Shown piece after piece: positions 1-64,000 of a DNA stretch of 64,000 nt. The position numbers and the translations under genes are program-made. The stretch lies in NCBI GenBank assembly GCA_012963885.1, contig DTUY01000088.1, forward strand, positions 24,989 through 88,988. The letters are read 5' to 3'. Each line of letters begins with the position of its first letter. Positions within the stretch are counted from its first letter, which is position 1. The DNA is from Candidatus Poribacteria bacterium. Its GTDB lineage: Bacteria; Poribacteria; WGA-4E; UBA9662. A model generated the notes under the pieces. The model saw nothing but the letters and a program-made list of their open reading frames with translations. It was not told the DNA's origin and ran no database searches.

Positions 1-16
1 ATAATGTGGGAAAAAT

Positions 17-1149
17 ATGAATATAATTACTTCAAATAAAGATAAAGTACTATTCACACCGGGGCCATTGACAACAAGTTGTACGGTTAAACAAGCGATG
101 CTAACTGATCTTGGTTCGCGGGATGTTGCCTTCATCGAGATTGTCCGTCAAATTCGCCAGAAGTTATTGGAAATAGGGGCATGTTCCCCAAATAGATATA
201 CTGCGATACCCATGCAAGGCAGCGGTACTTTTGGAATTGAGGCTGTCGTTTCTTCAACAATTCCATCAGATGGAAAATTGCTGGTGATTGCCAACGGCGC
301 ATATGGAGAACGGATTGCTAAAATAGCGGATGTGTTGAATATTAGTTGTCATGTTCTTAGGGGGCCTGAGGATAAAACTCCCGATCTTGACAGGGTCAAA
401 AAAGTTCTTGAAGCAAACTTGGGATTTACCCATGTAGCAGTTGTACACTGCGAAACGACTACTGGTATTATCAATCCAATTCAGGAAATCGGGGAAATTT
501 CCAACGACTTCGATTGCAAGTTTTTTGTTGACGCCATGAGCAGTTTTGGTGCTGTTACTATGAATTTCCATGATTGCTATATTGACTATTTAGTATCATC
601 AGCCAATAAGTGTATTGAAGGTGTCCCAGGATTTTCGTTTGTAGTTGCTAGAACTAGGTACCTTAGAACAAACTCAAGGAATATGCCCGAAGCCTAAGCT
701 TAGATCTATTCAATCAGTGGCAAGGGCTAGAGCAAAACGGGCAGTTTCGGTTTACTCCGCCGACACACGCACTGATGTCTTTTCACCAAGACTTAATTGA
801 ACTTGAAGTTGAAGGTGGAGTTGTCGGGCGTGCTATGCGTTACCGCCGGAATCATGAAATATTAGTTGAAGGTATGAAGAATATTGGTTTTGAGCTGTAT
901 CTGCAATCTGCTAATCGAAGTTATATCATTACATCTTTTATTTCACCCAGTCATCCCAATTTTAATTTTAACGATTTTTATCAACATTTAAGCAATTGTG
1001 GTTATCTAATTTACCCAGGTAAAGTAAGTAATGAAGATTGCTTTCGAATTGGATCTATTGGTCGCATCTTTGAGCCGAACATACGCGCACTTCTATCTGC
1101 TATTCAGAAAACTTTAACTAAGATGCAAGTTGACTTGTCAGGAACCTGA
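17..1149 (+). pseudogene. phnW: 2-aminoethylphosphonate-pyruvate transaminase, frameshifted
   Basis: PLP-dependent fold-type I aminotransferase that moves the amino group of 2-aminoethylphosphonate to pyruvate, giving phosphonoacetaldehyde and alanine. The first 223 residues carry the family N-terminus (LFTPGPLTTS), the QGSGTFGIE phosphate-binding loop, the VDAMSSFG aspartate region and the PLP lysine K198 in SANKCIEG. At C686-C688 the frame is lost: one C appears to be missing from a run that should be four. The family sequence (SLSLDLFNQWQ, then RFTPPTHALMSF) continues in the next frame to the stop at 1149. Restored length is about 377 residues, close to the family norm of about 370. The start ATG at 17 overlaps a TGA at 18-20 in another frame, so an upstream cotranscribed gene probably ends here. 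Either a decayed gene or a single-base sequence error. Confidence 0.85.
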
Positions 1150-1247
1150 AATTATTTGCAAATGCTGAGCCCTACTTTTAATCGAATTCCCCTTCGAAAT
1201 AATCTTCAAAATTATCTGAATATTGTATACCATCTTTTTTAAATCCC

Positions 1248-1256
1248 TGCTATAAT
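1248..1256 (+). promoter_or_regulatory. extended -10 promoter ahead of the secreted protein
   Basis: The sequence TGCTATAAT is a perfect -10 hexamer (1251-1256) with an extended TGn element. No good -35 lies at 17 bp, which is usual for extended -10 promoters. Transcription would start near 1263 and leave a leader of about 110 bases before the GTG at 1375. The rest of 1150-1374 shows no coding signal. Confidence 0.5.
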
Positions 1257-1374
1257 ACTGGGCTGAAGATAGGCATATGCGCTATTGTTAATTTAAGAAA
1301 GTTTTTCCAAACACCTGATAGTCATAGCGTCTCCAAATTTGGTCAAGGTTTAAAAGGTCTTTCCCCAAAGTTAA

Positions 1375-4300
1375 GTGTTTTCTAGAGCAAAAATACTATC
1401 CCTCATTTTTCTTGTACTCGCATTCTTTCCGTTTGCATCAATTGCACAAAATAACACCTTTATTTTTGCAGTTACTGGCGAAGTAAAACAACCTGATGGG
1501 ACTCCTGCGGCAAAAGGGTTAACCGTTGCTGTTACAAATGCAACTAGAAACCTGACCCGCACCACAACATTGGGAAAACGTATCGAAGGTGAATATATTG
1601 TTCACTTCCTCAGCACAACAGGGACTCCTGTCGCCAAGACCGGCGATTTACTAAAGATACGAATCACAAATCCTGATGGTGGTCTGCCTGATGGTGGTCT
1701 GATTGTTGAAGGAAGTCATAAAATTGTAAGTGCTGAAATACAGGTTTCGAGTGCCATAGTTAATCTGCAAATTAAGCTTCAAGGTGTATCATTGTCGCGA
1801 GCACTTTCGAAAGTTGAGCTTGTTCCCCTCAAGTCAGTTGTCGCTGATGGTAAAACAACTGCAGAAATATATGTGACTTTGAAAGATATTCGAAATATTC
1901 CAGTGGCAGGACAACGCTTTCTGGTGACTGCAACTGGATCAGATAATATAATTTCTCCAACTTCTCCTACCAATGTAAGTGGTGAAGCTGTTGCAGAGAT
2001 TAGCTCGATAAAAGCAGAAAAAAAAATCGTTACGGTCACCATTGGCGACATTGCTTTGGTGCCAATCACTATCCAATTTGCCGCTGGAGATCCGCATCCT
2101 GAGAAATCGATGGTTCGCGTTAACGAAGTCCAAGTACCTGCTGACAATAAATCTGTGGCTAACATTGAGGTTCAGCTAATAGATCTATATGAAAATCCAG
2201 TTACTGGCAGAACTATCGAAGTTATAAGTACTGGAACTGATAATACAATTACGATGGATGAACAAACAAATATTAATGGACGTGTCAAAGGAACGATCAC
2301 CAGTAAAAAAGCGGAAATCAAAATTCTGACTATCAGAGATGCCCACAGTGGCATTTCCCTGATAGAAAAACCTCATATTGATTTCATCGCTGGAAAGCTC
2401 AGCCAAAGCCAATCGTTAATTACTGCCTCATCACCGATCGTTGCTGATGGAAAAGCTAAAAGCTTGGTGACGATTACTCTTATGGATCAATTCGTTAATC
2501 CAATCAGTGATGAAGAAGCAAAGATAAACGTCAGTGGGTCAAATAATGAAGTAATGCAATCTACAGCCTTGACTGATTCATATGGTAAAACGGTAGCGCA
2601 GATTACATCAACTAAAGCCGAAACCAAATACATTACTGCAGATGTGCGAGGTGTTCCTCTCGTAGCTACGGCAAAAGTGGAGTTCTTACCAACATTTTTA
2701 GATACTACAACTGTGACATTAGATCCGGACACTTTGCCTGCAGATGGCGTATCAACTTCAGTGGTAGTGGTAAGCGTTATTGATACTTTTGGCAATCGTA
2801 TTGATTCCCACAAACCCACTCTAAAAGTCACAGACGGCACAGTCAGCGAAGCCCAATTCCAACCGGATGAAGGAGTGTGGCTAGCCATGTATACAGCAGG
2901 TAGAGTGCCCGGCTCCAATGTGGTAAGCGCCTTGATTGATAACGTGGTTCAGACTAGTATGACTATTACTCTGACTAAGCCTGATCAAACAAGCCAGCGA
3001 ATTAATTCTACATCGACCTTACCTGCATCTGGGGTTACTAATGACGTTATAGTTTTTCAACTGGTTGGAACAAGCGGTGGTAAGGCAACTGTTTCGATCA
3101 ATGGAATTGAAGGCGTGAGCGATCTCCCGATGGCTGAAAGCACAACTTCACCCGGCATATACACTATACCATACACAATCAAGGAAGGAGACCAAGTTTC
3201 GAATGTGCCTGTCATTTTTAGGCTCAACACAGCGATAGATCAATCTAAGATTGTCTATATCAATGCAAGTGGGGTCTCGGTCAAAATCGAGTTTTTGGGT
3301 GAAAAAACCGCACGGCTTGGGATTGTAAAGAAAATTCGGGGTAAGCTTATCCCAGAGATTCCTGATCAGTTGCTACAATTTGCAATTAATAAACCAGATG
3401 GCAGTGATACCTCTATTAAGGATGTCAAAACAGATAGATCTGGGCAATTTTCATTCAACTTGGCATTTGATCTGTCAGGTGGTTGGTTCATTAACGCTAA
3501 TTATGGTGGAAATGCCATCTACCTGCCAGCGTCAGGATCTGCTGTATATGTTTCCATTATGAATGTTGGTAAGGCAATTATTGTTCTTGGTGGTAATCCG
3601 CAGACCAATCCGATTTGGGATGCCTTCAGAATAAACGCGGAATTTGTCCATCACACTTTTATTACTCGCGGGCTTGACCCTGATAATGACATTAAATTTT
3701 TCTCTTCGGATCCAAATCGCACGGCTAACGCTGATGATTTCTCTACGCTTGCTAATCTTGAGGAGGCAATCGATATCTGGGCCAAACCACAATTGGGTTT
3801 ACAGTCACCTCTTTTTCTTTACCTCATCTCTTCAAACCTTGGTCCTGATTTCCTGGTAAATGATAAAAACATCTTAACACCTGATCTCCTTGATAATTGG
3901 TTGGATGTAGTCCCAGATGGAACGCCGATATTCATCGTGGTTGAAGCAAGTTATAGTGGTAATTTTATCACTCAGTCACGTGATGGTATGTCTGTACTCT
4001 CAACTCCAAACCGCACAATCGTAACCAGCGCACACAGTAGCCGACAAAACCGGATTATGGTAAATGGTTACTCTTTTTCGCGCCTTTTCTTTAATCAGAT
4101 TCGAGCAAATAAAGCTATTGGTGAGGCCTTTATCACCGCCCGTAGCACCATGCAATCCACACCAGTTTACCAACTACAGTATCCCCAGATTGATAGCAAC
4201 AGCAATGGTTTGGCCAATGAAGCACGAGACCTAACCGTCGCATCCTCGCTATATATCCCTGTGCCTATAGAAGTCAAATCTACGGCCCCTATTCTGGTAG

Positions 4301-5697
4301 AGATGATATCGAAAAATCGCACTTTACCACCTGATACCAGATTACTAACCGTCGAAGTAGTGGCATCAAATCCTGATACTATTGAGGTGAGAGCAACTAT
4401 CATTCCTCCTTCATTTGACCCTAACGAGAAAATTGATCAATGGTCAGATTTGAAGTTTGATCAAATCTCGCTGGTAACAGGCGGCAGCGAAGTATATAGT
4501 GGCATCTACGATAATCTTTCTGATCCGGGTGATTACATTATTTATGCCCATGCCGTACGAACTGACGGGGTTGTTTTTTATGCTGATTCACCTATTAAGA
4601 TTAGGCTGAAAGCAGCTATAGATCCCTCCAAACCAACTGTTTTGTTAGATAGATGCTACACTACCAGCCAAGCCTGCGATCAGCCAGTCGAAGTTGGAAG
4701 TGTCTTTGAATTAGTGATGCGGGTTGAAAATATTGCAGGGCTTCAAGGTTTTGGCACCACAGTCCAGTATAATCCAAGTCAGGTTGATGCAATTTCCGTT
4801 TCCGAAGGTGAATTCCTAAAGCGCGGAGGTACAGATACACGACCTGCCCAGTTAATTATTGATGAAGTGAATGATAATATTAAAATTACAATTTATCGAC
4901 TCGGCGAAAATGGTATGAGTGGTGACGGGATATTGGCCAACATTAAGTTCCGCACCAAAGATGTAGATGCGGCAGAAATTACCTTTGAGAAAGCGGATTT
5001 TTCTGATGTTAATGCAAATTCCATCTCTGTTAACTTGGTTGATGCTTTGATCCCAATTAAGGGTTTCTTGCCACCATGGGATATTAATCAGGATGGTACT
5101 ATTAACATCTTCGATTTGGTCCTGGCTGGCAACCAAATGGGTCAAAAGGGAAAAGGGTTGACGGGGGATGTAAATCAAGACAATCAAGTTGATATTTTCG
5201 ATATTGTTTTAATTGGTAACCACTTGGGAGAAGACAGTATGCTTTCCTCACCTGAGATTATCCACTCGCTACCAATTACTTCACTGCCTATTCTTAGGGA
5301 AATACAGTCTGAACTTCGGCTTAAATTGGCACTGTCCGAATCGGATCGTGGTTTTCTTACAACACAGAATATAGTCGACTATCTCATTGCTTCCCTTGAA
5401 AATCAGAATCCAAATACAGTGCTTTACCAGAATTATCCGAATCCTTTCAATCCGGAAACTTGGATACCATTTGAGATAGCAGAAAATTACCTGGTATTAA
5501 TACAGATCTACAACGCAAACGGAAATTTTATTCGTCAGCTCAATCTAGGTTTTTGTTCAAAAGGAATCTATACGAGTAAAGGCAGGGCGGCATATTGGGA
5601 TGGCTGTAACCAGCATGGCGAAAGAGTATCGAGTGGCATGTACTTCTACTTGCTTAATAATTCGGATCAGCTTCGGAAAATGATAATCTTGAAATAG
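1375..5697 (+). CDS. secreted multidomain protein: Ig-like repeats, degenerate caspase-like domain, cohesin, dockerin, sorting tail
   Basis: A 1,440-residue exported protein beginning with GTG. Residues 1-25 form a signal peptide ending ASIAQ. Residues about 145-560 hold four or more invasin-type (Big_1-like) Ig domains, marked by the repeated VADGK start and an AEISS/ITS-xKAExK end. Residues about 732-950 resemble a secreted C13/caspase-like peptidase domain, but the expected Cys is Ser859 (EASYSG) and the expected His-Gly is replaced in LISSNLG near 818-823, so it is probably inactive. Residues about 1085-1235 look like a cohesin domain. Residues about 1232-1290 are a dockerin with two calcium loops (DINQDGTINIFD and DVNQDNQVDIFD). 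Residues 1349-1440 are a FlgD-like/T9SS-type tail beginning NYPNPFNPETW. Likely a surface or extracellular scaffold or binding protein. Domain borders are by eye. Confidence 0.8.
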   Translation: MFSRAKILSLIFLVLAFFPFASIAQNNTFIFAVTGEVKQPDGTPAAKGLTVAVTNATRNLTRTTTLGKRIEGEYIVHFLSTTGTPVAKTGDLLKIRITNPDGGLPDGGLIVEGSHKIVSAEIQVSSAIVNLQIKLQGVSLSRALSKVELVPLKSVVADGKTTAEIYVTLKDIRNIPVAGQRFLVTATGSDNIISPTSPTNVSGEAVAEISSIKAEKKIVTVTIGDIALVPITIQFAAGDPHPEKSMVRVNEVQVPADNKSVANIEVQLIDLYENPVTGRTIEVISTGTDNTITMDEQTNINGRVKGTITSKKAEIKILTIRDAHSGISLIEKPHIDFIAGKLSQSQSLITASSPIVADGKAKSLVTITLMDQFVNPISDEEAKINVSGSNNEVMQSTALTDSYGKTVAQITSTKAETKYITADVRGVPLVATAKVEFLPTFLDTTTVTLDPDTLPADGVSTSVVVVSVIDTFGNRIDSHKPTLKVTDGTVSEAQFQPDEGVWLAMYTAGRVPGSNVVSALIDNVVQTSMTITLTKPDQTSQRINSTSTLPASGVTNDVIVFQLVGTSGGKATVSINGIEGVSDLPMAESTTSPGIYTIPYTIKEGDQVSNVPVIFRLNTAIDQSKIVYINASGVSVKIEFLGEKTARLGIVKKIRGKLIPEIPDQLLQFAINKPDGSDTSIKDVKTDRSGQFSFNLAFDLSGGWFINANYGGNAIYLPASGSAVYVSIMNVGKAIIVLGGNPQTNPIWDAFRINAEFVHHTFITRGLDPDNDIKFFSSDPNRTANADDFSTLANLEEAIDIWAKPQLGLQSPLFLYLISSNLGPDFLVNDKNILTPDLLDNWLDVVPDGTPIFIVVEASYSGNFITQSRDGMSVLSTPNRTIVTSAHSSRQNRIMVNGYSFSRLFFNQIRANKAIGEAFITARSTMQSTPVYQLQYPQIDSNSNGLANEARDLTVASSLYIPVPIEVKSTAPILVEMISKNRTLPPDTRLLTVEVVASNPDTIEVRATIIPPSFDPNEKIDQWSDLKFDQISLVTGGSEVYSGIYDNLSDPGDYIIYAHAVRTDGVVFYADSPIKIRLKAAIDPSKPTVLLDRCYTTSQACDQPVEVGSVFELVMRVENIAGLQGFGTTVQYNPSQVDAISVSEGEFLKRGGTDTRPAQLIIDEVNDNIKITIYRLGENGMSGDGILANIKFRTKDVDAAEITFEKADFSDVNANSISVNLVDALIPIKGFLPPWDINQDGTINIFDLVLAGNQMGQKGKGLTGDVNQDNQVDIFDIVLIGNHLGEDSMLSSPEIIHSLPITSLPILREIQSELRLKLALSESDRGFLTTQNIVDYLIASLENQNPNTVLYQNYPNPFNPETWIPFEIAENYLVLIQIYNANGNFIRQLNLGFCSKGIYTSKGRAAYWDGCNQHGERVSSGMYFYLLNNSDQLRKMIILK

Positions 5698-5700
5698 ATC

Positions 5701-5716
5701 TATTCAAATTTGAATA
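5701..5716. repeat. 16-bp perfect palindrome
   Basis: TATTCAAATTTGAATA reads the same on both strands and lies three bases after the stop codon of the secreted protein. It could be an operator or part of the 3' end structure. Function unknown. Confidence 0.4.
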
Positions 5717-5745
5717 TGCGTGTTGCTGCGCGCATAATTTTTTTG
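5716..5745 (+). terminator. rho-independent terminator after the secreted protein
   Basis: A 7-bp stem (ATGCGTG with CGCGCAT, one G-U pair) closes a 6-base loop. It is followed by AA and a run of seven T, then further T-rich sequence. It sits 18 bases after the stop at 5697, which fits termination of that transcript. Confidence 0.65.
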
Positions 5746-5753
5746 CTTTTCTT

Positions 5754-5788
5754 TTAACATTTGTGAAGTTTTCTTTCACAAATGTTAA
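5754..5788. repeat. 14-bp perfect inverted repeat with 7-base loop
   Basis: TTAACATTTGTGAA at 5754-5767 is exactly mirrored by its complement at 5775-5788. No T-run follows on the plus strand, but a T-rich stretch precedes it. It lies 34 bases ahead of the restriction-modification gene and could be an operator, an mRNA hairpin masking the start, or a second terminator element. Confidence 0.5.
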
Positions 5789-5822
5789 CGGCGCCCAAAA
5801 TCATAACCGCTAGCAATATTAT

Positions 5823-8800
5823 ATGACAAGTTATGTTATAAATCGAGCTCTTTTTTCAGATTATTATCTGGATTTTGTTGTTCCAGATCTATTTGATCAA
5901 AGAAACTCCCTTGAAATTGAATTCGTATTCAACGAAATTCGACGGCTGTATAAAAAGATTCGATTGATCAAGTCAAATCTCCTTGAGGCACAAACTGAAG
6001 GGAATTTTATCCGTCCGGTGCTAGAATTGCTTGGACACCATTTTGCAGTTCAACCAACGCTTCGAACATCCCAAGGAGTAAAGAGACCCGATTATGTGTT
6101 TTTTCCCAACTCGGATGCGTTTGAATTTTCCCAACCCCGCATAAACACAAAATCTTTTTTTAAAACAGCAGTTGCTATTGGTGACGCAAAGGCATGGTCA
6201 AGAGATCTCGACCGCAAGTACAAGAGCAGTTCAGACGCTTTCACCAATATGAATCCAAGTTTCCAAATTGATTTCTATCTACGTGAAACCGATAGAGTTT
6301 GGGGAATTCTGACCAATGGGCGCCAATGGCGACTTTACCACCGAAATACCAGTTATCGGTTGGATCAATTCTACCAATTCAATTTGGAAGATATACTGGA
6401 GTCAGACAAATATGACCTCGATTCATTCTGCTATTTCTATTACTTTTTCCGGCGCGAAGCCCTTGTTATCAATCATAATGGGAAATCTTTCCTTGATCAG
6501 ATTTATGAAGAAAGCAAAGAACACACAGTAGGGGTTTCCGAGGACCTTGAGATTCGTGTCTATAAGGCGTTAAAGATCTTGATGCAAGGTTTCCTAGACT
6601 TCTCACGAAACCGACTTGAAGCCTCACCAGAATTAGTCCAACAAGTGCACGAAAATAGCTTAATCCTGTTATACCGGATCCTGTTTGTCCTTCATTCAGA
6701 AGTCCGGAACCTCCTGCCAATTGATAACCCTCATTATGCCAATGATCATAGTTTGTCCAAACTGGCGGCGGATGCGCATCAACGTATTGAGGAACAACGG
6801 TATATTTTGCCAACAATGAATGACTACTGGTCACGTCTGCGAGGATTGTTCCAACTAATTAATGATGGCTGGGAAGAATTTATTCCCCAGTATAATGGTG
6901 GCTTGTTTTGTCCAAAACGTTATCCTTTTCTGGAAACATATGAAATTGGAAATCAAGCATTGACTAAGGCTTTGGATCTTGTAACTTACACTAAAGATGG
7001 CGAACGAATTGCCTACCGGGATCTAGATGCTCGCCATTTGTGGAACGTTTATCAAAGCCTACTTGACCTAAAACCTTCCTTTGAAGATAGCACCATTGAT
7101 TTCATCCAACCAAAGGCCAAAAAGCGTAGCGCCAAAAATGGTCAGACCCCTGACTATATTAGTCGATATATTGTTGAACAGACTCTCGAACCGTTGTGTA
7201 AAGAAAAGGATGTTGAGGATATCTTGCAGCTTAAAGTCCTTGATCCAGCTGTTGGTAGTGGGTACTTCTTAATCGAGGTCGTTGATTTCTTGGCCGAGGA
7301 GATTGTCAAACGTGTGGACACACCGTTACCTTCTGACGTTGATTCAGAAATCAGTTACTGGCGCCGGCGCGTTGTGGAATCTTGTGTTTACGGTGTCAGT
7401 CTTGATCCCGCTGCAGTTGAGTTGGCTAAACTTTCTCTCTGGTTACATACAGTGGCAAAAAACGAGCCACTTTCGTTTCTAGATCACCATGTTCGTTGTG
7501 GGAACTCCTTACTTGGTGCTGAAATAGTAGATTTGGCCAATCCTCCAGTTGTTGAAGATAGGCGAAGAAGAATTACATCGAGTAGTGCGCTTCAAGTCGA
7601 GCTGAATCTTTCCTTCGATTTCACGGATACCGCTGCGCGTGCGATTCAAAATTATTTGGAAATTGAGGAAACAGAGAGTAGCCACGCAATTCACATAGAC
7701 CTAAAAGAACAGAGGCTTGACAGCGCCGAAGTTATGCTTCACCCCTACAAAGAAATCGCCAATCTATGGTTGAGTTGTTATTTTGGAAACGAAGTTACCA
7801 GATCTGATTATCATTCAGTCCTCGACATGTTACAAACCAATGGATTAGAAAAAATCAAGTCCATACCCTGCTTTGCAGTAGCTCAGGAGATTGCAGAGAA
7901 AAGCTGTTTCTTTCATTGGGAGATAGAGTTTCCTGAAGTCTTCCGCGATAGATCTGGGCGGCTAAAGGAAAATGGCGGTTTTTCAGCAGTGGTGGGAAAT
8001 CCTCCCTGCCTCAGACAAGAAGAAATTGGTGAGGAGAAAAAATACTTAGCGACTTATAAAACGTATAACGGTGTGGCAGATCTGTATGTGTATTTCATAG
8101 AAAGATCACATTATCTGTTAAAGAATCGTGGGCGTTTTGGCATGGTAACCTCCAATAAGTTTATTCGCTCAAAGTACGGAAGAAATTTACGGAGATACCT
8201 TGAAACTGATGTACAACTCTGTCAAATCATTGATTTTGGGGACTTACCTGTTTTTGAAAATACTGCGTTGATGGCTTCTATTATTTTGACAGAAAATGTG
8301 CCGTCGAAGGAAAATTTTCTGCCTCAGTATACGGAGATTGAGAGTCTTGAATTTGATTCCTTTGATACAGAGGTAAATCGCGTCTCTCGTCTTCTGGATA
8401 GCAACGCCCTGCAAGACGGAAACTGGATAGCATCACGTGTTAACGACATAGATTTTGATATTCAAGCTCGTACACTTCCACTAGGCGATTACTGTCAGGC
8501 CAAGATTCGGCGTGGCGTTATGACAGGACTAAATCAGGCATTTGTGATCAATGCCGAAACACGAAAAAAACTTATCGCTCAAGATGGGAATTCTGTTGAT
8601 ATACTGAAACCACTTGTGGCAGGAAATAATATTCGGGAATATTATGTTAAATTTGAAGATTATTATTTAATCTGGGCGGTAAACGGCGTGGATATTCAGA
8701 GATATCCAGCAGTTTTTGAGCATCTCAATCGTTTCAAGGATTCGCTGGAGAACAGACGAGATAAGGGAGATCATTGGTGGGAAATAAGAAGTTGCCGTTA

Positions 8801-9578
8801 CGCGGTAGAGTTTGAGATGTCAAAGATCATGTTCCCTGACTTGGGAGCAAATTGTCGATTCTGTCTGGATAAAAGTGGACTCTTTCTAATCAACAACGCC
8901 TATTTTATTGCTGAAGACGATTATTATTTGCTAGCCCTATTAAATTCTCAATTTGCTTGGGAGTATTTGAAACGAATTTGTACTAGGTTTAGGGGTAAGA
9001 CTTTGCGGTTCAGCAAGCAGTATTTGGAGAAGGTGCCAATTTGCGTCATAGATTTCACGATGCCGACAAAGGAACGGAGACTTTTACTTGAAAAGGCAAA
9101 ATGGCTTTATAATAGGTGCTTGGAAAAGAATGATATTGCTTGTTTGCTTGGATTTGTAGATTATCATATTTCAGAAAAACAAGCGGATATAGTCTATGAC
9201 CTTTTATCATTCCTTGCTAAAAAAATGAGCGCTGATAATTTAGCTTTATACCAGGAAAAATCTGGATTCCTCAAATGGTTGGAACGCAAGATCGGTTTTT
9301 CGGTTGATGAACTTAAAAACAAAAGAATTATCGAAAACTATCAGCATATCAGCTTATCAGAGGTAATTTCAGTTCTCAAAAAAAATCAGAAGATGATCCC
9401 AATAGAAGTGTCAAGTCGCAATTTTCAGGAATCGGTTGAGACCGAATTCTGTATCAGTTGTGAAAGGTTACATCCCCTTTCACTCCGAGTTGTAAAAACA
9501 GATCAGCTGATCAATGAAATCGTTTTTAAGCTTTACGGCTTGACAAGTGGTCAGTTTGAAAAATCTAAAACAAAGTAG
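5823..9578 (+). CDS. type IIG restriction-modification enzyme (Eco57I/MmeI-like)
   Basis: A 1,251-residue single-chain enzyme that should both cut and methylate adenine in DNA. An N-terminal PD-(D/E)xK nuclease is suggested by P89-D90 and D121-A-K123. The methyltransferase core has motif I, DPAVGSGYF (about 474-482). Motif IV reads N726-P-P-C729, where NPPY (or F/W) is normal. The C-terminal third resembles the TaqI/Eco57I target-recognition region, with an AKIRRGVMTGLNQAF stretch near residue 900. No separate specificity or helicase gene is adjacent, as expected for a stand-alone type IIG system. No Shine-Dalgarno sequence is seen before the ATG. The gene end overlaps folD by 14 bases on the other strand. 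The Cys in motif IV may lower or abolish methylation. Confidence 0.85.
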   Translation: MTSYVINRALFSDYYLDFVVPDLFDQRNSLEIEFVFNEIRRLYKKIRLIKSNLLEAQTEGNFIRPVLELLGHHFAVQPTLRTSQGVKRPDYVFFPNSDAFEFSQPRINTKSFFKTAVAIGDAKAWSRDLDRKYKSSSDAFTNMNPSFQIDFYLRETDRVWGILTNGRQWRLYHRNTSYRLDQFYQFNLEDILESDKYDLDSFCYFYYFFRREALVINHNGKSFLDQIYEESKEHTVGVSEDLEIRVYKALKILMQGFLDFSRNRLEASPELVQQVHENSLILLYRILFVLHSEVRNLLPIDNPHYANDHSLSKLAADAHQRIEEQRYILPTMNDYWSRLRGLFQLINDGWEEFIPQYNGGLFCPKRYPFLETYEIGNQALTKALDLVTYTKDGERIAYRDLDARHLWNVYQSLLDLKPSFEDSTIDFIQPKAKKRSAKNGQTPDYISRYIVEQTLEPLCKEKDVEDILQLKVLDPAVGSGYFLIEVVDFLAEEIVKRVDTPLPSDVDSEISYWRRRVVESCVYGVSLDPAAVELAKLSLWLHTVAKNEPLSFLDHHVRCGNSLLGAEIVDLANPPVVEDRRRRITSSSALQVELNLSFDFTDTAARAIQNYLEIEETESSHAIHIDLKEQRLDSAEVMLHPYKEIANLWLSCYFGNEVTRSDYHSVLDMLQTNGLEKIKSIPCFAVAQEIAEKSCFFHWEIEFPEVFRDRSGRLKENGGFSAVVGNPPCLRQEEIGEEKKYLATYKTYNGVADLYVYFIERSHYLLKNRGRFGMVTSNKFIRSKYGRNLRRYLETDVQLCQIIDFGDLPVFENTALMASIILTENVPSKENFLPQYTEIESLEFDSFDTEVNRVSRLLDSNALQDGNWIASRVNDIDFDIQARTLPLGDYCQAKIRRGVMTGLNQAFVINAETRKKLIAQDGNSVDILKPLVAGNNIREYYVKFEDYYLIWAVNGVDIQRYPAVFEHLNRFKDSLENRRDKGDHWWEIRSCRYAVEFEMSKIMFPDLGANCRFCLDKSGLFLINNAYFIAEDDYYLLALLNSQFAWEYLKRICTRFRGKTLRFSKQYLEKVPICVIDFTMPTKERRLLLEKAKWLYNRCLEKNDIACLLGFVDYHISEKQADIVYDLLSFLAKKMSADNLALYQEKSGFLKWLERKIGFSVDELKNKRIIENYQHISLSEVISVLKKNQKMIPIEVSSRNFQESVETEFCISCERLHPLSLRVVKTDQLINEIVFKLYGLTSGQFEKSKTK

Positions 9579-10401
9579 TTGCCAACTTCAAGGTATTTTC
9601 AAGCAAGATGGCACGCGTCATCGGTCCGACTCCCCCAGGTACCGGTGTGATAAAACCAGCGACTTTGGATACTGTCTCGAAATCGATGTCTCCGATCAGG
9701 GCGTTATCAACACGGTTAATGCCCACATCGATGACAATGGCTTCTGGTTTTACCATCTTCTCAGTAATGAACTTTGGCTCTCCTACCGCGACGACAAGAA
9801 TATCAGCTTTGCTGGTCTCTGAACCAAGATTCGCCGTTCGGGAATGACAGAATGTGACAGTTGCGTTTCGGTTCAGTAGAAGCAAACCAATTGGTTTGCC
9901 TACAAGTCTGCTGCGTCCAACACAAACGACGCGCTTTCCTTCAGTTTCCACTTCTGTTTTTTCAATCAAGCGCAGAATCCCTCCTGGTGTGCAAGGCAAT
10001 ACACGTTCTTGTCCAATCAGCAAGTTACCCAGGTTTATCGTTCCCAACCCATCCGCGTCTTTTTGGGGCAAAATTGAATCAATTACTATTTGTTCATCAA
10101 TATGATTAGGCATTGGCATCTGCACCAAAATACCATGAATTTGGCTTGATTGGTTTAATTGTTTAACGAGATCAATGACCTGTTTCTGTGAGGTATTTGA
10201 TGGCAATCGGATTACTTCAGAATGGAACCCAACATGCTCGCAATCCTTCTGTTTATGGTTGACATAAATCGTTGAAGCGGGATCGGTTCCAATCTGTATA
10301 ACAGCCAATCCGGGTCTGAAATCAAGTTTTTTCACTTGGCAGCGTATATGATTTCGAATCGATTTTGCGATTTGCTTGCCGTCAATAATCTGTGATGACA
10401 T
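9565..10401 (-). CDS. folD: methylenetetrahydrofolate dehydrogenase / methenyltetrahydrofolate cyclohydrolase
   Basis: Bifunctional cytosolic enzyme that converts 5,10-methylene-THF to 10-formyl-THF with NADP, feeding formyl groups to purine synthesis. All family signatures are present: Y46-x3-K50 (YVNHK, catalytic lysine), KDADGLG, LPCTPGGI, the NADP loop GRSRLVGKP, and PVPGGVGPMT near the C-terminus. I chose the ATG at 10401 (278 residues) because a purine-rich GAAAG lies about 7 bases before it. A GTG at 10413 would add four residues. Lies downstream of the ABC ATPase on the same strand and may share its transcript. Its 3' end overlaps the restriction-modification gene by 14 bases. purD and purN elsewhere in the window belong to the pathway that consumes its product. 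Confidence 0.95.
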   Translation of the reverse strand: MSSQIIDGKQIAKSIRNHIRCQVKKLDFRPGLAVIQIGTDPASTIYVNHKQKDCEHVGFHSEVIRLPSNTSQKQVIDLVKQLNQSSQIHGILVQMPMPNHIDEQIVIDSILPQKDADGLGTINLGNLLIGQERVLPCTPGGILRLIEKTEVETEGKRVVCVGRSRLVGKPIGLLLLNRNATVTFCHSRTANLGSETSKADILVVAVGEPKFITEKMVKPEAIVIDVGINRVDNALIGDIDFETVSKVAGFITPVPGGVGPMTRAILLENTLKLATTLF

Positions 10402-10486
10402 ATTATCTTTCACTACAAGTTTTTGCCTGATTTTCTATCTTTAAATTCTGTGTTTCAATCTGCAATAGGCAAGAACTTGTCTAACT

Positions 10487-11398
10487 TTACCTAACTACGC
10501 TAACAAAAATATCTTCCAAAGATCGTTCTACCAAACCAAGATGGCGAATCTGAACACCTGTTTCGACCGCTAATTGAAAGAATAGATTCTGACTGATTGG
10601 GATTGTGTCTTGAGAGGTAACACGAATTTCCACACCAGATCGCACCTCCACTTCACAGTTATTTTCTCTCAAGGCAAAAATAAAAGCTCTTTGATTGCCT
10701 TTAATCTTTAGCTCATAACTGAGTCGATGTTCCAATTTCAATTGCTTCATGTTCCCTTCAAGAACAACTTGACCTTGATCCAAAGCAATTACGTCTTTAC
10801 ATACATATTCAACATCATCCAGAATATGCGAGGATAAAATGACGTCTATTTCTTTATAAGTTGAAATCTCACGGATCAGTTCAAGCATCTCTTGACGACC
10901 AATTGGATCCATACCATTAGTCGGTTCATCAAGCAACAAAACCATTGGATCATGAATCAGTGCTTGTGCGAGTTTGACTCGCTGTTTCATACCTATTGAG
11001 TATGTTTCAACTTTTCGATATCGTGCTTCACCGAGATTGACGTATTGCAGTACTTCATGTGCCCGTTGTATGGCATCAGCTTTGGGCATACCTGCTAATT
11101 CCCCCATATAGGCGATAAAATTGAGACCGTTTATATCAGGAATATAGCAATCGTTTTCAGGCATGTAACCAATCTGCTGCCGGATTTTAATTGGGTTTTT
11201 ATGGACAGGTAAATCAAAGATTCTGACAGAACCACTGCTAGGGATTAAAAAGCCAAGAAGTGTTTTAATTAATGTGCTTTTTCCCGCACCATTTGGACCC
11301 AGCAGTCCGGTGGATTTACTATCAATAGACAAATTGATGTTGTTCAGAGCTCGCGATTTGCCGTAAAAGACGGAGAGATTCTCAATTTGAACAAGCAC
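10487..11398 (-). CDS. ABC transporter ATP-binding protein without adjacent permease
   Basis: A 303-residue ATPase of the CcmA/NatA/drug-export type. It has Walker A GPNGAGKST, a Q-loop region (QQIGYMPEND), a degenerate signature (YSIGMKQR for LSGGQ), Walker B VLLLDEP and a switch histidine in LSSH. The C-terminal 90 residues match the extra domain of ABC-2 exporter ATPases. The start is GTG at 11398. A membrane partner would normally be adjacent, but upstream is an intergenic region with divergent purD and downstream is folD, so the permease must be encoded elsewhere. Substrate cannot be inferred. Confidence 0.9.
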   Translation of the reverse strand: MLVQIENLSVFYGKSRALNNINLSIDSKSTGLLGPNGAGKSTLIKTLLGFLIPSSGSVRIFDLPVHKNPIKIRQQIGYMPENDCYIPDINGLNFIAYMGELAGMPKADAIQRAHEVLQYVNLGEARYRKVETYSIGMKQRVKLAQALIHDPMVLLLDEPTNGMDPIGRQEMLELIREISTYKEIDVILSSHILDDVEYVCKDVIALDQGQVVLEGNMKQLKLEHRLSYELKIKGNQRAFIFALRENNCEVEVRSGVEIRVTSQDTIPISQNLFFQLAVETGVQIRHLGLVERSLEDIFVSVVR

Positions 11399-11575
11399 GA
11401 TTCATGCTCACAACAAACATTAAAAAGCCACCAAAATCAGAAATCCAAGAGATTTTCTGCTTTTATCATAACCGTTGAGATTAAATCTTGAGTGAGGTTC
11501 ATGTAGGAAAGCTATCATCAACATCGAAAGCAATATAGCACAATAACGAAATAAATTCAAAACTATTATCTTTAA

Positions 11576-11604
11576 TTGTGTTACGATTTCAAACTGTGTA
11601 TAAT
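11576..11604 (+). promoter_or_regulatory. sigma70-type promoter of purD
   Basis: A TTGTGT -35 (11576-11581), 17-bp spacer and perfect TATAAT -10 (11599-11604) precede purD. The predicted start near 11611 gives a leader of about 32 bases containing a GGAG ribosome-binding site (11632-11635) seven bases before the ATG. The short leader leaves no room for a purine riboswitch. Confidence 0.55.
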
Positions 11605-11642
11605 CTGGAATATCAGGTTCTCTCTAAAGTTGGAGAAAATGT

Positions 11643-12920
11643 ATGAAGATTCTCGTGATTGGCATGGGTGGACGTGAACATGCAATTGTATGGAAAATTG
11701 CCCAGAGTCCGCTGGTTGAGCTGATATATTGTGTCCCTGGAAATCCAGGAATATCAGACATAGCGGAGTGCCCGCACATTTCGTTGGAAGATGACTTTAG
11801 CCATCTCGCTGATTTCGCTGAAACCCGTCAGATTGATTTGGCCATTGTTGGCCCAGAAGCTCACCTGGCCAACGGGTTAGTTAACGTTTTTCAAGCACGT
11901 GGTCTTCGTGTGTTCGGCCCAACCCAGCAAGCAGCAATAATTGAAGCGAGCAAGGATTTCGCTAAGAACTTGATGATTAAGAATTCTATTCCAACGGCTG
12001 ATCATCAAACATTCGTAGATGCTGATGCTGCAATTAGTTACGTGAAATCTTTAAACCAACCGGTCTTTGTCAAAGCAGATGGCCTTGCAGCTGGAAAAGG
12101 TGCGATTCCTGGCAGAACAGTCGAAGAAGCAGTTACAGCCATAAACCGCATTCTGGTACACGGCGACTTTGGAATTGCAGGTAGTAAAGTTATTATTGAG
12201 GAATTAATGGTGGGTGAAGAAGCGTCATTTACTGTGCTGACCGATGGTGACTACTGCCTGCCATTAGCCACTGCCCAAGATCACAAGATGTCCCATGACG
12301 GGGATCAGGGCGAAAATACTGGTGGAATGGGTGCTTATTCACCCACCCCTGTTATTACAAAGTCAATTGAACAGGAAATAATGGAAACAATTGTGTACCC
12401 GACAATCCACTCCATGAAGACAGAAGGAAGGGAATTCAAAGGGGTGCTTTACGTCGGGTTGATGATTACCAAAACCGGGCCAAAGGTTGTTGAATTCAAT
12501 GTTCGACTCGGAGATCCTGAGACCCAGGTTCTCTTACCAAGACTAGCAAGTGATTTAGTGCCATTACTGAATGCTTGTGTTGATGGAAACCTGAATCTTT
12601 GCATGACTGAGTGGAAGCCGGAAACAGCAGTTTGCACAATTATGGCTTCTGGAGGATATCCCAGCAACTATGAAACAGGAAAAGTCATTCGCGGAATTGA
12701 TGACGCGGACGCACTAAATGATGTGGTGGTCTTTCAGGCAGGGACAAAACGCATTAATGATAAAATTGTTACGGATGGAGGTAGGGTCTTGGGAGTGACT
12801 GCACTTGGCATAGATGTGAAATCCTCAATCGATTTGTCATATCAGGGGGTGGAAAAAATCAACTTCGATCGGGCACATTACCGTCGTGACATCGGGTATC
12901 ATGCAATTAATCGGAAATAG
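11643..12920 (+). CDS. purD: phosphoribosylamine-glycine ligase
   Basis: ATP-grasp enzyme for the second step of de novo purine synthesis, joining glycine to 5-phosphoribosylamine. The 425-residue length is typical. The N-terminus (VIGMGGREHA), the IVGPEAHLANGL segment, the ATP-grasp KADGLAAGKG loop, the DHKMSHDGDQGENTGGMGAY signature and the metal-binding EFNVRLGDPETQ are all present. The start ATG at 11643 has GGAG seven bases upstream. Transcribed alone: the next gene converges from the other strand 18 bases after its stop. Confidence 0.96.
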   Translation: MKILVIGMGGREHAIVWKIAQSPLVELIYCVPGNPGISDIAECPHISLEDDFSHLADFAETRQIDLAIVGPEAHLANGLVNVFQARGLRVFGPTQQAAIIEASKDFAKNLMIKNSIPTADHQTFVDADAAISYVKSLNQPVFVKADGLAAGKGAIPGRTVEEAVTAINRILVHGDFGIAGSKVIIEELMVGEEASFTVLTDGDYCLPLATAQDHKMSHDGDQGENTGGMGAYSPTPVITKSIEQEIMETIVYPTIHSMKTEGREFKGVLYVGLMITKTGPKVVEFNVRLGDPETQVLLPRLASDLVPLLNACVDGNLNLCMTEWKPETAVCTIMASGGYPSNYETGKVIRGIDDADALNDVVVFQAGTKRINDKIVTDGGRVLGVTALGIDVKSSIDLSYQGVEKINFDRAHYRRDIGYHAINRK

Positions 12921-12938
12921 TTGTCCAATACAGCTTTC

Positions 12939-14348
12939 TTAGCGATCGAAAATATCGTCAATCCATTCCTCAAGTACTTTTCTTGTGTCCTTGTGAACCC
13001 GATCAACATCCGGCATACTTTTTCGTGAATCAGATAGCCAGATCTGTTGACATATCGATCTCCATTCTCTAAGTTCCTGATCAGACACCCCTACGATATA
13101 TTGTTTAACACATAGTAGTATTCTTTCGCCTTTTCTAACTAGATCTTCATCTTCAGTATCCATTAGTTGTCCAATTCCATTAATGAAACTTCGGCAGATC
13201 TGTAAATGGCAATTCCTGTCGAAGTCAAGTGGCAAAAGTATGTCAAATACGGCGGTCAGTGAACGAAACGAGATTTCTTCGGGGGACGTAAGTAACTGCC
13301 AAGCATCAACGGTCACTTTTATCTTTGAACGTGGTATATAACGAATAACCGGTGCTAATATCAACCAAACACTAATTATCAAGCGAGATTTCAGCCTCAG
13401 CGTACTATTGAATTCCCCCGATTGCTCATGAAGGATAGAATGGATGTAGTCAACGTCTGTCTGTGTTTCCGAGATTTTTAGCAGTCCTCTTACGTATGTT
13501 AATTGAAGTGTTTCGTGATCCTCAATGTATGTGTCTGGGATTTGGTGACTATACTCAATTAGATGCAGCAGGAAATCGTAAATTTCAGGCGCATAATACA
13601 GATCCTCGACAGAGAGTTCCTGTTGCAATAAAGTAATAAGATGCGCTTTAAAAGGCTCAACTTCGTGCCTAAAGCTGTCAACAATTAAACCTAAAGCGCT
13701 ATTTAAATCCTTAGATCTACTGACGAACGACATCATTTTCTCTGCACAGGGGCGGGGTAATTCCTCCTGGAGTGCAGGTTGCGAAATCATCAAATCAAAA
13801 ATTGCTTCGTAGGCAGAAAATGTCAAGTTGCGGTCTGTGATATGATCTAGGAGCTGACGACATAGAAAAGTGAGACCGTCGTCTGTCATCCGGATACAGA
13901 CCCAGTGGATCAAGTTAATCGTGTCATCGCAATTGTAAGAATTGCGTAAATACGGAACCAGTTTAGAGAGTATTTCCTTTTCCAATTTCTCCTTATGGGG
14001 AGAAGGAAGTTCCGGCACCGAAATTGCTGTCTCAATGACTTTTTTCAGGTCTTGAAATGACTCACACTGACGAACTGAGTTTTGCAACCCCTTAGCGATA
14101 GATTCGCGTGTTGACCAATCAATATCAGAGGCATCATAGAGTTTAATGATTAACTCAGAAGCGCGATGATCTTCCTGGTGTAACTTTAGCTCGGAAACAA
14201 AATTGGCCGCCTGATCAATTTTTTCTCTGAACAATCGTTTTTGTATTGATTTGGCTTGGTTAACTGCGTCTTCCGTTTGACTGTCCACATGAAGTAGACT
14301 GTTGATTTGTTTTTCAACTTCTTCAAGTGTAGTTGTGAGTTCACCCAT
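12939..14348 (-). CDS. helical protein of unknown function
   Basis: A 469-residue protein I do not recognise. It is almost all alpha-helical in character: acidic and leucine-rich helices, no signal peptide, no transmembrane segment and no obvious catalytic motif. The pattern of roughly 35-45-residue amphipathic helix pairs suggests a HEAT- or ARM-like solenoid, which usually mediates protein contacts. The gene converges with purD and is divergent from the DUF362 gene. A -35/-10 pair places the transcription start on or next to the A of its ATG, and no ribosome-binding site is visible, so translation may be leaderless. Confidence 0.7.
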   Translation of the reverse strand: MGELTTTLEEVEKQINSLLHVDSQTEDAVNQAKSIQKRLFREKIDQAANFVSELKLHQEDHRASELIIKLYDASDIDWSTRESIAKGLQNSVRQCESFQDLKKVIETAISVPELPSPHKEKLEKEILSKLVPYLRNSYNCDDTINLIHWVCIRMTDDGLTFLCRQLLDHITDRNLTFSAYEAIFDLMISQPALQEELPRPCAEKMMSFVSRSKDLNSALGLIVDSFRHEVEPFKAHLITLLQQELSVEDLYYAPEIYDFLLHLIEYSHQIPDTYIEDHETLQLTYVRGLLKISETQTDVDYIHSILHEQSGEFNSTLRLKSRLIISVWLILAPVIRYIPRSKIKVTVDAWQLLTSPEEISFRSLTAVFDILLPLDFDRNCHLQICRSFINGIGQLMDTEDEDLVRKGERILLCVKQYIVGVSDQELREWRSICQQIWLSDSRKSMPDVDRVHKDTRKVLEEWIDDIFDR

Positions 14349-14354
14349 AATTAT

Positions 14355-14383
14355 ATTCTACTTGCCTTCAGTAATTATGTCAA
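14355..14383 (-). promoter_or_regulatory. promoter giving a predicted leaderless mRNA
   Basis: On the minus strand TTGACA (14383-14378), 17 bp, then TAGAAT (14360-14355). Six bases separate the -10 from the ATG at 14348, so the start codon would be at +1. An overlapping TATAAT lies closer still to the ATG but has a 22-bp spacer. Confidence 0.5.
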
Positions 14384-14511
14384 TCCGCTAACGGTTGATG
14401 TTTGTCATCAAAAATTTTGTCCTGCCAATGTTTAAGTTAATTCTGCTTGACAATAGGCAGAACCTTAGTCACAATATTTTTATTAAGAACGCAGAGATAC
14501 AGGATTTTTAT

Positions 14512-15726
14512 ATGGATAAGGATTATAAAGTAAGAGCTTCATATTGCAATCACAGAGTTTCAGAAGAGGAAATTTATCAGACCTTAAAACGTACAACGGA
14601 TTCATTAACGAGATCATGGCAACAGATTGAGAAAGCAAGAAAAGTCGTTATTAAGTTCAATATGATGAAGCTCCCAGAACGAATTGAGTATTTTCAAGGA
14701 CGGCGTCGTGAATTAGTAGATGACGCTTTCTGCCGAGCAACCTTACGTTTGATTAAAGAGCATACTACCGCTCAATTGATTGCCACTGATACTAATCCTT
14801 ACAATAATGGGAATGTGATGCCAGCTGGATTCAACTATGAACATTACCTCAAAGAATTTGATGTCCAGTTTGTGGATTCAAGTCTGCCACCGTTCAGTGA
14901 CTATGAAGTACCAAATGGCGGCTTGATGTTTAATCGATATACTTTGAGCAAGTGTTTTAAGGAATCCGATGCAATGGTGTCAGTTGCCAAAATGAAAAAC
15001 CATGCTTTTATGGGAATTACACTTTGTACTAAGAATCTTTTTGGGCTTCCACCAATAATTCCACCCGAAGGGCGCGCAAGAAGCTATTATCATCATTTGG
15101 TCAGGCTTTCCTATGTGTTGCCGGATCTCGCTCTAATTACCAAACCTTGTCTCAACATTATTGATGCTTTAACAGGACAATCGGGACGTGAATGGGGTGG
15201 AGAAGGTCGGGTTTGTAACGCAATGATTGCAGGAGATCATCCGATTGCGACAGATGCATGCGGCATGTACCTGATGGGAACTGATCCGAAGTCGGATTGG
15301 CCAACCCCACCGTTCAAGCGAGATCGAAACCATATTTTAATTGCCGCCCAACGCGGCTTTGGTACAGTTGATCTGGAGCAGATTGATTTTGAGAGTGAAG
15401 TCGCCCCTCCTCTGGCTGATTTTGACTCGGTTGAAACGGATTCACCTGAAATGGTTCGCAACTGGAGACTAACAACTTGTCAACAAGGCATGGCGTATCT
15501 TGAAAATCAAAAGCAATTGATCGATAAATACCGCGGCCAGTTCATCTATATGCAGGCAGGTGAAGTCGTCTGGAATGGTCCAGACCCATCGGATTTGGGA
15601 AGTCGCCGTCAATTAAGCGGTGGAAAAAAGGACAGCGCACTTTGGCTCAAATTAGTTGATCCTGAGGAACATGAAGGCGAAAATTTTAATGTCTATGAAA
15701 GACTCTTATCAGATTTTGCCGCTTAA
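14512..15726 (+). CDS. DUF362 domain protein
   Basis: A 404-residue protein of the DUF362 family, whose members often accompany iron-sulfur or redox proteins but whose reaction is not established. Family hallmarks are the segment VSVAKMKNHAFMGITLCTKN, followed by LFGLPP and later a GDHPIATDACGMYLMGTDP stretch. I prefer the ATG at 14512 because AGGA stands about seven bases before it and homology-like sequence (DKDYKVRASYC) begins there. The frame is open to 14395, but those 39 residues do not look like the family. No CxxC clusters for an FeS centre are visible. The 3' end overlaps the next gene by 32 bases, so the two are probably cotranscribed. Confidence 0.8.
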   Translation: MDKDYKVRASYCNHRVSEEEIYQTLKRTTDSLTRSWQQIEKARKVVIKFNMMKLPERIEYFQGRRRELVDDAFCRATLRLIKEHTTAQLIATDTNPYNNGNVMPAGFNYEHYLKEFDVQFVDSSLPPFSDYEVPNGGLMFNRYTLSKCFKESDAMVSVAKMKNHAFMGITLCTKNLFGLPPIIPPEGRARSYYHHLVRLSYVLPDLALITKPCLNIIDALTGQSGREWGGEGRVCNAMIAGDHPIATDACGMYLMGTDPKSDWPTPPFKRDRNHILIAAQRGFGTVDLEQIDFESEVAPPLADFDSVETDSPEMVRNWRLTTCQQGMAYLENQKQLIDKYRGQFIYMQAGEVVWNGPDPSDLGSRRQLSGGKKDSALWLKLVDPEEHEGENFNVYERLLSDFAA

Positions 15727-18340
15727 AGCGCACACAATTCTTCTGATTTCCATCTTCATTTTGGCCCAGTCCGGACTCGCCAGTAACCAAGCACTGATCG
15801 TTGGTGGTGCTGGTGGCGATAAGTCTTTTTATGATCGTTTCTGGAAGGCGACTTCCAGTTTCTATAATCTGCTTGTCCAAAGATATAGTTACTATCCTGA
15901 CCAGATTACCTTCCTGTTTGAAGACAATGGTGAAGATCCTGCTATAGTCGATGGTAAATCGACGAAACTCAACATCGAGAATGCACTCGGCCAAATTGCT
16001 AATAATATTAATGAGTCCGACCGGTTTACAATGTTTTGGGTTGGGCATGCCAACAAATCTGATACGAATCTCAGACTGAACCTGCCGGGTCGTGATCTTT
16101 CCCTGCCAGTTTGTACTCAACTCATCAATAATATCATTGCTAAGGAAATGGTATTAATCTTTGATTTTCCGTTTAGTGGCCTAATAATTCCATTGCTAGA
16201 ACGGGAAAATCGATTGGTTGTCACCTCATGTACCGCACGTGAACGGCACGCGCGATCTAGATTTTCCAATCTTTTTATCGAGACACTTGAAAGTAAACTC
16301 CCAACTATCTCATTAATGGATGTCTTTACAGCAACACAAGATCTAGTGAAGACATGGTATGAAAATGATGGTGCATATCAATCTGAACATCCACAGATCA
16401 GTAGCAGCGGATTGATGATCTCACTTGGCGACGCTGCGACTACACTACAGTTGGTTGGAGCACCTGGTGAGGACAGAATTGATAATATTATCAAGAATGC
16501 CAGAAATCAAGAGTATCCGCCTGGTTTAATGGCGGTTGTTTTATGGGAGTCCGACACTTTTGATGTCAATGAGGATTCAAGCTATGAACATAGAAGGCGC
16601 CGCATCGTGCAGATTCTGAATAAAGATGGGGAGAAGTTTGGCACAGTCTCTATTCCTTACACGCGCAATAATGATGATATTACTATTCACCACGCTTGGA
16701 CTCTGCAAATGAACGAGGATAAGATCAATCTTGACGACTCAAGCATCACCAAGGATCTAGTGCCACCGGAAGCGGTTGAGGCAGGCATGTTCGTCGATGC
16801 TAGATTGCAGCAATTCACCATGCCGGAAATGTCAGAGAGATGTGTTATCGATTACGAATATTCGTCAAGGGCTCGCGATCAGCTACTGCGGGGCGATTTT
16901 TGGAATCAAATCTATTTTCAGGCCGAGGTGCCAATCAAAAATTATCGGTTAATTGTGAAAATACCGAGCAAAAAGAGATTACATTATGCAATACATGGAC
17001 CGAATATTGAGCCAAGTATCGTTGAAACTAAACATTCACGAACTTATACTTTTGAGAGTGCCGATATACCTGCCTTATACAAGGAACCATTAATGCCGGC
17101 AATCAAGGATGTCGCATATTCTATTAGCCTATCTTCACTTGATTCTTGGGATAGGTTGATTAAATGGTATCTGACATTAATCCGTGAACAGGATCAAGCC
17201 ACTCCGGAAATTGAGGAGAAAACCAAGATGTTGGTATCTGGCGCGTTTACTCAAGAAGAAAAAATTAAACGTCTCTACCAATTTGTAGCCGCCAACATTA
17301 GGTATGTAGCAATTGAGCTCGGTATATGGGCTATTAAACCCCATACAGCATCACGCATCTTGGAAGAAGGATATGGCGATTGTAAAGATAAATCGACACT
17401 ACTCCGTACTATGCTAGCAGTGGCTGGTATTAAGTCGTATCCAGTACTTATTTCCGCTGGAGAATCAAGACGTATCGTTCGCGAAATCCCATCACTTTCT
17501 TATTTCAACCATATGATTTTGGCGGTAGAAGAAGATGGGAATGGAGATCTAATCTGGTTAGATCCGACAGCGGAGACATGCGCCTATGGGGATTTGCCCT
17601 CCGGGGACCAAGACCGCTGGACCCTTGTACTGGACCTTTCTGCCAACAACTCAAGTCAAGATCGAGAATCATATCGGTTTTTGAAAAGTCCAGCAGCTAC
17701 GGCGGATCGAAATTTGAAGCGAATTAAAACTGAAATCCGTGTAGCGGGTGATTTGTCGATTAAAGTGAGTCAGGAAATAACACTGACAGGAGACTTTAAT
17801 ACCAGAGTTCGAAACCGATTGAAACATAGTGATCATCAAGTATTTTTACGTGAGTTTATAAACTTTAACGATCGAGCGGAGCTAATTCGGTTTGATACGT
17901 CTAATTTGAGCGAAGTATCACCACAATTCAAAATCTGGTTAGAATGGAATTGTGCTGATTATGTATTTGCTATTGGACGACAATTTGTATTGAATTTTCC
18001 ATTTGTTGATTTGCCCCATGCTGAGCTGGTAGGAAACGATCAACGTGTAAATCCAGTTTTGCTTGGCGAAGCCGCTACTTTTGAAGAAGATATTTCTCTT
18101 AGTCTAGCACATCAATTTCAGATTGAAAGTTTCCCCGACGACCTCCAGATTCGAAATCAAATCGGGGCTCTGAATGTTTCCGTATCGAAACAAAGACGAA
18201 GTGCATCTATCAAGCGTACAATCCAGTTTGATAACTCGATGATACCTGCGAATCAGTTCAGCAAAATGATCGCAATTCTCAAAGCAGCATCGGGAAAAGA
18301 AAACACGCGAGCATTGCTAAGCAAAAATATGGGAAAGTGA
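15695..18340 (+). CDS. exported caspase-like plus transglutaminase-like protein
   Basis: About 881 residues. A signal peptide spans residues 1-29 (hydrophobic core TILLISIFILAQSGLA). Residues about 33-230 resemble the secreted C13/caspase-like domain, with the GH118A histidine and NLPGRDLS present but the cysteine position reading DFPFSG, so peptidase activity is doubtful. Residues about 270-520 look like the beta-rich DUF3857 domain that precedes transglutaminase folds. The transglutaminase core follows with a complete triad: C563 (GDCKDK), H606 (FNHMI) and D623 (WLDPTAE). The last 200 residues are beta-rich and unrecognised. Frame-compatible ATGs also lie at 15656 and 15689; I chose the one that starts a clean signal peptide. 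It overlaps the DUF362 gene and sits nine bases before the MoxR gene. Confidence 0.75.
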   Translation: MKDSYQILPLKAHTILLISIFILAQSGLASNQALIVGGAGGDKSFYDRFWKATSSFYNLLVQRYSYYPDQITFLFEDNGEDPAIVDGKSTKLNIENALGQIANNINESDRFTMFWVGHANKSDTNLRLNLPGRDLSLPVCTQLINNIIAKEMVLIFDFPFSGLIIPLLERENRLVVTSCTARERHARSRFSNLFIETLESKLPTISLMDVFTATQDLVKTWYENDGAYQSEHPQISSSGLMISLGDAATTLQLVGAPGEDRIDNIIKNARNQEYPPGLMAVVLWESDTFDVNEDSSYEHRRRRIVQILNKDGEKFGTVSIPYTRNNDDITIHHAWTLQMNEDKINLDDSSITKDLVPPEAVEAGMFVDARLQQFTMPEMSERCVIDYEYSSRARDQLLRGDFWNQIYFQAEVPIKNYRLIVKIPSKKRLHYAIHGPNIEPSIVETKHSRTYTFESADIPALYKEPLMPAIKDVAYSISLSSLDSWDRLIKWYLTLIREQDQATPEIEEKTKMLVSGAFTQEEKIKRLYQFVAANIRYVAIELGIWAIKPHTASRILEEGYGDCKDKSTLLRTMLAVAGIKSYPVLISAGESRRIVREIPSLSYFNHMILAVEEDGNGDLIWLDPTAETCAYGDLPSGDQDRWTLVLDLSANNSSQDRESYRFLKSPAATADRNLKRIKTEIRVAGDLSIKVSQEITLTGDFNTRVRNRLKHSDHQVFLREFINFNDRAELIRFDTSNLSEVSPQFKIWLEWNCADYVFAIGRQFVLNFPFVDLPHAELVGNDQRVNPVLLGEAATFEEDISLSLAHQFQIESFPDDLQIRNQIGALNVSVSKQRRSASIKRTIQFDNSMIPANQFSKMIAILKAASGKENTRALLSKNMGK

Positions 18341-18349
18341 AGAGAAAAC

Positions 18350-19357
18350 ATGTCGGTAACAGAAGAAATTCAAGCTATTGATAAATTAATGTTAGGGAAA
18401 GAAGCAATCTTGAAGCAAATGAGGAAAGTGATTGTTGGTCAAGAAGACACGATAGATCAAATCCTAATGGCATTTTTCGCTGGCGGACATTGTTTATTGG
18501 AAGGTGTGCCTGGATTAGCTAAGACTTTAATAATTAAGACAATTGCCAATATTATTGATCTGGATTTCAAGCGAGTACAATTCACCCCAGACTTAATGCC
18601 AACGGATATTACCGGTACAGATATACTTGAAGAAGATAAAGCTACAGGTCGGCGTGAAATTCGTTTTATTCGCGGCCCGATATTTTGCAATATTTTGCTA
18701 GCTGACGAGATTAACCGGACACCTCCAAAAACACAAGCCGCTTTACTGGAAGCGATGCAGGAATTCCATGTAACTGTCGGTGGAAATATGCTTGAATTAG
18801 ACAAACCTTTTTTTGTGTTGGCTACACAAAATCCGATTGAACAAGAGGGAACATATTCGTTACCAGAAGCCCAATTGGATCGCTTTATGTTCAAGATCGT
18901 CATCGACTATCCTGAGGAGAAAGAAGAAATCCAAATCATTTCATCCACAACTGGCATTGAGCAGCCGAATCCCGAACGTGTGATGTCTGGGGAAGACATT
19001 ATTAGCCTCAATCAGGTTGTGCGACGAGTACCAGTTGCTGAAAATGTTGTCCAGTATGCCGTTAAAATAGTACGAGCAACGCGTTCTGGAAACAATTATG
19101 TGCCTGATTTCGTCACCAAATGGGTGCGTTGGGGCGCTGGACCACGGGCGGGGCAGTATTTAATTCTTGGTGCCAAAGCTCGGGCAATTATGCTTGGTCG
19201 ATTCAATGCTTCGTGCGAAGATATTCGATCCGTGGCTCACTCGGTTTTACGACATCGGATCCTCACAAATTTTAATGCGGAAGCCGAAGGCATCGATTCA
19301 GATGCCGTAATTGATATGCTTCTTGAGGCTATAGAGGAGCCGTCTGCCCAATGGTAA
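18350..19357 (+). CDS. MoxR-family AAA+ ATPase
   Basis: A 335-residue ATPase proposed to act as a chaperone in assembly or activation of partner proteins. It has Walker A G52-V-P-G-L-A-K58-T, Walker B LLAD119-E120, sensor TQNP and the family phrase TYSLPEAQLDRFMF. MoxR genes normally sit beside DUF58 and von Willebrand A proteins, often with a TgpA-type transglutaminase. Here only the transglutaminase-like partner is present, nine bases upstream, and no DUF58 or VWA gene follows. A GAAGAGAAAA stretch before the ATG serves as ribosome-binding site. Confidence 0.92.
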   Translation: MSVTEEIQAIDKLMLGKEAILKQMRKVIVGQEDTIDQILMAFFAGGHCLLEGVPGLAKTLIIKTIANIIDLDFKRVQFTPDLMPTDITGTDILEEDKATGRREIRFIRGPIFCNILLADEINRTPPKTQAALLEAMQEFHVTVGGNMLELDKPFFVLATQNPIEQEGTYSLPEAQLDRFMFKIVIDYPEEKEEIQIISSTTGIEQPNPERVMSGEDIISLNQVVRRVPVAENVVQYAVKIVRATRSGNNYVPDFVTKWVRWGAGPRAGQYLILGAKARAIMLGRFNASCEDIRSVAHSVLRHRILTNFNAEAEGIDSDAVIDMLLEAIEEPSAQW

Positions 19358-19380
19358 AGTTACCAATTATTAATTGACGA

Positions 19381-19409
19381 TTGACTCATTGTTTGGTAAA
19401 CTCTATATT
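19381..19409 (+). promoter_or_regulatory. strong sigma70-type promoter ahead of the cimA leader
   Basis: TTGACT (19381-19386), exactly 17 bp, then TATATT (19404-19409). It begins 23 bases after the MoxR stop codon. The predicted start near 19416 leads into a short Ile/Leu/Val-rich reading frame and then a strong terminator. Confidence 0.65.
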
Positions 19410-19481
19410 AGAAGAACGAGTCAGAAAAATAGTATTTCTTGACCACTATCTTAACCACTGGATTTTTATTTATGTGAATAT

Positions 19482-19577
19482 ATGAGGCAAGAAATGGTTG
19501 TACGCTGGATTTGTTCTATTATTTTGATTCTCATCCCTGTTGCATTTGAAAGTAGAGCCATCGATTCTCGTGATTGA
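19482..19577 (+). CDS. 31-residue Ile/Leu/Val-rich peptide, candidate attenuator leader
   Basis: ATG at 19482, TGA at 19575-19577, with a second in-frame ATG at 19494 preceded by a GAGG at spacing of about 7. Residues 10-18 read ICSIILILI. The peptide holds 6 Ile, 2 Leu and 3 Val in 31 residues. It ends 24 bases before a 12-bp G+C-rich terminator, and the next gene is citramalate synthase, an entry enzyme of isoleucine synthesis. This is the layout of a transcription attenuator leader. The other reading is a small membrane peptide or the relic of a signal peptide, since hydrophobic runs look alike. Not seen in any family I know. Confidence 0.45.
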   Translation: MRQEMVVRWICSIILILIPVAFESRAIDSRD

Positions 19578-19601
19578 TTGCTGACTCGAATGGAGATTTG
19601 T

Positions 19602-19637
19602 ACCCACTTTCGCAGACTTGCGAAAGTGGGTTTTTTT
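19602..19637 (+). terminator. strong rho-independent terminator upstream of cimA
   Basis: CCCACTTTCGCA (19603-19614) pairs perfectly with TGCGAAAGTGGG (19619-19630) around the loop GACT, with one more A-T pair outside, followed by seven T. The hexamer GAAAGT at 19548-19553, inside the leader reading frame just after the Ile codons, can pair with ACTTTC in the left arm and so could act as an antiterminator. Confidence 0.85.
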
Positions 19638-19990
19638 GTTCTCGGATATCAGGATATAAGTTTGAATCAGCCATTTCCTTCAATACAATGCATCGGCAAT
19701 AGCCAATGTGGTCAATCTAATTGGCATGTTATATGTTATTCAACAAATAATCCCTGTGGATCGTTAGTAGAATACGCAACTTTATTGGGAGCATCACCGT
19801 TTTGTATGTGTTGTCACTCAGGGGGGTAATTTGGTTCAATTGGACTTCTAACTAACCATTGAATTATTCAGGACGGTTTGAGAACTGTGTTTAATTAGCT
19901 AGCAGGCAAAAATGACTGCGATCGAAATTCTATTTGGAACTTAAATATTCATATCAACAGGCAAAAAATGGAAAGTCAAGGATAAACAGC
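19638..19990 (+). other. untranslated spacer before cimA
   Basis: About 350 bases between the terminator and the cimA ATG. I see no supported gene, no clear promoter and no recognisable riboswitch. The length is greater than in classical attenuated operons, where the terminator lies within about 100 bases of the first gene. A second promoter here would weaken the attenuation idea. Confidence 0.5.
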
Positions 19991-21601
19991 ATGATCGAGC
20001 TTTACGATACAACACTAAGAGACGGAAGCCAGGGCGAAAGTGTTACTTTCTCTATCAAGGACAAGATGCTTATTATTTCTGAACTAGATCAACTAGGCAT
20101 TCATTTCATTGAAGGAGGATATCCCGGATCTAATCCCAAAGATGTTGATTTTTTTCAACAGGTAAAGTCCAGGCAACTACAAAATGCGCAGGTTGTTCCA
20201 TTTGGATCAACCCATCACCCGCGCTTCAAACCGAGCGAAGATCCGAATCTAATGGCGCTACTTGAGACAGAAATGCAAACAGTGACAATCTTTGGAAAAA
20301 CTTGGGAGTTGCATGCGAGAGATGTCCTGCGTGTTGAACCAGAAGAAAACCTCGATTTAATTGAAAGTTCAATCGAATTTCTGGTAGAGCATGGATGTGA
20401 AGTTATTTACGATGCTGAGCATTTTTTCGATGGTTACTACGACAATTCCAGATATGCTATGGAAACACTCAAAGCTGCAGGGAGAGCCAAGGCAAAATGT
20501 CTGGTTTTATGTGACACCAATGGCGGACGATTGCCGTTAGAGATACAAGAAGCAATACGTGCTGTGAAGTCAGAGATAAATTTACCATTTGGTATCCATG
20601 CACATAATGATTCTGGGGTTGCTGTCGCCAACTCGGTTCTTAGCATCCAAGCGGGGGCGACACATGTACAAGGAACATTTAACGGATATGGTGAACGCTG
20701 CGGCAATGCGAATCTATCGGCTATAATTCCGAACTTAAAATTGAAATTGGGAATCGATTGTATTGAAGATGAACAACTTCAGCGTTTGACCAGTGTCTCA
20801 CGGTTGATTAGTGAATTAGCTAACTTGCCGCATGACGAACGACAAGCATATGTAGGCAGATCCGCCTTTGCTCATAAAGGAGGACTCCATACCGACGCGA
20901 TTCACAAAAATCGGCTGACCTATGAGCATATTGATCCTGTGACTGTTGGAAACGAACAGCGAATCCTCGTCTCTGAGCAGGCGGGTAGAGGAACACTAAT
21001 TAAGAAAATTGAGCGTGAATATTCTGGTTACGACAAAGACTCCCCCGAGATTGTTTCCCTTTTTAACAAATTGAAAGAGGCTGAAAATGAAGGATATCAA
21101 TATGAAGCTGCAGAAGGATCGTTTGAGCTTTTAACTCATAAGATTTTCAACGAACACCTGTCTTTCTTTGATCTACTTGGGTTTCGCGTGATTATAGAAA
21201 AATCCCAGAATAATAGTATATACACAGAAGCAACCATCAAGCTCGTGGATCGAGAAGGTAGGACCGTTCATACCGCGGCTGATGGTGATGGTCCTGTTAA
21301 TGCACTTGATAATGCTCTACGAAAGGCGTTAGAGCAGTTTTATCCTGTACTGAAAGAGATCCATTTAGTGGACTACAAGGTACGGGTTTTAGACACCAAA
21401 GCAGGCACTGGTGCAAAGGTACGCGTGCTACTTGAAGCAAGTGATGGCAAGGATATATGGGGTACGGTTGGTGTCTCCGAAAATATTATCCAGGCTAGCT
21501 GGGACGCGTTGACTGACAGTATGGAATACAAACTCTACAAAGATCAGAGGCGGATTGAGAGGGATTTGATAGGTCCTGCCTTGGAATCAACTGGCAAATA
21601 G
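19991..21601 (+). CDS. cimA: (R)-citramalate synthase
   Basis: Condenses pyruvate with acetyl-CoA to citramalate, the threonine-independent entry to isoleucine. The sequence has the DRE-TIM signature (LYDTTLRDGSQGE), the metal site HAHNDSG, GYGERCGNANLS and the regulatory C-terminal LeuA-dimer domain (from about residue 395). The GGLHTDAIHK segment and the 536-residue length fit the long CimA type rather than isopropylmalate or homocitrate synthase. I chose the ATG at 19991, with AAGGA about eight bases upstream. The frame is open to a TTG at 19934, but those 19 residues are not family-like. It leads a run of three closely spaced genes. Regulation may involve the leader and terminator at 19381-19637. 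Confidence 0.93.
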   Translation: MIELYDTTLRDGSQGESVTFSIKDKMLIISELDQLGIHFIEGGYPGSNPKDVDFFQQVKSRQLQNAQVVPFGSTHHPRFKPSEDPNLMALLETEMQTVTIFGKTWELHARDVLRVEPEENLDLIESSIEFLVEHGCEVIYDAEHFFDGYYDNSRYAMETLKAAGRAKAKCLVLCDTNGGRLPLEIQEAIRAVKSEINLPFGIHAHNDSGVAVANSVLSIQAGATHVQGTFNGYGERCGNANLSAIIPNLKLKLGIDCIEDEQLQRLTSVSRLISELANLPHDERQAYVGRSAFAHKGGLHTDAIHKNRLTYEHIDPVTVGNEQRILVSEQAGRGTLIKKIEREYSGYDKDSPEIVSLFNKLKEAENEGYQYEAAEGSFELLTHKIFNEHLSFFDLLGFRVIIEKSQNNSIYTEATIKLVDREGRTVHTAADGDGPVNALDNALRKALEQFYPVLKEIHLVDYKVRVLDTKAGTGAKVRVLLEASDGKDIWGTVGVSENIIQASWDALTDSMEYKLYKDQRRIERDLIGPALESTGK

Positions 21602-21621
21602 AAACACGGTGGGAGGTAAAA

Positions 21622-22167
21622 ATGAGAGCTTTTCAAAATATTGAAGCGTCCGCTCAGAAAATTATTGAGATATGTGGCAAGAGCCAGTTAAAAAAAAGTG
21701 ACAAAGATCATCTTCTCAAGCTACAAGCTGAGATGCATACTAGCATCGAAAACCTTCTAGAATGTGAGATATGTGGTTGCATCGTCAGTTTTTTGGTCGA
21801 GATCAAAATTGGTAATGTTAGTGCTAAGACCTGTAGAGACTGTGGTATTAAAGCACTTGAAGCTGGTGAAGTTAAGAAGACATCACCACGTCGAAAATCA
21901 AGCAGGACTCGCAATACAACAGCGGGAGCTAAGCGCACTAATATCACGCCTGTGGAGAAGAGTCTACCAGAAATCCATGCCAAAATTGAAAGTCAAACCG
22001 ATCTCAAAAAAACAGAAATCCGTAAAATTCAAAAGCTTATTGATGAAATTCCAACACCAATGAATCTGACAAACACCGTAGACTATGTTTCAAGAGAAGC
22101 AGAAATTGCAAGATTGAAAGTCGATTCAGATGCTTTGAAAAAAGCCATTAAACTAATAATGGCATAA
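21622..22167 (+). CDS. small protein with paired CxxC motifs
   Basis: A 181-residue protein I cannot name. Residues 48-74 hold C48-x2-C51 (plus C53) and C71-x2-C74, spaced like a zinc ribbon. Residues about 85-110 are a basic linker rich in Arg, Lys, Ser and Thr. The N-terminal 45 and C-terminal 60 residues are charged helices, possibly coiled-coil. No signal peptide is seen, so it is probably cytosolic and may bind nucleic acid or protein. A strong GGGAGG site precedes the ATG. It lies 20 bases after cimA and 18 bases before a secreted repeat protein, so all three are likely cotranscribed. Confidence 0.75.
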   Translation: MRAFQNIEASAQKIIEICGKSQLKKSDKDHLLKLQAEMHTSIENLLECEICGCIVSFLVEIKIGNVSAKTCRDCGIKALEAGEVKKTSPRRKSSRTRNTTAGAKRTNITPVEKSLPEIHAKIESQTDLKKTEIRKIQKLIDEIPTPMNLTNTVDYVSREAEIARLKVDSDALKKAIKLIMA

Positions 22168-22185
22168 TTTTATGAGGAAGAACTC

Positions 22186-25100
22186 ATGCCAACGATTCGA
22201 ATTTTACCAATCCTTATCTTAGTTTTCGTTGGTTCCGCAAACGCTGTTACCGTTTCCTTGCGCGGCAATGAATCTCAAAGCTCGACTTTTAAAACGCAGA
22301 TTGGCGAACTGTTTAAGGTTGATATTTTTGTTGAACCGAAAGGTAAATCAATTGCTGGATTTTCCATATTTCTTTCTTTTGACAATCAATTTCTTGACAT
22401 AGTTGATTCGGATCCTGTTAGGGTGGGAACGCAACCGGTGAAAATAAGCCGAGAGGTTCCGGAAAACTGGAGGGTGTTCGATAACGATACCCATGCTGAT
22501 CCAGGTAATGGCATAGATCTATTTCAAATTGACTACGTCCAAACCTCAATTGGCGGTGGCGATTTGATCACAGATCCGACTGTTATTGGACAACTAACCT
22601 TCAAACCTAGTCTAGCAACATCATCGACTTCCATAGTGTTCGATGCCGACATATCTATATCGCGTGTTACTGAGATTACCTTTGTCAATGCGGAGAACAA
22701 TCAACAGCAAGCCGCATTCTCAAAAGTGTCGCCTGCTGTGATATCAGTCGGTGGTGGACCGTTGCTTACTAAGACTTTCCCCCCAATTCGTCTTTTGTTA
22801 GGGGAAAGCGATAAGTCACTTAATCTCAATGATTACGTCACCGATTCTAACGACTCTAATGATCTTCTCACATGGTCAGCTGAAGGTGACCACATAGCGA
22901 TTGAGATTAATCAGTCAACGCATCTAGCAATACTTTCCGTCAGTGATAAGTTTGTTGGCACAACCGAAGTACTATTTACGGTAAAAGACCCCAAAGGTAA
23001 TAGCGCTTTTGGCATAGCACAGGTCACGGTTGTGTCGGCCCCCCAAATTTTGCCGTTTCCAAAGATTAATTCTCGGGTTGGAAAAACTAAGTCGATTAAT
23101 CTTGGTAATTATGTGGTTGATCATGATTCGCCAGATCTTAAAGGTTTAAGTTGGGAAATTAGTCAGGGATCAAAGCTCCTCGATCTCAACTTAAGCCGTG
23201 GTATCCTGACTGTGCGTGGTAAAGTAATACAAATTGATCCAGCTGTAGCAATTGCTTTGAAGGCAACTGACGCAGATCAACACAGTACCATAGCGCCACT
23301 TTTTATCTCCATTTTTTCAGATCAGGAGGCGTTAGTAATCAAAGAAATACCGGAGGTCATTGTAACCAATGTGGGGCAAATGATTACGCCAGTCACGGGT
23401 ATAATACTTGACGATTATGTTTTCGATATCGAATTTCCTTCCAATCGCATGAGTTGGACATTCGATCAAAGTCAGAATTTGGTACTTGACATTAATCTGG
23501 AAAGCCGAAGATTCCATATATTGAAATCGAAAAATGGTTGGATTGGTACCGAGAAGGTAACGCTCCGCGCGACTAATCCAAGTGGGAAGGCAGTTGCCAC
23601 TTCAATAGATGTAAGAGTAATCGAAGCTGGTGCACCTCCAATTCTATCTGAAATTCCTGCTATGAAACTGCTAGTTAATGATGGAAGTAAGGTTGCGGAA
23701 AATCTGAAAACTCTTCAACTTAATTTAAAGAAGTATGTTTTAGACTATAACCATACTCCTAAAGAGATGAAATGGGAATCTAGTGATCATCAATTAGTTA
23801 AGGTCAACATTAATCCACAGGGAATAGCAACAATCTCTGCTGATCAAGAAACAACAGAGATGATCAGAGTCTACGCTGTAGATCCAGACGGGAATCGGGA
23901 CAGTACTAGATTCATCGTCACAGTTATTAACCCGGCTACACCCACTATTAAAGCTTTGCCTGCAATTCGGCTCAGGTCGGGTGAAAGCATCCAACCATTT
24001 GATCTTGATGATTTTGTAACAGATATCTTTACACCGGATGAACGGATCATATGGAAATCTGAAGGTTTTGATCCAAGGAACCTACTTGTTGAGATTGATA
24101 AGCAAAGACGAGTGAAATTTACGGCTAAATCGACATGGCACGGCACAGAAACTGTCAAGTTGACAGCAACCAACGAAGCAACCTTATTTCAAACTGTGCC
24201 AATTAGCGTAGTTGGCACGGCTAGACCGAAAATCACCTTTAAAACTGACAAACTCGAGATTGGTGAAGGGTGGCGAGTCATAATTAATCTGGACACAATT
24301 GTTAATGATCCGGATACTGAGAAAGATAAACTCAATTGGAAAATCGAACCGATTAAAATCTTATCGGCTCTCGTTAATCCAGTCAGCCGAACCTTAGTTA
24401 TTGAAGCACCGAAAAAATCAGCAGGCAATTACAAATTGAACCTCTCCGTTATCGATCCGGACGATAATAATGACGCAGCCCCTTTTTCGGTAGCAGTCGT
24501 TAATTATAGCAAGTCAAAGCCAGTAATTACTGAACTCAACAAAATCTCCTTCCGGAGCGATCAGACATATTCACTTCCATTGGATAAAGTTATCGTTGAT
24601 AAGGATACACAGCTCGACCGAATCGCTTGGAGGATATTGGGTAATAAAAAAGTCAAGGTAAGTATCGATCCGGGGAGACAGATATCTTTCTCGGCTCTTT
24701 CCAAGGATTTCGAAGGGACAGAACTAATTACCTTGATAGCAACAGATCCGGAGGAGCAATCGGATAAAAAAAGTGTTCTTATTACTGTCGTTCTGCCACC
24801 GCAAACACCTATAATTAAAGAATTTCCGGAAATCAATATTCACCAAAAAGAGATAGATAACAGTCTTAAGTTGCCAGATTACGTTTCGGATCGTGACACA
24901 CCGTTTGAAAAACTCAAGTTCACAATTGTCAACCAAGTTCATACTGCCGTTAAGCTCGATTTGGAATCGAAGACTTTGGTTATTACTTCTGCCGACAAAG
25001 AAGTGGGTAAGGAGGAAGTAACGTTGGTGGCGGAAGATCCTGAAAAGAATCGGGCAAGTCAAACAATTGTCATTAATGTTGCCAAATCTCCGCCTATTGA

Positions 25101-26622
25101 ACCGCCCACGTTGCTAGAGTTTCCTGTGCTGTCTATTAAGCTATCCGAGTTGCTGGACGCTAAACCATTTACTATAAAACTTGATGATTTTGTTCAGGAC
25201 AAAGACACAGATAAGAAAAGTCTAAACTGGAGTATCAATGAAGGATCGGATAATGTCAAAGGAGAGATTGAATCGAAAACTCGGGTCGCGACAATTACGA
25301 TTCTTAAAAAAGATTTTACTGGGGATGAAGGATTATCGATCAAAGTCAGCGATCCAGAAGGGAAAGAGGCCAAAGGCAAAATTCAGGTGACCGTGATTGA
25401 TGATAGTCCCAAGCCCCCCCAAATTGTTGATTTGCCAAGTCAGATCACCTTCAAATGCGGTATTCCAGAGGTGTCCCTAGATCTTAGTAAGTACGTGAAG
25501 GATCCGGATAGCCCAATGGACAGCCTAAAACTAACATTGAGTTCAGAGTCAAAAAAGATATTGATTGAGGATATAGATCCATTATCGCAAATCGTTAAAA
25601 TTGCACCGGTATCGGATTTTACTGGAGCTGAAGTTCTTACCTTTACTGTCACAGACCCAGGTGGGTTAACTGCTACAGATCAGTTACCTGTCTTCATTGA
25701 GGCGACTGGTGTTGATAGCAATCCGCCTGTTTTACCTGCTTCGATATCAATTGAAATCACGCCAGACAAACCTCAATCTGTCAATCTAAATGAAATAGTC
25801 TTTGACGCTGACACTCCAACATCGCGGATTAGTTGGTCTTGGGAAAGTAACGAGAAATTTGACTTTGAGGTCAACGAGGAAACAAAAATCGGACAACTCA
25901 CGCTCAAAAACATGTATCAAGACTTCCGTGGTACTGAATCAATTCCGTTATCAGCAGAAGATCAGGAATGTGGAAGTGCTTCAACTATACTGAGAGTCAC
26001 AGTTCTGGATCCTCCGGATACAACACCTCCGAGTTTCACAATTTACTTACTGCCGAATCCCATTCAACCCGATTTTTTGACTGTAAACGTACAAGCATCC
26101 GAGCAACTCAAAACAAGACCTAAACTGAAGATCAACGATGAAAACGTGCCCATTCAGCCGAACGGAGATGTGCCACTAACATGGAGTAGTATCTACATCG
26201 TGCCGAAAGACTTCGTAGGATTGATTGAATTCATCGTCACCGGTGAAGATACCGCAGGGTTAAGCAAGACAGAATCAAAAATCCTTGAACGCAGCGCGTT
26301 ACCATCAGCACCTAAAGAACCACGGGTAAGATTGACAAAACTGTTCCCGAACTATCCAAATCCGTTTAATCCTGAAACTTGGATTCCCTACCAGCTAGCT
26401 GAATCATCAAATGTGATAATCAAAATATACTCCGATTCTGGATTCTTAGTTAGGGAGCTCAACCTCGGGTATCAACATGCTGGATGCTACATTGACCGCA
26501 ACAAGGCTATCCACTGGGATGGTCGAAACAGTTTGGGGGAAGTTGTCGCCGCCGGTCTTTATTTCTATCAACTGATAGCTGATGACTTCACCAAAACTCG
26601 ACCTGCCTTGATTGTTAAGTGA
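22186..26622 (+). CDS. secreted protein with 11 tandem cadherin/Ig-like repeats and sorting tail
   Basis: A 1,478-residue exported protein. Residues 1-20 are a signal peptide (MPTIRILPILILVFVGSANA). Residues about 21-185 resemble a cohesin-like fold (AGFSIFLSFDNQFLDIV). From about residue 195 to 1275 I count 11 repeats of about 90-100 residues. Each starts with a proline-rich I-x-x-(F/L/I)-P, then a L-x-L-x-x-Y/F/I-V-x-D-x-D/x-T/S-P core, a W-x-I/S strand, and ends with a G-T/E-E-x-(V/I)-x-L-x-A-x-D-P stretch. Acidic D-x-D sites suggest calcium binding. Residues about 1385-1478 are the FlgD-like/T9SS-type tail starting NYPNPFNPETWIPY. Probably a surface adhesin or stalk. A TGAGGAAGAA site precedes the ATG. 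Confidence 0.82.
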   Translation: MPTIRILPILILVFVGSANAVTVSLRGNESQSSTFKTQIGELFKVDIFVEPKGKSIAGFSIFLSFDNQFLDIVDSDPVRVGTQPVKISREVPENWRVFDNDTHADPGNGIDLFQIDYVQTSIGGGDLITDPTVIGQLTFKPSLATSSTSIVFDADISISRVTEITFVNAENNQQQAAFSKVSPAVISVGGGPLLTKTFPPIRLLLGESDKSLNLNDYVTDSNDSNDLLTWSAEGDHIAIEINQSTHLAILSVSDKFVGTTEVLFTVKDPKGNSAFGIAQVTVVSAPQILPFPKINSRVGKTKSINLGNYVVDHDSPDLKGLSWEISQGSKLLDLNLSRGILTVRGKVIQIDPAVAIALKATDADQHSTIAPLFISIFSDQEALVIKEIPEVIVTNVGQMITPVTGIILDDYVFDIEFPSNRMSWTFDQSQNLVLDINLESRRFHILKSKNGWIGTEKVTLRATNPSGKAVATSIDVRVIEAGAPPILSEIPAMKLLVNDGSKVAENLKTLQLNLKKYVLDYNHTPKEMKWESSDHQLVKVNINPQGIATISADQETTEMIRVYAVDPDGNRDSTRFIVTVINPATPTIKALPAIRLRSGESIQPFDLDDFVTDIFTPDERIIWKSEGFDPRNLLVEIDKQRRVKFTAKSTWHGTETVKLTATNEATLFQTVPISVVGTARPKITFKTDKLEIGEGWRVIINLDTIVNDPDTEKDKLNWKIEPIKILSALVNPVSRTLVIEAPKKSAGNYKLNLSVIDPDDNNDAAPFSVAVVNYSKSKPVITELNKISFRSDQTYSLPLDKVIVDKDTQLDRIAWRILGNKKVKVSIDPGRQISFSALSKDFEGTELITLIATDPEEQSDKKSVLITVVLPPQTPIIKEFPEINIHQKEIDNSLKLPDYVSDRDTPFEKLKFTIVNQVHTAVKLDLESKTLVITSADKEVGKEEVTLVAEDPEKNRASQTIVINVAKSPPIEPPTLLEFPVLSIKLSELLDAKPFTIKLDDFVQDKDTDKKSLNWSINEGSDNVKGEIESKTRVATITILKKDFTGDEGLSIKVSDPEGKEAKGKIQVTVIDDSPKPPQIVDLPSQITFKCGIPEVSLDLSKYVKDPDSPMDSLKLTLSSESKKILIEDIDPLSQIVKIAPVSDFTGAEVLTFTVTDPGGLTATDQLPVFIEATGVDSNPPVLPASISIEITPDKPQSVNLNEIVFDADTPTSRISWSWESNEKFDFEVNEETKIGQLTLKNMYQDFRGTESIPLSAEDQECGSASTILRVTVLDPPDTTPPSFTIYLLPNPIQPDFLTVNVQASEQLKTRPKLKINDENVPIQPNGDVPLTWSSIYIVPKDFVGLIEFIVTGEDTAGLSKTESKILERSALPSAPKEPRVRLTKLFPNYPNPFNPETWIPYQLAESSNVIIKIYSDSGFLVRELNLGYQHAGCYIDRNKAIHWDGRNSLGEVVAAGLYFYQLIADDFTKTRPALIVK

Positions 26623-26636
26623 TACACCTCCCCAGA

Positions 26637-26665
26637 TTGACATCCCCCTTCATTTTGGATAAAAT
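26637..26665 (+). promoter_or_regulatory. near-consensus sigma70 promoter of the giant gene
   Basis: TTGACA (26637-26642), 17-bp spacer, TAAAAT (26660-26665). It starts 14 bases after the preceding stop codon, so the giant gene has its own promoter. The predicted leader is about 180 bases and shows no Shine-Dalgarno sequence next to the ATG at 26853. Confidence 0.6.
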
Positions 26666-26852
26666 ATTCAAGTTAAACTGAAAAATTCTCCTGCTAAATT
26701 TCTGCAATAAGGGGACAGTTGTCCTCAACTTGATTGGGGAATAGCTAAATCCATATAGTAGTAAATGAAGGGTAAAGTAGGAAGTCTCCAATTTTGCTAT
26801 CCCTATTTCTAATTTTTTACATCTTCAGTATTATTTAAGATTATCCAGAACC

Positions 26853-29800
26853 ATGTTAGGCTCCAAAAGATTATTTCTAAGTGTCCTTTTTCTTGTTTTG
26901 ATCCCTTTTTTTGCATATGCACAGCAAACTCCGGAAACTAGAATTATTAGCGGTGTCAGCGGAACAGTTTCACACGGAGATGTTGTTTTTATGTGGATGG
27001 GACAATCTACGGATAGACCTATTCTTGGCTATTACTACACCTTGGGAAATGCTGAGCCTGTCTTTACTGATGCAACTCAGGTTACTTTCTTCGATCTGTT
27101 CGATGGCATTTACTCTTTTTCTATCAGTGCAATTGATATTGATGGGGTTATTGATCCGACACCAGCTTTTGAAAACTTCCAAGTTAGTCGTAACGTCCAA
27201 CTGGAAGTTGAATTTAATGGACAGAGCAATTTCGCAAATTACCTTCAGAGCGGCAGAATTCTGCAAGGTATGAGTCTGAATCAGCATGATGACGATTGGT
27301 ATAAATTCGATGTTTCCAACGTAGGTGCCATTACTGTCAGTTTAAAACGAGTGGGAGGCACTGGATTAGCTACGGCAAAGATTTATCAAAAGATTGCTTC
27401 CGACGCTAACAAGATAGCAGAATTTCATATTGATCAGCAGAATGCCCAGCGTCAGATAATGACCATCGGTGTTGCTGAGGGTAGCTATTTTATTCAGATC
27501 CAGCCGGGTATTGTTGATTTCGATTTTACGGGTTATACGCTTGCTGTTTCACCAAACAAACTGGGAGATGGCGTAGCTTGGGATGTTGAAAATAATGATA
27601 CATTTGCTGATGCGTCCCCTTTGAAGTTTCCTGCGAATCAGCAACTTACCCTTATCGGCAGTCAAAATAGCATAGGTGATCTCGATTGGTTTACACTTCA
27701 GATTTTGCGACGACAGAAACTCAAGGTTATCTTTGAGCGTCTCGGGGCATCCAGCCAAACAATGACCTATCTATACCGATCACCAGTGGGGAACGAGGTC
27801 AGTCGACAGGTCGGTCTACTGGAAGCGACTACCCTGAACGGGCATTTTGCTCAACTTGAAACCTACGTTGCTCCGGGTAACTACCTCTTCAAAATAGACA
27901 ATGGGACTTTCCAAGAAGCTATAAACTATATTGTTCTGCTCCAGTTGGAAGAAATAGGAGTGGGAATGATCACCGAGTTTGAACCGAATAATATCTCTCC
28001 TTTATTGAATCCGAACAGTGCTGATCGTATTAGTTTGGGAAAAACGCTTGTCGGGTCAAGTTGGAATGGGAATGAAGACATAGATTGGTTCCAGATCAGC
28101 ATACCAAATCTAGATCGTTTAGATCAGAGTATTCTCCATATTAGTTTTGAGCGTTCGCTAGGAATTGGTTCAACACGATTAGAGGTTTTTAGTCACAGCG
28201 GTATCAAAGTCGGTGAACTGAAGATTTCTGCCCAAAACGATCAAAGCGGTCAACTTTCGGTGCCAGTAAACAACCGGACGCTAATTCTTCGGTTGACTCC
28301 AACTCATGAATCAGCTATGGCAGACTATAGGCTTCGACCAACATTGATCAAATCTGCTCGTCATTTGGCAGAAAAGGCACTGGTCCTAGATGAAAAGTTG
28401 ATAGTTGAAGTCAAGTTAAGCCAATCTGTGAGTGCAGCAACTTTTGACCTAATCGGTGATTTCACCTCGCCTTCCGCAGATTTTCGGACGAAAAATATCC
28501 CGTTGATTGCAACAGAATCCTCTGGTAATGACACCGCTCTAACAGGTAGTTACCAAATGTTATTAGGTGATGATGCTACTTCGGTGACTGTTATGGTTAA
28601 ACTCACGGACTCGGATAATCGAATCCTCAATATCAATTTGCCCAATCAGATTGAAATCGATACAACCGTCCCTGAAATTAAGCTTTTAGAACATAATGGA
28701 CGTGGAGTTCTTATAGCTGGGGACCAATTGGAAGTTGTGCTTCACGGTGATGTTGAAGATGTAGAAGCCTCTGTCGAAATTATCGATGCTGAAACCGGAT
28801 TTAAAGCCGTAAAGATCCCGATGAAACGAATAGATAACAACTGGCAGGCTATCTACCAGGTGAAGCCCAGCGACACCATTAAGAATGGGATTGTTGTCGC
28901 CCGGTTAACTGATGATGCCGGAAATACGGCAACAGTACAGACCCAGCGACAAGTGAATTTAATAGGGAAATCTCCCAAAATTATATCGGCAGATCACGAC
29001 GCAGACCTGCCATTGGGACTTGGTCAAACGTTAACAGTCACAATGGTTGCGACGACTAATGGAACTGCTACGTTTTCGATTAATGACCCAATTTCTATGA
29101 CCGGCGATGGACAAGGCGTTTACGTGGGCAGGTATATTGTGCAGGAAGGGGATCAACTGAAAGACGCAAAGATTAGCATCGGTTTTGTTGATCAAAGCGG
29201 TCAAAGGGTTGACATCGAAGTTTCTAAATCACTGACCATCGACGGCAATTTGCCTGAATCTGTCCGTGTGCTGGAAGCAGTGGATGTGCCAGACGATCAA
29301 GGATTTAGGATATATCTTAAGTGGGAACCTTCTGTCGATCCGACACTTTCACACTATAACGTTTACTTGTCAGACCGACCAATCCGAGAGGTTGGTAAAC
29401 CCATACTTGGAAACCTCAAGACAACAAGTACTGTCCTAAGTGTTCCATTAAATAATGTTCCGTTTTACATAGCCATCACGGCTACCGACAGTGTGGGTAA
29501 CGTGTCTCGTATATCTGCTGAATCTGTGGTGAATAGAGTCAAGACAATTGACAATCTACCACCTAATCCTGTCGTGCTAGTATCTGCTATCGACACGCCA
29601 GATGATGCGGGCAAGAGTGTTACTGTGTCTTGGACACATCCGAGTTTTGATTCCGATTTTCATAAATATAGAATTTACGCTTCTGAACTATCTCCAACCA
29701 ATTCCTCCGCGGTTCTTGAACTCCAATCTGAAATCTTTAACGTCGCCTTAACTTCAGTTGACGTGTCAACTGTTATTGATAACAAAGACCAGTTTTTTTT

Positions 29801-32800
29801 AGTCACTGCTATTGATAAATCTGGCAATGAATCGGCTATTGTTGAGGGTGCCATCTCCGCAGCGACACATTCGACTGCTAATGTTATTTTAGATTCCGAT
29901 GGATTGCTTCGTTTTCAGACAGCGCCGATCGGCCTCATTCATTACAATTCTCCCTCTTTCCGATGGAGTTCGTTTCGGTCTGAGACGAAGTACCGTTATC
30001 AATTGGATCAGCACTCGCCCCGGATCATAAACGCCACCAAACTTCTGCTCAGGGATCTAGCACCAGGTAGTCACCAATTGCGGGTCGAAACCCTAGACGG
30101 AAAGCAATCGGTAATCAGACGATTTTCTGTTTCTGATTCATTGCTTAGTGAAAACGAGCCCAACAATAATTCTGATCAAGCTAATAATCTGCCACTCAAC
30201 TGGGAAATTCGAGCTGATGCAGCTGATATCGATTTTTATCAGATTCAAGTAGAACATAAGGGGGTCTTAGACATCTATCTCGGTCGAAACATCTCCCCAT
30301 TAACAATCACTGTTTATCGAGGGCAGCAACCTATTGCCGTTGGTCAAGTCCAGCCGAACAAGTTAAGTCCTATCAGCATCGGCGTGTTGCCCGAATCCTA
30401 TCTAGTAGTTGTAGAGAATGATAGTCAAGCTGTTAGTCTCTACAGTTTAAGCACGCAGTTTACAATCAGCGAAGTGTGGGAAACTGAGCCCAATGATCAG
30501 GTTGCTTCCCCAATGCCAATTGACACTGTCATCAGAGGCTCTCAGACCAGACAAGGAGATCGGGATCTTCATCGGCTTCAGCTGAACCAAGCCGGTTTGC
30601 TGGTTGTCAACGTAACCAGTGAAGATGAGAACCCAAACATGGAACTCATTCTCAAAGATGAGACAGGTGTTGTTGGCCGATCCAAGGAATCTGTCATGAC
30701 TGCAGAGGTAAAAAGTGGAACATACTTTTTAGAGATTACTCCCGAAAGCGAATATCGTTTGATAGCCACACTTGTTGAGCGTGCCAATTTCTGGATTGAT
30801 GATGGAACCAAAAACCCACCCAGGAACCTGCTACGATCTGGCGATAGTCTAGTTGTTGATATCAGCTGGCATGGTGAAACCAGTTTTTCACTTGACGGGG
30901 TAACATCAGAGGTCGCACTAAAAAATCCCGCCAGCATCAAGATTCCTAACAATCTGGACATTTCGGATGTGTCAATTGGGGTTACACTGGTAAACAGCCG
31001 TCAAAACGCTATTCATTTTGAACTTTCACCGCCTCTTGAGATTCATACAACTACCCCAAATAGCATTCAAAACCTTGTAGCCTTTGATACGCCGGACGAC
31101 GCTGGAGGGAATGTTACGCTGTCATGGGCACGTCCTGGCGACCTAGCTAATCTAGCAGGATACAAAATCTACCTGTTTGATGAAGGTCCAGAAGAAGATC
31201 CATCAGCATCCAGGCTTGAATCTGAAGTAAATGATCCGTTAATAACCCAAATTAGCATTTCAACGGATGTTGATGACATTGATCTTTTTTTTGCTGTAAT
31301 CGCTGTGGATTTGTACGGCAACGAGTCTAAAATCACAGATTCATCAACCGATGGTCCAGTGCGATCCACCAATAACAAGATGCCACCGAACATTATTTCT
31401 GCCCGCCATAACGCAACTAAAACTTTGGTTAATGGTGACATTTTAAATGTCGAATTAACTGGTGATAGATCTAAGACTGCTAGTTTCTCAATTACAGGTG
31501 TTGTTGAAAACATAAAGTTGTTTGACGATGGCAAACATGACGATAAAGAAGCTAACGATGGTCATTATGCTGGGAGTTATCAGGTAAAACCGAAAGATCT
31601 TGCCATCAATACACTGGTTGAAGTGACATTGAATGACGGTAAAGGGAATCATGCGACTCAAGCTGTAGCACCTACGATATCTGTCGATGCAATACCACCG
31701 CGAATTAAAGAATTGGCTCATGATGCTAAAACGCCATTGAAAGCTGGAGATACCCTCAGTATCAGTTTACTTGCTGAATCGAATATAATCGTGAAGTTTG
31801 AAATTGTTGATAAGGACAGAATAGTAATTGACACCAATCGGTTTAGTCTCGTCCAAAACATTCAACTTGAAGACAACCAGAAACCGGATGGGGATAAAGC
31901 CTTTACAATGCCGATGATAGATTTCCGCTCATCATTGGTTATTCAAGAAGGGGATGATTTAACAGACGGACATGTACGGGCTACGGTGCAGAAACTTACT
32001 GGCAAGGCGATCATTTTGATGTCAACCACGGCGCTGACCGTCGATACAATTTCTCCGGACAAGGTTGCCGATCTGACTGCTGTTGATCGGCCGAGTGATC
32101 AAGGGTATGTTGTTCGTCTCTCTTGGCAGGCAAATCAAAATTCGGATTTTGACCACTACCGAATCTATCTGAGCAACACCCCAATTTCTCCCTATTCCCT
32201 AGAGTCAATCAAATTTTTAACTACTAAAACCGAATCTGAAATGGTTAAGGTCGAACAGAATAATGCTGATATTTACTTGGCTGTAACAGCAGTTGATGTA
32301 GCAGGTAACATCCAACAAGACCTGTCTATGGTAACAACGCAAGCGATTGATAATATTCCGCCGGTACCAGTACAGATTGTTCTAGCAACGGACAGTCCAA
32401 ACGATTTTGGAGGTCAGGTAACCTTAGCACTGCGATCGCCTAACTTCGAACCCGATTTTGCTGGTTACCGTGTCTACGTTTCAGGAGATAAGATTGCGGC
32501 AACTCAAGGGTTGAGACCTATTCTGACCATTCCTGATCGAAACCTGGTTAACATAGATGTACCGTCACCAAGTGATAAGCAACCCTATTTTTATGCCATT
32601 ACAGCTATCGATACCTCAGCCAACGAATCGCAACTTAACACCGGTTCTGTGACACTAGCTATTCAATCTGCTAACAACATCGGACGTGAGATAGAAAATC
32701 CTGTCCAGATTGTCAGTGGACCGATTGGTACTGTACGACGAAAAGCGGTCACTTTCCACCTTTTTAGTATGGCTGAGTCACCAATCGTATTTAGTTTGAA

Positions 32801-35800
32801 TAACCAACCGCTGAGAAGCGCTAGATTAAATCAGTTAACTTTCCACAATTTAAAGGTTGGTAGCCACACATTTTCAGCAAAATTGACTAATGATTCACGC
32901 ACCACAGTTCGCAATTTCACAATAGTACCAACTTTCACTGTAGAGATTGAGCCAAACAATTCTCCTTTTACTGCTACGCCTTTGACGAGTAACGGAATTA
33001 TGCTCGGGTCAACAAATGCTGAGCTTGATATTGATTGGTTTCAGGTAACGCTAAATAGGGAAACAAGCAGCCAACTCGATCTACATTTTGATCGGTCACA
33101 GGGAATTGGTCGAACCAATATAACTGTTCTATCATCAGATCTACAGGTTCTAAGCGAAATAGCGGCTGATCCATCGACACGCCAACGGATTCAGATAAGT
33201 CTTGGTATTGGATTTGGGACCGACGATCTGCTGATAAAAGTGCAAGCGTCAGGAGAGAATCCAGCTGCTACCTACAATCTGTCCATAGCAAAGATACGGA
33301 GATTACCAGTATCTATATTGGAAATTGAACCCAACGATACACTTGAAGTAACGCAATCTATTGACCTAGGCAATCAGGTTTTCGAAATTGTGGGGCGTGC
33401 GGATCGACCTCAGGACATTGATTATTTTGAACTTAATGTTCCTCTTCAGAAACTATTGACCATTAATTTCCAGTCTACTCCGAAAGCAACTGTACAGATA
33501 TTGTCGGAAAAAGAGCAAATTGGTCAACTTGATAGCAAAAACAAGAATTGGGAAACAATGCTAACAACCGGCAGATATAAACTGCGAGTAGCGAATGCAA
33601 ATGGTACTTATCGAATTGCCATCAAACCAAAAGAGGTCTTATTGGACAAATGGGAACTCGAACCCAACGGTGACATCAGATTTGCTACTTTAATCAAGTC
33701 CAATACGGTAGTCAACGGTTCGCTATCATTAACCGATCGAGATTGGTTCAAGCTAGTTACTAATGAGCGTGGTATTCTTAGTGTGGCGCTTTCTGGTGAA
33801 TCGATACAAGAGGCAAAATTGACTCTGCATTCTGTGGTTGGCGGAACAATCAAACCCAAGATTCTATCAGCCACCAACACCACTACTTTTTCAATCGATG
33901 CTTTTCCAGGTACCTATTACCTGAAGATCGAGGCCAACGCTTCGTTTAGCAAATACCAGCTGACGCCCGTTTTGGTTACCAAGGTTTCTCATAATGCCGT
34001 TGATCGGATTTTGGGAACAAACGAGACCCTAACTGTCCAGTTTGATTGGATTCCTGATCAGCAAGCTAACCTTCGGATCGTAAAAGCTGAACAGGTTATT
34101 GACATTCGTCCGATGACCCATCAGGGTAATGGTCACTATGTGAGTCAGCTAAAAATGACTGACAATCTGGCTGTCGTAAAAGGCAGTCTTATCGTCGATC
34201 TAGCCATATCAAACCATCCAGATCTTATCAACAGCTTTCTGATTGAAGATTCCATTCACATTGATACTCTACCACCTAAAATCGAGCGAATTTCCCATAA
34301 ATCTGTCAGGCCTAACGGCACAGTGCTGCCGGTTGGCCTCGACCAAAATTTGATTATTCGTATGGTTGGTGAAGCTAGATCAATGGCTAGGTTTCGCATT
34401 GAAGCCGACAACTTCTCTGTCATCGGAGAGATGTTCGATGATGGTAAACATGATGATCAGAAAATAGACGATGGGATCTATAGTGGCTTCTACACCGTTA
34501 GCCCGGGTGACAACGTTAGCCGAGGGAAACTCATTGGTCTCCTAAAAGATTCTGCAGATAACACTAGTCAATTAGTCAGTAACATGCCGGTTGTTCTTGA
34601 TACGGATCCTCCAGAAATTCAAAGCATTGCTTATACTGTCAAACGTCCGCAACAGGGATTTATTACCACCACTACGCTTCTAGCCGGAGATATTTTGACA
34701 ATTACGTTGACGGGAACCCCGAATTGCAAAGCCACTTTCCATCTAGATGATATGGCAAAAGATCTGTCGCTCTTTGATGATGGCACCCATAGCGACCTAA
34801 CACCAAATGATGGAATCTATACTAATTTTTATGTCGTACGGAAAGAGAACCAGACGAAGAGTGTTGCTGTCATTACCCAATTAACGGATTTAGCTGGCAA
34901 CGAAAACGAGCAGATACTTTCTGAGACACTGAATATTGATACCGACCCGCCAGAAATCAAGTCAATCAGACATAGCGCTGGCAGTATAGCCTTAGTACAA
35001 GGTGATAAACTTATCGTATATATGGAAGGCGAACCTGGCGGTACAGCCATATTTGACATCGGTTCCTTAAAAACCGATCTGCCGCTCTTCGACGATGGAT
35101 CCGGTGAGGACAGCGAACCGAATGACGGAACCTACACCGGCCTGTACCAGATTGTGGCTGGCGACTCTGTCCATAACGCCATGATATCTGCCAGACTCAT
35201 CGATCAAAATGGAAACAGCCAAATGATTCGTGCCGGTTCCCGTCTAACAATCGATGCTGTTCCACCAGATCCAATTAGAAATATCAAGGTGACTGATCAG
35301 CCTGATGATCAAGGTAATGTCTTGATCATCACTTGGGATCTGCTTGATCAAACAGACGATTTTGCCAGGTACCAGATATACCGCGAAACAGCGCCTATCC
35401 GATCAACGTTCAGTCTTATTCCTATCCCAATTAATCTGTTGTCGGCAAACCGAATCGAGGCAAAAGTGAACGTGCCGCGCAATAATTTCAACTATTACGT
35501 TGCTGTGACAGTGGTCGATCTGGCTGGAAACGAATCACTGACAGAAGAACGTCAGTCCATATTTGGACCGGTACAGGCGACTGATGATCTACCACCGCCA
35601 TCAGTCACCAATGTAACCGCCTCGGACAAACCGAGTGACAATGGCAAAACGTTGGTTGTCCACTGGGCGCCTGTCTTGGTAGAGGATTTTGCGCGTGTTG
35701 ACATCTATGTTGAGTCGAATCAGATTAAAAAAACCAATGACCTGAAACCGGTTTTGAGTATTACTGATCCAAATGTAATCGAAGCCGAGCTGACAATTGA

Positions 35801-36959
35801 GCTGGATAATACCAATTATTTTGTAGCTGTGATTGCGGCAGATGAAAACCAAAACAACTCGACAATAGGTACCGGCTCCATCGCTGGTCCGGTGCAAACT
35901 AAAGATGAAATTCCTCCTCTACCTGTTGTAGGTGTATCTGCTATCGATACCCTCTCTGATAATGGGAAGAGTCTCACCGTTTCCTGGACGCTGCTGGAGG
36001 AAGTTGATGTCTATCAGGTTTACCTTTCCCTCACGCCCATTGGCACTAAAGATATACGGGGACTGAAACCGGTCATCGTTAAAGATGACAAGGAAAGAGA
36101 AAAACAGATTGATACTCCGGCAGATGGAATTGATCTATTCGTGGCGGTAACGGCAGCTGATGTAGCCGGTAACAGATCTGAACTTGATGAAGCCAGCGTT
36201 GCTGGGCCAGTACAATCAGTATCTAACCTGATTGTACCCAATATTCCAACGACTATTACTGCCGGGTTTGATCCTAAAACACAAATTGCTGTACCCGCGA
36301 ATGAGGTCGGTAGCAGGACAACAGTCATTGATATCGTTCTGCCGACTGATGCAGACATCATTTCTCAGATCGAGGAAGCCAACTACTTTTTGGAACAAGC
36401 CCATATTGATGACACAACAGACATTGCACTTCAAAATACAACTCGGCAATTTATTCTCAATGGTGAAAAGGGTTCTTCGTTCCAAATTACAATGTCATAT
36501 GATGGGAGAGAAGTCCCTCAGGATGTTGAGAGTAAGCTACGTATTTTCAGCCTGAATCCTTACGGCCGAATTATACTGTGGGAGCTTGTCTCAGGATCTC
36601 AATTTATTGATTTTGAAAATAAGACCATTACTGCTAGTACGAATCGACTTTCCGTTTTTCGCATCGCGCGTTTACAACTGCCTAACAATCTTAACAATGT
36701 TGTTGTTCATCCCAATCCATTTAGACCCAACATCACGGAAAGCAAGGAAATAACTTTTGAGAAATTAACAGAAAACTCAATCATAGACATATTTACTTTG
36801 AACGGGGAGTTGGTGAAATCAGACATCGAAGGCAGGTCCGGTTACGCCATATGGGATGGTCGTAACGATGGTGGATCAGAGGTAGTGAGTGGACTGTATG
36901 TCTATTTGATCCGTAGTGACATCGATAAGGCTGTGGGTAAAATTCTGATTATTCGGTGA
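26853..36959 (+). CDS. giant secreted protein: PPC-like, anchor-X-like and fibronectin III modules in three super-repeats
   Basis: A 3,368-residue exported protein. Residues 1-23 are a signal peptide (core LFLSVLFLVLIPFFAYA). By eye it contains about eight PPC-like domains (E-x-E-P-N-N/D starts with a later D-x-D-W-F, near residues 105, 243, 372, 1097, 1209, 2028, 2153 and 2266). At least four acidic FDDGxHxD...NDGxY motifs (about 1555, 2526, 2639, 2744) mark choice-of-anchor-X-like domains. Eight fibronectin type III-like domains carry a D-x-P-x-D-x-G start (about 800, 905, 1400, 1732, 1832, 2802, 2912, 3016). Modules recur in the same order three times. Residues about 3280-3368 are a FlgD-like sorting tail (NPFRP, then IWDGRND and GLYVYLI). 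Probably a cell-surface or matrix protein. The frame is open for 10.1 kb without a break. Confidence 0.82.
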   Translation: MLGSKRLFLSVLFLVLIPFFAYAQQTPETRIISGVSGTVSHGDVVFMWMGQSTDRPILGYYYTLGNAEPVFTDATQVTFFDLFDGIYSFSISAIDIDGVIDPTPAFENFQVSRNVQLEVEFNGQSNFANYLQSGRILQGMSLNQHDDDWYKFDVSNVGAITVSLKRVGGTGLATAKIYQKIASDANKIAEFHIDQQNAQRQIMTIGVAEGSYFIQIQPGIVDFDFTGYTLAVSPNKLGDGVAWDVENNDTFADASPLKFPANQQLTLIGSQNSIGDLDWFTLQILRRQKLKVIFERLGASSQTMTYLYRSPVGNEVSRQVGLLEATTLNGHFAQLETYVAPGNYLFKIDNGTFQEAINYIVLLQLEEIGVGMITEFEPNNISPLLNPNSADRISLGKTLVGSSWNGNEDIDWFQISIPNLDRLDQSILHISFERSLGIGSTRLEVFSHSGIKVGELKISAQNDQSGQLSVPVNNRTLILRLTPTHESAMADYRLRPTLIKSARHLAEKALVLDEKLIVEVKLSQSVSAATFDLIGDFTSPSADFRTKNIPLIATESSGNDTALTGSYQMLLGDDATSVTVMVKLTDSDNRILNINLPNQIEIDTTVPEIKLLEHNGRGVLIAGDQLEVVLHGDVEDVEASVEIIDAETGFKAVKIPMKRIDNNWQAIYQVKPSDTIKNGIVVARLTDDAGNTATVQTQRQVNLIGKSPKIISADHDADLPLGLGQTLTVTMVATTNGTATFSINDPISMTGDGQGVYVGRYIVQEGDQLKDAKISIGFVDQSGQRVDIEVSKSLTIDGNLPESVRVLEAVDVPDDQGFRIYLKWEPSVDPTLSHYNVYLSDRPIREVGKPILGNLKTTSTVLSVPLNNVPFYIAITATDSVGNVSRISAESVVNRVKTIDNLPPNPVVLVSAIDTPDDAGKSVTVSWTHPSFDSDFHKYRIYASELSPTNSSAVLELQSEIFNVALTSVDVSTVIDNKDQFFLVTAIDKSGNESAIVEGAISAATHSTANVILDSDGLLRFQTAPIGLIHYNSPSFRWSSFRSETKYRYQLDQHSPRIINATKLLLRDLAPGSHQLRVETLDGKQSVIRRFSVSDSLLSENEPNNNSDQANNLPLNWEIRADAADIDFYQIQVEHKGVLDIYLGRNISPLTITVYRGQQPIAVGQVQPNKLSPISIGVLPESYLVVVENDSQAVSLYSLSTQFTISEVWETEPNDQVASPMPIDTVIRGSQTRQGDRDLHRLQLNQAGLLVVNVTSEDENPNMELILKDETGVVGRSKESVMTAEVKSGTYFLEITPESEYRLIATLVERANFWIDDGTKNPPRNLLRSGDSLVVDISWHGETSFSLDGVTSEVALKNPASIKIPNNLDISDVSIGVTLVNSRQNAIHFELSPPLEIHTTTPNSIQNLVAFDTPDDAGGNVTLSWARPGDLANLAGYKIYLFDEGPEEDPSASRLESEVNDPLITQISISTDVDDIDLFFAVIAVDLYGNESKITDSSTDGPVRSTNNKMPPNIISARHNATKTLVNGDILNVELTGDRSKTASFSITGVVENIKLFDDGKHDDKEANDGHYAGSYQVKPKDLAINTLVEVTLNDGKGNHATQAVAPTISVDAIPPRIKELAHDAKTPLKAGDTLSISLLAESNIIVKFEIVDKDRIVIDTNRFSLVQNIQLEDNQKPDGDKAFTMPMIDFRSSLVIQEGDDLTDGHVRATVQKLTGKAIILMSTTALTVDTISPDKVADLTAVDRPSDQGYVVRLSWQANQNSDFDHYRIYLSNTPISPYSLESIKFLTTKTESEMVKVEQNNADIYLAVTAVDVAGNIQQDLSMVTTQAIDNIPPVPVQIVLATDSPNDFGGQVTLALRSPNFEPDFAGYRVYVSGDKIAATQGLRPILTIPDRNLVNIDVPSPSDKQPYFYAITAIDTSANESQLNTGSVTLAIQSANNIGREIENPVQIVSGPIGTVRRKAVTFHLFSMAESPIVFSLNNQPLRSARLNQLTFHNLKVGSHTFSAKLTNDSRTTVRNFTIVPTFTVEIEPNNSPFTATPLTSNGIMLGSTNAELDIDWFQVTLNRETSSQLDLHFDRSQGIGRTNITVLSSDLQVLSEIAADPSTRQRIQISLGIGFGTDDLLIKVQASGENPAATYNLSIAKIRRLPVSILEIEPNDTLEVTQSIDLGNQVFEIVGRADRPQDIDYFELNVPLQKLLTINFQSTPKATVQILSEKEQIGQLDSKNKNWETMLTTGRYKLRVANANGTYRIAIKPKEVLLDKWELEPNGDIRFATLIKSNTVVNGSLSLTDRDWFKLVTNERGILSVALSGESIQEAKLTLHSVVGGTIKPKILSATNTTTFSIDAFPGTYYLKIEANASFSKYQLTPVLVTKVSHNAVDRILGTNETLTVQFDWIPDQQANLRIVKAEQVIDIRPMTHQGNGHYVSQLKMTDNLAVVKGSLIVDLAISNHPDLINSFLIEDSIHIDTLPPKIERISHKSVRPNGTVLPVGLDQNLIIRMVGEARSMARFRIEADNFSVIGEMFDDGKHDDQKIDDGIYSGFYTVSPGDNVSRGKLIGLLKDSADNTSQLVSNMPVVLDTDPPEIQSIAYTVKRPQQGFITTTTLLAGDILTITLTGTPNCKATFHLDDMAKDLSLFDDGTHSDLTPNDGIYTNFYVVRKENQTKSVAVITQLTDLAGNENEQILSETLNIDTDPPEIKSIRHSAGSIALVQGDKLIVYMEGEPGGTAIFDIGSLKTDLPLFDDGSGEDSEPNDGTYTGLYQIVAGDSVHNAMISARLIDQNGNSQMIRAGSRLTIDAVPPDPIRNIKVTDQPDDQGNVLIITWDLLDQTDDFARYQIYRETAPIRSTFSLIPIPINLLSANRIEAKVNVPRNNFNYYVAVTVVDLAGNESLTEERQSIFGPVQATDDLPPPSVTNVTASDKPSDNGKTLVVHWAPVLVEDFARVDIYVESNQIKKTNDLKPVLSITDPNVIEAELTIELDNTNYFVAVIAADENQNNSTIGTGSIAGPVQTKDEIPPLPVVGVSAIDTLSDNGKSLTVSWTLLEEVDVYQVYLSLTPIGTKDIRGLKPVIVKDDKEREKQIDTPADGIDLFVAVTAADVAGNRSELDEASVAGPVQSVSNLIVPNIPTTITAGFDPKTQIAVPANEVGSRTTVIDIVLPTDADIISQIEEANYFLEQAHIDDTTDIALQNTTRQFILNGEKGSSFQITMSYDGREVPQDVESKLRIFSLNPYGRIILWELVSGSQFIDFENKTITASTNRLSVFRIARLQLPNNLNNVVVHPNPFRPNITESKEITFEKLTENSIIDIFTLNGELVKSDIEGRSGYAIWDGRNDGGSEVVSGLYVYLIRSDIDKAVGKILIIR

Positions 36960-37046
36960 GAGATTCATCCTCCCTATCTTCATTGAGACGACATCAAGTA
37001 CTTCCAAACACGTTCTTAGGGATTCGGGTAGTAGCCTATTCTTTCT

Positions 37047-38618
37047 TCAAGGAACGGGGTTATAAGGATCTTCTTGCCCGGCTTTTTGGTACCAATAGCT
37101 AATGGTGTCATAAAGACAGTAATTCCCTTCTCCCCAGCGATTGACTTTGTACTTTTCTAATACACCTTCGAAGGACATGGTGAAAGGGACATTATCGCAA
37201 ATATGAAAGCGGTTGACCGAAGTATGACCATTGCCGTCAAAGGCTACATAAGGCTGACAGGCAAAAGCGCTATCGAAAGTTGGGAACGGAGGTTCGGCTG
37301 ACCAGGCATAACCGATATAATCTTCCGATCCTGTGCCAAAAGTAGAAGGGAATTTTTCTCCATCGACGAAGAATTTCTCGTCACCTTCTCCCCACCACCA
37401 ATCGATATTTTTCTCTCCCCAAGCTCCATACCATCAACTTTCAGCTGGCTGATCTGGTTCCTTCCAGCAATTCCACACGTGTAGATGCATTTCGCAAAAA
37501 CGTCCCTCTCCTCCAATAATCAAAAAAGGCCAATCGATATCCCTGCCATTTTGTTGAGATGATTCAAGCAAGGCGTCACGATGCCATTTGGCGTGAAACC
37601 GAAGCAGTTGGTTAGGATCCTGATACAATGGCACATGATGAAGTTGAAAATCCAACGTATAAGTTTTTTCCCCTTCATTTTTGAGCTCAATCTGTGCTTG
37701 ATTAAAAGGCATGTACCAATTGCTGTAGAAACCACCATCTGTCATGCCAACTGGGAGCGACCGAAAATGATTAATGCCAGGTACTGTGGCAAAAAAATCA
37801 CCTAAAGGGGACCAAACGCTGGGTTCTGTTTGACCATCCCATCTGACGCTGAATGTGATCTCTCGTAAAGCGTCCTGTTCGGTTGCACGATCTAAGTGCG
37901 GAACGACCTTGAGCCGATGAATAGCACGCGCTTCCTTGATTTCACAGACCTGAATGGTTTCGCCGGACGACAGATTAAGACTGAAGTTTTCAGTTATGCT
38001 GTCTTTTTTCTTAACAAATTGCCAACCTCTTTAGGACAGATATCGGTCTGCTTCAGCTAAAGCGATACACGTATTCCTGTCGAAAGTTCCATCAAATTTG
38101 GGCAAGATGGTATCTGTCGAGAAGGTAGTGTAGGTGAAATGATAGTATCTGCCCCAGCCCGAATCAAACACGACTTTACAGTGCTGATTGAAAGGGATTG
38201 GAATAAAACGGTTACGTCCTCGGGACAGTGTTGGCATGAGTTCCAGGAAGTTCATGGGCGGAATGTCGTGATTGAACCGTTCAAAAAAATCCCGAAAAGG
38301 TATATTCACCACCGGTTCCTGTTGATAATCTATAAAGATTCGAATATGTCCTGGTTCTGGCAATGCTGACCAGACTCTCCAAATGACGCCCGGACCCTCT
38401 TTTTCAAAGGCAACGATTTTGTCTCCCTCTTTGTATAGATAACCACTTCCATCTGAATTAGCATCCCAATCCTGATACTGCCCAGTTTCAGCATCGTACC
38501 GAGAACGGCAGTCATAGCTGGAAAAAGCACCCGATCTTTCTCCACTTGCTGGTGGTGTCGCCAAATATTCAAGATCGTAAAGTCTCTGGACCAAGTCTCT
38601 ATAGCTCAATATCTTCAC
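37047..38618 (-). pseudogene. GH172-family (DUF2961) glycosidase with two in-frame stop codons
   Basis: A DUF2961/GH172-like glycoside hydrolase, a family that includes fructofuranosidases and arabinofuranosidases. From a GTG at 38618 with AGAGGT seven bases before it, one frame runs 523 codons to a TGA at 37047-37049 and is interrupted only by TAA at 38031-38033 and TGA at 37434-37436. Family-like sequence continues through both: [10 protein letters not shown], stop, RGW; then later [20 protein letters not shown] and [12 protein letters not shown]. No frameshift is needed. The first stop replaces a codon that is probably CAA (Gln). No signal peptide is seen. Most likely a recently inactivated gene; readthrough is possible but unsupported. 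Confidence 0.8.
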
Positions 38619-38639
38619 TAATGATACCTCTTTATCTTT

Positions 38640-39060
38640 CTAAAATCTTATGTTATTAATAACGAACGACTCCACTCCGGCCAGATCAACAGAATACCCA
38701 AAAGTAGGCGTCAAATTTGCTTCAATGGCAATACAGCCTTGATGTCGTCCGATACCTTTCTGGACCTGTTATGAATCTCCAGCAGATACTAGCGATTGGC
38801 TTGCCCACCACGTGATCTCTAGTCAGCGAGAAAGGCTTCAGGTGTATTTCCCTCTGCATAAGTAGGGATCCCGCGTCATCATTGGAGATGATAATGCGGT
38901 GTTGACGATGGGTTGTTTTCTGATGACCAACGCCCATGTCTTAATGTTCCTGTTTCGGTATTTAATTTCCAAAATTTGTGGGGTAACCCTTGATGTCCAT
39001 AATAATACGCCAAAAACAACCTACAGTTGCGATCCGACGGTATCGAGGTTCAGTTGCTAA
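38640..39060 (-). pseudogene. heavily decayed coding remnant upstream of GH172
   Basis: Protein-like stretches appear on the minus strand in shifting frames: GHQGLPHKFWKLNTETGTLR, DPYLCRGKYT, then GRHQGCIAIEANLT running into PTFGYSVDLAGVESFVINN and a TAG at 38640-38642. Several stops and frame changes separate them. The last stretch ends 21 bases before the GH172 start, so this was probably the upstream gene of the same operon. I do not recognise the parent family. Confidence 0.35.
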
Positions 39061-39295
39061 TGATCGGTCTGAAGGAGTATCTAATTGAAATCTTTTAGAG
39101 ATTCTATATGATTTACAAACTAGGAGAAATTACCAATTATCGGATAAAACGTGTCAAGTTTATAGCAAAACAAAGTACGGAATAAACCGGAGATAAAAAG
39201 TTGAAACAGTTTTTCATGTAAATCTAGTTAGAACTAATGCTTTTGTTAATATCTTCCTATTATTTATCGGGGAATATACTCACCTATTTGGCCGA

Positions 39296-39323
39296 TTGAC
39301 AAATCCATAATTAGTAGTATAAT
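39296..39323 (+). promoter_or_regulatory. full-consensus promoter of the catabolic island
   Basis: TTGACA (39296-39301), 16-bp spacer, TATAAT (39318-39323): both hexamers are perfect. The predicted start near 39330 leaves about 25 bases to the ATG at 39355, including an AGAAGGAAAG ribosome-binding site. The 235 bases before it hold no gene I can support. Confidence 0.75.
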
Positions 39324-39354
39324 TGCATTCAACCTCAATTAGAAGGAAAGAAGA

Positions 39355-40104
39355 ATGAAGACGCAATTTATAGCTGATTTTGAAGCTTACATGCCCGCTG
39401 AATTTAATGATCAATCCTATGGAAAATCTGAACTTCTTTCTCTGGCGGATGAAGTTGGTATTGACGTTTGTGTTGTTTTTCCGGCTGGCGTGCCACCAGA
39501 CCCAAGACCGCTTAACGCAGATTTATTACAAAAAGCAGTAGGCGAACCTCGTATCTTACCTGGTTGTTTAATTAATCCAACCATGGGCGTAGATGCCTCT
39601 GATGATTTAAAGAGGTGTGTTGATCAAGGCGCACGAACGGTAAAGCTCATGGCCGCCTTACACGGCTACCGCGTGGATTCGACTTGTGCTGATCCTATCA
39701 TGGAACAGGCAGCGTCACTTGGAATTCCTGCCACGATCCATTCCGGCTCACCGATGAGCGGATGCTCACCCCAATACATTGGCAACCTTGCTCGTCGTCA
39801 TCCAGATGTCACGATTATAATGGATCATATGGGTTATCGCGAATGGGTGGGGCTAGCCGTCGATGCTGCGGCAGAAAACGCTAACGTTTATTTGGGAACC
39901 ACACTGATAGCCGCTGCCGAACCGATTTCCATTAAAAATATTGTTCGGGGTAGCAGTGTTGGTGCTGACCGTATCGTCTTCGGATCGAATTCACCGAGTG
40001 GAGTGGCGTCACATGGCGTCAATGGTATTCGGAATGTCGGGTTCACAGCGCAGGAGGAATCACTAATTCTAGGCCAAAATCTGAAGCAGATTTATCAACT
40101 CTGA
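39355..40104 (+). CDS. amidohydrolase-2 family metal-dependent hydrolase
   Basis: A 249-residue TIM-barrel protein of the amidohydrolase_2 type, the group that includes sugar-acid lactonases and decarboxylases. Visible barrel motifs are VKLMAALHGY, ATIHSGSP (first metal or substrate His), IIMDHMGY (second His) and IVFGSNSP (terminal Asp replaced by Asn). The N-terminal HxH metal pair normally found after the first strand is missing: the strand reads IADFEAYMP. Length is somewhat short. The position, leading a cluster of sugar dehydrogenase-like and aldolase genes, would fit a lactonase, but this is inference. The ribosome-binding site is strong (AGAAGGAAAG). Confidence 0.72.
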   Translation: MKTQFIADFEAYMPAEFNDQSYGKSELLSLADEVGIDVCVVFPAGVPPDPRPLNADLLQKAVGEPRILPGCLINPTMGVDASDDLKRCVDQGARTVKLMAALHGYRVDSTCADPIMEQAASLGIPATIHSGSPMSGCSPQYIGNLARRHPDVTIIMDHMGYREWVGLAVDAAAENANVYLGTTLIAAAEPISIKNIVRGSSVGADRIVFGSNSPSGVASHGVNGIRNVGFTAQEESLILGQNLKQIYQL

Positions 40105-40282
40105 AACCGTCATTCAGGATTTTTCTATCAACTCCATTGTAGGTATAATCTGATCTTTACTACCTATTGGTTCTCACTCCGTTAATAAGCGACCAACCTT
40201 CGGCGGGAATAGAAGCAGCATTTCTCATTTTTGGGCTTGGTGTGTCTATAGAATAGGTGTACGCAACCATTACGGAGATGAT

Positions 40283-42235
40283 TTGCTCTATTATCAAAAC
40301 CATTACAAAACGGAGGAAAATACCAAGTCGGTCAATATCAAAGTAAATAAGGGTGCAACCTGGCGAGCAATCCTGATCGGATCGATTCTGTTACCGTTGA
40401 ACGTCTATTGGCTAACAGTAGCAGAAATGAAATACGGCTCTCAGGCTACAGCACTCCCGCTGTTCATCTATCCTGTCTTTATCCTTTTTTGTTTGGTTGT
40501 GTGTAACGTTGGACTTGGAAAGTTATGGCCGACACTTTGTCTCTCAACTGGAGAGTTACTTACCATTTATGTCATGCAGGTAATTGCTTCCTCTCTATCG
40601 GCCTACGGGATGCTACAGGATCTTTTTGCTGTTATTGTGCATCCCTACCGATTTGCCTCCCCCGAAAATGAGTGGAAAAATCTTTTTTTTCATCATATAC
40701 CTTCCAACTTCACCGTTAGTCTGCCAGACGTATTGGTTGGATACTACCAAGGGGATTCCACGTTTTATCAGCTTAATCATTTGCTGAGTTGGGTAAGACC
40801 CTTCGTAACTTGGGCTTCATTCACCTTGGTATTGTTGCTGATGATGCACTGCCTCAACACCTTGTTTCGTCGACAATGGATTCAACATGAACGTTTAGCT
40901 TTCCCAATTATTCAGCTACCAGTAACTATGGTGCAGTCTCCGTACTTTTTTCGTAATCGGATGCTGTGGCTTGGTTTTGGGATTGTTGCTATTCTGGATG
41001 CGCTGAACGGTTTGCATACACTATTTCCAGCCGTTCCGTACTTGCAACTTAAGCTTATCAATATCAGCCAATATTTCACTGAAAAACCATGGAATCTGAT
41101 GGGTACAACGCGAGTATCGTTCTATCCGTTCATGATCGGAATCGGTTTTTTTCTGCCCTTAGATCTATCTTTTTCCTGCTGGTTTTTCTTTCTACTTCGT
41201 CAACTATCTCGTGTGTTTTCGGGTTACATCGGCATTCATCATCTGCCTGGGTTTCCTTACTTCCATGAACAGTCAGCGGGTGCTTGGATCTGTTTGGCTT
41301 TTATTGCGCTTTGGCTGACCAGAAAGCATCTCGTGTTTGCCTTACAATTTGCCTGGTCAGGCAAATTCGGTACGGATATGGATGAACCGATGCGTTATCG
41401 TACAGCCTTTCTGGGTCTTGGTATCTGCAGTCTCTTTCTTCTTGGATTCGGTTTTCGTGTGGGCATGTCAATAACGGCTGTATTGTTGTTCTTTGGTATC
41501 TACTTCGCTATTGCTATTGCCATCACGCGATTACGTGCGGAATTCGGTGCGCCTCACGGAATCTTCAATCATCCTCTGGACATGATGGTAACAACTTTTG
41601 GCAGCAAAAGTTGGGGAGCTGGAAACCTGACAGTGATGTCTTTCTTTTTCTGGTTCAATCGCGGCTATCGTCCACACCCAATGCCGAACCAGTTTGAAGC
41701 GTTAAAGATTGCTGATACTGTTGGTATGCAGAACAGGCGTTTACTGCTGGCCATGATCATTGCTGGATTACTTAGTTTAATCTGTTCTTTCTGGAGCAAC
41801 TTAGATATGATGTACCGTGACGGGGCTCTGGCCAAGGTGACAGGATTTCGGTTCTGGGTAGGTAGGGGAGCTTTTGCCAAACTGGAAAAATGGTTGCTTC
41901 ACCCAGTATCACCGGATTGGCTGCGAATCGGGTTTATGGGAATGGGAGCGTTACTGACCCTGACTTTACTGGTTTTGCGAATCCGATTTTTCTGGTGGCC
42001 CCTACATCCGGCCGGCTACTCACTGGCCGTCAGCTTTGCCATCGATTATTTCTGGTTTCCTTTTTTGATTAGCTGGAGCCTGAAATCGATTATATTGAAG
42101 TCGGGAGGAATTAGGGGATATCAACAGGCGGTTCCTTTCTTTTTTGGACTGATTCTAGGTGACTTTGTTGTTGGTTCCCTGTGGATGGTCTTCGGCATGC
42201 TGGCCCAACAACATGTTTACACGATTTTTATCTGA
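40283..42235 (+). CDS. polytopic membrane protein (DUF6784/DUF6785-like, OPT-transporter-like)
   Basis: About 650 residues with a dozen or more hydrophobic segments, for example LPLFIYPVFILFCLVVCNVG, TWASFTLVLLLMMHCL and ITAVLLFFGIYFAIAIAI. The conserved-looking loop RLRAEFGAPHG and the segment GAGNLTVMSFFFWFNRGYR resemble the DUF6785/DUF6784 membrane family seen with glycan-utilisation genes in Poribacteria and Planctomycetes, distantly like oligopeptide transporters. The start is a TTG at 40283 five bases after ACGGAG; an ATG nearby is out of frame. Probably an inner-membrane transporter for a product handled by the neighbouring enzymes. Substrate unknown. Confidence 0.75.
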   Translation: MLYYQNHYKTEENTKSVNIKVNKGATWRAILIGSILLPLNVYWLTVAEMKYGSQATALPLFIYPVFILFCLVVCNVGLGKLWPTLCLSTGELLTIYVMQVIASSLSAYGMLQDLFAVIVHPYRFASPENEWKNLFFHHIPSNFTVSLPDVLVGYYQGDSTFYQLNHLLSWVRPFVTWASFTLVLLLMMHCLNTLFRRQWIQHERLAFPIIQLPVTMVQSPYFFRNRMLWLGFGIVAILDALNGLHTLFPAVPYLQLKLINISQYFTEKPWNLMGTTRVSFYPFMIGIGFFLPLDLSFSCWFFFLLRQLSRVFSGYIGIHHLPGFPYFHEQSAGAWICLAFIALWLTRKHLVFALQFAWSGKFGTDMDEPMRYRTAFLGLGICSLFLLGFGFRVGMSITAVLLFFGIYFAIAIAITRLRAEFGAPHGIFNHPLDMMVTTFGSKSWGAGNLTVMSFFFWFNRGYRPHPMPNQFEALKIADTVGMQNRRLLLAMIIAGLLSLICSFWSNLDMMYRDGALAKVTGFRFWVGRGAFAKLEKWLLHPVSPDWLRIGFMGMGALLTLTLLVLRIRFFWWPLHPAGYSLAVSFAIDYFWFPFLISWSLKSIILKSGGIRGYQQAVPFFFGLILGDFVVGSLWMVFGMLAQQHVYTIFI

Positions 42236-42357
42236 ACTGAGTGATGCCTTCTGATATCTTAGGCCGAAAATTGATTGAATAAAATTTGAAAACAACATAG
42301 TCTATCAGTAGGAGGTCAACAAATAATCTAAAACGATCTATTCAGGAAAGGGAATTA

Positions 42358-43305
42358 ATGAAAATTGTAACCAATAATTTAAGTTCTGACAACCTGGATC
42401 AAGTCCGCCAAATTGCACCGCACACAGACTTTGTGATTACCTCAGACTATGAAGACACACTGCGTGAAATTGAAGATGCGGACGCCTTGTGGGGGCACGG
42501 GATTACGCCGGAACTTGTTCGCCAAGCCAGCCAACTTCGTTGGATTCAAGTTAACCATGTGGGCATTGAGTCGCTGATGTTCCTAGAATTGGTCAACAGT
42601 GATATTGTGCTGACCAACGCTCGTGGTACCACGGGAATTAACATCGCGGAACACGTTATGGCATTGGTTCTGGCTTTTACCCGCACACTCCATATTACCA
42701 TCAAACGACAAATGGAAAAAGTATGGGAAATACGACCCAACCTGCCAGTAATGGAGATCGCTGGTGAAACCATCGGCATCCTTGGACTTGGCGGTATTGG
42801 TTTACAAGTGGCCAAACGTGCTAAAGCCTTTGATATGCGCGTTCTGGCAGTTGATCCAGTATTAACAGAAAAGCCTGATTATGTCGAGAGTCTATGGGTA
42901 CCTGATCAATTGCATCAGATGCTACAGCAATCCGATTTCGTGGTTATCTGTTGCCCACTGACACCTCAGACCAAGGGAATCATCAGTACGGCGGGGTTTG
43001 GGATGATGAAGGAGACTGCCTTCCTGATTAATATTGCTAGGGGTAGAATTGTCGATCAGCCGGCCCTAATTATTGCTTTGCAAACCAAAGAAATCGCTGG
43101 AGCTGGCCTTGACGTGACGGAACCAGAGCCGTTGCCGGAGGATAATCCACTTTGGGAAATGGAGAACGTGATTATCACCCCGCATCATGCCGGCCAATCG
43201 CCGAAGTCGGCACCTCGTGTTTTTCACGTCTTGTGTGAAAATCTGAAACGTTTCACCACAAACCAACCCTTGATCAGCGTGGTTGATAAAACACAGTGGT
43301 TTTAA
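42358..43305 (+). CDS. D-2-hydroxyacid dehydrogenase, NAD(P)-dependent
   Basis: A 315-residue cytosolic oxidoreductase that interconverts D-2-hydroxy acids and 2-oxo acids. It has the nucleotide loop G143-L-G-G-I-G148, and the catalytic Arg228 (NIARGR), Glu257 (DVTEPEP) and His276 (ITPHHAG) are all in place. NARGTTGINIAEH marks the catalytic-domain hinge. Closest in style to GhrA/glyoxylate reductase-like enzymes; the exact substrate is not readable. It lies 122 bases after the transporter and 25 bases before the SDR gene, so probably part of the same catabolic operon. Confidence 0.9.
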   Translation: MKIVTNNLSSDNLDQVRQIAPHTDFVITSDYEDTLREIEDADALWGHGITPELVRQASQLRWIQVNHVGIESLMFLELVNSDIVLTNARGTTGINIAEHVMALVLAFTRTLHITIKRQMEKVWEIRPNLPVMEIAGETIGILGLGGIGLQVAKRAKAFDMRVLAVDPVLTEKPDYVESLWVPDQLHQMLQQSDFVVICCPLTPQTKGIISTAGFGMMKETAFLINIARGRIVDQPALIIALQTKEIAGAGLDVTEPEPLPEDNPLWEMENVIITPHHAGQSPKSAPRVFHVLCENLKRFTTNQPLISVVDKTQWF

Positions 43306-43330
43306 AATGAAATGATGGAGAATAAAAATT

Positions 43331-44113
43331 ATGGAACTGGGACTCGATGGGAAAGTGGCAGTTATTACTGGTGGAAGTGAGGGAATAGGTAAAGGAATCG
43401 CACGACGGTTGTCTGAAGCCGGGGTTAAGGTAGCTATTTGTGCTCGGCGTGAAGATGTGCTAAACCAAACAGCACAGGAAATCCAGGATCAAACGGGGAA
43501 TAGCGTGTTGGCAGTAACGGCTGACGTTACAGTCGCGACCACCTTGGAAAACCTGATCGACACAACTGTGGGTCGTTTCGGACGACTTGACATTTTGGTC
43601 AACAACGCTGGACGATCGGCTGGCGAAGATTTTGAAATGGCAACAGATCAGATTTGGTATGAAGATCTCGATCTGAAGCTGATGGGCGCCGTCCGCTGTG
43701 CCAGATTGGTGATACCTCATATGCGGGCTATTGGCGGAGGGCGTATTGTTAATATCACACATCCCGGCGGCAAACAACCAGATGCGGGATCCTGTCCAAC
43801 CTCCGTTAGTCGGGCAGCTGGCATTGCGTTGACCAAGGCACTGTCCAAAGAATTTCTACCGGACAAGATTTTGGTCAATACCGTTTGTTTGACCTCAATC
43901 AAAAGTGCGCAGGGAGTTCGAGCCTGGAAAGCAGCAGGTTCTTCTGGTACACTGGAAGATTACTGGCAAGAAGAGGGGGATCGACACCCACTTGGACGAC
44001 TGGGAGAGCCAGAAGAGGTCGGCGATCTGGTTGCCTTTCTGGTTTCTGATCGGGCGGCTTTTATTACTGGAACAGCCGTCAACATCGATGGAGGCCTCTC
44101 TGCAGTTGTTTAA
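43331..44113 (+). CDS. short-chain dehydrogenase/reductase with altered catalytic motif
   Basis: A 260-residue Rossmann-fold protein. TGGSEGIG (13-20) binds the cofactor, NNAG is at 91-94, and the C-terminus ends in the usual FITGTAVNIDGG. The catalytic YxxxK is not present: the aligned positions read T157-S-V-S-R161 (CPTSVSRAAG), and the usual Ser region reads NITHPGG. So either it uses another acid/base arrangement or has lost dehydrogenase activity. By context it could act on a sugar or sugar acid. A GGAG site lies about 11 bases before the ATG. Confidence 0.85.
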   Translation: MELGLDGKVAVITGGSEGIGKGIARRLSEAGVKVAICARREDVLNQTAQEIQDQTGNSVLAVTADVTVATTLENLIDTTVGRFGRLDILVNNAGRSAGEDFEMATDQIWYEDLDLKLMGAVRCARLVIPHMRAIGGGRIVNITHPGGKQPDAGSCPTSVSRAAGIALTKALSKEFLPDKILVNTVCLTSIKSAQGVRAWKAAGSSGTLEDYWQEEGDRHPLGRLGEPEEVGDLVAFLVSDRAAFITGTAVNIDGGLSAVV

Positions 44114-44207
44114 GTGCCAATTTACACAGTTTTGGATTGTATTCGCTTCCGTATAGAATACAGGAATCTGAGTCATTCTCAAGAAATCAGCCAATCATGG
44201 AAAATAT

Positions 44208-44381
44208 ATGTCAGGTGAATTAGTTACTCCGGCTAACCCCGTCAAAATCGCAATTATTGGTGTTGGTAACCGTTCCAGAAAGAACTATGCTCTGTTTTAT
44301 AAGCAACTTAAACCTTGGGTTGATGCTGTAACTATTTGCGACCTGGTGCATCAACACACTGATCAACTTAACAAAGAATAA
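44208..44381 (+). pseudogene. truncated Gfo/Idh/MocA oxidoreductase fragment
   Basis: A 57-codon frame that begins like a Gfo/Idh/MocA dehydrogenase: VKIAIIGVGNRSRKNYA is the first Rossmann strand and loop, and AVTICDL the second strand. It stops at TAA 44379-44381, whereas the family runs 330-400 residues. No continuation is visible before the next gene at 44444. It is the N-terminal stub of a mostly deleted gene, standing directly before an intact paralogue of the same family. Confidence 0.65.
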
Positions 44382-44443
44382 AAACCAAGTAAATATAGTC
44401 TTCACTTTGCTGAATAGCTCTTGATTGGAAGGGAAATCGCTTT

Positions 44444-45469
44444 ATGAAGGAAATCAAAGTAGGTATTATTGGATCTGGATCAATCGCGACACATAAACAT
44501 CTACCAGGACATCTAAAGGTGGAAGGAGTTTCGGTAATAGCAGCTTGTGATATAGATCTTCAGCGTGCTCAGAATTTTGCCGATGAACACGAAATCGAGT
44601 ATGTGTTTGACAGCCACCACGATTTGCTGACCATGCCTGAAATCGACGCGGTTAGTGTTTGTACCCCCAATAACTTTCATGCTGAACCAACTATAGCCGC
44701 GCTAAAAGCTAATAAACATGTGATTTGTGAAAAACCTATTGCTGGTAATGCGGTTGACGGGCAAGCTATGGTGGACGCCCAAAAAGTATCAGGAAAAATT
44801 CTTCAAATCGGTTTGCAATCTCGGTTCGGTACAGAAGCCAGAACTCTGCGTCGATTATATGAAGATGGGCTCTTTGGCCACATCTATTATGCTCGTGCGA
44901 TGACCATACGTCGGCGCGGAATGGGACTTGTACCAACCTTCATGCAGAAATCAATTTCTGGTGGAGGCCCCCTAATAGATATCGGTGTGCATGAGTTGGA
45001 TGTGCTATTGTGGATGATCGGCTATCCCAAACCGGTGGAAGCGTTTGGGTATGCCACCCGAAAATTCGGACATCGTCACGATATCGTCCATGATGGAGAT
45101 TGGGATCGGTCGAAGTTTGACGTAGAGGACTTTGCTATGGGCGTCATTCGTTTTGAAAATGACCTGACCGTAAATCTAGAGACAGCATGGGCATGCCATT
45201 ATCAGGGTATGGGAGGTTCCTTCTTCATGGGAGACCTGGCTGGTGCGTCATATCACCCGATGCGAATCTACACCGATCAGGATGGTGAGATGATTGACTA
45301 TGAACCCAAACCGGTAACTGGTTTTTCCGGGGAATTTGAGTCTTTTCATCAGGCGATTCGCCAGGACTTACCTTCGCCCGTACCAGCGGAAGAGGTGTTG
45401 ATGACAGCTAAGATTTTCGACGCCATCTACGAATCCAGCCGGATTGGCCGTTCTGTGCCGATCGCCTGA
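44444..45469 (+). CDS. Gfo/Idh/MocA family oxidoreductase
   Basis: A 341-residue NAD(P)-dependent sugar or cyclitol dehydrogenase-like enzyme. The N-terminal Rossmann domain starts VGIIGSGSIATHKHLPG; the lysine motif is EKPIAGNAV (about 97-105). The C-terminal alpha/beta domain includes GGGPLIDIGVHELDVLLWM, with the His and Asp that usually bind substrate. The substrate is not determinable. It sits in the sugar-acid gene cluster between a truncated relative and a broken alpha-L-fucosidase, which suggests work on sugars released from glycans. Confidence 0.9.
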   Translation: MKEIKVGIIGSGSIATHKHLPGHLKVEGVSVIAACDIDLQRAQNFADEHEIEYVFDSHHDLLTMPEIDAVSVCTPNNFHAEPTIAALKANKHVICEKPIAGNAVDGQAMVDAQKVSGKILQIGLQSRFGTEARTLRRLYEDGLFGHIYYARAMTIRRRGMGLVPTFMQKSISGGGPLIDIGVHELDVLLWMIGYPKPVEAFGYATRKFGHRHDIVHDGDWDRSKFDVEDFAMGVIRFENDLTVNLETAWACHYQGMGGSFFMGDLAGASYHPMRIYTDQDGEMIDYEPKPVTGFSGEFESFHQAIRQDLPSPVPAEEVLMTAKIFDAIYESSRIGRSVPIA

Positions 45470-45528
45470 GACAATCACCAGAGAACTATATAGAAGGAGT
45501 TACTGGTCGATTAAGGAAAGATGATTTT

Positions 45529-46820
45529 ATGAAGCAGAATATGACCACAGGAAATTTAGTCAAACCGACCCCAGAACAAGTAGAGTGGGGCAAATTGCGA
45601 AATTGGTGTGTTGATCCATTACGATATGCAGGTCTTTCATCCTGCTGGTTACCAGTTTGGAAATGTGCCGGAACCTGTGGTATTCAACCCAACTCAACTT
45701 GACACAGATCAGTGGATTGAAGTGGCGAAGGCTGCAGGGGCAGAATATGCCGTTCTGGTGGCTAAGCACGGTAGTGGTTTTAGCCTTTGGCCTAGCGATG
45801 CGCACGACTATAGTATTCTGAACTCGCCTTACCTGAACGGTCAAGGTGATATCGTCGGTAACTTCATCAGTTCCTGTGAGAAGTACGGCCTTCGATCGGG
45901 GATCTACTATCATACTGGTTACAATGCCTATTGCCAAGTAGATAATCCGGGAAAAGTCTTGTCAGGAGATCCAGAGGAACAAAAATATTACAACAGCATC
46001 GTCATACAACAACTGACGGAACTCTGGACTAACTTACGGCGAACTGTTCGAAATATGGTTTGACGGGGGCGTTTTATCGCTGGAGAAAGGTGGTCCTGAC
46101 ATTGTCTCTTTGCTCTGGGAACTTCAGCCACAAGCGGTCGTTTTTCAAGGCCCAAAAGGAACGCCATCACTTGTACGCTGGGTTGGTAATGAACAAGGCA
46201 AGGCACCTTATCCCTGTTGGAGTGCCATAGAAGATTTTACCGGAGATAACGAATGTCCTCAATCGGGAGATGGGAGTGCCGATGGGACTGTTTGGGCACC
46301 AGCTGAGTCGGACATGCCGAACCGTAACCACCAATGGATTTGGATTGCAGGCACGGACCATCTCCTTTATTCAGTGGACGAACTGGTAGAGCGTTATTAT
46401 CTTTCTGTCGGACGCAACACCAATCTTTTGATTGGTATGGTGATTGACGACAAAGGATTAGTGCCCGAGGCTGATGTCAGACAATTCACTGTATTTGGTG
46501 GTGAAATTCGACGCCAATTTAGCCAAAAAATAAAAGAAATCGGTGGTCAAGGCGATACTTTAACCTTGAACGTTGGACAACCGACTCAAATCAATCATGT
46601 TGTTATTATGGAAAATATAGCTGAGGGTGAAAGGGTACGAGAATACGCAATTGATGTGATGGTAGACCGAGAGTGGGCAGAGATTTGCCGTGGATTCTCG
46701 ATAGGACATAAACGAATTGAGCACTTTGAACCGATTAAAACGTCGCAAGTGAGATTCCGTTGTGTCAAGTCGATAGCTGAACCCCTAATTCAAAGTTTAG
46801 CAGTATTAAAAAATAATTAA
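45529..46820 (+). pseudogene. alpha-L-fucosidase (GH29) with two frameshifts
   Basis: A GH29-like fucosidase of about 430 residues spread over three frames. From the ATG at 45529 the family N-terminus (PTPEQVEW) reads into a G run at 45587-45590 with one G too many. Frame 2 then continues GVLIHYDMQVF, EYAVLVAKHGSGFSLWPS and GIYYHTGYNAYC to an extra T at 46034-46035. Frame 3 resumes YGELFEIWFDGG (the Asp is the family nucleophile region) through SADGTVWAPAESDMPNR and a C-terminal discoidin-like beta region to 46820. Both lesions are +1 insertions. No signal peptide is seen. Probably inactive. Confidence 0.8.
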
Positions 46821-47043
46821 AGCGTACCTAACGAGGTAGTCGTACATCAACATTCGGCTTATGGCTGAAAACAGGTTTTACCAATATGCTAGCAGTTAGT
46901 AGAGTTTGCAGTTGATATCATCGGCCTGATTGAGATTAAGTCACCAATCCAAATGGTTGCCGTTGATAGATGATTATTTTGATCAACGATATATAAAAAC
47001 ATTTCCGCAAAGCATCAAGTCATATTCACGTGAGGGAGACATT

Positions 47044-47928
47044 ATGGCAAATCGAATTAACAAAGCAATTGAGCTACTTGATCAAGATCAGCCCGTGTAT
47101 TATGTAGGTGGACATACCGGGGCTGAGCTGAGCTATGAGAGTGGACAGACTCTAGCCAAAACATGGGCTGACTATATTAATGTTGGTATGGAACATGGCG
47201 CATTTGATATGGCTGGGCTAGACCGATTTATGCAGGGACTAGCTGATGGTGGTCCAACCAACAGCGGACATCGTACCCCGGCGGTGATTGTAGAGATGCC
47301 GGTTGAAGGTAGTAGCACAGATGTGATCAGGGCGAATGCTTGGCAGTTCAGGCAGGTCTTGGCACGGGGGGTACACGGTATTCTGTTATGCCATGCGGAA
47401 TCTCCAGAAGCAGTTAAGGCATTTGTAGAAGCTTGCCGTTATCCTTTCCAGACTATCGGTGTCGGCACCCAATTGGATGTTGGGCGCAGAGGATCAGCCG
47501 GTCAAGGTTCTGCGGCACCGATCTGGGGTGTTTCTACCGATCAATATCTGGAGAAAGCGGATCCGTGGCCGCTGAATCCGGGTGGTGAACTGATGCTGGG
47601 ATTAAAAATCGAAAACAGGCGTGCTCTGCAAAATGTTGAGATGACAATTCAGGTTCCCGGCATTGCTTTTGCCGAATGGGGGCCTGGGGACATGGGAATG
47701 TCTTTCGGTTACCGAAACACCCCAAGTCCATATCCCGCCGAAATGCTAGAAGCCAGAGATAGGGTTTTCACCGCTTGCAAAGCGGCTGGAGTTGCTTTCT
47801 TAGAAGGCGCCAGTCCTGATGGTGTTCCAGACAGCATTGACCAAGGTGTGAGAATCTTTTCTGCTGGACATGCTGGAGAGGTGGCCACTGCCGGTCGAGC
47901 TTATATGAATAGGTCAATGCCTGTCTAA
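47044..47928 (+). CDS. HpcH/HpaI-family aldolase
   Basis: A 294-residue enzyme of the class II pyruvate aldolase family (relatives cleave 2-keto-3-deoxy sugar acids or 4-hydroxy-2-oxo-heptanedioate). Family-like segments are YINVGMEHGAFDM (active-site His51), GVHGILLCHAESPEAV (metal-binding Glu region) and EWGPGDMGMSFG. I chose the ATG at 47044 because GAGGGAGAC lies seven bases before it. The frame is open to a TTG at 46930, but those residues are not family-like. It would split a keto-deoxy acid made by neighbouring dehydrogenases; no dehydratase gene is in the window. Confidence 0.82.
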   Translation: MANRINKAIELLDQDQPVYYVGGHTGAELSYESGQTLAKTWADYINVGMEHGAFDMAGLDRFMQGLADGGPTNSGHRTPAVIVEMPVEGSSTDVIRANAWQFRQVLARGVHGILLCHAESPEAVKAFVEACRYPFQTIGVGTQLDVGRRGSAGQGSAAPIWGVSTDQYLEKADPWPLNPGGELMLGLKIENRRALQNVEMTIQVPGIAFAEWGPGDMGMSFGYRNTPSPYPAEMLEARDRVFTACKAAGVAFLEGASPDGVPDSIDQGVRIFSAGHAGEVATAGRAYMNRSMPV

Positions 47929-48044
47929 AAGCCGGAAAGAATATGAGTTATCTAAACAATATTTTATGTTGTTATAGTCTAAATGAGAGTTTCCCTGAGA
48001 AGACATGACAAAAATTCAAAAATTGTCTAAGCAGTCAAAGGAAC

Positions 48045-48794
48045 TTGCCTAATTTGAAACAGAACTTGTTTGAACTTGATGTCTATGGATTTACTATTTT
48101 GGAAGAAGTTCTATCACCAGATGATGTTTCAGCAATGAAAGAAGCTCTAATCCAGTTGTGCAATCTACACGGAGAGGATAGAGGAGACTGTATCCACATT
48201 TCCAATCTGTTAGTCAGGGATCCGATTTTTTTCAAAGTTATCGATCATCCAAAAGTATTGCCTCTGTTGGAAGCTTGTATGGGACATGTCAGGCGATTAC
48301 CTTTGATTATCGGCAGCCTGAACGCCCGAATCGTCCGGCCGGGAGATCCGGGTCAACGGATACATGGAGACATTTTAGATGACTTGATGAAAATGGATGG
48401 TAAAAATCCCGTGATGATGAATACTGTCTGGATGCTCGATGATTTTATACCTGAAATTGGAGCCACCCGAATTGTTCCCGGTAGCCACAAGAGTGGAATG
48501 AGTTTACCACCGGAGGAATTTGAGCTGAAACATATCGTGGCAGCTACCGCTTTAGCAGGTAGTGTTTTAATCTTTAACGGTCAATGTTGGCATGGTGGTG
48601 GTGCCAACATCGGTCAGATTCACCGACATGCTATTTTCGGGCACTATCGAATTGGACCGATGATGCGCTTCCAATATGATCCCCATCAGAATTTTCCTGC
48701 AGAATGGTTAGAATTATTAACAGATAAACAAAAACAATTGATGAGAATGCAAGATGGAGTTGGTAAACCTCATGGTGCTGATGAGTATGAATAA
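48045..48794 (+). CDS. phytanoyl-CoA dioxygenase (PhyH) family protein
   Basis: A 249-residue Fe(II)/2-oxoglutarate oxygenase. The metal triad is H107-x-D109 (RIHGDI) and H183 (CWHGGG), with Arg194 positioned to hold 2-oxoglutarate. VPGSHKSG before the second His is typical. The family is very expanded in Poribacteria and substrates are mostly unknown, so I do not infer true phytanoyl-CoA activity. The start is TTG at 48045, with AAAGGA only a few bases before it; no better Met lies before the conserved N-terminus (DVYGFTILEEVLS). Confidence 0.85.
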   Translation: MPNLKQNLFELDVYGFTILEEVLSPDDVSAMKEALIQLCNLHGEDRGDCIHISNLLVRDPIFFKVIDHPKVLPLLEACMGHVRRLPLIIGSLNARIVRPGDPGQRIHGDILDDLMKMDGKNPVMMNTVWMLDDFIPEIGATRIVPGSHKSGMSLPPEEFELKHIVAATALAGSVLIFNGQCWHGGGANIGQIHRHAIFGHYRIGPMMRFQYDPHQNFPAEWLELLTDKQKQLMRMQDGVGKPHGADEYE

Positions 48795-49112
48795 CACATC
48801 ACTAGACTTAAAACCGGTTTCGTGTGGCAATTCTATATTGCTTGTTATTAGTTTGGATTCGGCAGTCTCTGAAATGTGTAATCCACAAAGGGCAGAGTGG
48901 CTATTACAGGCTGTGCCCAACATTCCAATATGACGTAGGGAAATTAATTATGAGTCTTCTACCCTCTTGGCACGATGCGTAAATAGTTATAAAGAAAAGG
49001 TCATAAAAATGGAGCCTCTACCATGCTTCTTGTTTTGCCAACTGACTAACGAAAGCCATACGAAAAGCACGATGGGAGTTGGTTGCACGGCTTAGCAAGC
49101 ATTATACGATCG
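48795..49112. other. intergenic region without a supported gene
   Basis: Between the oxygenase and the convergent LamG gene. A 28-codon frame (ATG at 49010) has a weak ribosome-binding site, but nothing in it looks conserved. No terminator hairpin stands out. Confidence 0.4.
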
Positions 49113-49925
49113 CTAGTAGACGTTAAAAGGTGTGCGCTTAATTTGTCCCCACGTTAAGGCCAACAGTTTATCTGTTAGTTCAATTGATAACTCCTGCATC
49201 GATTCCTTAATCGCATTTCCCTTCAGTACCCCGTCGTGAACCCTAATTTCGTCAATTACGCCGTTAAACGGTATACCGAAATCGTTATTCTCTGCATTGG
49301 CACCAAGCACGTAGGCATTGTGTTTGCCGTTCTGATGGAACAATCGGTTACCTTTTGTTGCTTGCGATTTGACTTTTTTACCGTTGAGGTAGAGTAGATG
49401 TGCTGGTGCATCTACATCGAAAACGTAAGCAAAATGGTACCATTGATCCGTTTGGATCGCTTTTGACGAAAGAAAAGATTCCCAGCCACCCCCCTGCGTC
49501 CATAAACGCCCTGTTAGTACTGGAGCAGAGTTCCAATCTTTAGTCAGCCCAAGTCCCACCCAGATAATCACGTTGGTGCTTTCGCCATTCCCGATGTCCG
49601 CCGCTGTGTTGATAATAAACCCATTGATTTGATGAGGTTTGAACCACCCCTCAATGGTGAAACTGCTAGGAAAGTTGATATTGGCATTTTTAGAAATAGC
49701 GTAGTTTTTTGGATGACCGTTGAATTCAAGACCTCCTCCTCTGATGCCGTCAGCCCATTTCATTGTTCCTACTAGTTTCAAATCAGCTTTATTACCCGAC
49801 TCATCTCGTACAGTTTTACCTTCACCCTCGTTCATTCGCCAGAAGGCCACTATTTCTGGACATGCGGTTCCAATTAGATTCCATAAAATCAGCATAAGCA
49901 ACTTTCCAAGCACAAATTGCTTCAT
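49113..49925 (-). CDS. exported LamG/concanavalin A-like domain protein
   Basis: A 270-residue secreted protein. The first 24 residues form a signal peptide (LGKLLMLILWNLIGTACPE). The rest is a single LamG-like jelly roll: VAFWRMNEGEG at the start, GGGLEFNGHP, SSFTIEGWFKP, DQWYHFAYVFD, LYLNGKKVKSQ, and the closing FNGVIDEIRVHDGVL, which is the family signature. Such domains bind glycans or proteins at the cell surface. It follows the SASA-type esterase on the same strand, with 82 bases between them. Confidence 0.85.
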   Translation of the reverse strand: MKQFVLGKLLMLILWNLIGTACPEIVAFWRMNEGEGKTVRDESGNKADLKLVGTMKWADGIRGGGLEFNGHPKNYAISKNANINFPSSFTIEGWFKPHQINGFIINTAADIGNGESTNVIIWVGLGLTKDWNSAPVLTGRLWTQGGGWESFLSSKAIQTDQWYHFAYVFDVDAPAHLLYLNGKKVKSQATKGNRLFHQNGKHNAYVLGANAENNDFGIPFNGVIDEIRVHDGVLKGNAIKESMQELSIELTDKLLALTWGQIKRTPFNVY

Positions 49926-50007
49926 GGTAAATCTGCTATCGCTCTAGGGAGTCTCATTGACTGGTCATAGCCGAATTTCTTTCTTTTCTCTACGTAATTC
50001 ACACAAC

Positions 50008-51039
50008 CTATTTCTTTCCTAGTAAGGCGAGCATGGCATCACCAAATCCTCTGCCCATTTGGGAGAAAGTGATAGTACTACCAAGATAATGAAAAGGATA
50101 GTCAGAACCAACCTTTTCCCATTCTTCAATGTGCTCTCGCCATCCTTTCTTAAAGACGGCGTCGGCGGTCATATCCCAGTACTGATTGGTTTTGACTACG
50201 GCCACGTTACCCTTGAACTCAGGTAATTTGGTAGGGGCCGCTTGGGCATCCTTGAAGGCTTGTTTCTTCGTGTTAGATTCCTCCTCTATACCACCTACGC
50301 CAAGTTGACCGATGACGAAGGCCATCTTGAGTACTTTCAAGTCCTTGCGAACGTCACGGATGAAGTTGGCCATGTTCTCCGCATATTCGGCAGTAGCAAT
50401 TGGATTGATCATGTCGTTCCAACCTTGGAACCAAACGAATCCGGAGATCTCATATCCCTGACCTTCGTAAGCAGGGAAATACTCTTTGAGATTGCTGAGA
50501 GTATCAGATACATCGGCCAACATTGCCCGATAATAGTAACCTACCTTGGCTTTTATGTCCGCCATGATAATCTCGGGTTGTTTTTCCTTCGCGCGTTTAA
50601 GCATCTCGTTGATTACTTCTTGAGCGGGCATACCTGAGCTTGGCGGACGAAAGTCAAGGTGAAGACTTTTGCCGCCCCAAGCCGTCTTGATGATCAGGAT
50701 TTGCTCATCGTATTTTTCACTGATTGTGTTGCCAAACTCGAGTTCAGGGCCAATGCATCCTGGGCTGCCATAACCAACAGTGAGATTACCCTTTCGGTCG
50801 AGAAACTTAATCCAGACATCTTCACGTTCAATCCAATTGCCGTCCTTATGCAGGTGATCAAAGAGATTCGCTGTCTCAGGCTGGGTGATCTGGTACTCAA
50901 GCAAGGAAACTTTTCCTTTCCCTTCCATGTTAGATTGACCAGCAAGGATAAAGACCTTTACGGGATTAGACGCTGCGGCAGTGAGGTTAAAGGATGCTAG
51001 CAGGAAAAACGAAAGAATGGAATAAAAGAAGATTGGCAT
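50008..51039 (-). CDS. exported carbohydrate esterase, sialate O-acetylesterase (SASA) type
   Basis: A 343-residue exported esterase. A signal peptide covers residues 1-23 (FFYSILSFFLLASFNLTAAA). Catalytic Ser36 lies in ILAGQSNMEG. GPELEFG follows as second block, then WFQGWND (oxyanion block) and a C-terminal HYLGS histidine, as in SASA/DUF303 esterases that remove acetyl groups from glycans. The ATG at 51039 starts a clean signal peptide. The frame runs 73 codons further upstream to 51258, but that part is not family-like and may be a fused remnant. Neighbours (LamG protein, sulfatase, SGNH hydrolase) fit breakdown of decorated polysaccharide. Confidence 0.83.
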   Translation of the reverse strand: MPIFFYSILSFFLLASFNLTAAASNPVKVFILAGQSNMEGKGKVSLLEYQITQPETANLFDHLHKDGNWIEREDVWIKFLDRKGNLTVGYGSPGCIGPELEFGNTISEKYDEQILIIKTAWGGKSLHLDFRPPSSGMPAQEVINEMLKRAKEKQPEIIMADIKAKVGYYYRAMLADVSDTLSNLKEYFPAYEGQGYEISGFVWFQGWNDMINPIATAEYAENMANFIRDVRKDLKVLKMAFVIGQLGVGGIEEESNTKKQAFKDAQAAPTKLPEFKGNVAVVKTNQYWDMTADAVFKKGWREHIEEWEKVGSDYPFHYLGSTITFSQMGRGFGDAMLALLGKK

Positions 51040-51325
51040 GGTTCTGTAGGCTAATAGGAAGTTGATAGGTGCCATCTCTCCCATTCGTTGATGCCACTTT
51101 CCTCCATCAATAACGTTCGAAATATAGATCAGGTCGAGTGCATTTTGGATTTCTGTTTGAGTGAAAAACTTTTCAAACAAATTACAGGCAAATTCGAAAT
51201 TACCCATCGTTTTACTTCTTATGTATTTATTAACAAACTGTATTAAAAGAATTCCCAACTCAAAAACAATCTACGGTAGTATCACTTAGAATTGAAACTA
51301 ACTAACGTTTCGGATGTAGGTACAG

Positions 51326-51565
51326 CTATTTGCCGTTACCTGCATCCGGCTTGCTGGCGGAAAACCAGGCATAACATTCAACAAAATCCAACTTGTCGAG
51401 CTTCAGTAAGACTATCTGCTCCCTGTATCCCCTCACGCCAAAAGGCGTCTCGGCAGATACCTGATTCCAGTTCAGACAATCAACGGAGTTCCACACGTTT
51501 CCTTTCACCACCCCCAGGTTCTGTGTATCGCGGATGCTGAACGGACATGCTTCAGCTAGTCCTAG
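51326..51565 (-). pseudogene. remnant of a kelch/galactose-oxidase-like repeat protein
   Basis: A 79-codon open stretch on the minus strand, without a start codon, reads like part of one kelch blade: IRDTQNLGVVKGNVWNS, then VDCLNWNQVSAETPFG. The motif NVWxSxDxxNWxQV is typical of such repeats. The remainder of the gene is absent on both sides. It lies between the sulfatase and the SASA esterase. Confidence 0.4.
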
Positions 51566-51687
51566 TCACCACGAAGGTGACTCAGGCACGTAGCCCCTGG
51601 TCCCCTGCTTCCATTGCTTATGCTCCTCCGTGATAATTCTCCGTGAAAGTGTGGAAATTGATTGAAAGGACGGTTCAACTGAGGCGC

Positions 51688-51710
51688 AAATGAAAGCCGC
51701 GCTTTCATTT
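51688..51710. terminator. 10-bp perfect hairpin downstream of the sulfatase
   Basis: AAATGAAAGC and GCTTTCATTT pair exactly around a CGC loop. It lies 36 bases after the sulfatase stop on the minus strand. The stem itself ends in TTT, and T-rich sequence follows on the plus strand, so it may be a weak bidirectional terminator. Confidence 0.4.
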
Positions 51711-51745
51711 GTTTCGTTCAGTTGGTTGCTCGATTCTTTCTTTAG

Positions 51746-53260
51746 CTAGTCAATCGTTACTTGGCTTCCCCACCAGTCTTCGTTTGGCTGCCAGCTTGGG
51801 CTCAGGTACTCGGCATGCTCTGCTTCGAGCTTCGGCATCAACTCATGCTCCAACTTGTGTAGGCGAGCCCTTTCCTTCTCAGGATCGTATTGCGGATCGG
51901 GGACGGGGAACTTGGCACTGACTTCGGCCAGCCAACTGTCCAAGCGTTGGCGTAGCTCCGTTGCCTTGGTCCTGTTGTCGGCAATCACATCGTTCCGCTC
52001 ACCCGGATCGGAATCCAGGTTGTACAGCTCATCATGACTATCTTCGTAGTAATGGATCATTTTCCATGGACCGTTTTTAATGATCGACGAAGGATCCCCT
52101 CCTTGGTTGCCGTAATGTGGGTAGTGCCAGAACAGATCGCGCTCGGCAATCTCCCTGTCCTGCTCACCGCTCAACAATGAAACAATGCTTCTGCCATCGA
52201 TCACCTGCTCTTGCGGGATGGGAATCCCGGTAAGCTCCAGGAATGTGGGGTAGAAATCGATCCCCGACACCGGAACGCCGCAGGTCGAATTGGCCTTGAT
52301 TAGTTCTGGGAACCTGAAATAGAATGGCTCACGAATGCCTCCCTCCCATTGGCGTCCCTTTCCTCCCCTTAGTGGTAGCATGGATGAAGAGTACGCATCG
52401 CCGGACGATACCCCTCCATTGTCCGATGTAAAACAGACGATCGTGTTCTCGGTTAGTTCATGTTTGTCAAGTGTATCGAGAACCAGACCAATGGCGTCAT
52501 CCATTGCCTCAATCATGCCCGCATAGATTGGGCAGTCCTGCACTTGTCGCACAGGCAAGTTCCTGTCGAATATGAAACGTTTCTCCGGTGTTCCCTGAGT
52601 GATTGCTTTTCTCCTAAATTTCTCCCATCTGTCTTTGCTTGTCTGTATTGGCCCATGAACAGAGTAAAATGACAGATAGGCTAAGAATGGCTCATCTTTG
52701 TGATTGCCGATGAACTTTGCCGTCTCCCGGCCAAGTCGCATTGGCAGTGATTCACCATCTGGACCTGAATCAAGCTTCGGGTTGTTCCAAGGAGCAAAAT
52801 ACCCACCGCTTGGCGAGCCAACCCTCCATCCTCCCTTATTGATCTCGAATCCGAAATCCTCAGGATCAGCTCCTTCATCCCCAAGGTGCCATTTCCCTGC
52901 GAAGAAGGTACGATACCCTGAGCGCCGGAATACTTCAGCAAAGGTGATTTCTTCAGCACGAAGGCCACGCTCGTAATCAGGTGGAAGCATTTTGCTGAAT
53001 CGGCCAGCCTTTCGCCAAGCCTCTCCAGACGGAGCACCGATCCAATCTGTAATACCATGCTTCGGCGTGTACTTACCTGTAAGAATGCTCGCTCGTGAAG
53101 GACTGCAGACTTGACAAGCCGCATAGCCTCGCGTGAACCGCATTCCTTCGGACCCAATACGATCTATATTTGGGCTCTCATAGAAGTCACTACCATCGAT
53201 GCTGAGGTCCTGCCAACCCAAATCGTCGGCAAGAATGTACAGTATGTTTGGTCGTTTCAT
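51746..53260 (-). CDS. type I sulfatase (arylsulfatase family)
   Basis: A 504-residue sulfatase that hydrolyses sulfate esters. Asp12 and Asp13 (LADDLGW) bind calcium. The formylglycine site is C52-S-P-S-R56 followed by ASILTGKY, so activity needs a formylglycine-generating enzyme encoded elsewhere. AGKWHLG, the DDAIGLVLDTL region and TSDNGG are further family blocks. No signal peptide is visible, so it may act in the cytoplasm or be exported by another route. Base composition here is visibly more G+C rich than in the genes around 55-62 kb. The next gene upstream on the same strand is an SGNH hydrolase, 248 bases away. The likely substrate is a sulfated glycan, by context only. Confidence 0.93.
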   Translation of the reverse strand: MKRPNILYILADDLGWQDLSIDGSDFYESPNIDRIGSEGMRFTRGYAACQVCSPSRASILTGKYTPKHGITDWIGAPSGEAWRKAGRFSKMLPPDYERGLRAEEITFAEVFRRSGYRTFFAGKWHLGDEGADPEDFGFEINKGGWRVGSPSGGYFAPWNNPKLDSGPDGESLPMRLGRETAKFIGNHKDEPFLAYLSFYSVHGPIQTSKDRWEKFRRKAITQGTPEKRFIFDRNLPVRQVQDCPIYAGMIEAMDDAIGLVLDTLDKHELTENTIVCFTSDNGGVSSGDAYSSSMLPLRGGKGRQWEGGIREPFYFRFPELIKANSTCGVPVSGIDFYPTFLELTGIPIPQEQVIDGRSIVSLLSGEQDREIAERDLFWHYPHYGNQGGDPSSIIKNGPWKMIHYYEDSHDELYNLDSDPGERNDVIADNRTKATELRQRLDSWLAEVSAKFPVPDPQYDPEKERARLHKLEHELMPKLEAEHAEYLSPSWQPNEDWWGSQVTID

Positions 53261-53290
53261 CTTTCTCCTTGAATCTAACGCTAGCTTGGT

Positions 53291-53328
53291 GTTGACTGAC
53301 CATCAAAACTCATTAATGGTTAGTCAAC
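53291..53328. repeat. 13-bp inverted repeat between sulfatase and SGNH hydrolase
   Basis: GTTGACTGACCAT and ATGGTTAGTCAAC form a 13-bp stem with one G-U pair and a 12-base loop. It lies about 30 bases ahead of the sulfatase start on the minus strand, where it could be an operator or an mRNA structure. Confidence 0.4.
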
Positions 53329-53508
53329 CCCGACAATACTCGCTCCCAGTATTGAGAGGGAAGCCCGTCTTTCAATTTGTATATTGTATTCTCCACCCTT
53401 CCTTCTTTCCGACACCAAATGCGTAGCTGACCAGCTTTCAAGCGAGACGAGCGAGTTACCGTGTCGACTCGACCTGTTGGTTAAATTGTGGTTGTTTCAT
53501 TCTGTGGA

Positions 53509-54240
53509 TTAGTACCCATAGTCTGTTTTCAAAGTTGACTCATCCCGCCAGCGGATACTGGTTTTCTCTGCCTCCTTGGTCTTCTTCGCTAAGCATGAGC
53601 AATTTTGGGCCAGTACCTCGAAGATCCGGTTGGCCACGACCCGGTGTCCGAGGTCATTCTGATGTACACCATCATAGTGTACCATCCAATCTGTCCTGCC
53701 GTTTACTGCTAGCAGGTCGACGTATAGACATTCGTGCTCGGTGGCTACTTCGGCGACAGCATGGCTGAAACACTCGAACAGAGAAAGGTCCGCGTGACTC
53801 CAAGCTGGTCCTCCCACAGTGAAGTCCGTCATGTAGTACGGACCTAGAAGCGCGATGACGGGTTCGATATGCTCTCGCACGCAATCTACGAGATCAACCA
53901 GCCGCTCTCGAAATAGATCAAGCGACGTACCTCCGCGCGCATCGTTGAGCCCATAGGAGATGGTAAGCAGATCCGGTCGGTGAGCTATCACGTGCTTGTT
54001 GAGGCGCTCATCCGCAGCAGGCTTTCCGCTGTGCATATAGGCGGGGCTACGAGTTGAAATAACGTTTGCTCCGATTCCCGAATTGACCAACGCCATCGGG
54101 ATGGACTGGAAGTCGTTGATAAGCGCAGCGAGAGTAGCCACCCAGCAGCGATTTGGCGATGTACTCCAGCCGCCGGCTGTCGTGCTTTCTCCTAGCGCAA
54201 CCATCGTCCGAAATTCCTCGGCATGCCAGTCTTTTTTCAT
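53509..54240 (-). CDS. SGNH/GDSL-family hydrolase
   Basis: A 243-residue serine esterase-like protein. The four blocks are present: nucleophile Ser19 in LGESTTAGG (GES in place of GDS), Gly56 in SGIGAN, Asn99 in YGLNDARGG, and Asp190/His193 in YDGVHQND. No signal peptide is seen. Such enzymes often remove acyl groups from sugars or lipids; the substrate is unknown. It shares strand and raised G+C with the sulfatase, suggesting they arrived together. Confidence 0.88.
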   Translation of the reverse strand: MKKDWHAEEFRTMVALGESTTAGGWSTSPNRCWVATLAALINDFQSIPMALVNSGIGANVISTRSPAYMHSGKPAADERLNKHVIAHRPDLLTISYGLNDARGGTSLDLFRERLVDLVDCVREHIEPVIALLGPYYMTDFTVGGPAWSHADLSLFECFSHAVAEVATEHECLYVDLLAVNGRTDWMVHYDGVHQNDLGHRVVANRIFEVLAQNCSCLAKKTKEAEKTSIRWRDESTLKTDYGY

Positions 54241-54968
54241 TCTGAGTCCTCACTTAGGCAAACCAACCATAGTATTAACTGGCAGTTTCCTGGACCAGTA
54301 TATGCAATTCTCATGAGAAAAGCAACAGGGAAAAGCAGAGTTAACACTTATTTCGAAGTGTATTTGTAGCCTATTCTAGGCGTTAGATGTGGACAATAAC
54401 TGTCACACTCGGGTTTGGGATATAAACGATAATCAACGCGATTACTTAGATATCCAATAGCTTCATCTCAATCCCCAGTGAATTGAGGGATGCCTCCAAA
54501 TGCTGGAAGTACTTAACGCGGAGAGGCCTCAACATTCTTTTCTATGTTCACTGGGACTGCCAATCCTTCAATCCGTATCAGGGTAATCGTCGCAGAGAGG
54601 CTAAGACCAACTAGAATCCAAGCCTTTCTCCAACGATTGGCCAGTAGCCCAACGTCGCCGACTGGCGACATCAGCCAAGAATACTATTGAAGTCTACAAC
54701 GAGCAGTTTAGTAAAATTGAGTTGGTATCTCTCCGGGCGACGGAACCCTGTATACAGGAAGTAGTTTCCAAGCAATAGGAGAGTTGTCTGCAGGCATAGT
54801 CTGCTGTCAAGGCTGTTGGGCATGAGCCTAGCCAAGGAGACCCTACCTATACCAAGTGTGATGTAATAGCGAGAAGTCGTCCTCCAACCAACATGTCAAC
54901 ACCCAGCGCGAACGGATCGAGGAAGTGAGAACACAGTTTGAAACTGCATTTGGGATTGAAGGTTTCGT
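54241..54968. other. 728-base region without an intact gene
   Basis: No long frame exists. Short protein-like stretches appear on the plus strand: EVYNEQFSKIELVSLRATEP (about 54690-54750) and a charged stretch including QRERIEEVRTQFETAFG near 54905-54960 that ends in a TGA close to 54992. They are in broken frames and may derive from a lost gene or mobile element, but I cannot name it. No terminal inverted repeats were found. Confidence 0.3.
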
Positions 54969-56642
54969 TCAAACGGAATTTTCACAACGGTGATAAGCAT
55001 CCAGAGCTAAAATCGGGAACACAGATGCGTATATCGGATCAATATATCCACCGATAATTTCCCAGTAGATTCCAACGCAACTTGCATTCCATGATCCATC
55101 TGAATTTTGTCGGTTGATTAGGAATTCCAAACCTCGATGGGCAGATGGACTTTGGTGGTCAACAATCAACAGGGCATATGTGCTCCAGGCTGTTTGTTCA
55201 ACTGTACTATCGATCCGATTTCCAAACATATCTTCTCCCCAACCACCATCAGGGTTCTGCATACTTTCGAGCCATTTGATACCATCTCTAATTGCTGGGA
55301 TATCATGATGCCTCGCCTTAACTATAGCGCATATGGCACAAGCTGTTCCATATGTTCGTTTAGCCAACCAGAGGTCATCCCAAAAACCGTCACTGGATAT
55401 GTGGGTTGCAAGCCAAGTGACGGCTTGGTCAATCTGTTTTTGGTATCCATTTGCCGCTAGGAACACTTCAATTGCGTGCGCCGTAATGGAAACACATCCA
55501 ACATCTCCTTCACCAGGAATATAGGTGCTCCAACTTCCATTATCTGCTTGATTTGTTATCAACCAATCAAGCCCATGTTGAACTGTCTCATTGTTGACAG
55601 GCAAGCCGGATTTTAGCAGTGCGAGCACAGCTAAAGCCGTGTCATCGGCATCACACGGCAAACCACCATCTGATAAGCCAGAAAAAGCCCAACCACCTTC
55701 CCTGTTTTGATGTTTGATCAGCCATTTTGCTCCTTCTGAGATGTGCTCTTTGTGGTTAGGATTACCTACCTCTGACAGCGCGATCAGGCTGAGCGAAGTA
55801 TCCCAGATATTAAGATTAAGCGCTTCGCGACATCCGCCGTCAGGGTTCTTGGTTTGTTCTAGCCATGATTGACTTTGCTTAATAAGCGCCAATGTTTGAG
55901 AATCATCCGAATATTTACTGAATTCAATCAGGGCGATCGTTGCTAAGGCCGTGATATAATTTACACGAAACCAACTGCCATCACTTAGCACTTTACTTTG
56001 GAGCCATGAGAACAGATCGTTAATAGTATCAGCTCTTTTCTGTACTTCTAATTCTATCAGTAACATAGCTGGTACGAGCGTTTGTTGTTCTGCGATAAAA
56101 AGATTACCGAAAGTCTCTGAATAGAAGAAATCGGGAGTTGGGATCAGATGTTTTGGCGGTTTGAGGAAAAGGCGTAAACGGGGAAAGGCTTTTAAAAACT
56201 TTTGTACAATTTTAATAATTGGAATAGCAAACTTAGGAGGGGTCAACCGATTCCAGTCATAATTTCCATGATATGCATATGCTAGCTTAATCAGACCAAG
56301 ATTCATTGATAACAGGGGGATCTTACTCAGCGCAACCTGAATTTCTGAATTCGGTTTTTCTTTTTGAATCTGCTGAAGTATTAATTGGGCGAAAAGAGTT
56401 GCATTTTGATTTGGAATGCCGGACGCATCCAGCGACCACATGCCGTCCTGATCTTGGTTGGCTAGAAGCCAGTTGACAATTGAAATATCAGGTTGCTTGC
56501 CCATTGCAATCTGCGTCCAGGCGTAAGCGCAGGTAGGGAATGTCATGGAGGAAAGCTGACCTTGAAAGCATCCGGATGATTGCTGTTGATCCACCAGAAA
56601 TTTGGTGCCAAGATGAAGTGCCATTTCAATATCAGCTTTCAT
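54969..56642 (-). CDS. class II terpene cyclase, squalene-hopene cyclase-like
   Basis: A 557-residue alpha/alpha-barrel protein with prenyltransferase/squalene-oxidase repeats. The proton-donating motif of class II cyclases is present: D331-A-D333-D334 in CDADDTALAVLA, matching DxDDTA of squalene-hopene cyclase. QW-type repeats recur (QDQDGMW, QNREGGW, QADNGSW, QNPDGGW, QNSDGSW). It is shorter than typical bacterial squalene-hopene cyclases (about 630 residues) and lacks several aromatic QW positions, so the substrate may be a shorter or different isoprenoid. Its ATG overlaps the purN stop (ATGA), implying coupled translation. It is the last gene of a minus-strand run starting with the lipid-type fusion enzyme. 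Confidence 0.8.
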   Translation of the reverse strand: MKADIEMALHLGTKFLVDQQQSSGCFQGQLSSMTFPTCAYAWTQIAMGKQPDISIVNWLLANQDQDGMWSLDASGIPNQNATLFAQLILQQIQKEKPNSEIQVALSKIPLLSMNLGLIKLAYAYHGNYDWNRLTPPKFAIPIIKIVQKFLKAFPRLRLFLKPPKHLIPTPDFFYSETFGNLFIAEQQTLVPAMLLIELEVQKRADTINDLFSWLQSKVLSDGSWFRVNYITALATIALIEFSKYSDDSQTLALIKQSQSWLEQTKNPDGGCREALNLNIWDTSLSLIALSEVGNPNHKEHISEGAKWLIKHQNREGGWAFSGLSDGGLPCDADDTALAVLALLKSGLPVNNETVQHGLDWLITNQADNGSWSTYIPGEGDVGCVSITAHAIEVFLAANGYQKQIDQAVTWLATHISSDGFWDDLWLAKRTYGTACAICAIVKARHHDIPAIRDGIKWLESMQNPDGGWGEDMFGNRIDSTVEQTAWSTYALLIVDHQSPSAHRGLEFLINRQNSDGSWNASCVGIYWEIIGGYIDPIYASVFPILALDAYHRCENSV

Positions 56643-57247
56643 TCTTGTTTAATAATTACTCTTCGGTTGTCAATATGAATTAGATTTGCAGCAAACCATT
56701 TCACAACTTGTGGATAGATCTTATGTTCCTCTATCTGTATTCGTTGGTGCAAACTTGATTCGTTGTCATCGTCGAGCACTGGTACTGGTACTTGGGTGAT
56801 AATTGGTCCAGTATCAACTCCTTCGTCTACAAAATGAACGGTAACACCAGAAATTTTGGTGTGGTAAGCAAGAGTATCCGCTACAGCGTGAGCACCTGGA
56901 AACGCTGGTAACAATGATGGATGGATATTGATCAGTTGGTAACGATATCTCCGCACAAATGGGGGTTGAAAAATTTTCATATAGCCAGCAAGTAAAATCA
57001 GCTCAACCTCGTGGGTCTCAATTATTCCTGAGATTTTGGCATCAAAGGCGTTCCGGTCGGGAAAATGTTTGAGTTGAATAACATAGGTTGGAATATCAAC
57101 CTTTTTTGCTCTAACTAGTGCGTATGCTTTTGGTCGGTCACTAATGACAACAGCGATTTCTACGCCACTATTAGAATCTAAGTGAAGTTGATCAATTAGC
57201 GTTTGTAGATTTGATCCGCTTCCGGAAACGAGAATTGCTATCTTCAT
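56639..57247 (-). CDS. purN: phosphoribosylglycinamide formyltransferase
   Basis: Transfers the formyl group of 10-formyl-THF to glycinamide ribonucleotide in purine synthesis. 202 residues, normal length. Catalytic Asn107 and His109 lie in NIHPSLLPAFPG and Asp145 in DEGVDTGPII. The N-terminus (ILVSGSGSNLQ) is the phosphate-binding loop. It overlaps the terpene cyclase start by four bases and lies 144 bases after the 80-residue gene, so a purine gene is embedded in what otherwise looks like a lipid operon. FolD in this window supplies its cofactor. Confidence 0.95.
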   Translation of the reverse strand: MKIAILVSGSGSNLQTLIDQLHLDSNSGVEIAVVISDRPKAYALVRAKKVDIPTYVIQLKHFPDRNAFDAKISGIIETHEVELILLAGYMKIFQPPFVRRYRYQLINIHPSLLPAFPGAHAVADTLAYHTKISGVTVHFVDEGVDTGPIITQVPVPVLDDDNESSLHQRIQIEEHKIYPQVVKWFAANLIHIDNRRVIIKQE

Positions 57248-57391
57248 AATTCGGCAGATATATAGCAGGTGATAAACTTAGATGGGTCTTATTCCATCAT
57301 TTGCTGGAGAGAACACACAAGCATTCAAACCACAGAAGCCAGCTTTACTACGATAAAGCAGGTGAATGGACTCAGGGTTTGAAATTGTAAT

Positions 57392-57634
57392 TTAGGTTGG
57401 TATCTGAAGTTGAACAGACTGTTGCTTCTTTTCTTGATGTGTTTCGGGTGACGCGATCCAGCTACGGTAATCGTACCATTTGCGCAAAATTTCTAGCTCG
57501 AGCAAATCATTGTTAGTTAAATTTCGGCAATTCTGAAGCTGTTGCAGTTGGAATAGCAACTCCTCGTCTGTTTTCTCCATCAGATCAATTCGATCACAGC
57601 GGAAGAAGATTTCTCGACAGGGATCTAGGTTCAT
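57392..57634 (-). CDS. 80-residue protein of unknown function, coupled to the fusion enzyme
   Basis: A small, soluble, leucine- and glutamine-rich helical protein (EELLFQLQQLQNCRNLTNND, then LLELEILRKWYDYRSW). Its ATG shares one base with the stop of the fusion enzyme (TAATG), a strong sign of coupled translation and a functional link. No family recognised. A role as partner or regulator of the fusion enzyme is a guess from position. Confidence 0.65.
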   Translation of the reverse strand: MNLDPCREIFFRCDRIDLMEKTDEELLFQLQQLQNCRNLTNNDLLELEILRKWYDYRSWIASPETHQEKKQQSVQLQIPT

Positions 57635-60600
57635 TATATAGCCTCACTAGTAGCTTTCAAACTCTCGATCTCTGATCTAACGTCAGCTACTATTTCTTGA
57701 TACTTCTGATATTTGTTGCGATTAAGCAAATCGCTTTCTTGGTGACAAAAAATCGGTTCTCCGAAGGTGACCCGGATTTTGCTTTTGCGCAATTTTTTCT
57801 CTCCTTTTGGCCATGCCTGATATGTGCCTTCAATATAAGAAGGAATAATCGGCACGCCTGTTTTGAGCGCTAGCACACCTAAACCAGCTTTGAACAATTG
57901 CAGTTTGCCATCGATAGATCTGGTTCCCTCAGGATATATAAGAAGGCACAGATCTTCATTAAGTATTTCCTTTGACATGTTAAGACTTTGCAGGGAGATA
58001 GTTTCCCGATCGAATGGTACCACATTCATGAAATTAGAAAAAAACCAAGATTTAATCTTACTGTCAAAAAAATATTCTTTGGCACCAGCCACTTGTAATC
58101 TTCGTGATTCACTACCCAGAGCAGTCATGATGGCTATAGTGTCAAGATGACTGGTATGGTTTGCAGCAATAATATAACGTTGGCCTTTGGGGATATGTTC
58201 TATCCCATCAGACCGAATAGAAAAATAACTGTGGCATAGGATGTACATACAAGCTCGAAACAGTTGAGAACATATCCCCAAGGCAACACCACGTTGATTG
58301 ATCAGCACAGTGTGAATATCTGGCACCACATCAGCTTGGAATGTGGTCGATCTGATTTTTCTAATGGCTTTAAATATGTCACCAACTGTCTGAATCCCAG
58401 ATACGATTTCATCTGGTATGTGTTTCTGCCCTTCGTTTTCCAGTAACAAAAGTAACTCAACTTTCATAATTGAGTCGAGTGCCAAGTCTGTATCAATGTC
58501 CGTTTTAGTCCCAATTTGGTAGGCAGGGACATTTGACATCTGGCTCAATTCTAATATGATTCTCCACTCCCAATCTTCTAGAGGTGTTGTAACTAAATTT
58601 GCCGAGGGTTCACTGCTTTTGGTCACGGTATGTTTTTCTACCCATCGTTTGACCTGGTGTCGATCGATTTCTCCATTTCCTTTTTTCGGCAGATGATCAT
58701 GCCATAGGAAATGACTCTTATGAATCTGCTGGTATGAAGGTAACTCCTCTCCGCATGTCTTCATGTGACCGCGTATTACCTGCTCGACTGCTTCCTGAGC
58801 AAGTTCATTATTTTCTTGTGGCTTGATAACCACATGTACTTCTTCGCTGATTGCGTCGGTAAGACTAATTCCAACGGCGCAGAGTTCATCAATCATTTCA
58901 TTCTGACAATAAAGAGCCTCGATTTCAGTTGGGTACACATTTTTTCCCGCGCTAGTTACAATGACTTCCTTACTGCGCCCTGTGATATAGAGATATCCGT
59001 CATCGTCAAAACACCCCAAATCACCGGTGTGGAGATAGTCGTTTATGATAGCTCTTTCTGTAGCTTCCGGATTCTTGTAATAACCACGCATTACACTGGG
59101 ACCTTTGGCGACAATCTCACCAATTCCATCGAAGTTTGCGTTTTTAATTTCAACCTTTGTCCCGTCGACAGCAAAACCAACAGATGAACGACGACTTTTT
59201 TTATAGGGGGTAACTGCTAAGACTGGGGCCGACTCTGTTAGGCCATAACCTTGATGAATTGTGATCCCAAGGCGATTAAAATTATCGTAAACTGTATTCG
59301 GTAAACTGGCACCACCGCTGACAAAAACACGTATTTTCCCTCCCATAGCTTGATGTGCCTTTTGAATTATATCGGCATCAAATTTCACGTTTAATGGAGT
59401 GCTGTTTATAGCCAAGTTGGCCGATTTCGTTAGATGGCGCATAATAGTGTTGTAAAGCATTTGAAAAAACCTTGGCACCGCAACCATCACTGTCGTTTGC
59501 GTTTCACGCATAATTTCAAGCATGGCAGTTGGAGAGTTAAGATAAGTCACTGTTGTACCACCGTAAATTGACATTAGAAATCCACTGGTAAATTCCAGTG
59601 CGTGGTACATCGGTAAAACTGATAGCATTTGATCAGTCTCATAAGGTTCTAAAACAGTTGCAACTGCTAGAACGTTTGAAATGAAGTTTCCATGTGACAG
59701 CATGGCTCCTTTCGGATCCGCAGCTGTACCGGAAGTAAATATAATCGATGCTATCTCATCCGGTTCAATTTTAATTTTGGGGAGTTCATCAGATAGATCA
59801 GGTAAATCAAGACGGCTGAGTTGAGTGGTCCCAAAGACTTGGCAGAAGTTATTAACGTTAAGGCATTGAGGTGGGTTTTCGGTCGGTTTGCCAACAAATT
59901 TCTCAAGACGACTAAACAAATTGGTAGTCGTAAGTATAGCTTTTGCTGAAGTGAAATTAGCTAGGGCATAAACTTCACGTGACGATGTTTGTTGATCTAT
60001 AGGAACGAGGACCAAACCAAGCTGAGAGGCGGCAAAATACGCGATTCCCCATTCGGGCTGATTCTCAGAAAATAAAATAACATGATCCCCCTTGCGTAAG
60101 CCTCTCTCCCACAGTGAGCTCGCTATACGGCGCGAAAGATCATAGAAATCGCTATATGTGTAGCGAACCCAACCTTCTTGCCTCTTAATTTGAAGCGCTA
60201 CCTTGTCCGGAAGTTTATCCGCTCTCCACTTTAGCAAGCTTGGAATATTTTGAAAGTTAGGTGCTATTTTGTCTGATTCATCTGAGTATCTTTTTCCCTC
60301 TGCATTTCTCTCCAAATGGTCGAGCTCATCTTCCATCTTTAAAATATGGTGCTTGATGCCTGGGATGTGGATTTGTTGTAGATAATGTTTCCAGTCGATT
60401 CGAGATGGATCGAAGTTATAGATTTGCTGTTCCTCTGGTGAAAGGGACTGATGTAATTCGGTCGCCTTTCTGGTCTCAAAATCGAAATTTAAACTTGCAT
60501 ATGGACCATAAATATCAGTGTAATAGAGCAACCTCTCAATCGCATTTTGAAGGATAGAAATACGTCGATTCTTTTTTGAAGCCCATTTCATCGGGGTTTT

Positions 60601-61875
60601 CTTCAAGATCCAGCTGAGTGTTCTGAGGTGACGAAGTTTTCCCTCAAACTTTCTTGCGAATTTCTCTTTTGAGAGAAACTTCCATTCTGATATTGAGATA
60701 GGATTTCCTTTATCAACCATTGGGTGTTTCCTAAAATATTCAATTGTCAAATCGTGTAGACGTTGAAAAGATAAAGGATTAGTGTGACCACTTGATATAT
60801 GATAAATTTCAATCCCACCATTGTCATAGGATCTTGTCGCTGCTGCCAGTGTTGCATTGACAACGATGTCAACAGGGATAATATCCAAAGTAATATTTGG
60901 TTTAGCTGGAAAATCTGGAAGCCGCCCTTTACCAAATCCAATAATTATTGGATCCGCCATTCGTAGGCCTGCCAACCATCCAGGTGACGGTTCTTCGAGG
61001 CTACTTTCAATAATAGAGGGTCTGATAATCGCTACGGGAAGGTTGTCACGCATTTTCGCAACTGCTTGTTCTCCTAATGCTTTGGTATAGGTATAGATGT
61101 CATTCCAACCGCGCATAGAAGCATGATTTCGACCAGCTTTAATAAGTTGGTCCTCTACCCACTTTTTTCTTGATTTTTTAGTGATCTCTCCAAAGGATTG
61201 GAATGAATCCTCCGATTGAGTTATTTGCTCCCGAATCCGCTGACCAATTCCAAGCATTCCTTCTATCTCTGCCTCAAAGGTTTCGGGAGGAGGATACTCT
61301 TTGCCGCGTAGTTCCTTCACTAAATCCTCGTAGGGAAGGTGCAATTCCTCGGGGACTCGACCAGTCCGATTGCCACATGTGTAGGCCGTTGAAATATGAA
61401 CGAAGACGGCATTATCGCATTGACGTGTGAACTCAACTGCGTGTTGAACAGAGATAACGTTCATCCGTATGGCATCGTCAATTGGAGCGTCAAATTGAAC
61501 AATGGCCGCGCTATTAATAAAAATTTGGACTTCTCTAATTAATTTAGTGTACCAGTCTTCAGATAATCCAAGTTTTTCGCGACTTAAATTTCCACTAACG
61601 GCGAATACTTTTTGACCAATCCAACCCTCAAACTCTTTCCCATGAATCTGACGTAACTGAGTAAAGACACTGGAGTTAAAAAACTCGGTTTCCAGGCGTT
61701 CCTGTGCCGTTTTGATGGTACCGTTGGATCCAACGGTATCCCGGATAATCAGGTAGATTTTTTGGACTGTCGGTAAGCTGGTTAAAATCTTTGCAACCAG
61801 AGGCTGCCCTACGAAACCCGTTGCGCCTGTGATAAGCACAATCTTCCCTTGGAAAAATTCAGAGATTGTTGTCAT
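57634..61875 (-). CDS. fusion enzyme: fatty acyl reductase, AMP-dependent acyl ligase, acyl carrier domain, PlsC acyltransferase
   Basis: About 1,413 residues in four modules. (1) Residues 1-470: NAD-binding male-sterility/thioester-reductase type, with TGATGFVG at 16-23 and the YTYTK YxxxK pair. (2) About 540-1050: long-chain acyl-CoA/ACP synthetase, with TSGTAADPKGAM near 715, YGLTESAPVL and YLHTGDLGCFDDDGY. (3) About 1095-1175: acyl carrier domain with phosphopantetheine Ser1135 in LALDSIMKVEL. (4) About 1200-1413: lysophospholipid-type acyltransferase, with NHTSHLD near 1237 and YPEGTRS near 1312. The parts could activate a fatty acid, hold it on the carrier, reduce it to aldehyde or alcohol and transfer an acyl chain, so ether, wax-like or modified phospholipid products are conceivable. 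The ATG at 61875 has AAAGGG just upstream; the frame opens at 61950. No signal peptide. Confidence 0.85.
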   Translation of the reverse strand: MTTISEFFQGKIVLITGATGFVGQPLVAKILTSLPTVQKIYLIIRDTVGSNGTIKTAQERLETEFFNSSVFTQLRQIHGKEFEGWIGQKVFAVSGNLSREKLGLSEDWYTKLIREVQIFINSAAIVQFDAPIDDAIRMNVISVQHAVEFTRQCDNAVFVHISTAYTCGNRTGRVPEELHLPYEDLVKELRGKEYPPPETFEAEIEGMLGIGQRIREQITQSEDSFQSFGEITKKSRKKWVEDQLIKAGRNHASMRGWNDIYTYTKALGEQAVAKMRDNLPVAIIRPSIIESSLEEPSPGWLAGLRMADPIIIGFGKGRLPDFPAKPNITLDIIPVDIVVNATLAAATRSYDNGGIEIYHISSGHTNPLSFQRLHDLTIEYFRKHPMVDKGNPISISEWKFLSKEKFARKFEGKLRHLRTLSWILKKTPMKWASKKNRRISILQNAIERLLYYTDIYGPYASLNFDFETRKATELHQSLSPEEQQIYNFDPSRIDWKHYLQQIHIPGIKHHILKMEDELDHLERNAEGKRYSDESDKIAPNFQNIPSLLKWRADKLPDKVALQIKRQEGWVRYTYSDFYDLSRRIASSLWERGLRKGDHVILFSENQPEWGIAYFAASQLGLVLVPIDQQTSSREVYALANFTSAKAILTTTNLFSRLEKFVGKPTENPPQCLNVNNFCQVFGTTQLSRLDLPDLSDELPKIKIEPDEIASIIFTSGTAADPKGAMLSHGNFISNVLAVATVLEPYETDQMLSVLPMYHALEFTSGFLMSIYGGTTVTYLNSPTAMLEIMRETQTTVMVAVPRFFQMLYNTIMRHLTKSANLAINSTPLNVKFDADIIQKAHQAMGGKIRVFVSGGASLPNTVYDNFNRLGITIHQGYGLTESAPVLAVTPYKKSRRSSVGFAVDGTKVEIKNANFDGIGEIVAKGPSVMRGYYKNPEATERAIINDYLHTGDLGCFDDDGYLYITGRSKEVIVTSAGKNVYPTEIEALYCQNEMIDELCAVGISLTDAISEEVHVVIKPQENNELAQEAVEQVIRGHMKTCGEELPSYQQIHKSHFLWHDHLPKKGNGEIDRHQVKRWVEKHTVTKSSEPSANLVTTPLEDWEWRIILELSQMSNVPAYQIGTKTDIDTDLALDSIMKVELLLLLENEGQKHIPDEIVSGIQTVGDIFKAIRKIRSTTFQADVVPDIHTVLINQRGVALGICSQLFRACMYILCHSYFSIRSDGIEHIPKGQRYIIAANHTSHLDTIAIMTALGSESRRLQVAGAKEYFFDSKIKSWFFSNFMNVVPFDRETISLQSLNMSKEILNEDLCLLIYPEGTRSIDGKLQLFKAGLGVLALKTGVPIIPSYIEGTYQAWPKGEKKLRKSKIRVTFGEPIFCHQESDLLNRNKYQKYQEIVADVRSEIESLKATSEAI

Positions 61876-61977
61876 AATGCCCTTTAGTAGGTAGCTTTTA
61901 TCTGGCTTTACAGCGACTGTAGTATACAAAGAAAAACGAAAGGATGTCAATGCCTAAAGCGGCAGGGGGAATTACCT

Positions 61978-62154
61978 CTATTGCTTGAATTGAGCATACG
62001 CATCATTGTACTTGGGATTTGGGTTCAAGACCGTCTCAAAGTGATGGATAACTTGCTGTTTGATCTTTAATAACGATTGCAGAAATCGAATCGTTCTGCT
62101 CCCAAGGCGTATGACGATGTTTCCGACATCAAGTTTCAATGTTTTCTGACACGG
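61978..62154 (-). other. short open stretch upstream of the fusion enzyme
   Basis: A 58-codon open frame on the minus strand without an ATG. It includes TIRFLQSLLKIKQQVIHHFE and NPNPKYNDAYAQFKQ, faintly like a TPR end. It may be a remnant or chance. The surrounding 61951-62327 holds nothing else I can support. Confidence 0.2.
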
Positions 62155-62327
62155 TTTCGGCGTTGATATTTCGTATCAGCTAACGCCACACATGCCACTT
62201 AGCAGAATCAGTTCCTATCACATTTCCTTATTTGAAGTTAAAATAGCTTGATCTGGACATTTCTGTGCCGATCCTCCAGTTCTTAATCATAATCCTGTAT
62301 GCCAACCGAGCTAAGATAGGAAAGGCC

Positions 62328-62357
62328 TTGTCTCTCAGCGGTTTTCTGTGCTATGAT
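62328..62357 (+). promoter_or_regulatory. promoter of the PorV-like gene
   Basis: TTGTCT (62328-62333), 18 bp, then an extended -10 TGCTATGAT (hexamer 62352-62357). The predicted leader is about 55 bases to the ATG at 62418. Confidence 0.5.
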
Positions 62358-62417
62358 AGGATTTGAGTTTGATGGCTAATTAATTCATACTATACATCTT
62401 TTGTCACACCATTGGTT

Positions 62418-63449
62418 ATGAAATACAAAAGGTCTAATTTCAAAAGACACATAAAGTTGATTCTTATTGTCACCATTCTGATTATTGTCAACATCGTTGA
62501 TGTAAAGGCGGTGAATCTTAATGTAGGTAGAGATGGCTGGGCTGCTCTCAAAATTGGTGTTGGTGCCCGTGCATCGGCGATGGGAGATACTTTTGTTGCT
62601 GTGGCGGATGATGTGAATTCAATTTACTGGAATCCCTCAGGACTGGGTCGGCTGGCTCGTCCTCAGTTTTCTGCTATGCACTCCGAATGGTTAGCGGGTA
62701 TTCGTTATGAGTGGATTGGGTTTGCGCAATCTTTTGGGAAATGGCTAACTCTTGGTTCGGATATTTCGTATGTGTGGACAGGTGAGATACCACATACCAT
62801 CAATTCAGATCAACACAATGGATTCTTCGATTACAATAATACGGTGGTCCGTGTTGCCGCAGGAAGTGGTGCTTATAAAGGAATCCGAATTGGCGCTGCC
62901 TATCAGGTTGCTCAAAAAAATGTGAATTTTGTAGCTAACAAGCCAATATCAAACATGAAAGTCCAACTCAATAGTATGAATATTGGTATTTTCTATCAAC
63001 TGCCCGTTGAAGGGCTTCACTTTGGTGCTATCCTTAAAAATGTTGGTGGTCGCCCACAAAAATTCGACCTTGATCCAATGCCAGTCATCAGATATCTCCG
63101 AATAGGTATTGCTTATACGATATCTATTCAAACGCCAGTAGATATTTCTCAATTGCAGGAAGGGCAACCGCCAACCCAACCCAAAGAGAACAAACTGATC
63201 CTGGCTGCGGATGTCAATTCCGCTCGTGGTTGGCCGACAGATCTACATCTTGGGTTGGAGTACGTCTTCCAAAATGGGTTAGTCCTCAGAGGCGGCTATC
63301 AGAGTCGGAATGGGAACGAATTTGAATTCCTCTCCAAGTTAAGCGGAGGGTTCGGTTACGCCACCACAACCTATCGAATCGATTATGCCTTTGTTCCATT
63401 CGGCGACCTAGGTCAAACCCATCGTATTTCCTTCACGCTCGATTTCTAA
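62418..63449 (+). CDS. PorV/PorQ-family outer-membrane protein
   Basis: A 343-residue protein. The N-terminal 31 residues are a signal peptide (LILIVTILIIVNIVDVKA). The mature start AVNLNVGRDGWAALKIGVGARASAMGD, read here as VGARASAMGDTFVAVADD, then NSIYWNPSGLGRL, is the hallmark of the PorV/PorQ/UPF0164 beta-barrel family. Amphipathic strands continue to a C-terminal aromatic residue (HRISFTLDF). In Bacteroidetes, PorV escorts type IX secretion cargo at the outer membrane. Three large proteins in this window carry cargo-type tails, which fits that role. A TTG at 62412 would add two residues. Confidence 0.85.
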   Translation: MKYKRSNFKRHIKLILIVTILIIVNIVDVKAVNLNVGRDGWAALKIGVGARASAMGDTFVAVADDVNSIYWNPSGLGRLARPQFSAMHSEWLAGIRYEWIGFAQSFGKWLTLGSDISYVWTGEIPHTINSDQHNGFFDYNNTVVRVAAGSGAYKGIRIGAAYQVAQKNVNFVANKPISNMKVQLNSMNIGIFYQLPVEGLHFGAILKNVGGRPQKFDLDPMPVIRYLRIGIAYTISIQTPVDISQLQEGQPPTQPKENKLILAADVNSARGWPTDLHLGLEYVFQNGLVLRGGYQSRNGNEFEFLSKLSGGFGYATTTYRIDYAFVPFGDLGQTHRISFTLDF

Positions 63450-63482
63450 AGCGAGTCTCTATCCCCGATTTATACTTTAAGG

Positions 63483-63839
63483 TCAATGTACTTTAAATGG
63501 CCCACCGTGGGGTTCCTCTTTCAAATTTGGTTGGCTTGAGTCCAAAAAGACCTCATGTAACTCCAGTTTATTTGGTTGCGTAAACGCATCTTCAGGCAAA
63601 CTACCGGATTTGGCATGTCCTTTGGTAAATTCGTCTGATCTAATCCAGTTTTCAAAATCTTTTCTCGATTCCCACAATGTGAAAACGATATACGGATCCC
63701 CTTCATTTACCGGACGTAATACTCGATTCAAAATAAATCCTGGCATGCCATCAACCAAACCTGCCCGATTTCGAAAACGCTCTTCAAATTCTTCTACATA
63801 TTCGGGTGAAACATAAATCCGGTTTGCAACCGTGATCAT
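63483..63839 (-). CDS. antibiotic-biosynthesis monooxygenase fold, IsdG/HmoA-like
   Basis: A 118-residue ferredoxin-like protein. It carries the IsdG-type triad in register: Asn6, Trp65 and His75 (ANRIYV, ENWIRS, KGHAKS), with the Trp-His spacing of ten seen in heme-degrading monooxygenases. FTLWESRKDFENW is the family core. It therefore may cleave heme to release iron, or act as a related small monooxygenase. It converges with the PorV-like gene 33 bases away. Confidence 0.8.
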   Translation of the reverse strand: MITVANRIYVSPEYVEEFEERFRNRAGLVDGMPGFILNRVLRPVNEGDPYIVFTLWESRKDFENWIRSDEFTKGHAKSGSLPEDAFTQPNKLELHEVFLDSSQPNLKEEPHGGPFKVH

Positions 63840-63937
63840 GATGTTCTATACCTCTTTTTTTTAACATTTAGGAAAGATTAAATTAAAATATAAATAGCAA
63901 AAAGGTGCTGATAAGTTCCTTTAACGAGGTATATTGG

Positions 63938-64000
63938 ATGCAAGTAGACACTATAGTTTTCTTGAAACATGATTGTTGCAAATATATTTCGCTTATGATA
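63938..64000 (+). CDS. possible start of a gene cut by the window end
   Basis: An ATG at 63938 with GAGG nine bases upstream opens a frame to the last base (MQVDTIVFLKHDCCK). Only 21 codons are visible and no family can be named. It could be chance. Confidence 0.25.
   Translation, partial: MQVDTIVFLKHDCCKYISLMI

Follow-up and report, generated by a model that had tools for sequence, protein, structure and literature searches.

A single bacterial protein that could activate a fatty acid, hold it on a carrier, reduce it and transfer an acyl chain raises the question of which lipid it helps to make and with which partners. Such a protein was proposed in the first-pass annotation of a 64,000-nucleotide stretch of poribacterial DNA (contig DTUY01000088.1; hereafter the window), which likened it to the myxobacterial ether-lipid enzyme ElbD. 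Here, we examine the gene, its homologues and its neighbours across the phylum Poribacteria.

The gene and its kinship with ElbD

The coordinates and length first assigned to the gene are borne out by one intact frame (Table 1). It is read on the minus strand, from an ATG at 61875 to a stop codon at 57636-57634, and the plus strand of the same interval has stops throughout. The upstream TTGACA-18-TATACT is a weak promoter candidate, because matches to the promoter pattern are no more frequent in the region (22) than in shuffled sequences (mean of 21.0). A longer TTG start at 61950 was rejected: this TTG opens the promoter-like hexamer, and the AAAGGG hexamer precedes the ATG at 61875. The 80-residue ORF that overlaps the end of the gene has a counterpart in the same position in a congener (G025).

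Pfam confirmed that four modules lie in one chain in the order reductase, ligase, carrier and acyltransferase. The reductase keeps its YxxxK motif (Tyr261/Lys265) and is of the fatty-acyl reductase (FAR) type, since a fatty acyl-CoA reductase (PDB 7eoz) matches residues 4-513 at E 2.2e-76, whereas an NRPS reductase domain matches at E 1.5e-6 only. The carrier scores 21.0 bits against a PP-binding cut-off of 20.8 when excised alone, and the whole-protein Pfam search reported no carrier at E ≤ 1e-3. In the acyltransferase, both the HxxxxD and the EGTR motif are intact (NHTSHLD and YPEGTRS). We take these motifs to be AGPAT-like, and HRSYFD and EGQRSR, found in a Myxococcus fusion of FAR and acyltransferase, to be GNPAT-like.

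Table 1. Features of the elbD-type locus, in window positions.
Feature	Position	Strand	Evidence
elbD-type gene, 1,413 aa, ATG start, intact	57634..61875	-	Frame; end-to-end match to Myxococcus ElbD
Promoter-like TTGACA-18-TATACT	61950-61921	-	Pattern scan, weak
AAAGGG, ribosome-site-like hexamer	61885-61880	-	Ends 4 bases before ATG at 61875
Fatty-acyl reductase, NAD_binding_4 (residues 15-342)	60850..61833	-	Pfam E 1.6e-63
Sterile/FAR_C domain (residues 440-513)	60337..60558	-	Pfam E 2.1e-14; 53.9 bits, cut-off 35.4
AMP-forming ligase, large subdomain, AMP-binding (residues 549-933)	59077..60231	-	Pfam E 5.5e-77
Ligase C-terminal subdomain, AMP-binding_C_3 (residues 970-1076)	58648..58968	-	Pfam E 3.9e-4
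A10 catalytic lysine position, here Glu1069	58669..58671	-	Alignment
Acyl/peptidyl carrier (residues 1112-1168), attachment Ser1135	58372..58542	-	PP-binding, excised segment
AGPAT/PlsC-like acyltransferase (residues 1220-1348)	57832..58218	-	Pfam Acyltransferase E 1.6e-23
Small ORF, 80 aa	57392..57634	-	ATG overlaps last base of elbD stop codon

The proposed likeness to ElbD proved right. We compared the protein with seven myxobacterial genomes, Myxococcus sp. CA023 among them, and all matched at E ≤ 1e-40. In six of them the match is a single frame of 1,500-1,631 residues; the remaining genome (G089) has its ligase-like matches in frames distinct from those of the reductase-like ones. The CA023 protein has the same module order and aligns with the window protein end to end as one protein, at 30-33% identity (33% over 4-1379). 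Its gene is the fourth of five, after an epimerase-type gene, a HAD gene and a Lar_N-domain gene and before a second epimerase-type gene. This order is the elbA-elbE layout given in the sections of the review PMC9131029 used here, which identifies the match as ElbD. Myxococcus ElbC carries a lactate-racemase N-terminal domain (Pfam); its function is called unknown in the same sections (PMC9131029). In a reverse search of Myxococcus ElbD against the retrieved ligase-like loci of the window's genome (G000), the window protein was the best match at 626 bits, followed by one at 207 bits. The window protein is, by homology, an ElbD-type protein. It shares with myxobacterial ElbD, a product of the elb operon (MIBiG BGC0000871), both the module order and the catalytic residues of the FAR, carrier and acyltransferase. 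In contrast to that system, the window locus has no elbB-type gene, G000 has no ElbC match at E ≤ 1e-30, and the ligase differs in its ATP loop and A10 site.

Two other enzyme classes have modules in common with the window protein. Aas shares its ligase and acyltransferase types, and we rejected an Aas-type enzyme on NCBIfam scores far below the cut-offs of the Aas equivalogs (224.6 and 175.8 bits versus 1221 and 1349). CARs, in which a ligase and a carrier are followed by a C-terminal R domain, likewise combine ligase, carrier and a reductase; the place and type of the reductase differ. A CAR-type reductase was rejected: the window reductase is N-terminal and FAR-type, and ligase and carrier are not followed by a C-terminal R domain.

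Distribution in the phylum and relaxed ligase sites

We surveyed 84 genomes of the phylum, including G000 and the two other members of its family, f1 (G025 and G024). The window protein had matches at E ≤ 1e-60 in 76 of the 84; leaving out G018, which matches over the ligase only (561-1003), gives 75 elbD genomes. Reductase and remainder occupy separate frames in five elbD-bearing genomes of family f7 (G006, G007, G008, G009 and G011) and in six of genus g10 (G046, G047, G050, G053, G056 and G075). Furthermore, an in-frame TAG interrupts elbD in G058, G061, G064 and G070, falling between reductase and ligase in G058 and G064. Given the split frames in several genomes, the four-module fusion is common and not obligatory.

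The first-pass annotation suggested a route not described for this phylum. At the level of genes this fails: elbD-type clusters in Poribacteria are in print, with core genes of the same four domains reported from Poribacteria and Acidobacteriota in the portions of PMC9426513 available, which also cite Lorenzen et al. 2014 for a poribacterial homologue found earlier. A cluster resembling BGC0000871 is likewise listed among those of a sponge metagenome in the part of PMC12795557 consulted. The sponge-metagenome clusters of PMC9426513 resemble ours in their four-domain core gene and in having Poribacteria among the carriers. They are described with flanking hydrolases/dehydratases and oxidoreductases, and those portions of the paper mention neither AGPS nor ligase changes. 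The ElbD architecture is thus already known, also in this phylum.

Another early claim, that key motifs are intact in every module, stood for FAR, carrier and acyltransferase and fell for the ligase, where the A10 lysine is replaced by glutamate and the ATP loop is changed. We take the canonical motifs to be LPKxxxG-K-xxR around the A10 lysine and TSGTTGxPKG for the ATP-binding loop. The window ligase reads TSGTAADPKG in the loop ('TG' to 'AA') and has Glu1069 at the A10 position. We aligned six window-genus-like rows (the window, G025 and P0001-P0004, at least 79% identical, P0001 being nearly the window protein), 34 other poribacterial rows, 116 further homologues and six myxobacterial ElbDs; the counts are not independent, as the 116 are redundant and overlap in part with the locus proteins, and the 34 come from few families. 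In that order of groups, the A10 lysine is kept in 1/6, 0/34, 2/116 and 4/6 rows, and the ATP-loop glycine in 0/6, 0/34, 0/116 and 6/6. Moreover, the A8 arginine is a histidine in 25 of the 34 other poribacterial rows. The remaining modules are constant: the FAR tyrosine and lysine are unchanged in 6/6 window-genus-like rows, in 31/31 other poribacterial rows having the reductase and in 116/116 further homologues, and the carrier serine (DSxxxVEL motif) is kept in 6/6, 34/34 and 116/116, as well as in five of the six myxobacterial rows, the sixth having a gap. The acyltransferase His, Asp and Arg are invariant in all ElbD rows. The ligase sites of poribacterial ElbDs are, in this alignment, altered or relaxed across the poribacterial rows.

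Has the ligase then ceased to activate fatty acids with ATP, persisting as a relic or docking scaffold while another ligase charges the carrier, or acyl-ACP supplies it? This would be compatible with any reading of the pathway, and we regard it as a serious possibility, albeit one we are inclined to doubt. It would account for the near-absence of the A10 lysine and the absence of the loop glycine in poribacterial rows, often accompanied by the A8 change, in the very rows where the residues of the other three modules are constant. By a motif search, the other ligase frames of G000 also favour it, with the loop TG kept in all four distinct frames (L005 and L006, being the same protein, were counted once). 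The GK form of A10 occurs in two of these four; L003 is without it, and L002 is cut off or masked there. Against a dead ligase, no ElbD row departs from the A5 glutamate or the A7 aspartate, an indication that ATP binding has been retained. The A10 site is, furthermore, a serine in 16 of 27 Myxococcus-genus ElbDs, and M. xanthus ElbD is reported to have ligase activity in vitro (PMC9131029, in the sections used).

An AGPS homologue in the window's family

Throughout most of the phylum, elbD has a constant neighbour. An ElbB-type HAD gene lies no more than 523 bp from elbD in 71 of the 75 elbD genomes, a count that leaves out weak second paralogues except in f1 genomes; in G023, this gene is 37% identical to Myxococcus ElbB. 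It is missing next to elbD in all three f1 genomes and in G015, where the contig ends at elbD. The f1 genomes have only a distant HAD paralogue at 96-109 bits (109 in G000), the same range as second copies elsewhere. The three f1 genomes also have no ElbC match at E ≤ 1e-30. Elsewhere, ElbC-like matches at 31-34% identity occur in most Poribacteria and are probably paralogues; matches at 47% identity or above occur in nine poribacterial genomes and include one fragment.

In G024, the gene directly downstream of elbD is instead a homologue of AGPS (495.9 bits to the peroxisomal enzyme, 4bby), and elbD, agps and an SDR gene are consecutive. With this AGPS as query, full-length matches among the 84 genomes were found in f1 only: the query itself, G025 (690 bits) and G000 (677 bits). 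The next-best match in the phylum scored 129.8 bits over one subdomain. At E ≤ 1e-15, 82 of the 84 genomes match, generic FAD oxidases included, so the AGPS call rests on length and score. The G000 homologue is on contig C373 (L165:2593-4443), not on the window's contig. It matches 4bby over residues 41-606 at 515.6 bits and keeps the HHH motif (GGSLSHHHG). The same SDR follows agps in all three f1 genomes, at 44-84% identity, and in G000 and G025 this pair and elbD are on different contigs or unlinked.

Contamination, at 5.45% for G000, is an unlikely source of the agps contig. Compared with the window, the contig has a GC of 0.437 and a tetranucleotide correlation of 0.941; chunks of the window itself, included in the reference, range from 0.918 to 0.979. 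The contig is also syntenic in G025. The f1 genomes are 97, 96 and 80% complete, the last being G024. The f1 ElbDs group with four unassigned homologues in a 26-sequence tree, at a support of 92/82, below the tool's star. Note that the exchange of ElbB-type gene for AGPS counts as a single evolutionary change, because the three genomes make up one family.

Our literature search, mostly judged from listings, found no paper pairing AGPS with elbD in Poribacteria. PMC11868695 screens Black Sea genomes for both genes, and the parts of it seen name no Poribacteria for either; co-occurrence may be tabulated in its supplements. PMC11948995, again in part, reports ElbD, and AGPS beside other acyl-CoA reductases, in other bacteria. 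What appears to be new, judging from the sequences compared, is the replacement, specific to f1, of the ElbB-type neighbour by AGPS, together with the relaxed ligase.

A candidate ether-lipid pathway and its rivals

The early guess that the locus makes ether lipids is strengthened by the AGPS homologue in the same genome, and the chemistry remains predicted. On balance, it seems rather likely that fatty alcohol, and perhaps acyl-DHAP as well, comes from ElbD and that the predicted AGPS encoded elsewhere in the genome joins these into a 1-O-alkyl ether lipid. The ligase or another enzyme would charge the carrier with an acyl group, which the FAR module would reduce to the alcohol. The acyltransferase module would acylate DHAP or, alternatively, act at the sn-2 position at a later stage. 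AGPS would then swap the acyl for an alkyl chain, creating the ether bond, and the SDR would reduce 1-alkyl-DHAP to 1-alkyl-glycerol-3-phosphate. We predict an alkyl ether, not a plasmalogen, because no CarF/PEDS1 match (PF10520) exceeded the cut-off in the 84 genomes, an absence that depends on this one model, which matched none of 14 controls either; a hit in G033 fell below the cut-off (23.0 versus 26.4 bits).

Acylation of DHAP would be the weakest step, because the acyltransferase motifs are AGPAT-like and not GNPAT-like. The GPAT_C family (PF19277) has no match in the 84 genomes, with E. coli the one positive among 14 controls; this is no proof that a DHAP acyltransferase is absent, because PF19277 also misses the GNPAT-like Myxococcus fusion. 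Three further observations run against this pathway: the elbD-agps linkage comes from one genome (G024, 80% complete), the ligase is without the A10 lysine, and with isolated M. xanthus ElbD neither acyltransferase activity nor fatty alcohols are reported as detected (PMC9131029).

The peroxisomal ether-lipid pathway employs FAR1, GNPAT, AGPS and an acyl/alkyl-DHAP reductase. Similarly, a single f1 genome holds a FAR module, a full-length AGPS homologue and an SDR, adjacent in G024. In contrast to peroxisomes, FAR and acyltransferase are fused with a ligase and a carrier, the acyltransferase is AGPAT-like, and the function of the SDR is presumed. A bacterial parallel is the MXAN_1676-1674 operon of M. 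xanthus, described in the sections of PMC9131029 used as AGPS, a FAR-acyltransferase fusion and a reductase-like gene. We examined the Myxococcus sp. copy, in which the three likewise lie together. Unlike the window ElbD, the fusion lacks ligase and carrier and bears GNPAT-like motifs; the third gene of the operon is of epimerase type, whereas the f1 SDR is adh_short-type. The Myxococcus AGPS operon thus has its own FAR-acyltransferase fusion, and the AGPS homologue of the window's family has none. Together, the ElbD, AGPS and SDR of f1 would cover the functions of that operon, with ligase and carrier added.

ElbD might instead act without any need of AGPS, as it does in the principal pathway of M. 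xanthus, leaving the AGPS-SDR pair to serve another lipid pool. The sections of PMC9131029 used here lend this some weight: in M. xanthus, ElbD is the main route, and loss of the AGPS homologue lowers ether lipids only slightly. In Poribacteria, a full-length AGPS match is missing from 72 of the 75 elbD genomes, so ElbD is kept there without it. Nevertheless, we consider AGPS-independent action unlikely in f1, which lacks the usual ElbB-type HAD neighbour and has AGPS, with elbD, agps and SDR adjacent in G024. A use closer to that of Aas, in which the acyltransferase acylates a lysolipid with a chain from ligase and carrier, and aldehyde or alcohol from the reductase is a minor product, would suit the AGPAT-like motifs and the second-ranked NCBIfam match of the window protein, an acyl-[ACP]--phospholipid O-acyltransferase. 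It seems improbable to us in view of the 224.6 bits against 1221 and of FAR catalytic residues that are unchanged in every row having a reductase. The FAR-type reductase would also fit a locus that makes wax esters or free fatty alcohol, whether for storage or for use at the surface; wax-like lipids were suggested at first, and we give this reading scarcely any credence. The WS/DGAT family had no match in the 84 genomes, yet none in 14 control genomes either, and M. xanthus mutants tie ElbD to ether lipids (PMC9131029, same sections).

Returning to the route through AGPS, we put forward a bolder version tentatively, and as rather unlikely to hold in full. One poribacterial family may have rewired the ElbD system into a peroxisome-like pathway, dropping the ElbB phosphatase-type partner and gaining AGPS and an alkyl-DHAP reductase. 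One ElbD chain would hand AGPS both fatty alcohol and acyl-DHAP, while across the phylum the ligase would be drifting into a non-activating, carrier-loading scaffold.

Our survey raises a residue-level question about the ElbD ligase. Furthermore, the f1 lineage, with elbD next to an AGPS homologue and no ElbB-type neighbour, separates two candidate roles of ElbD: a supplier of alcohol and acyl-DHAP, or an ether former that works without AGPS.

Features of the window and of the Myxococcus elbA-elbE-layout locus (L129)
Feature	Position	Strand	Remarks
Very long protein 1	window 1375-5697	+	C-terminal tail of FNPETWIP...WDG...G.YFY type
Very long protein 2	window 22186-26622	+	tail similar to that of protein 1
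Very long protein 3	window 26853-36959	+	looser version of the tail
Class II terpene-cyclase-like protein, 557 aa	window 54969-56642	-	DADDTA motif
Small ORF, 80 aa	window 57392-57634	-	ATG shares last base of elbD stop codon
UPF0164-family protein	window 62412-63449	+	adjoins elbD, divergent
elbC, Myxococcus	L129:5134-6744	+	Lar_N domain, E 6.2e-38

Neighbors of elbD

The gene order cyclase-purN-elbD is common to the window and the congener genome G025, and the UPF0164-family gene likewise lies at the same position in both. The terpene-cyclase-like gene and purN overlap by four bases. Squalene-hopene cyclase matched the cyclase-like protein only weakly and partially (121 bits), chiefly over residues 203-552. 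The small ORF at the elbD stop codon has a clear counterpart, again in the same position, in G025 (L131); it possibly encodes a translationally coupled small protein.

Long proteins and Myxococcus ElbC

Judged by eye from the translations, the tails of the three very long window proteins may be a C-terminal sorting signal. In Myxococcus, ElbC, which is described as of unknown function in PMC9131029, was found to contain a lactate racemase N-terminal domain.

Divided elbD in the phylum

An in-frame TAG within elbD is reported for four surveyed genomes of the same phylum (G058, G061, G064, and G070). At the loci of G064 (L023) and G058 (L029), it falls between the reductase and the ligase-carrier-acyltransferase part; elbD divided in this way resembles the two-gene form of poribacterial family f7, in which the reductase and the remaining modules occupy separate frames.
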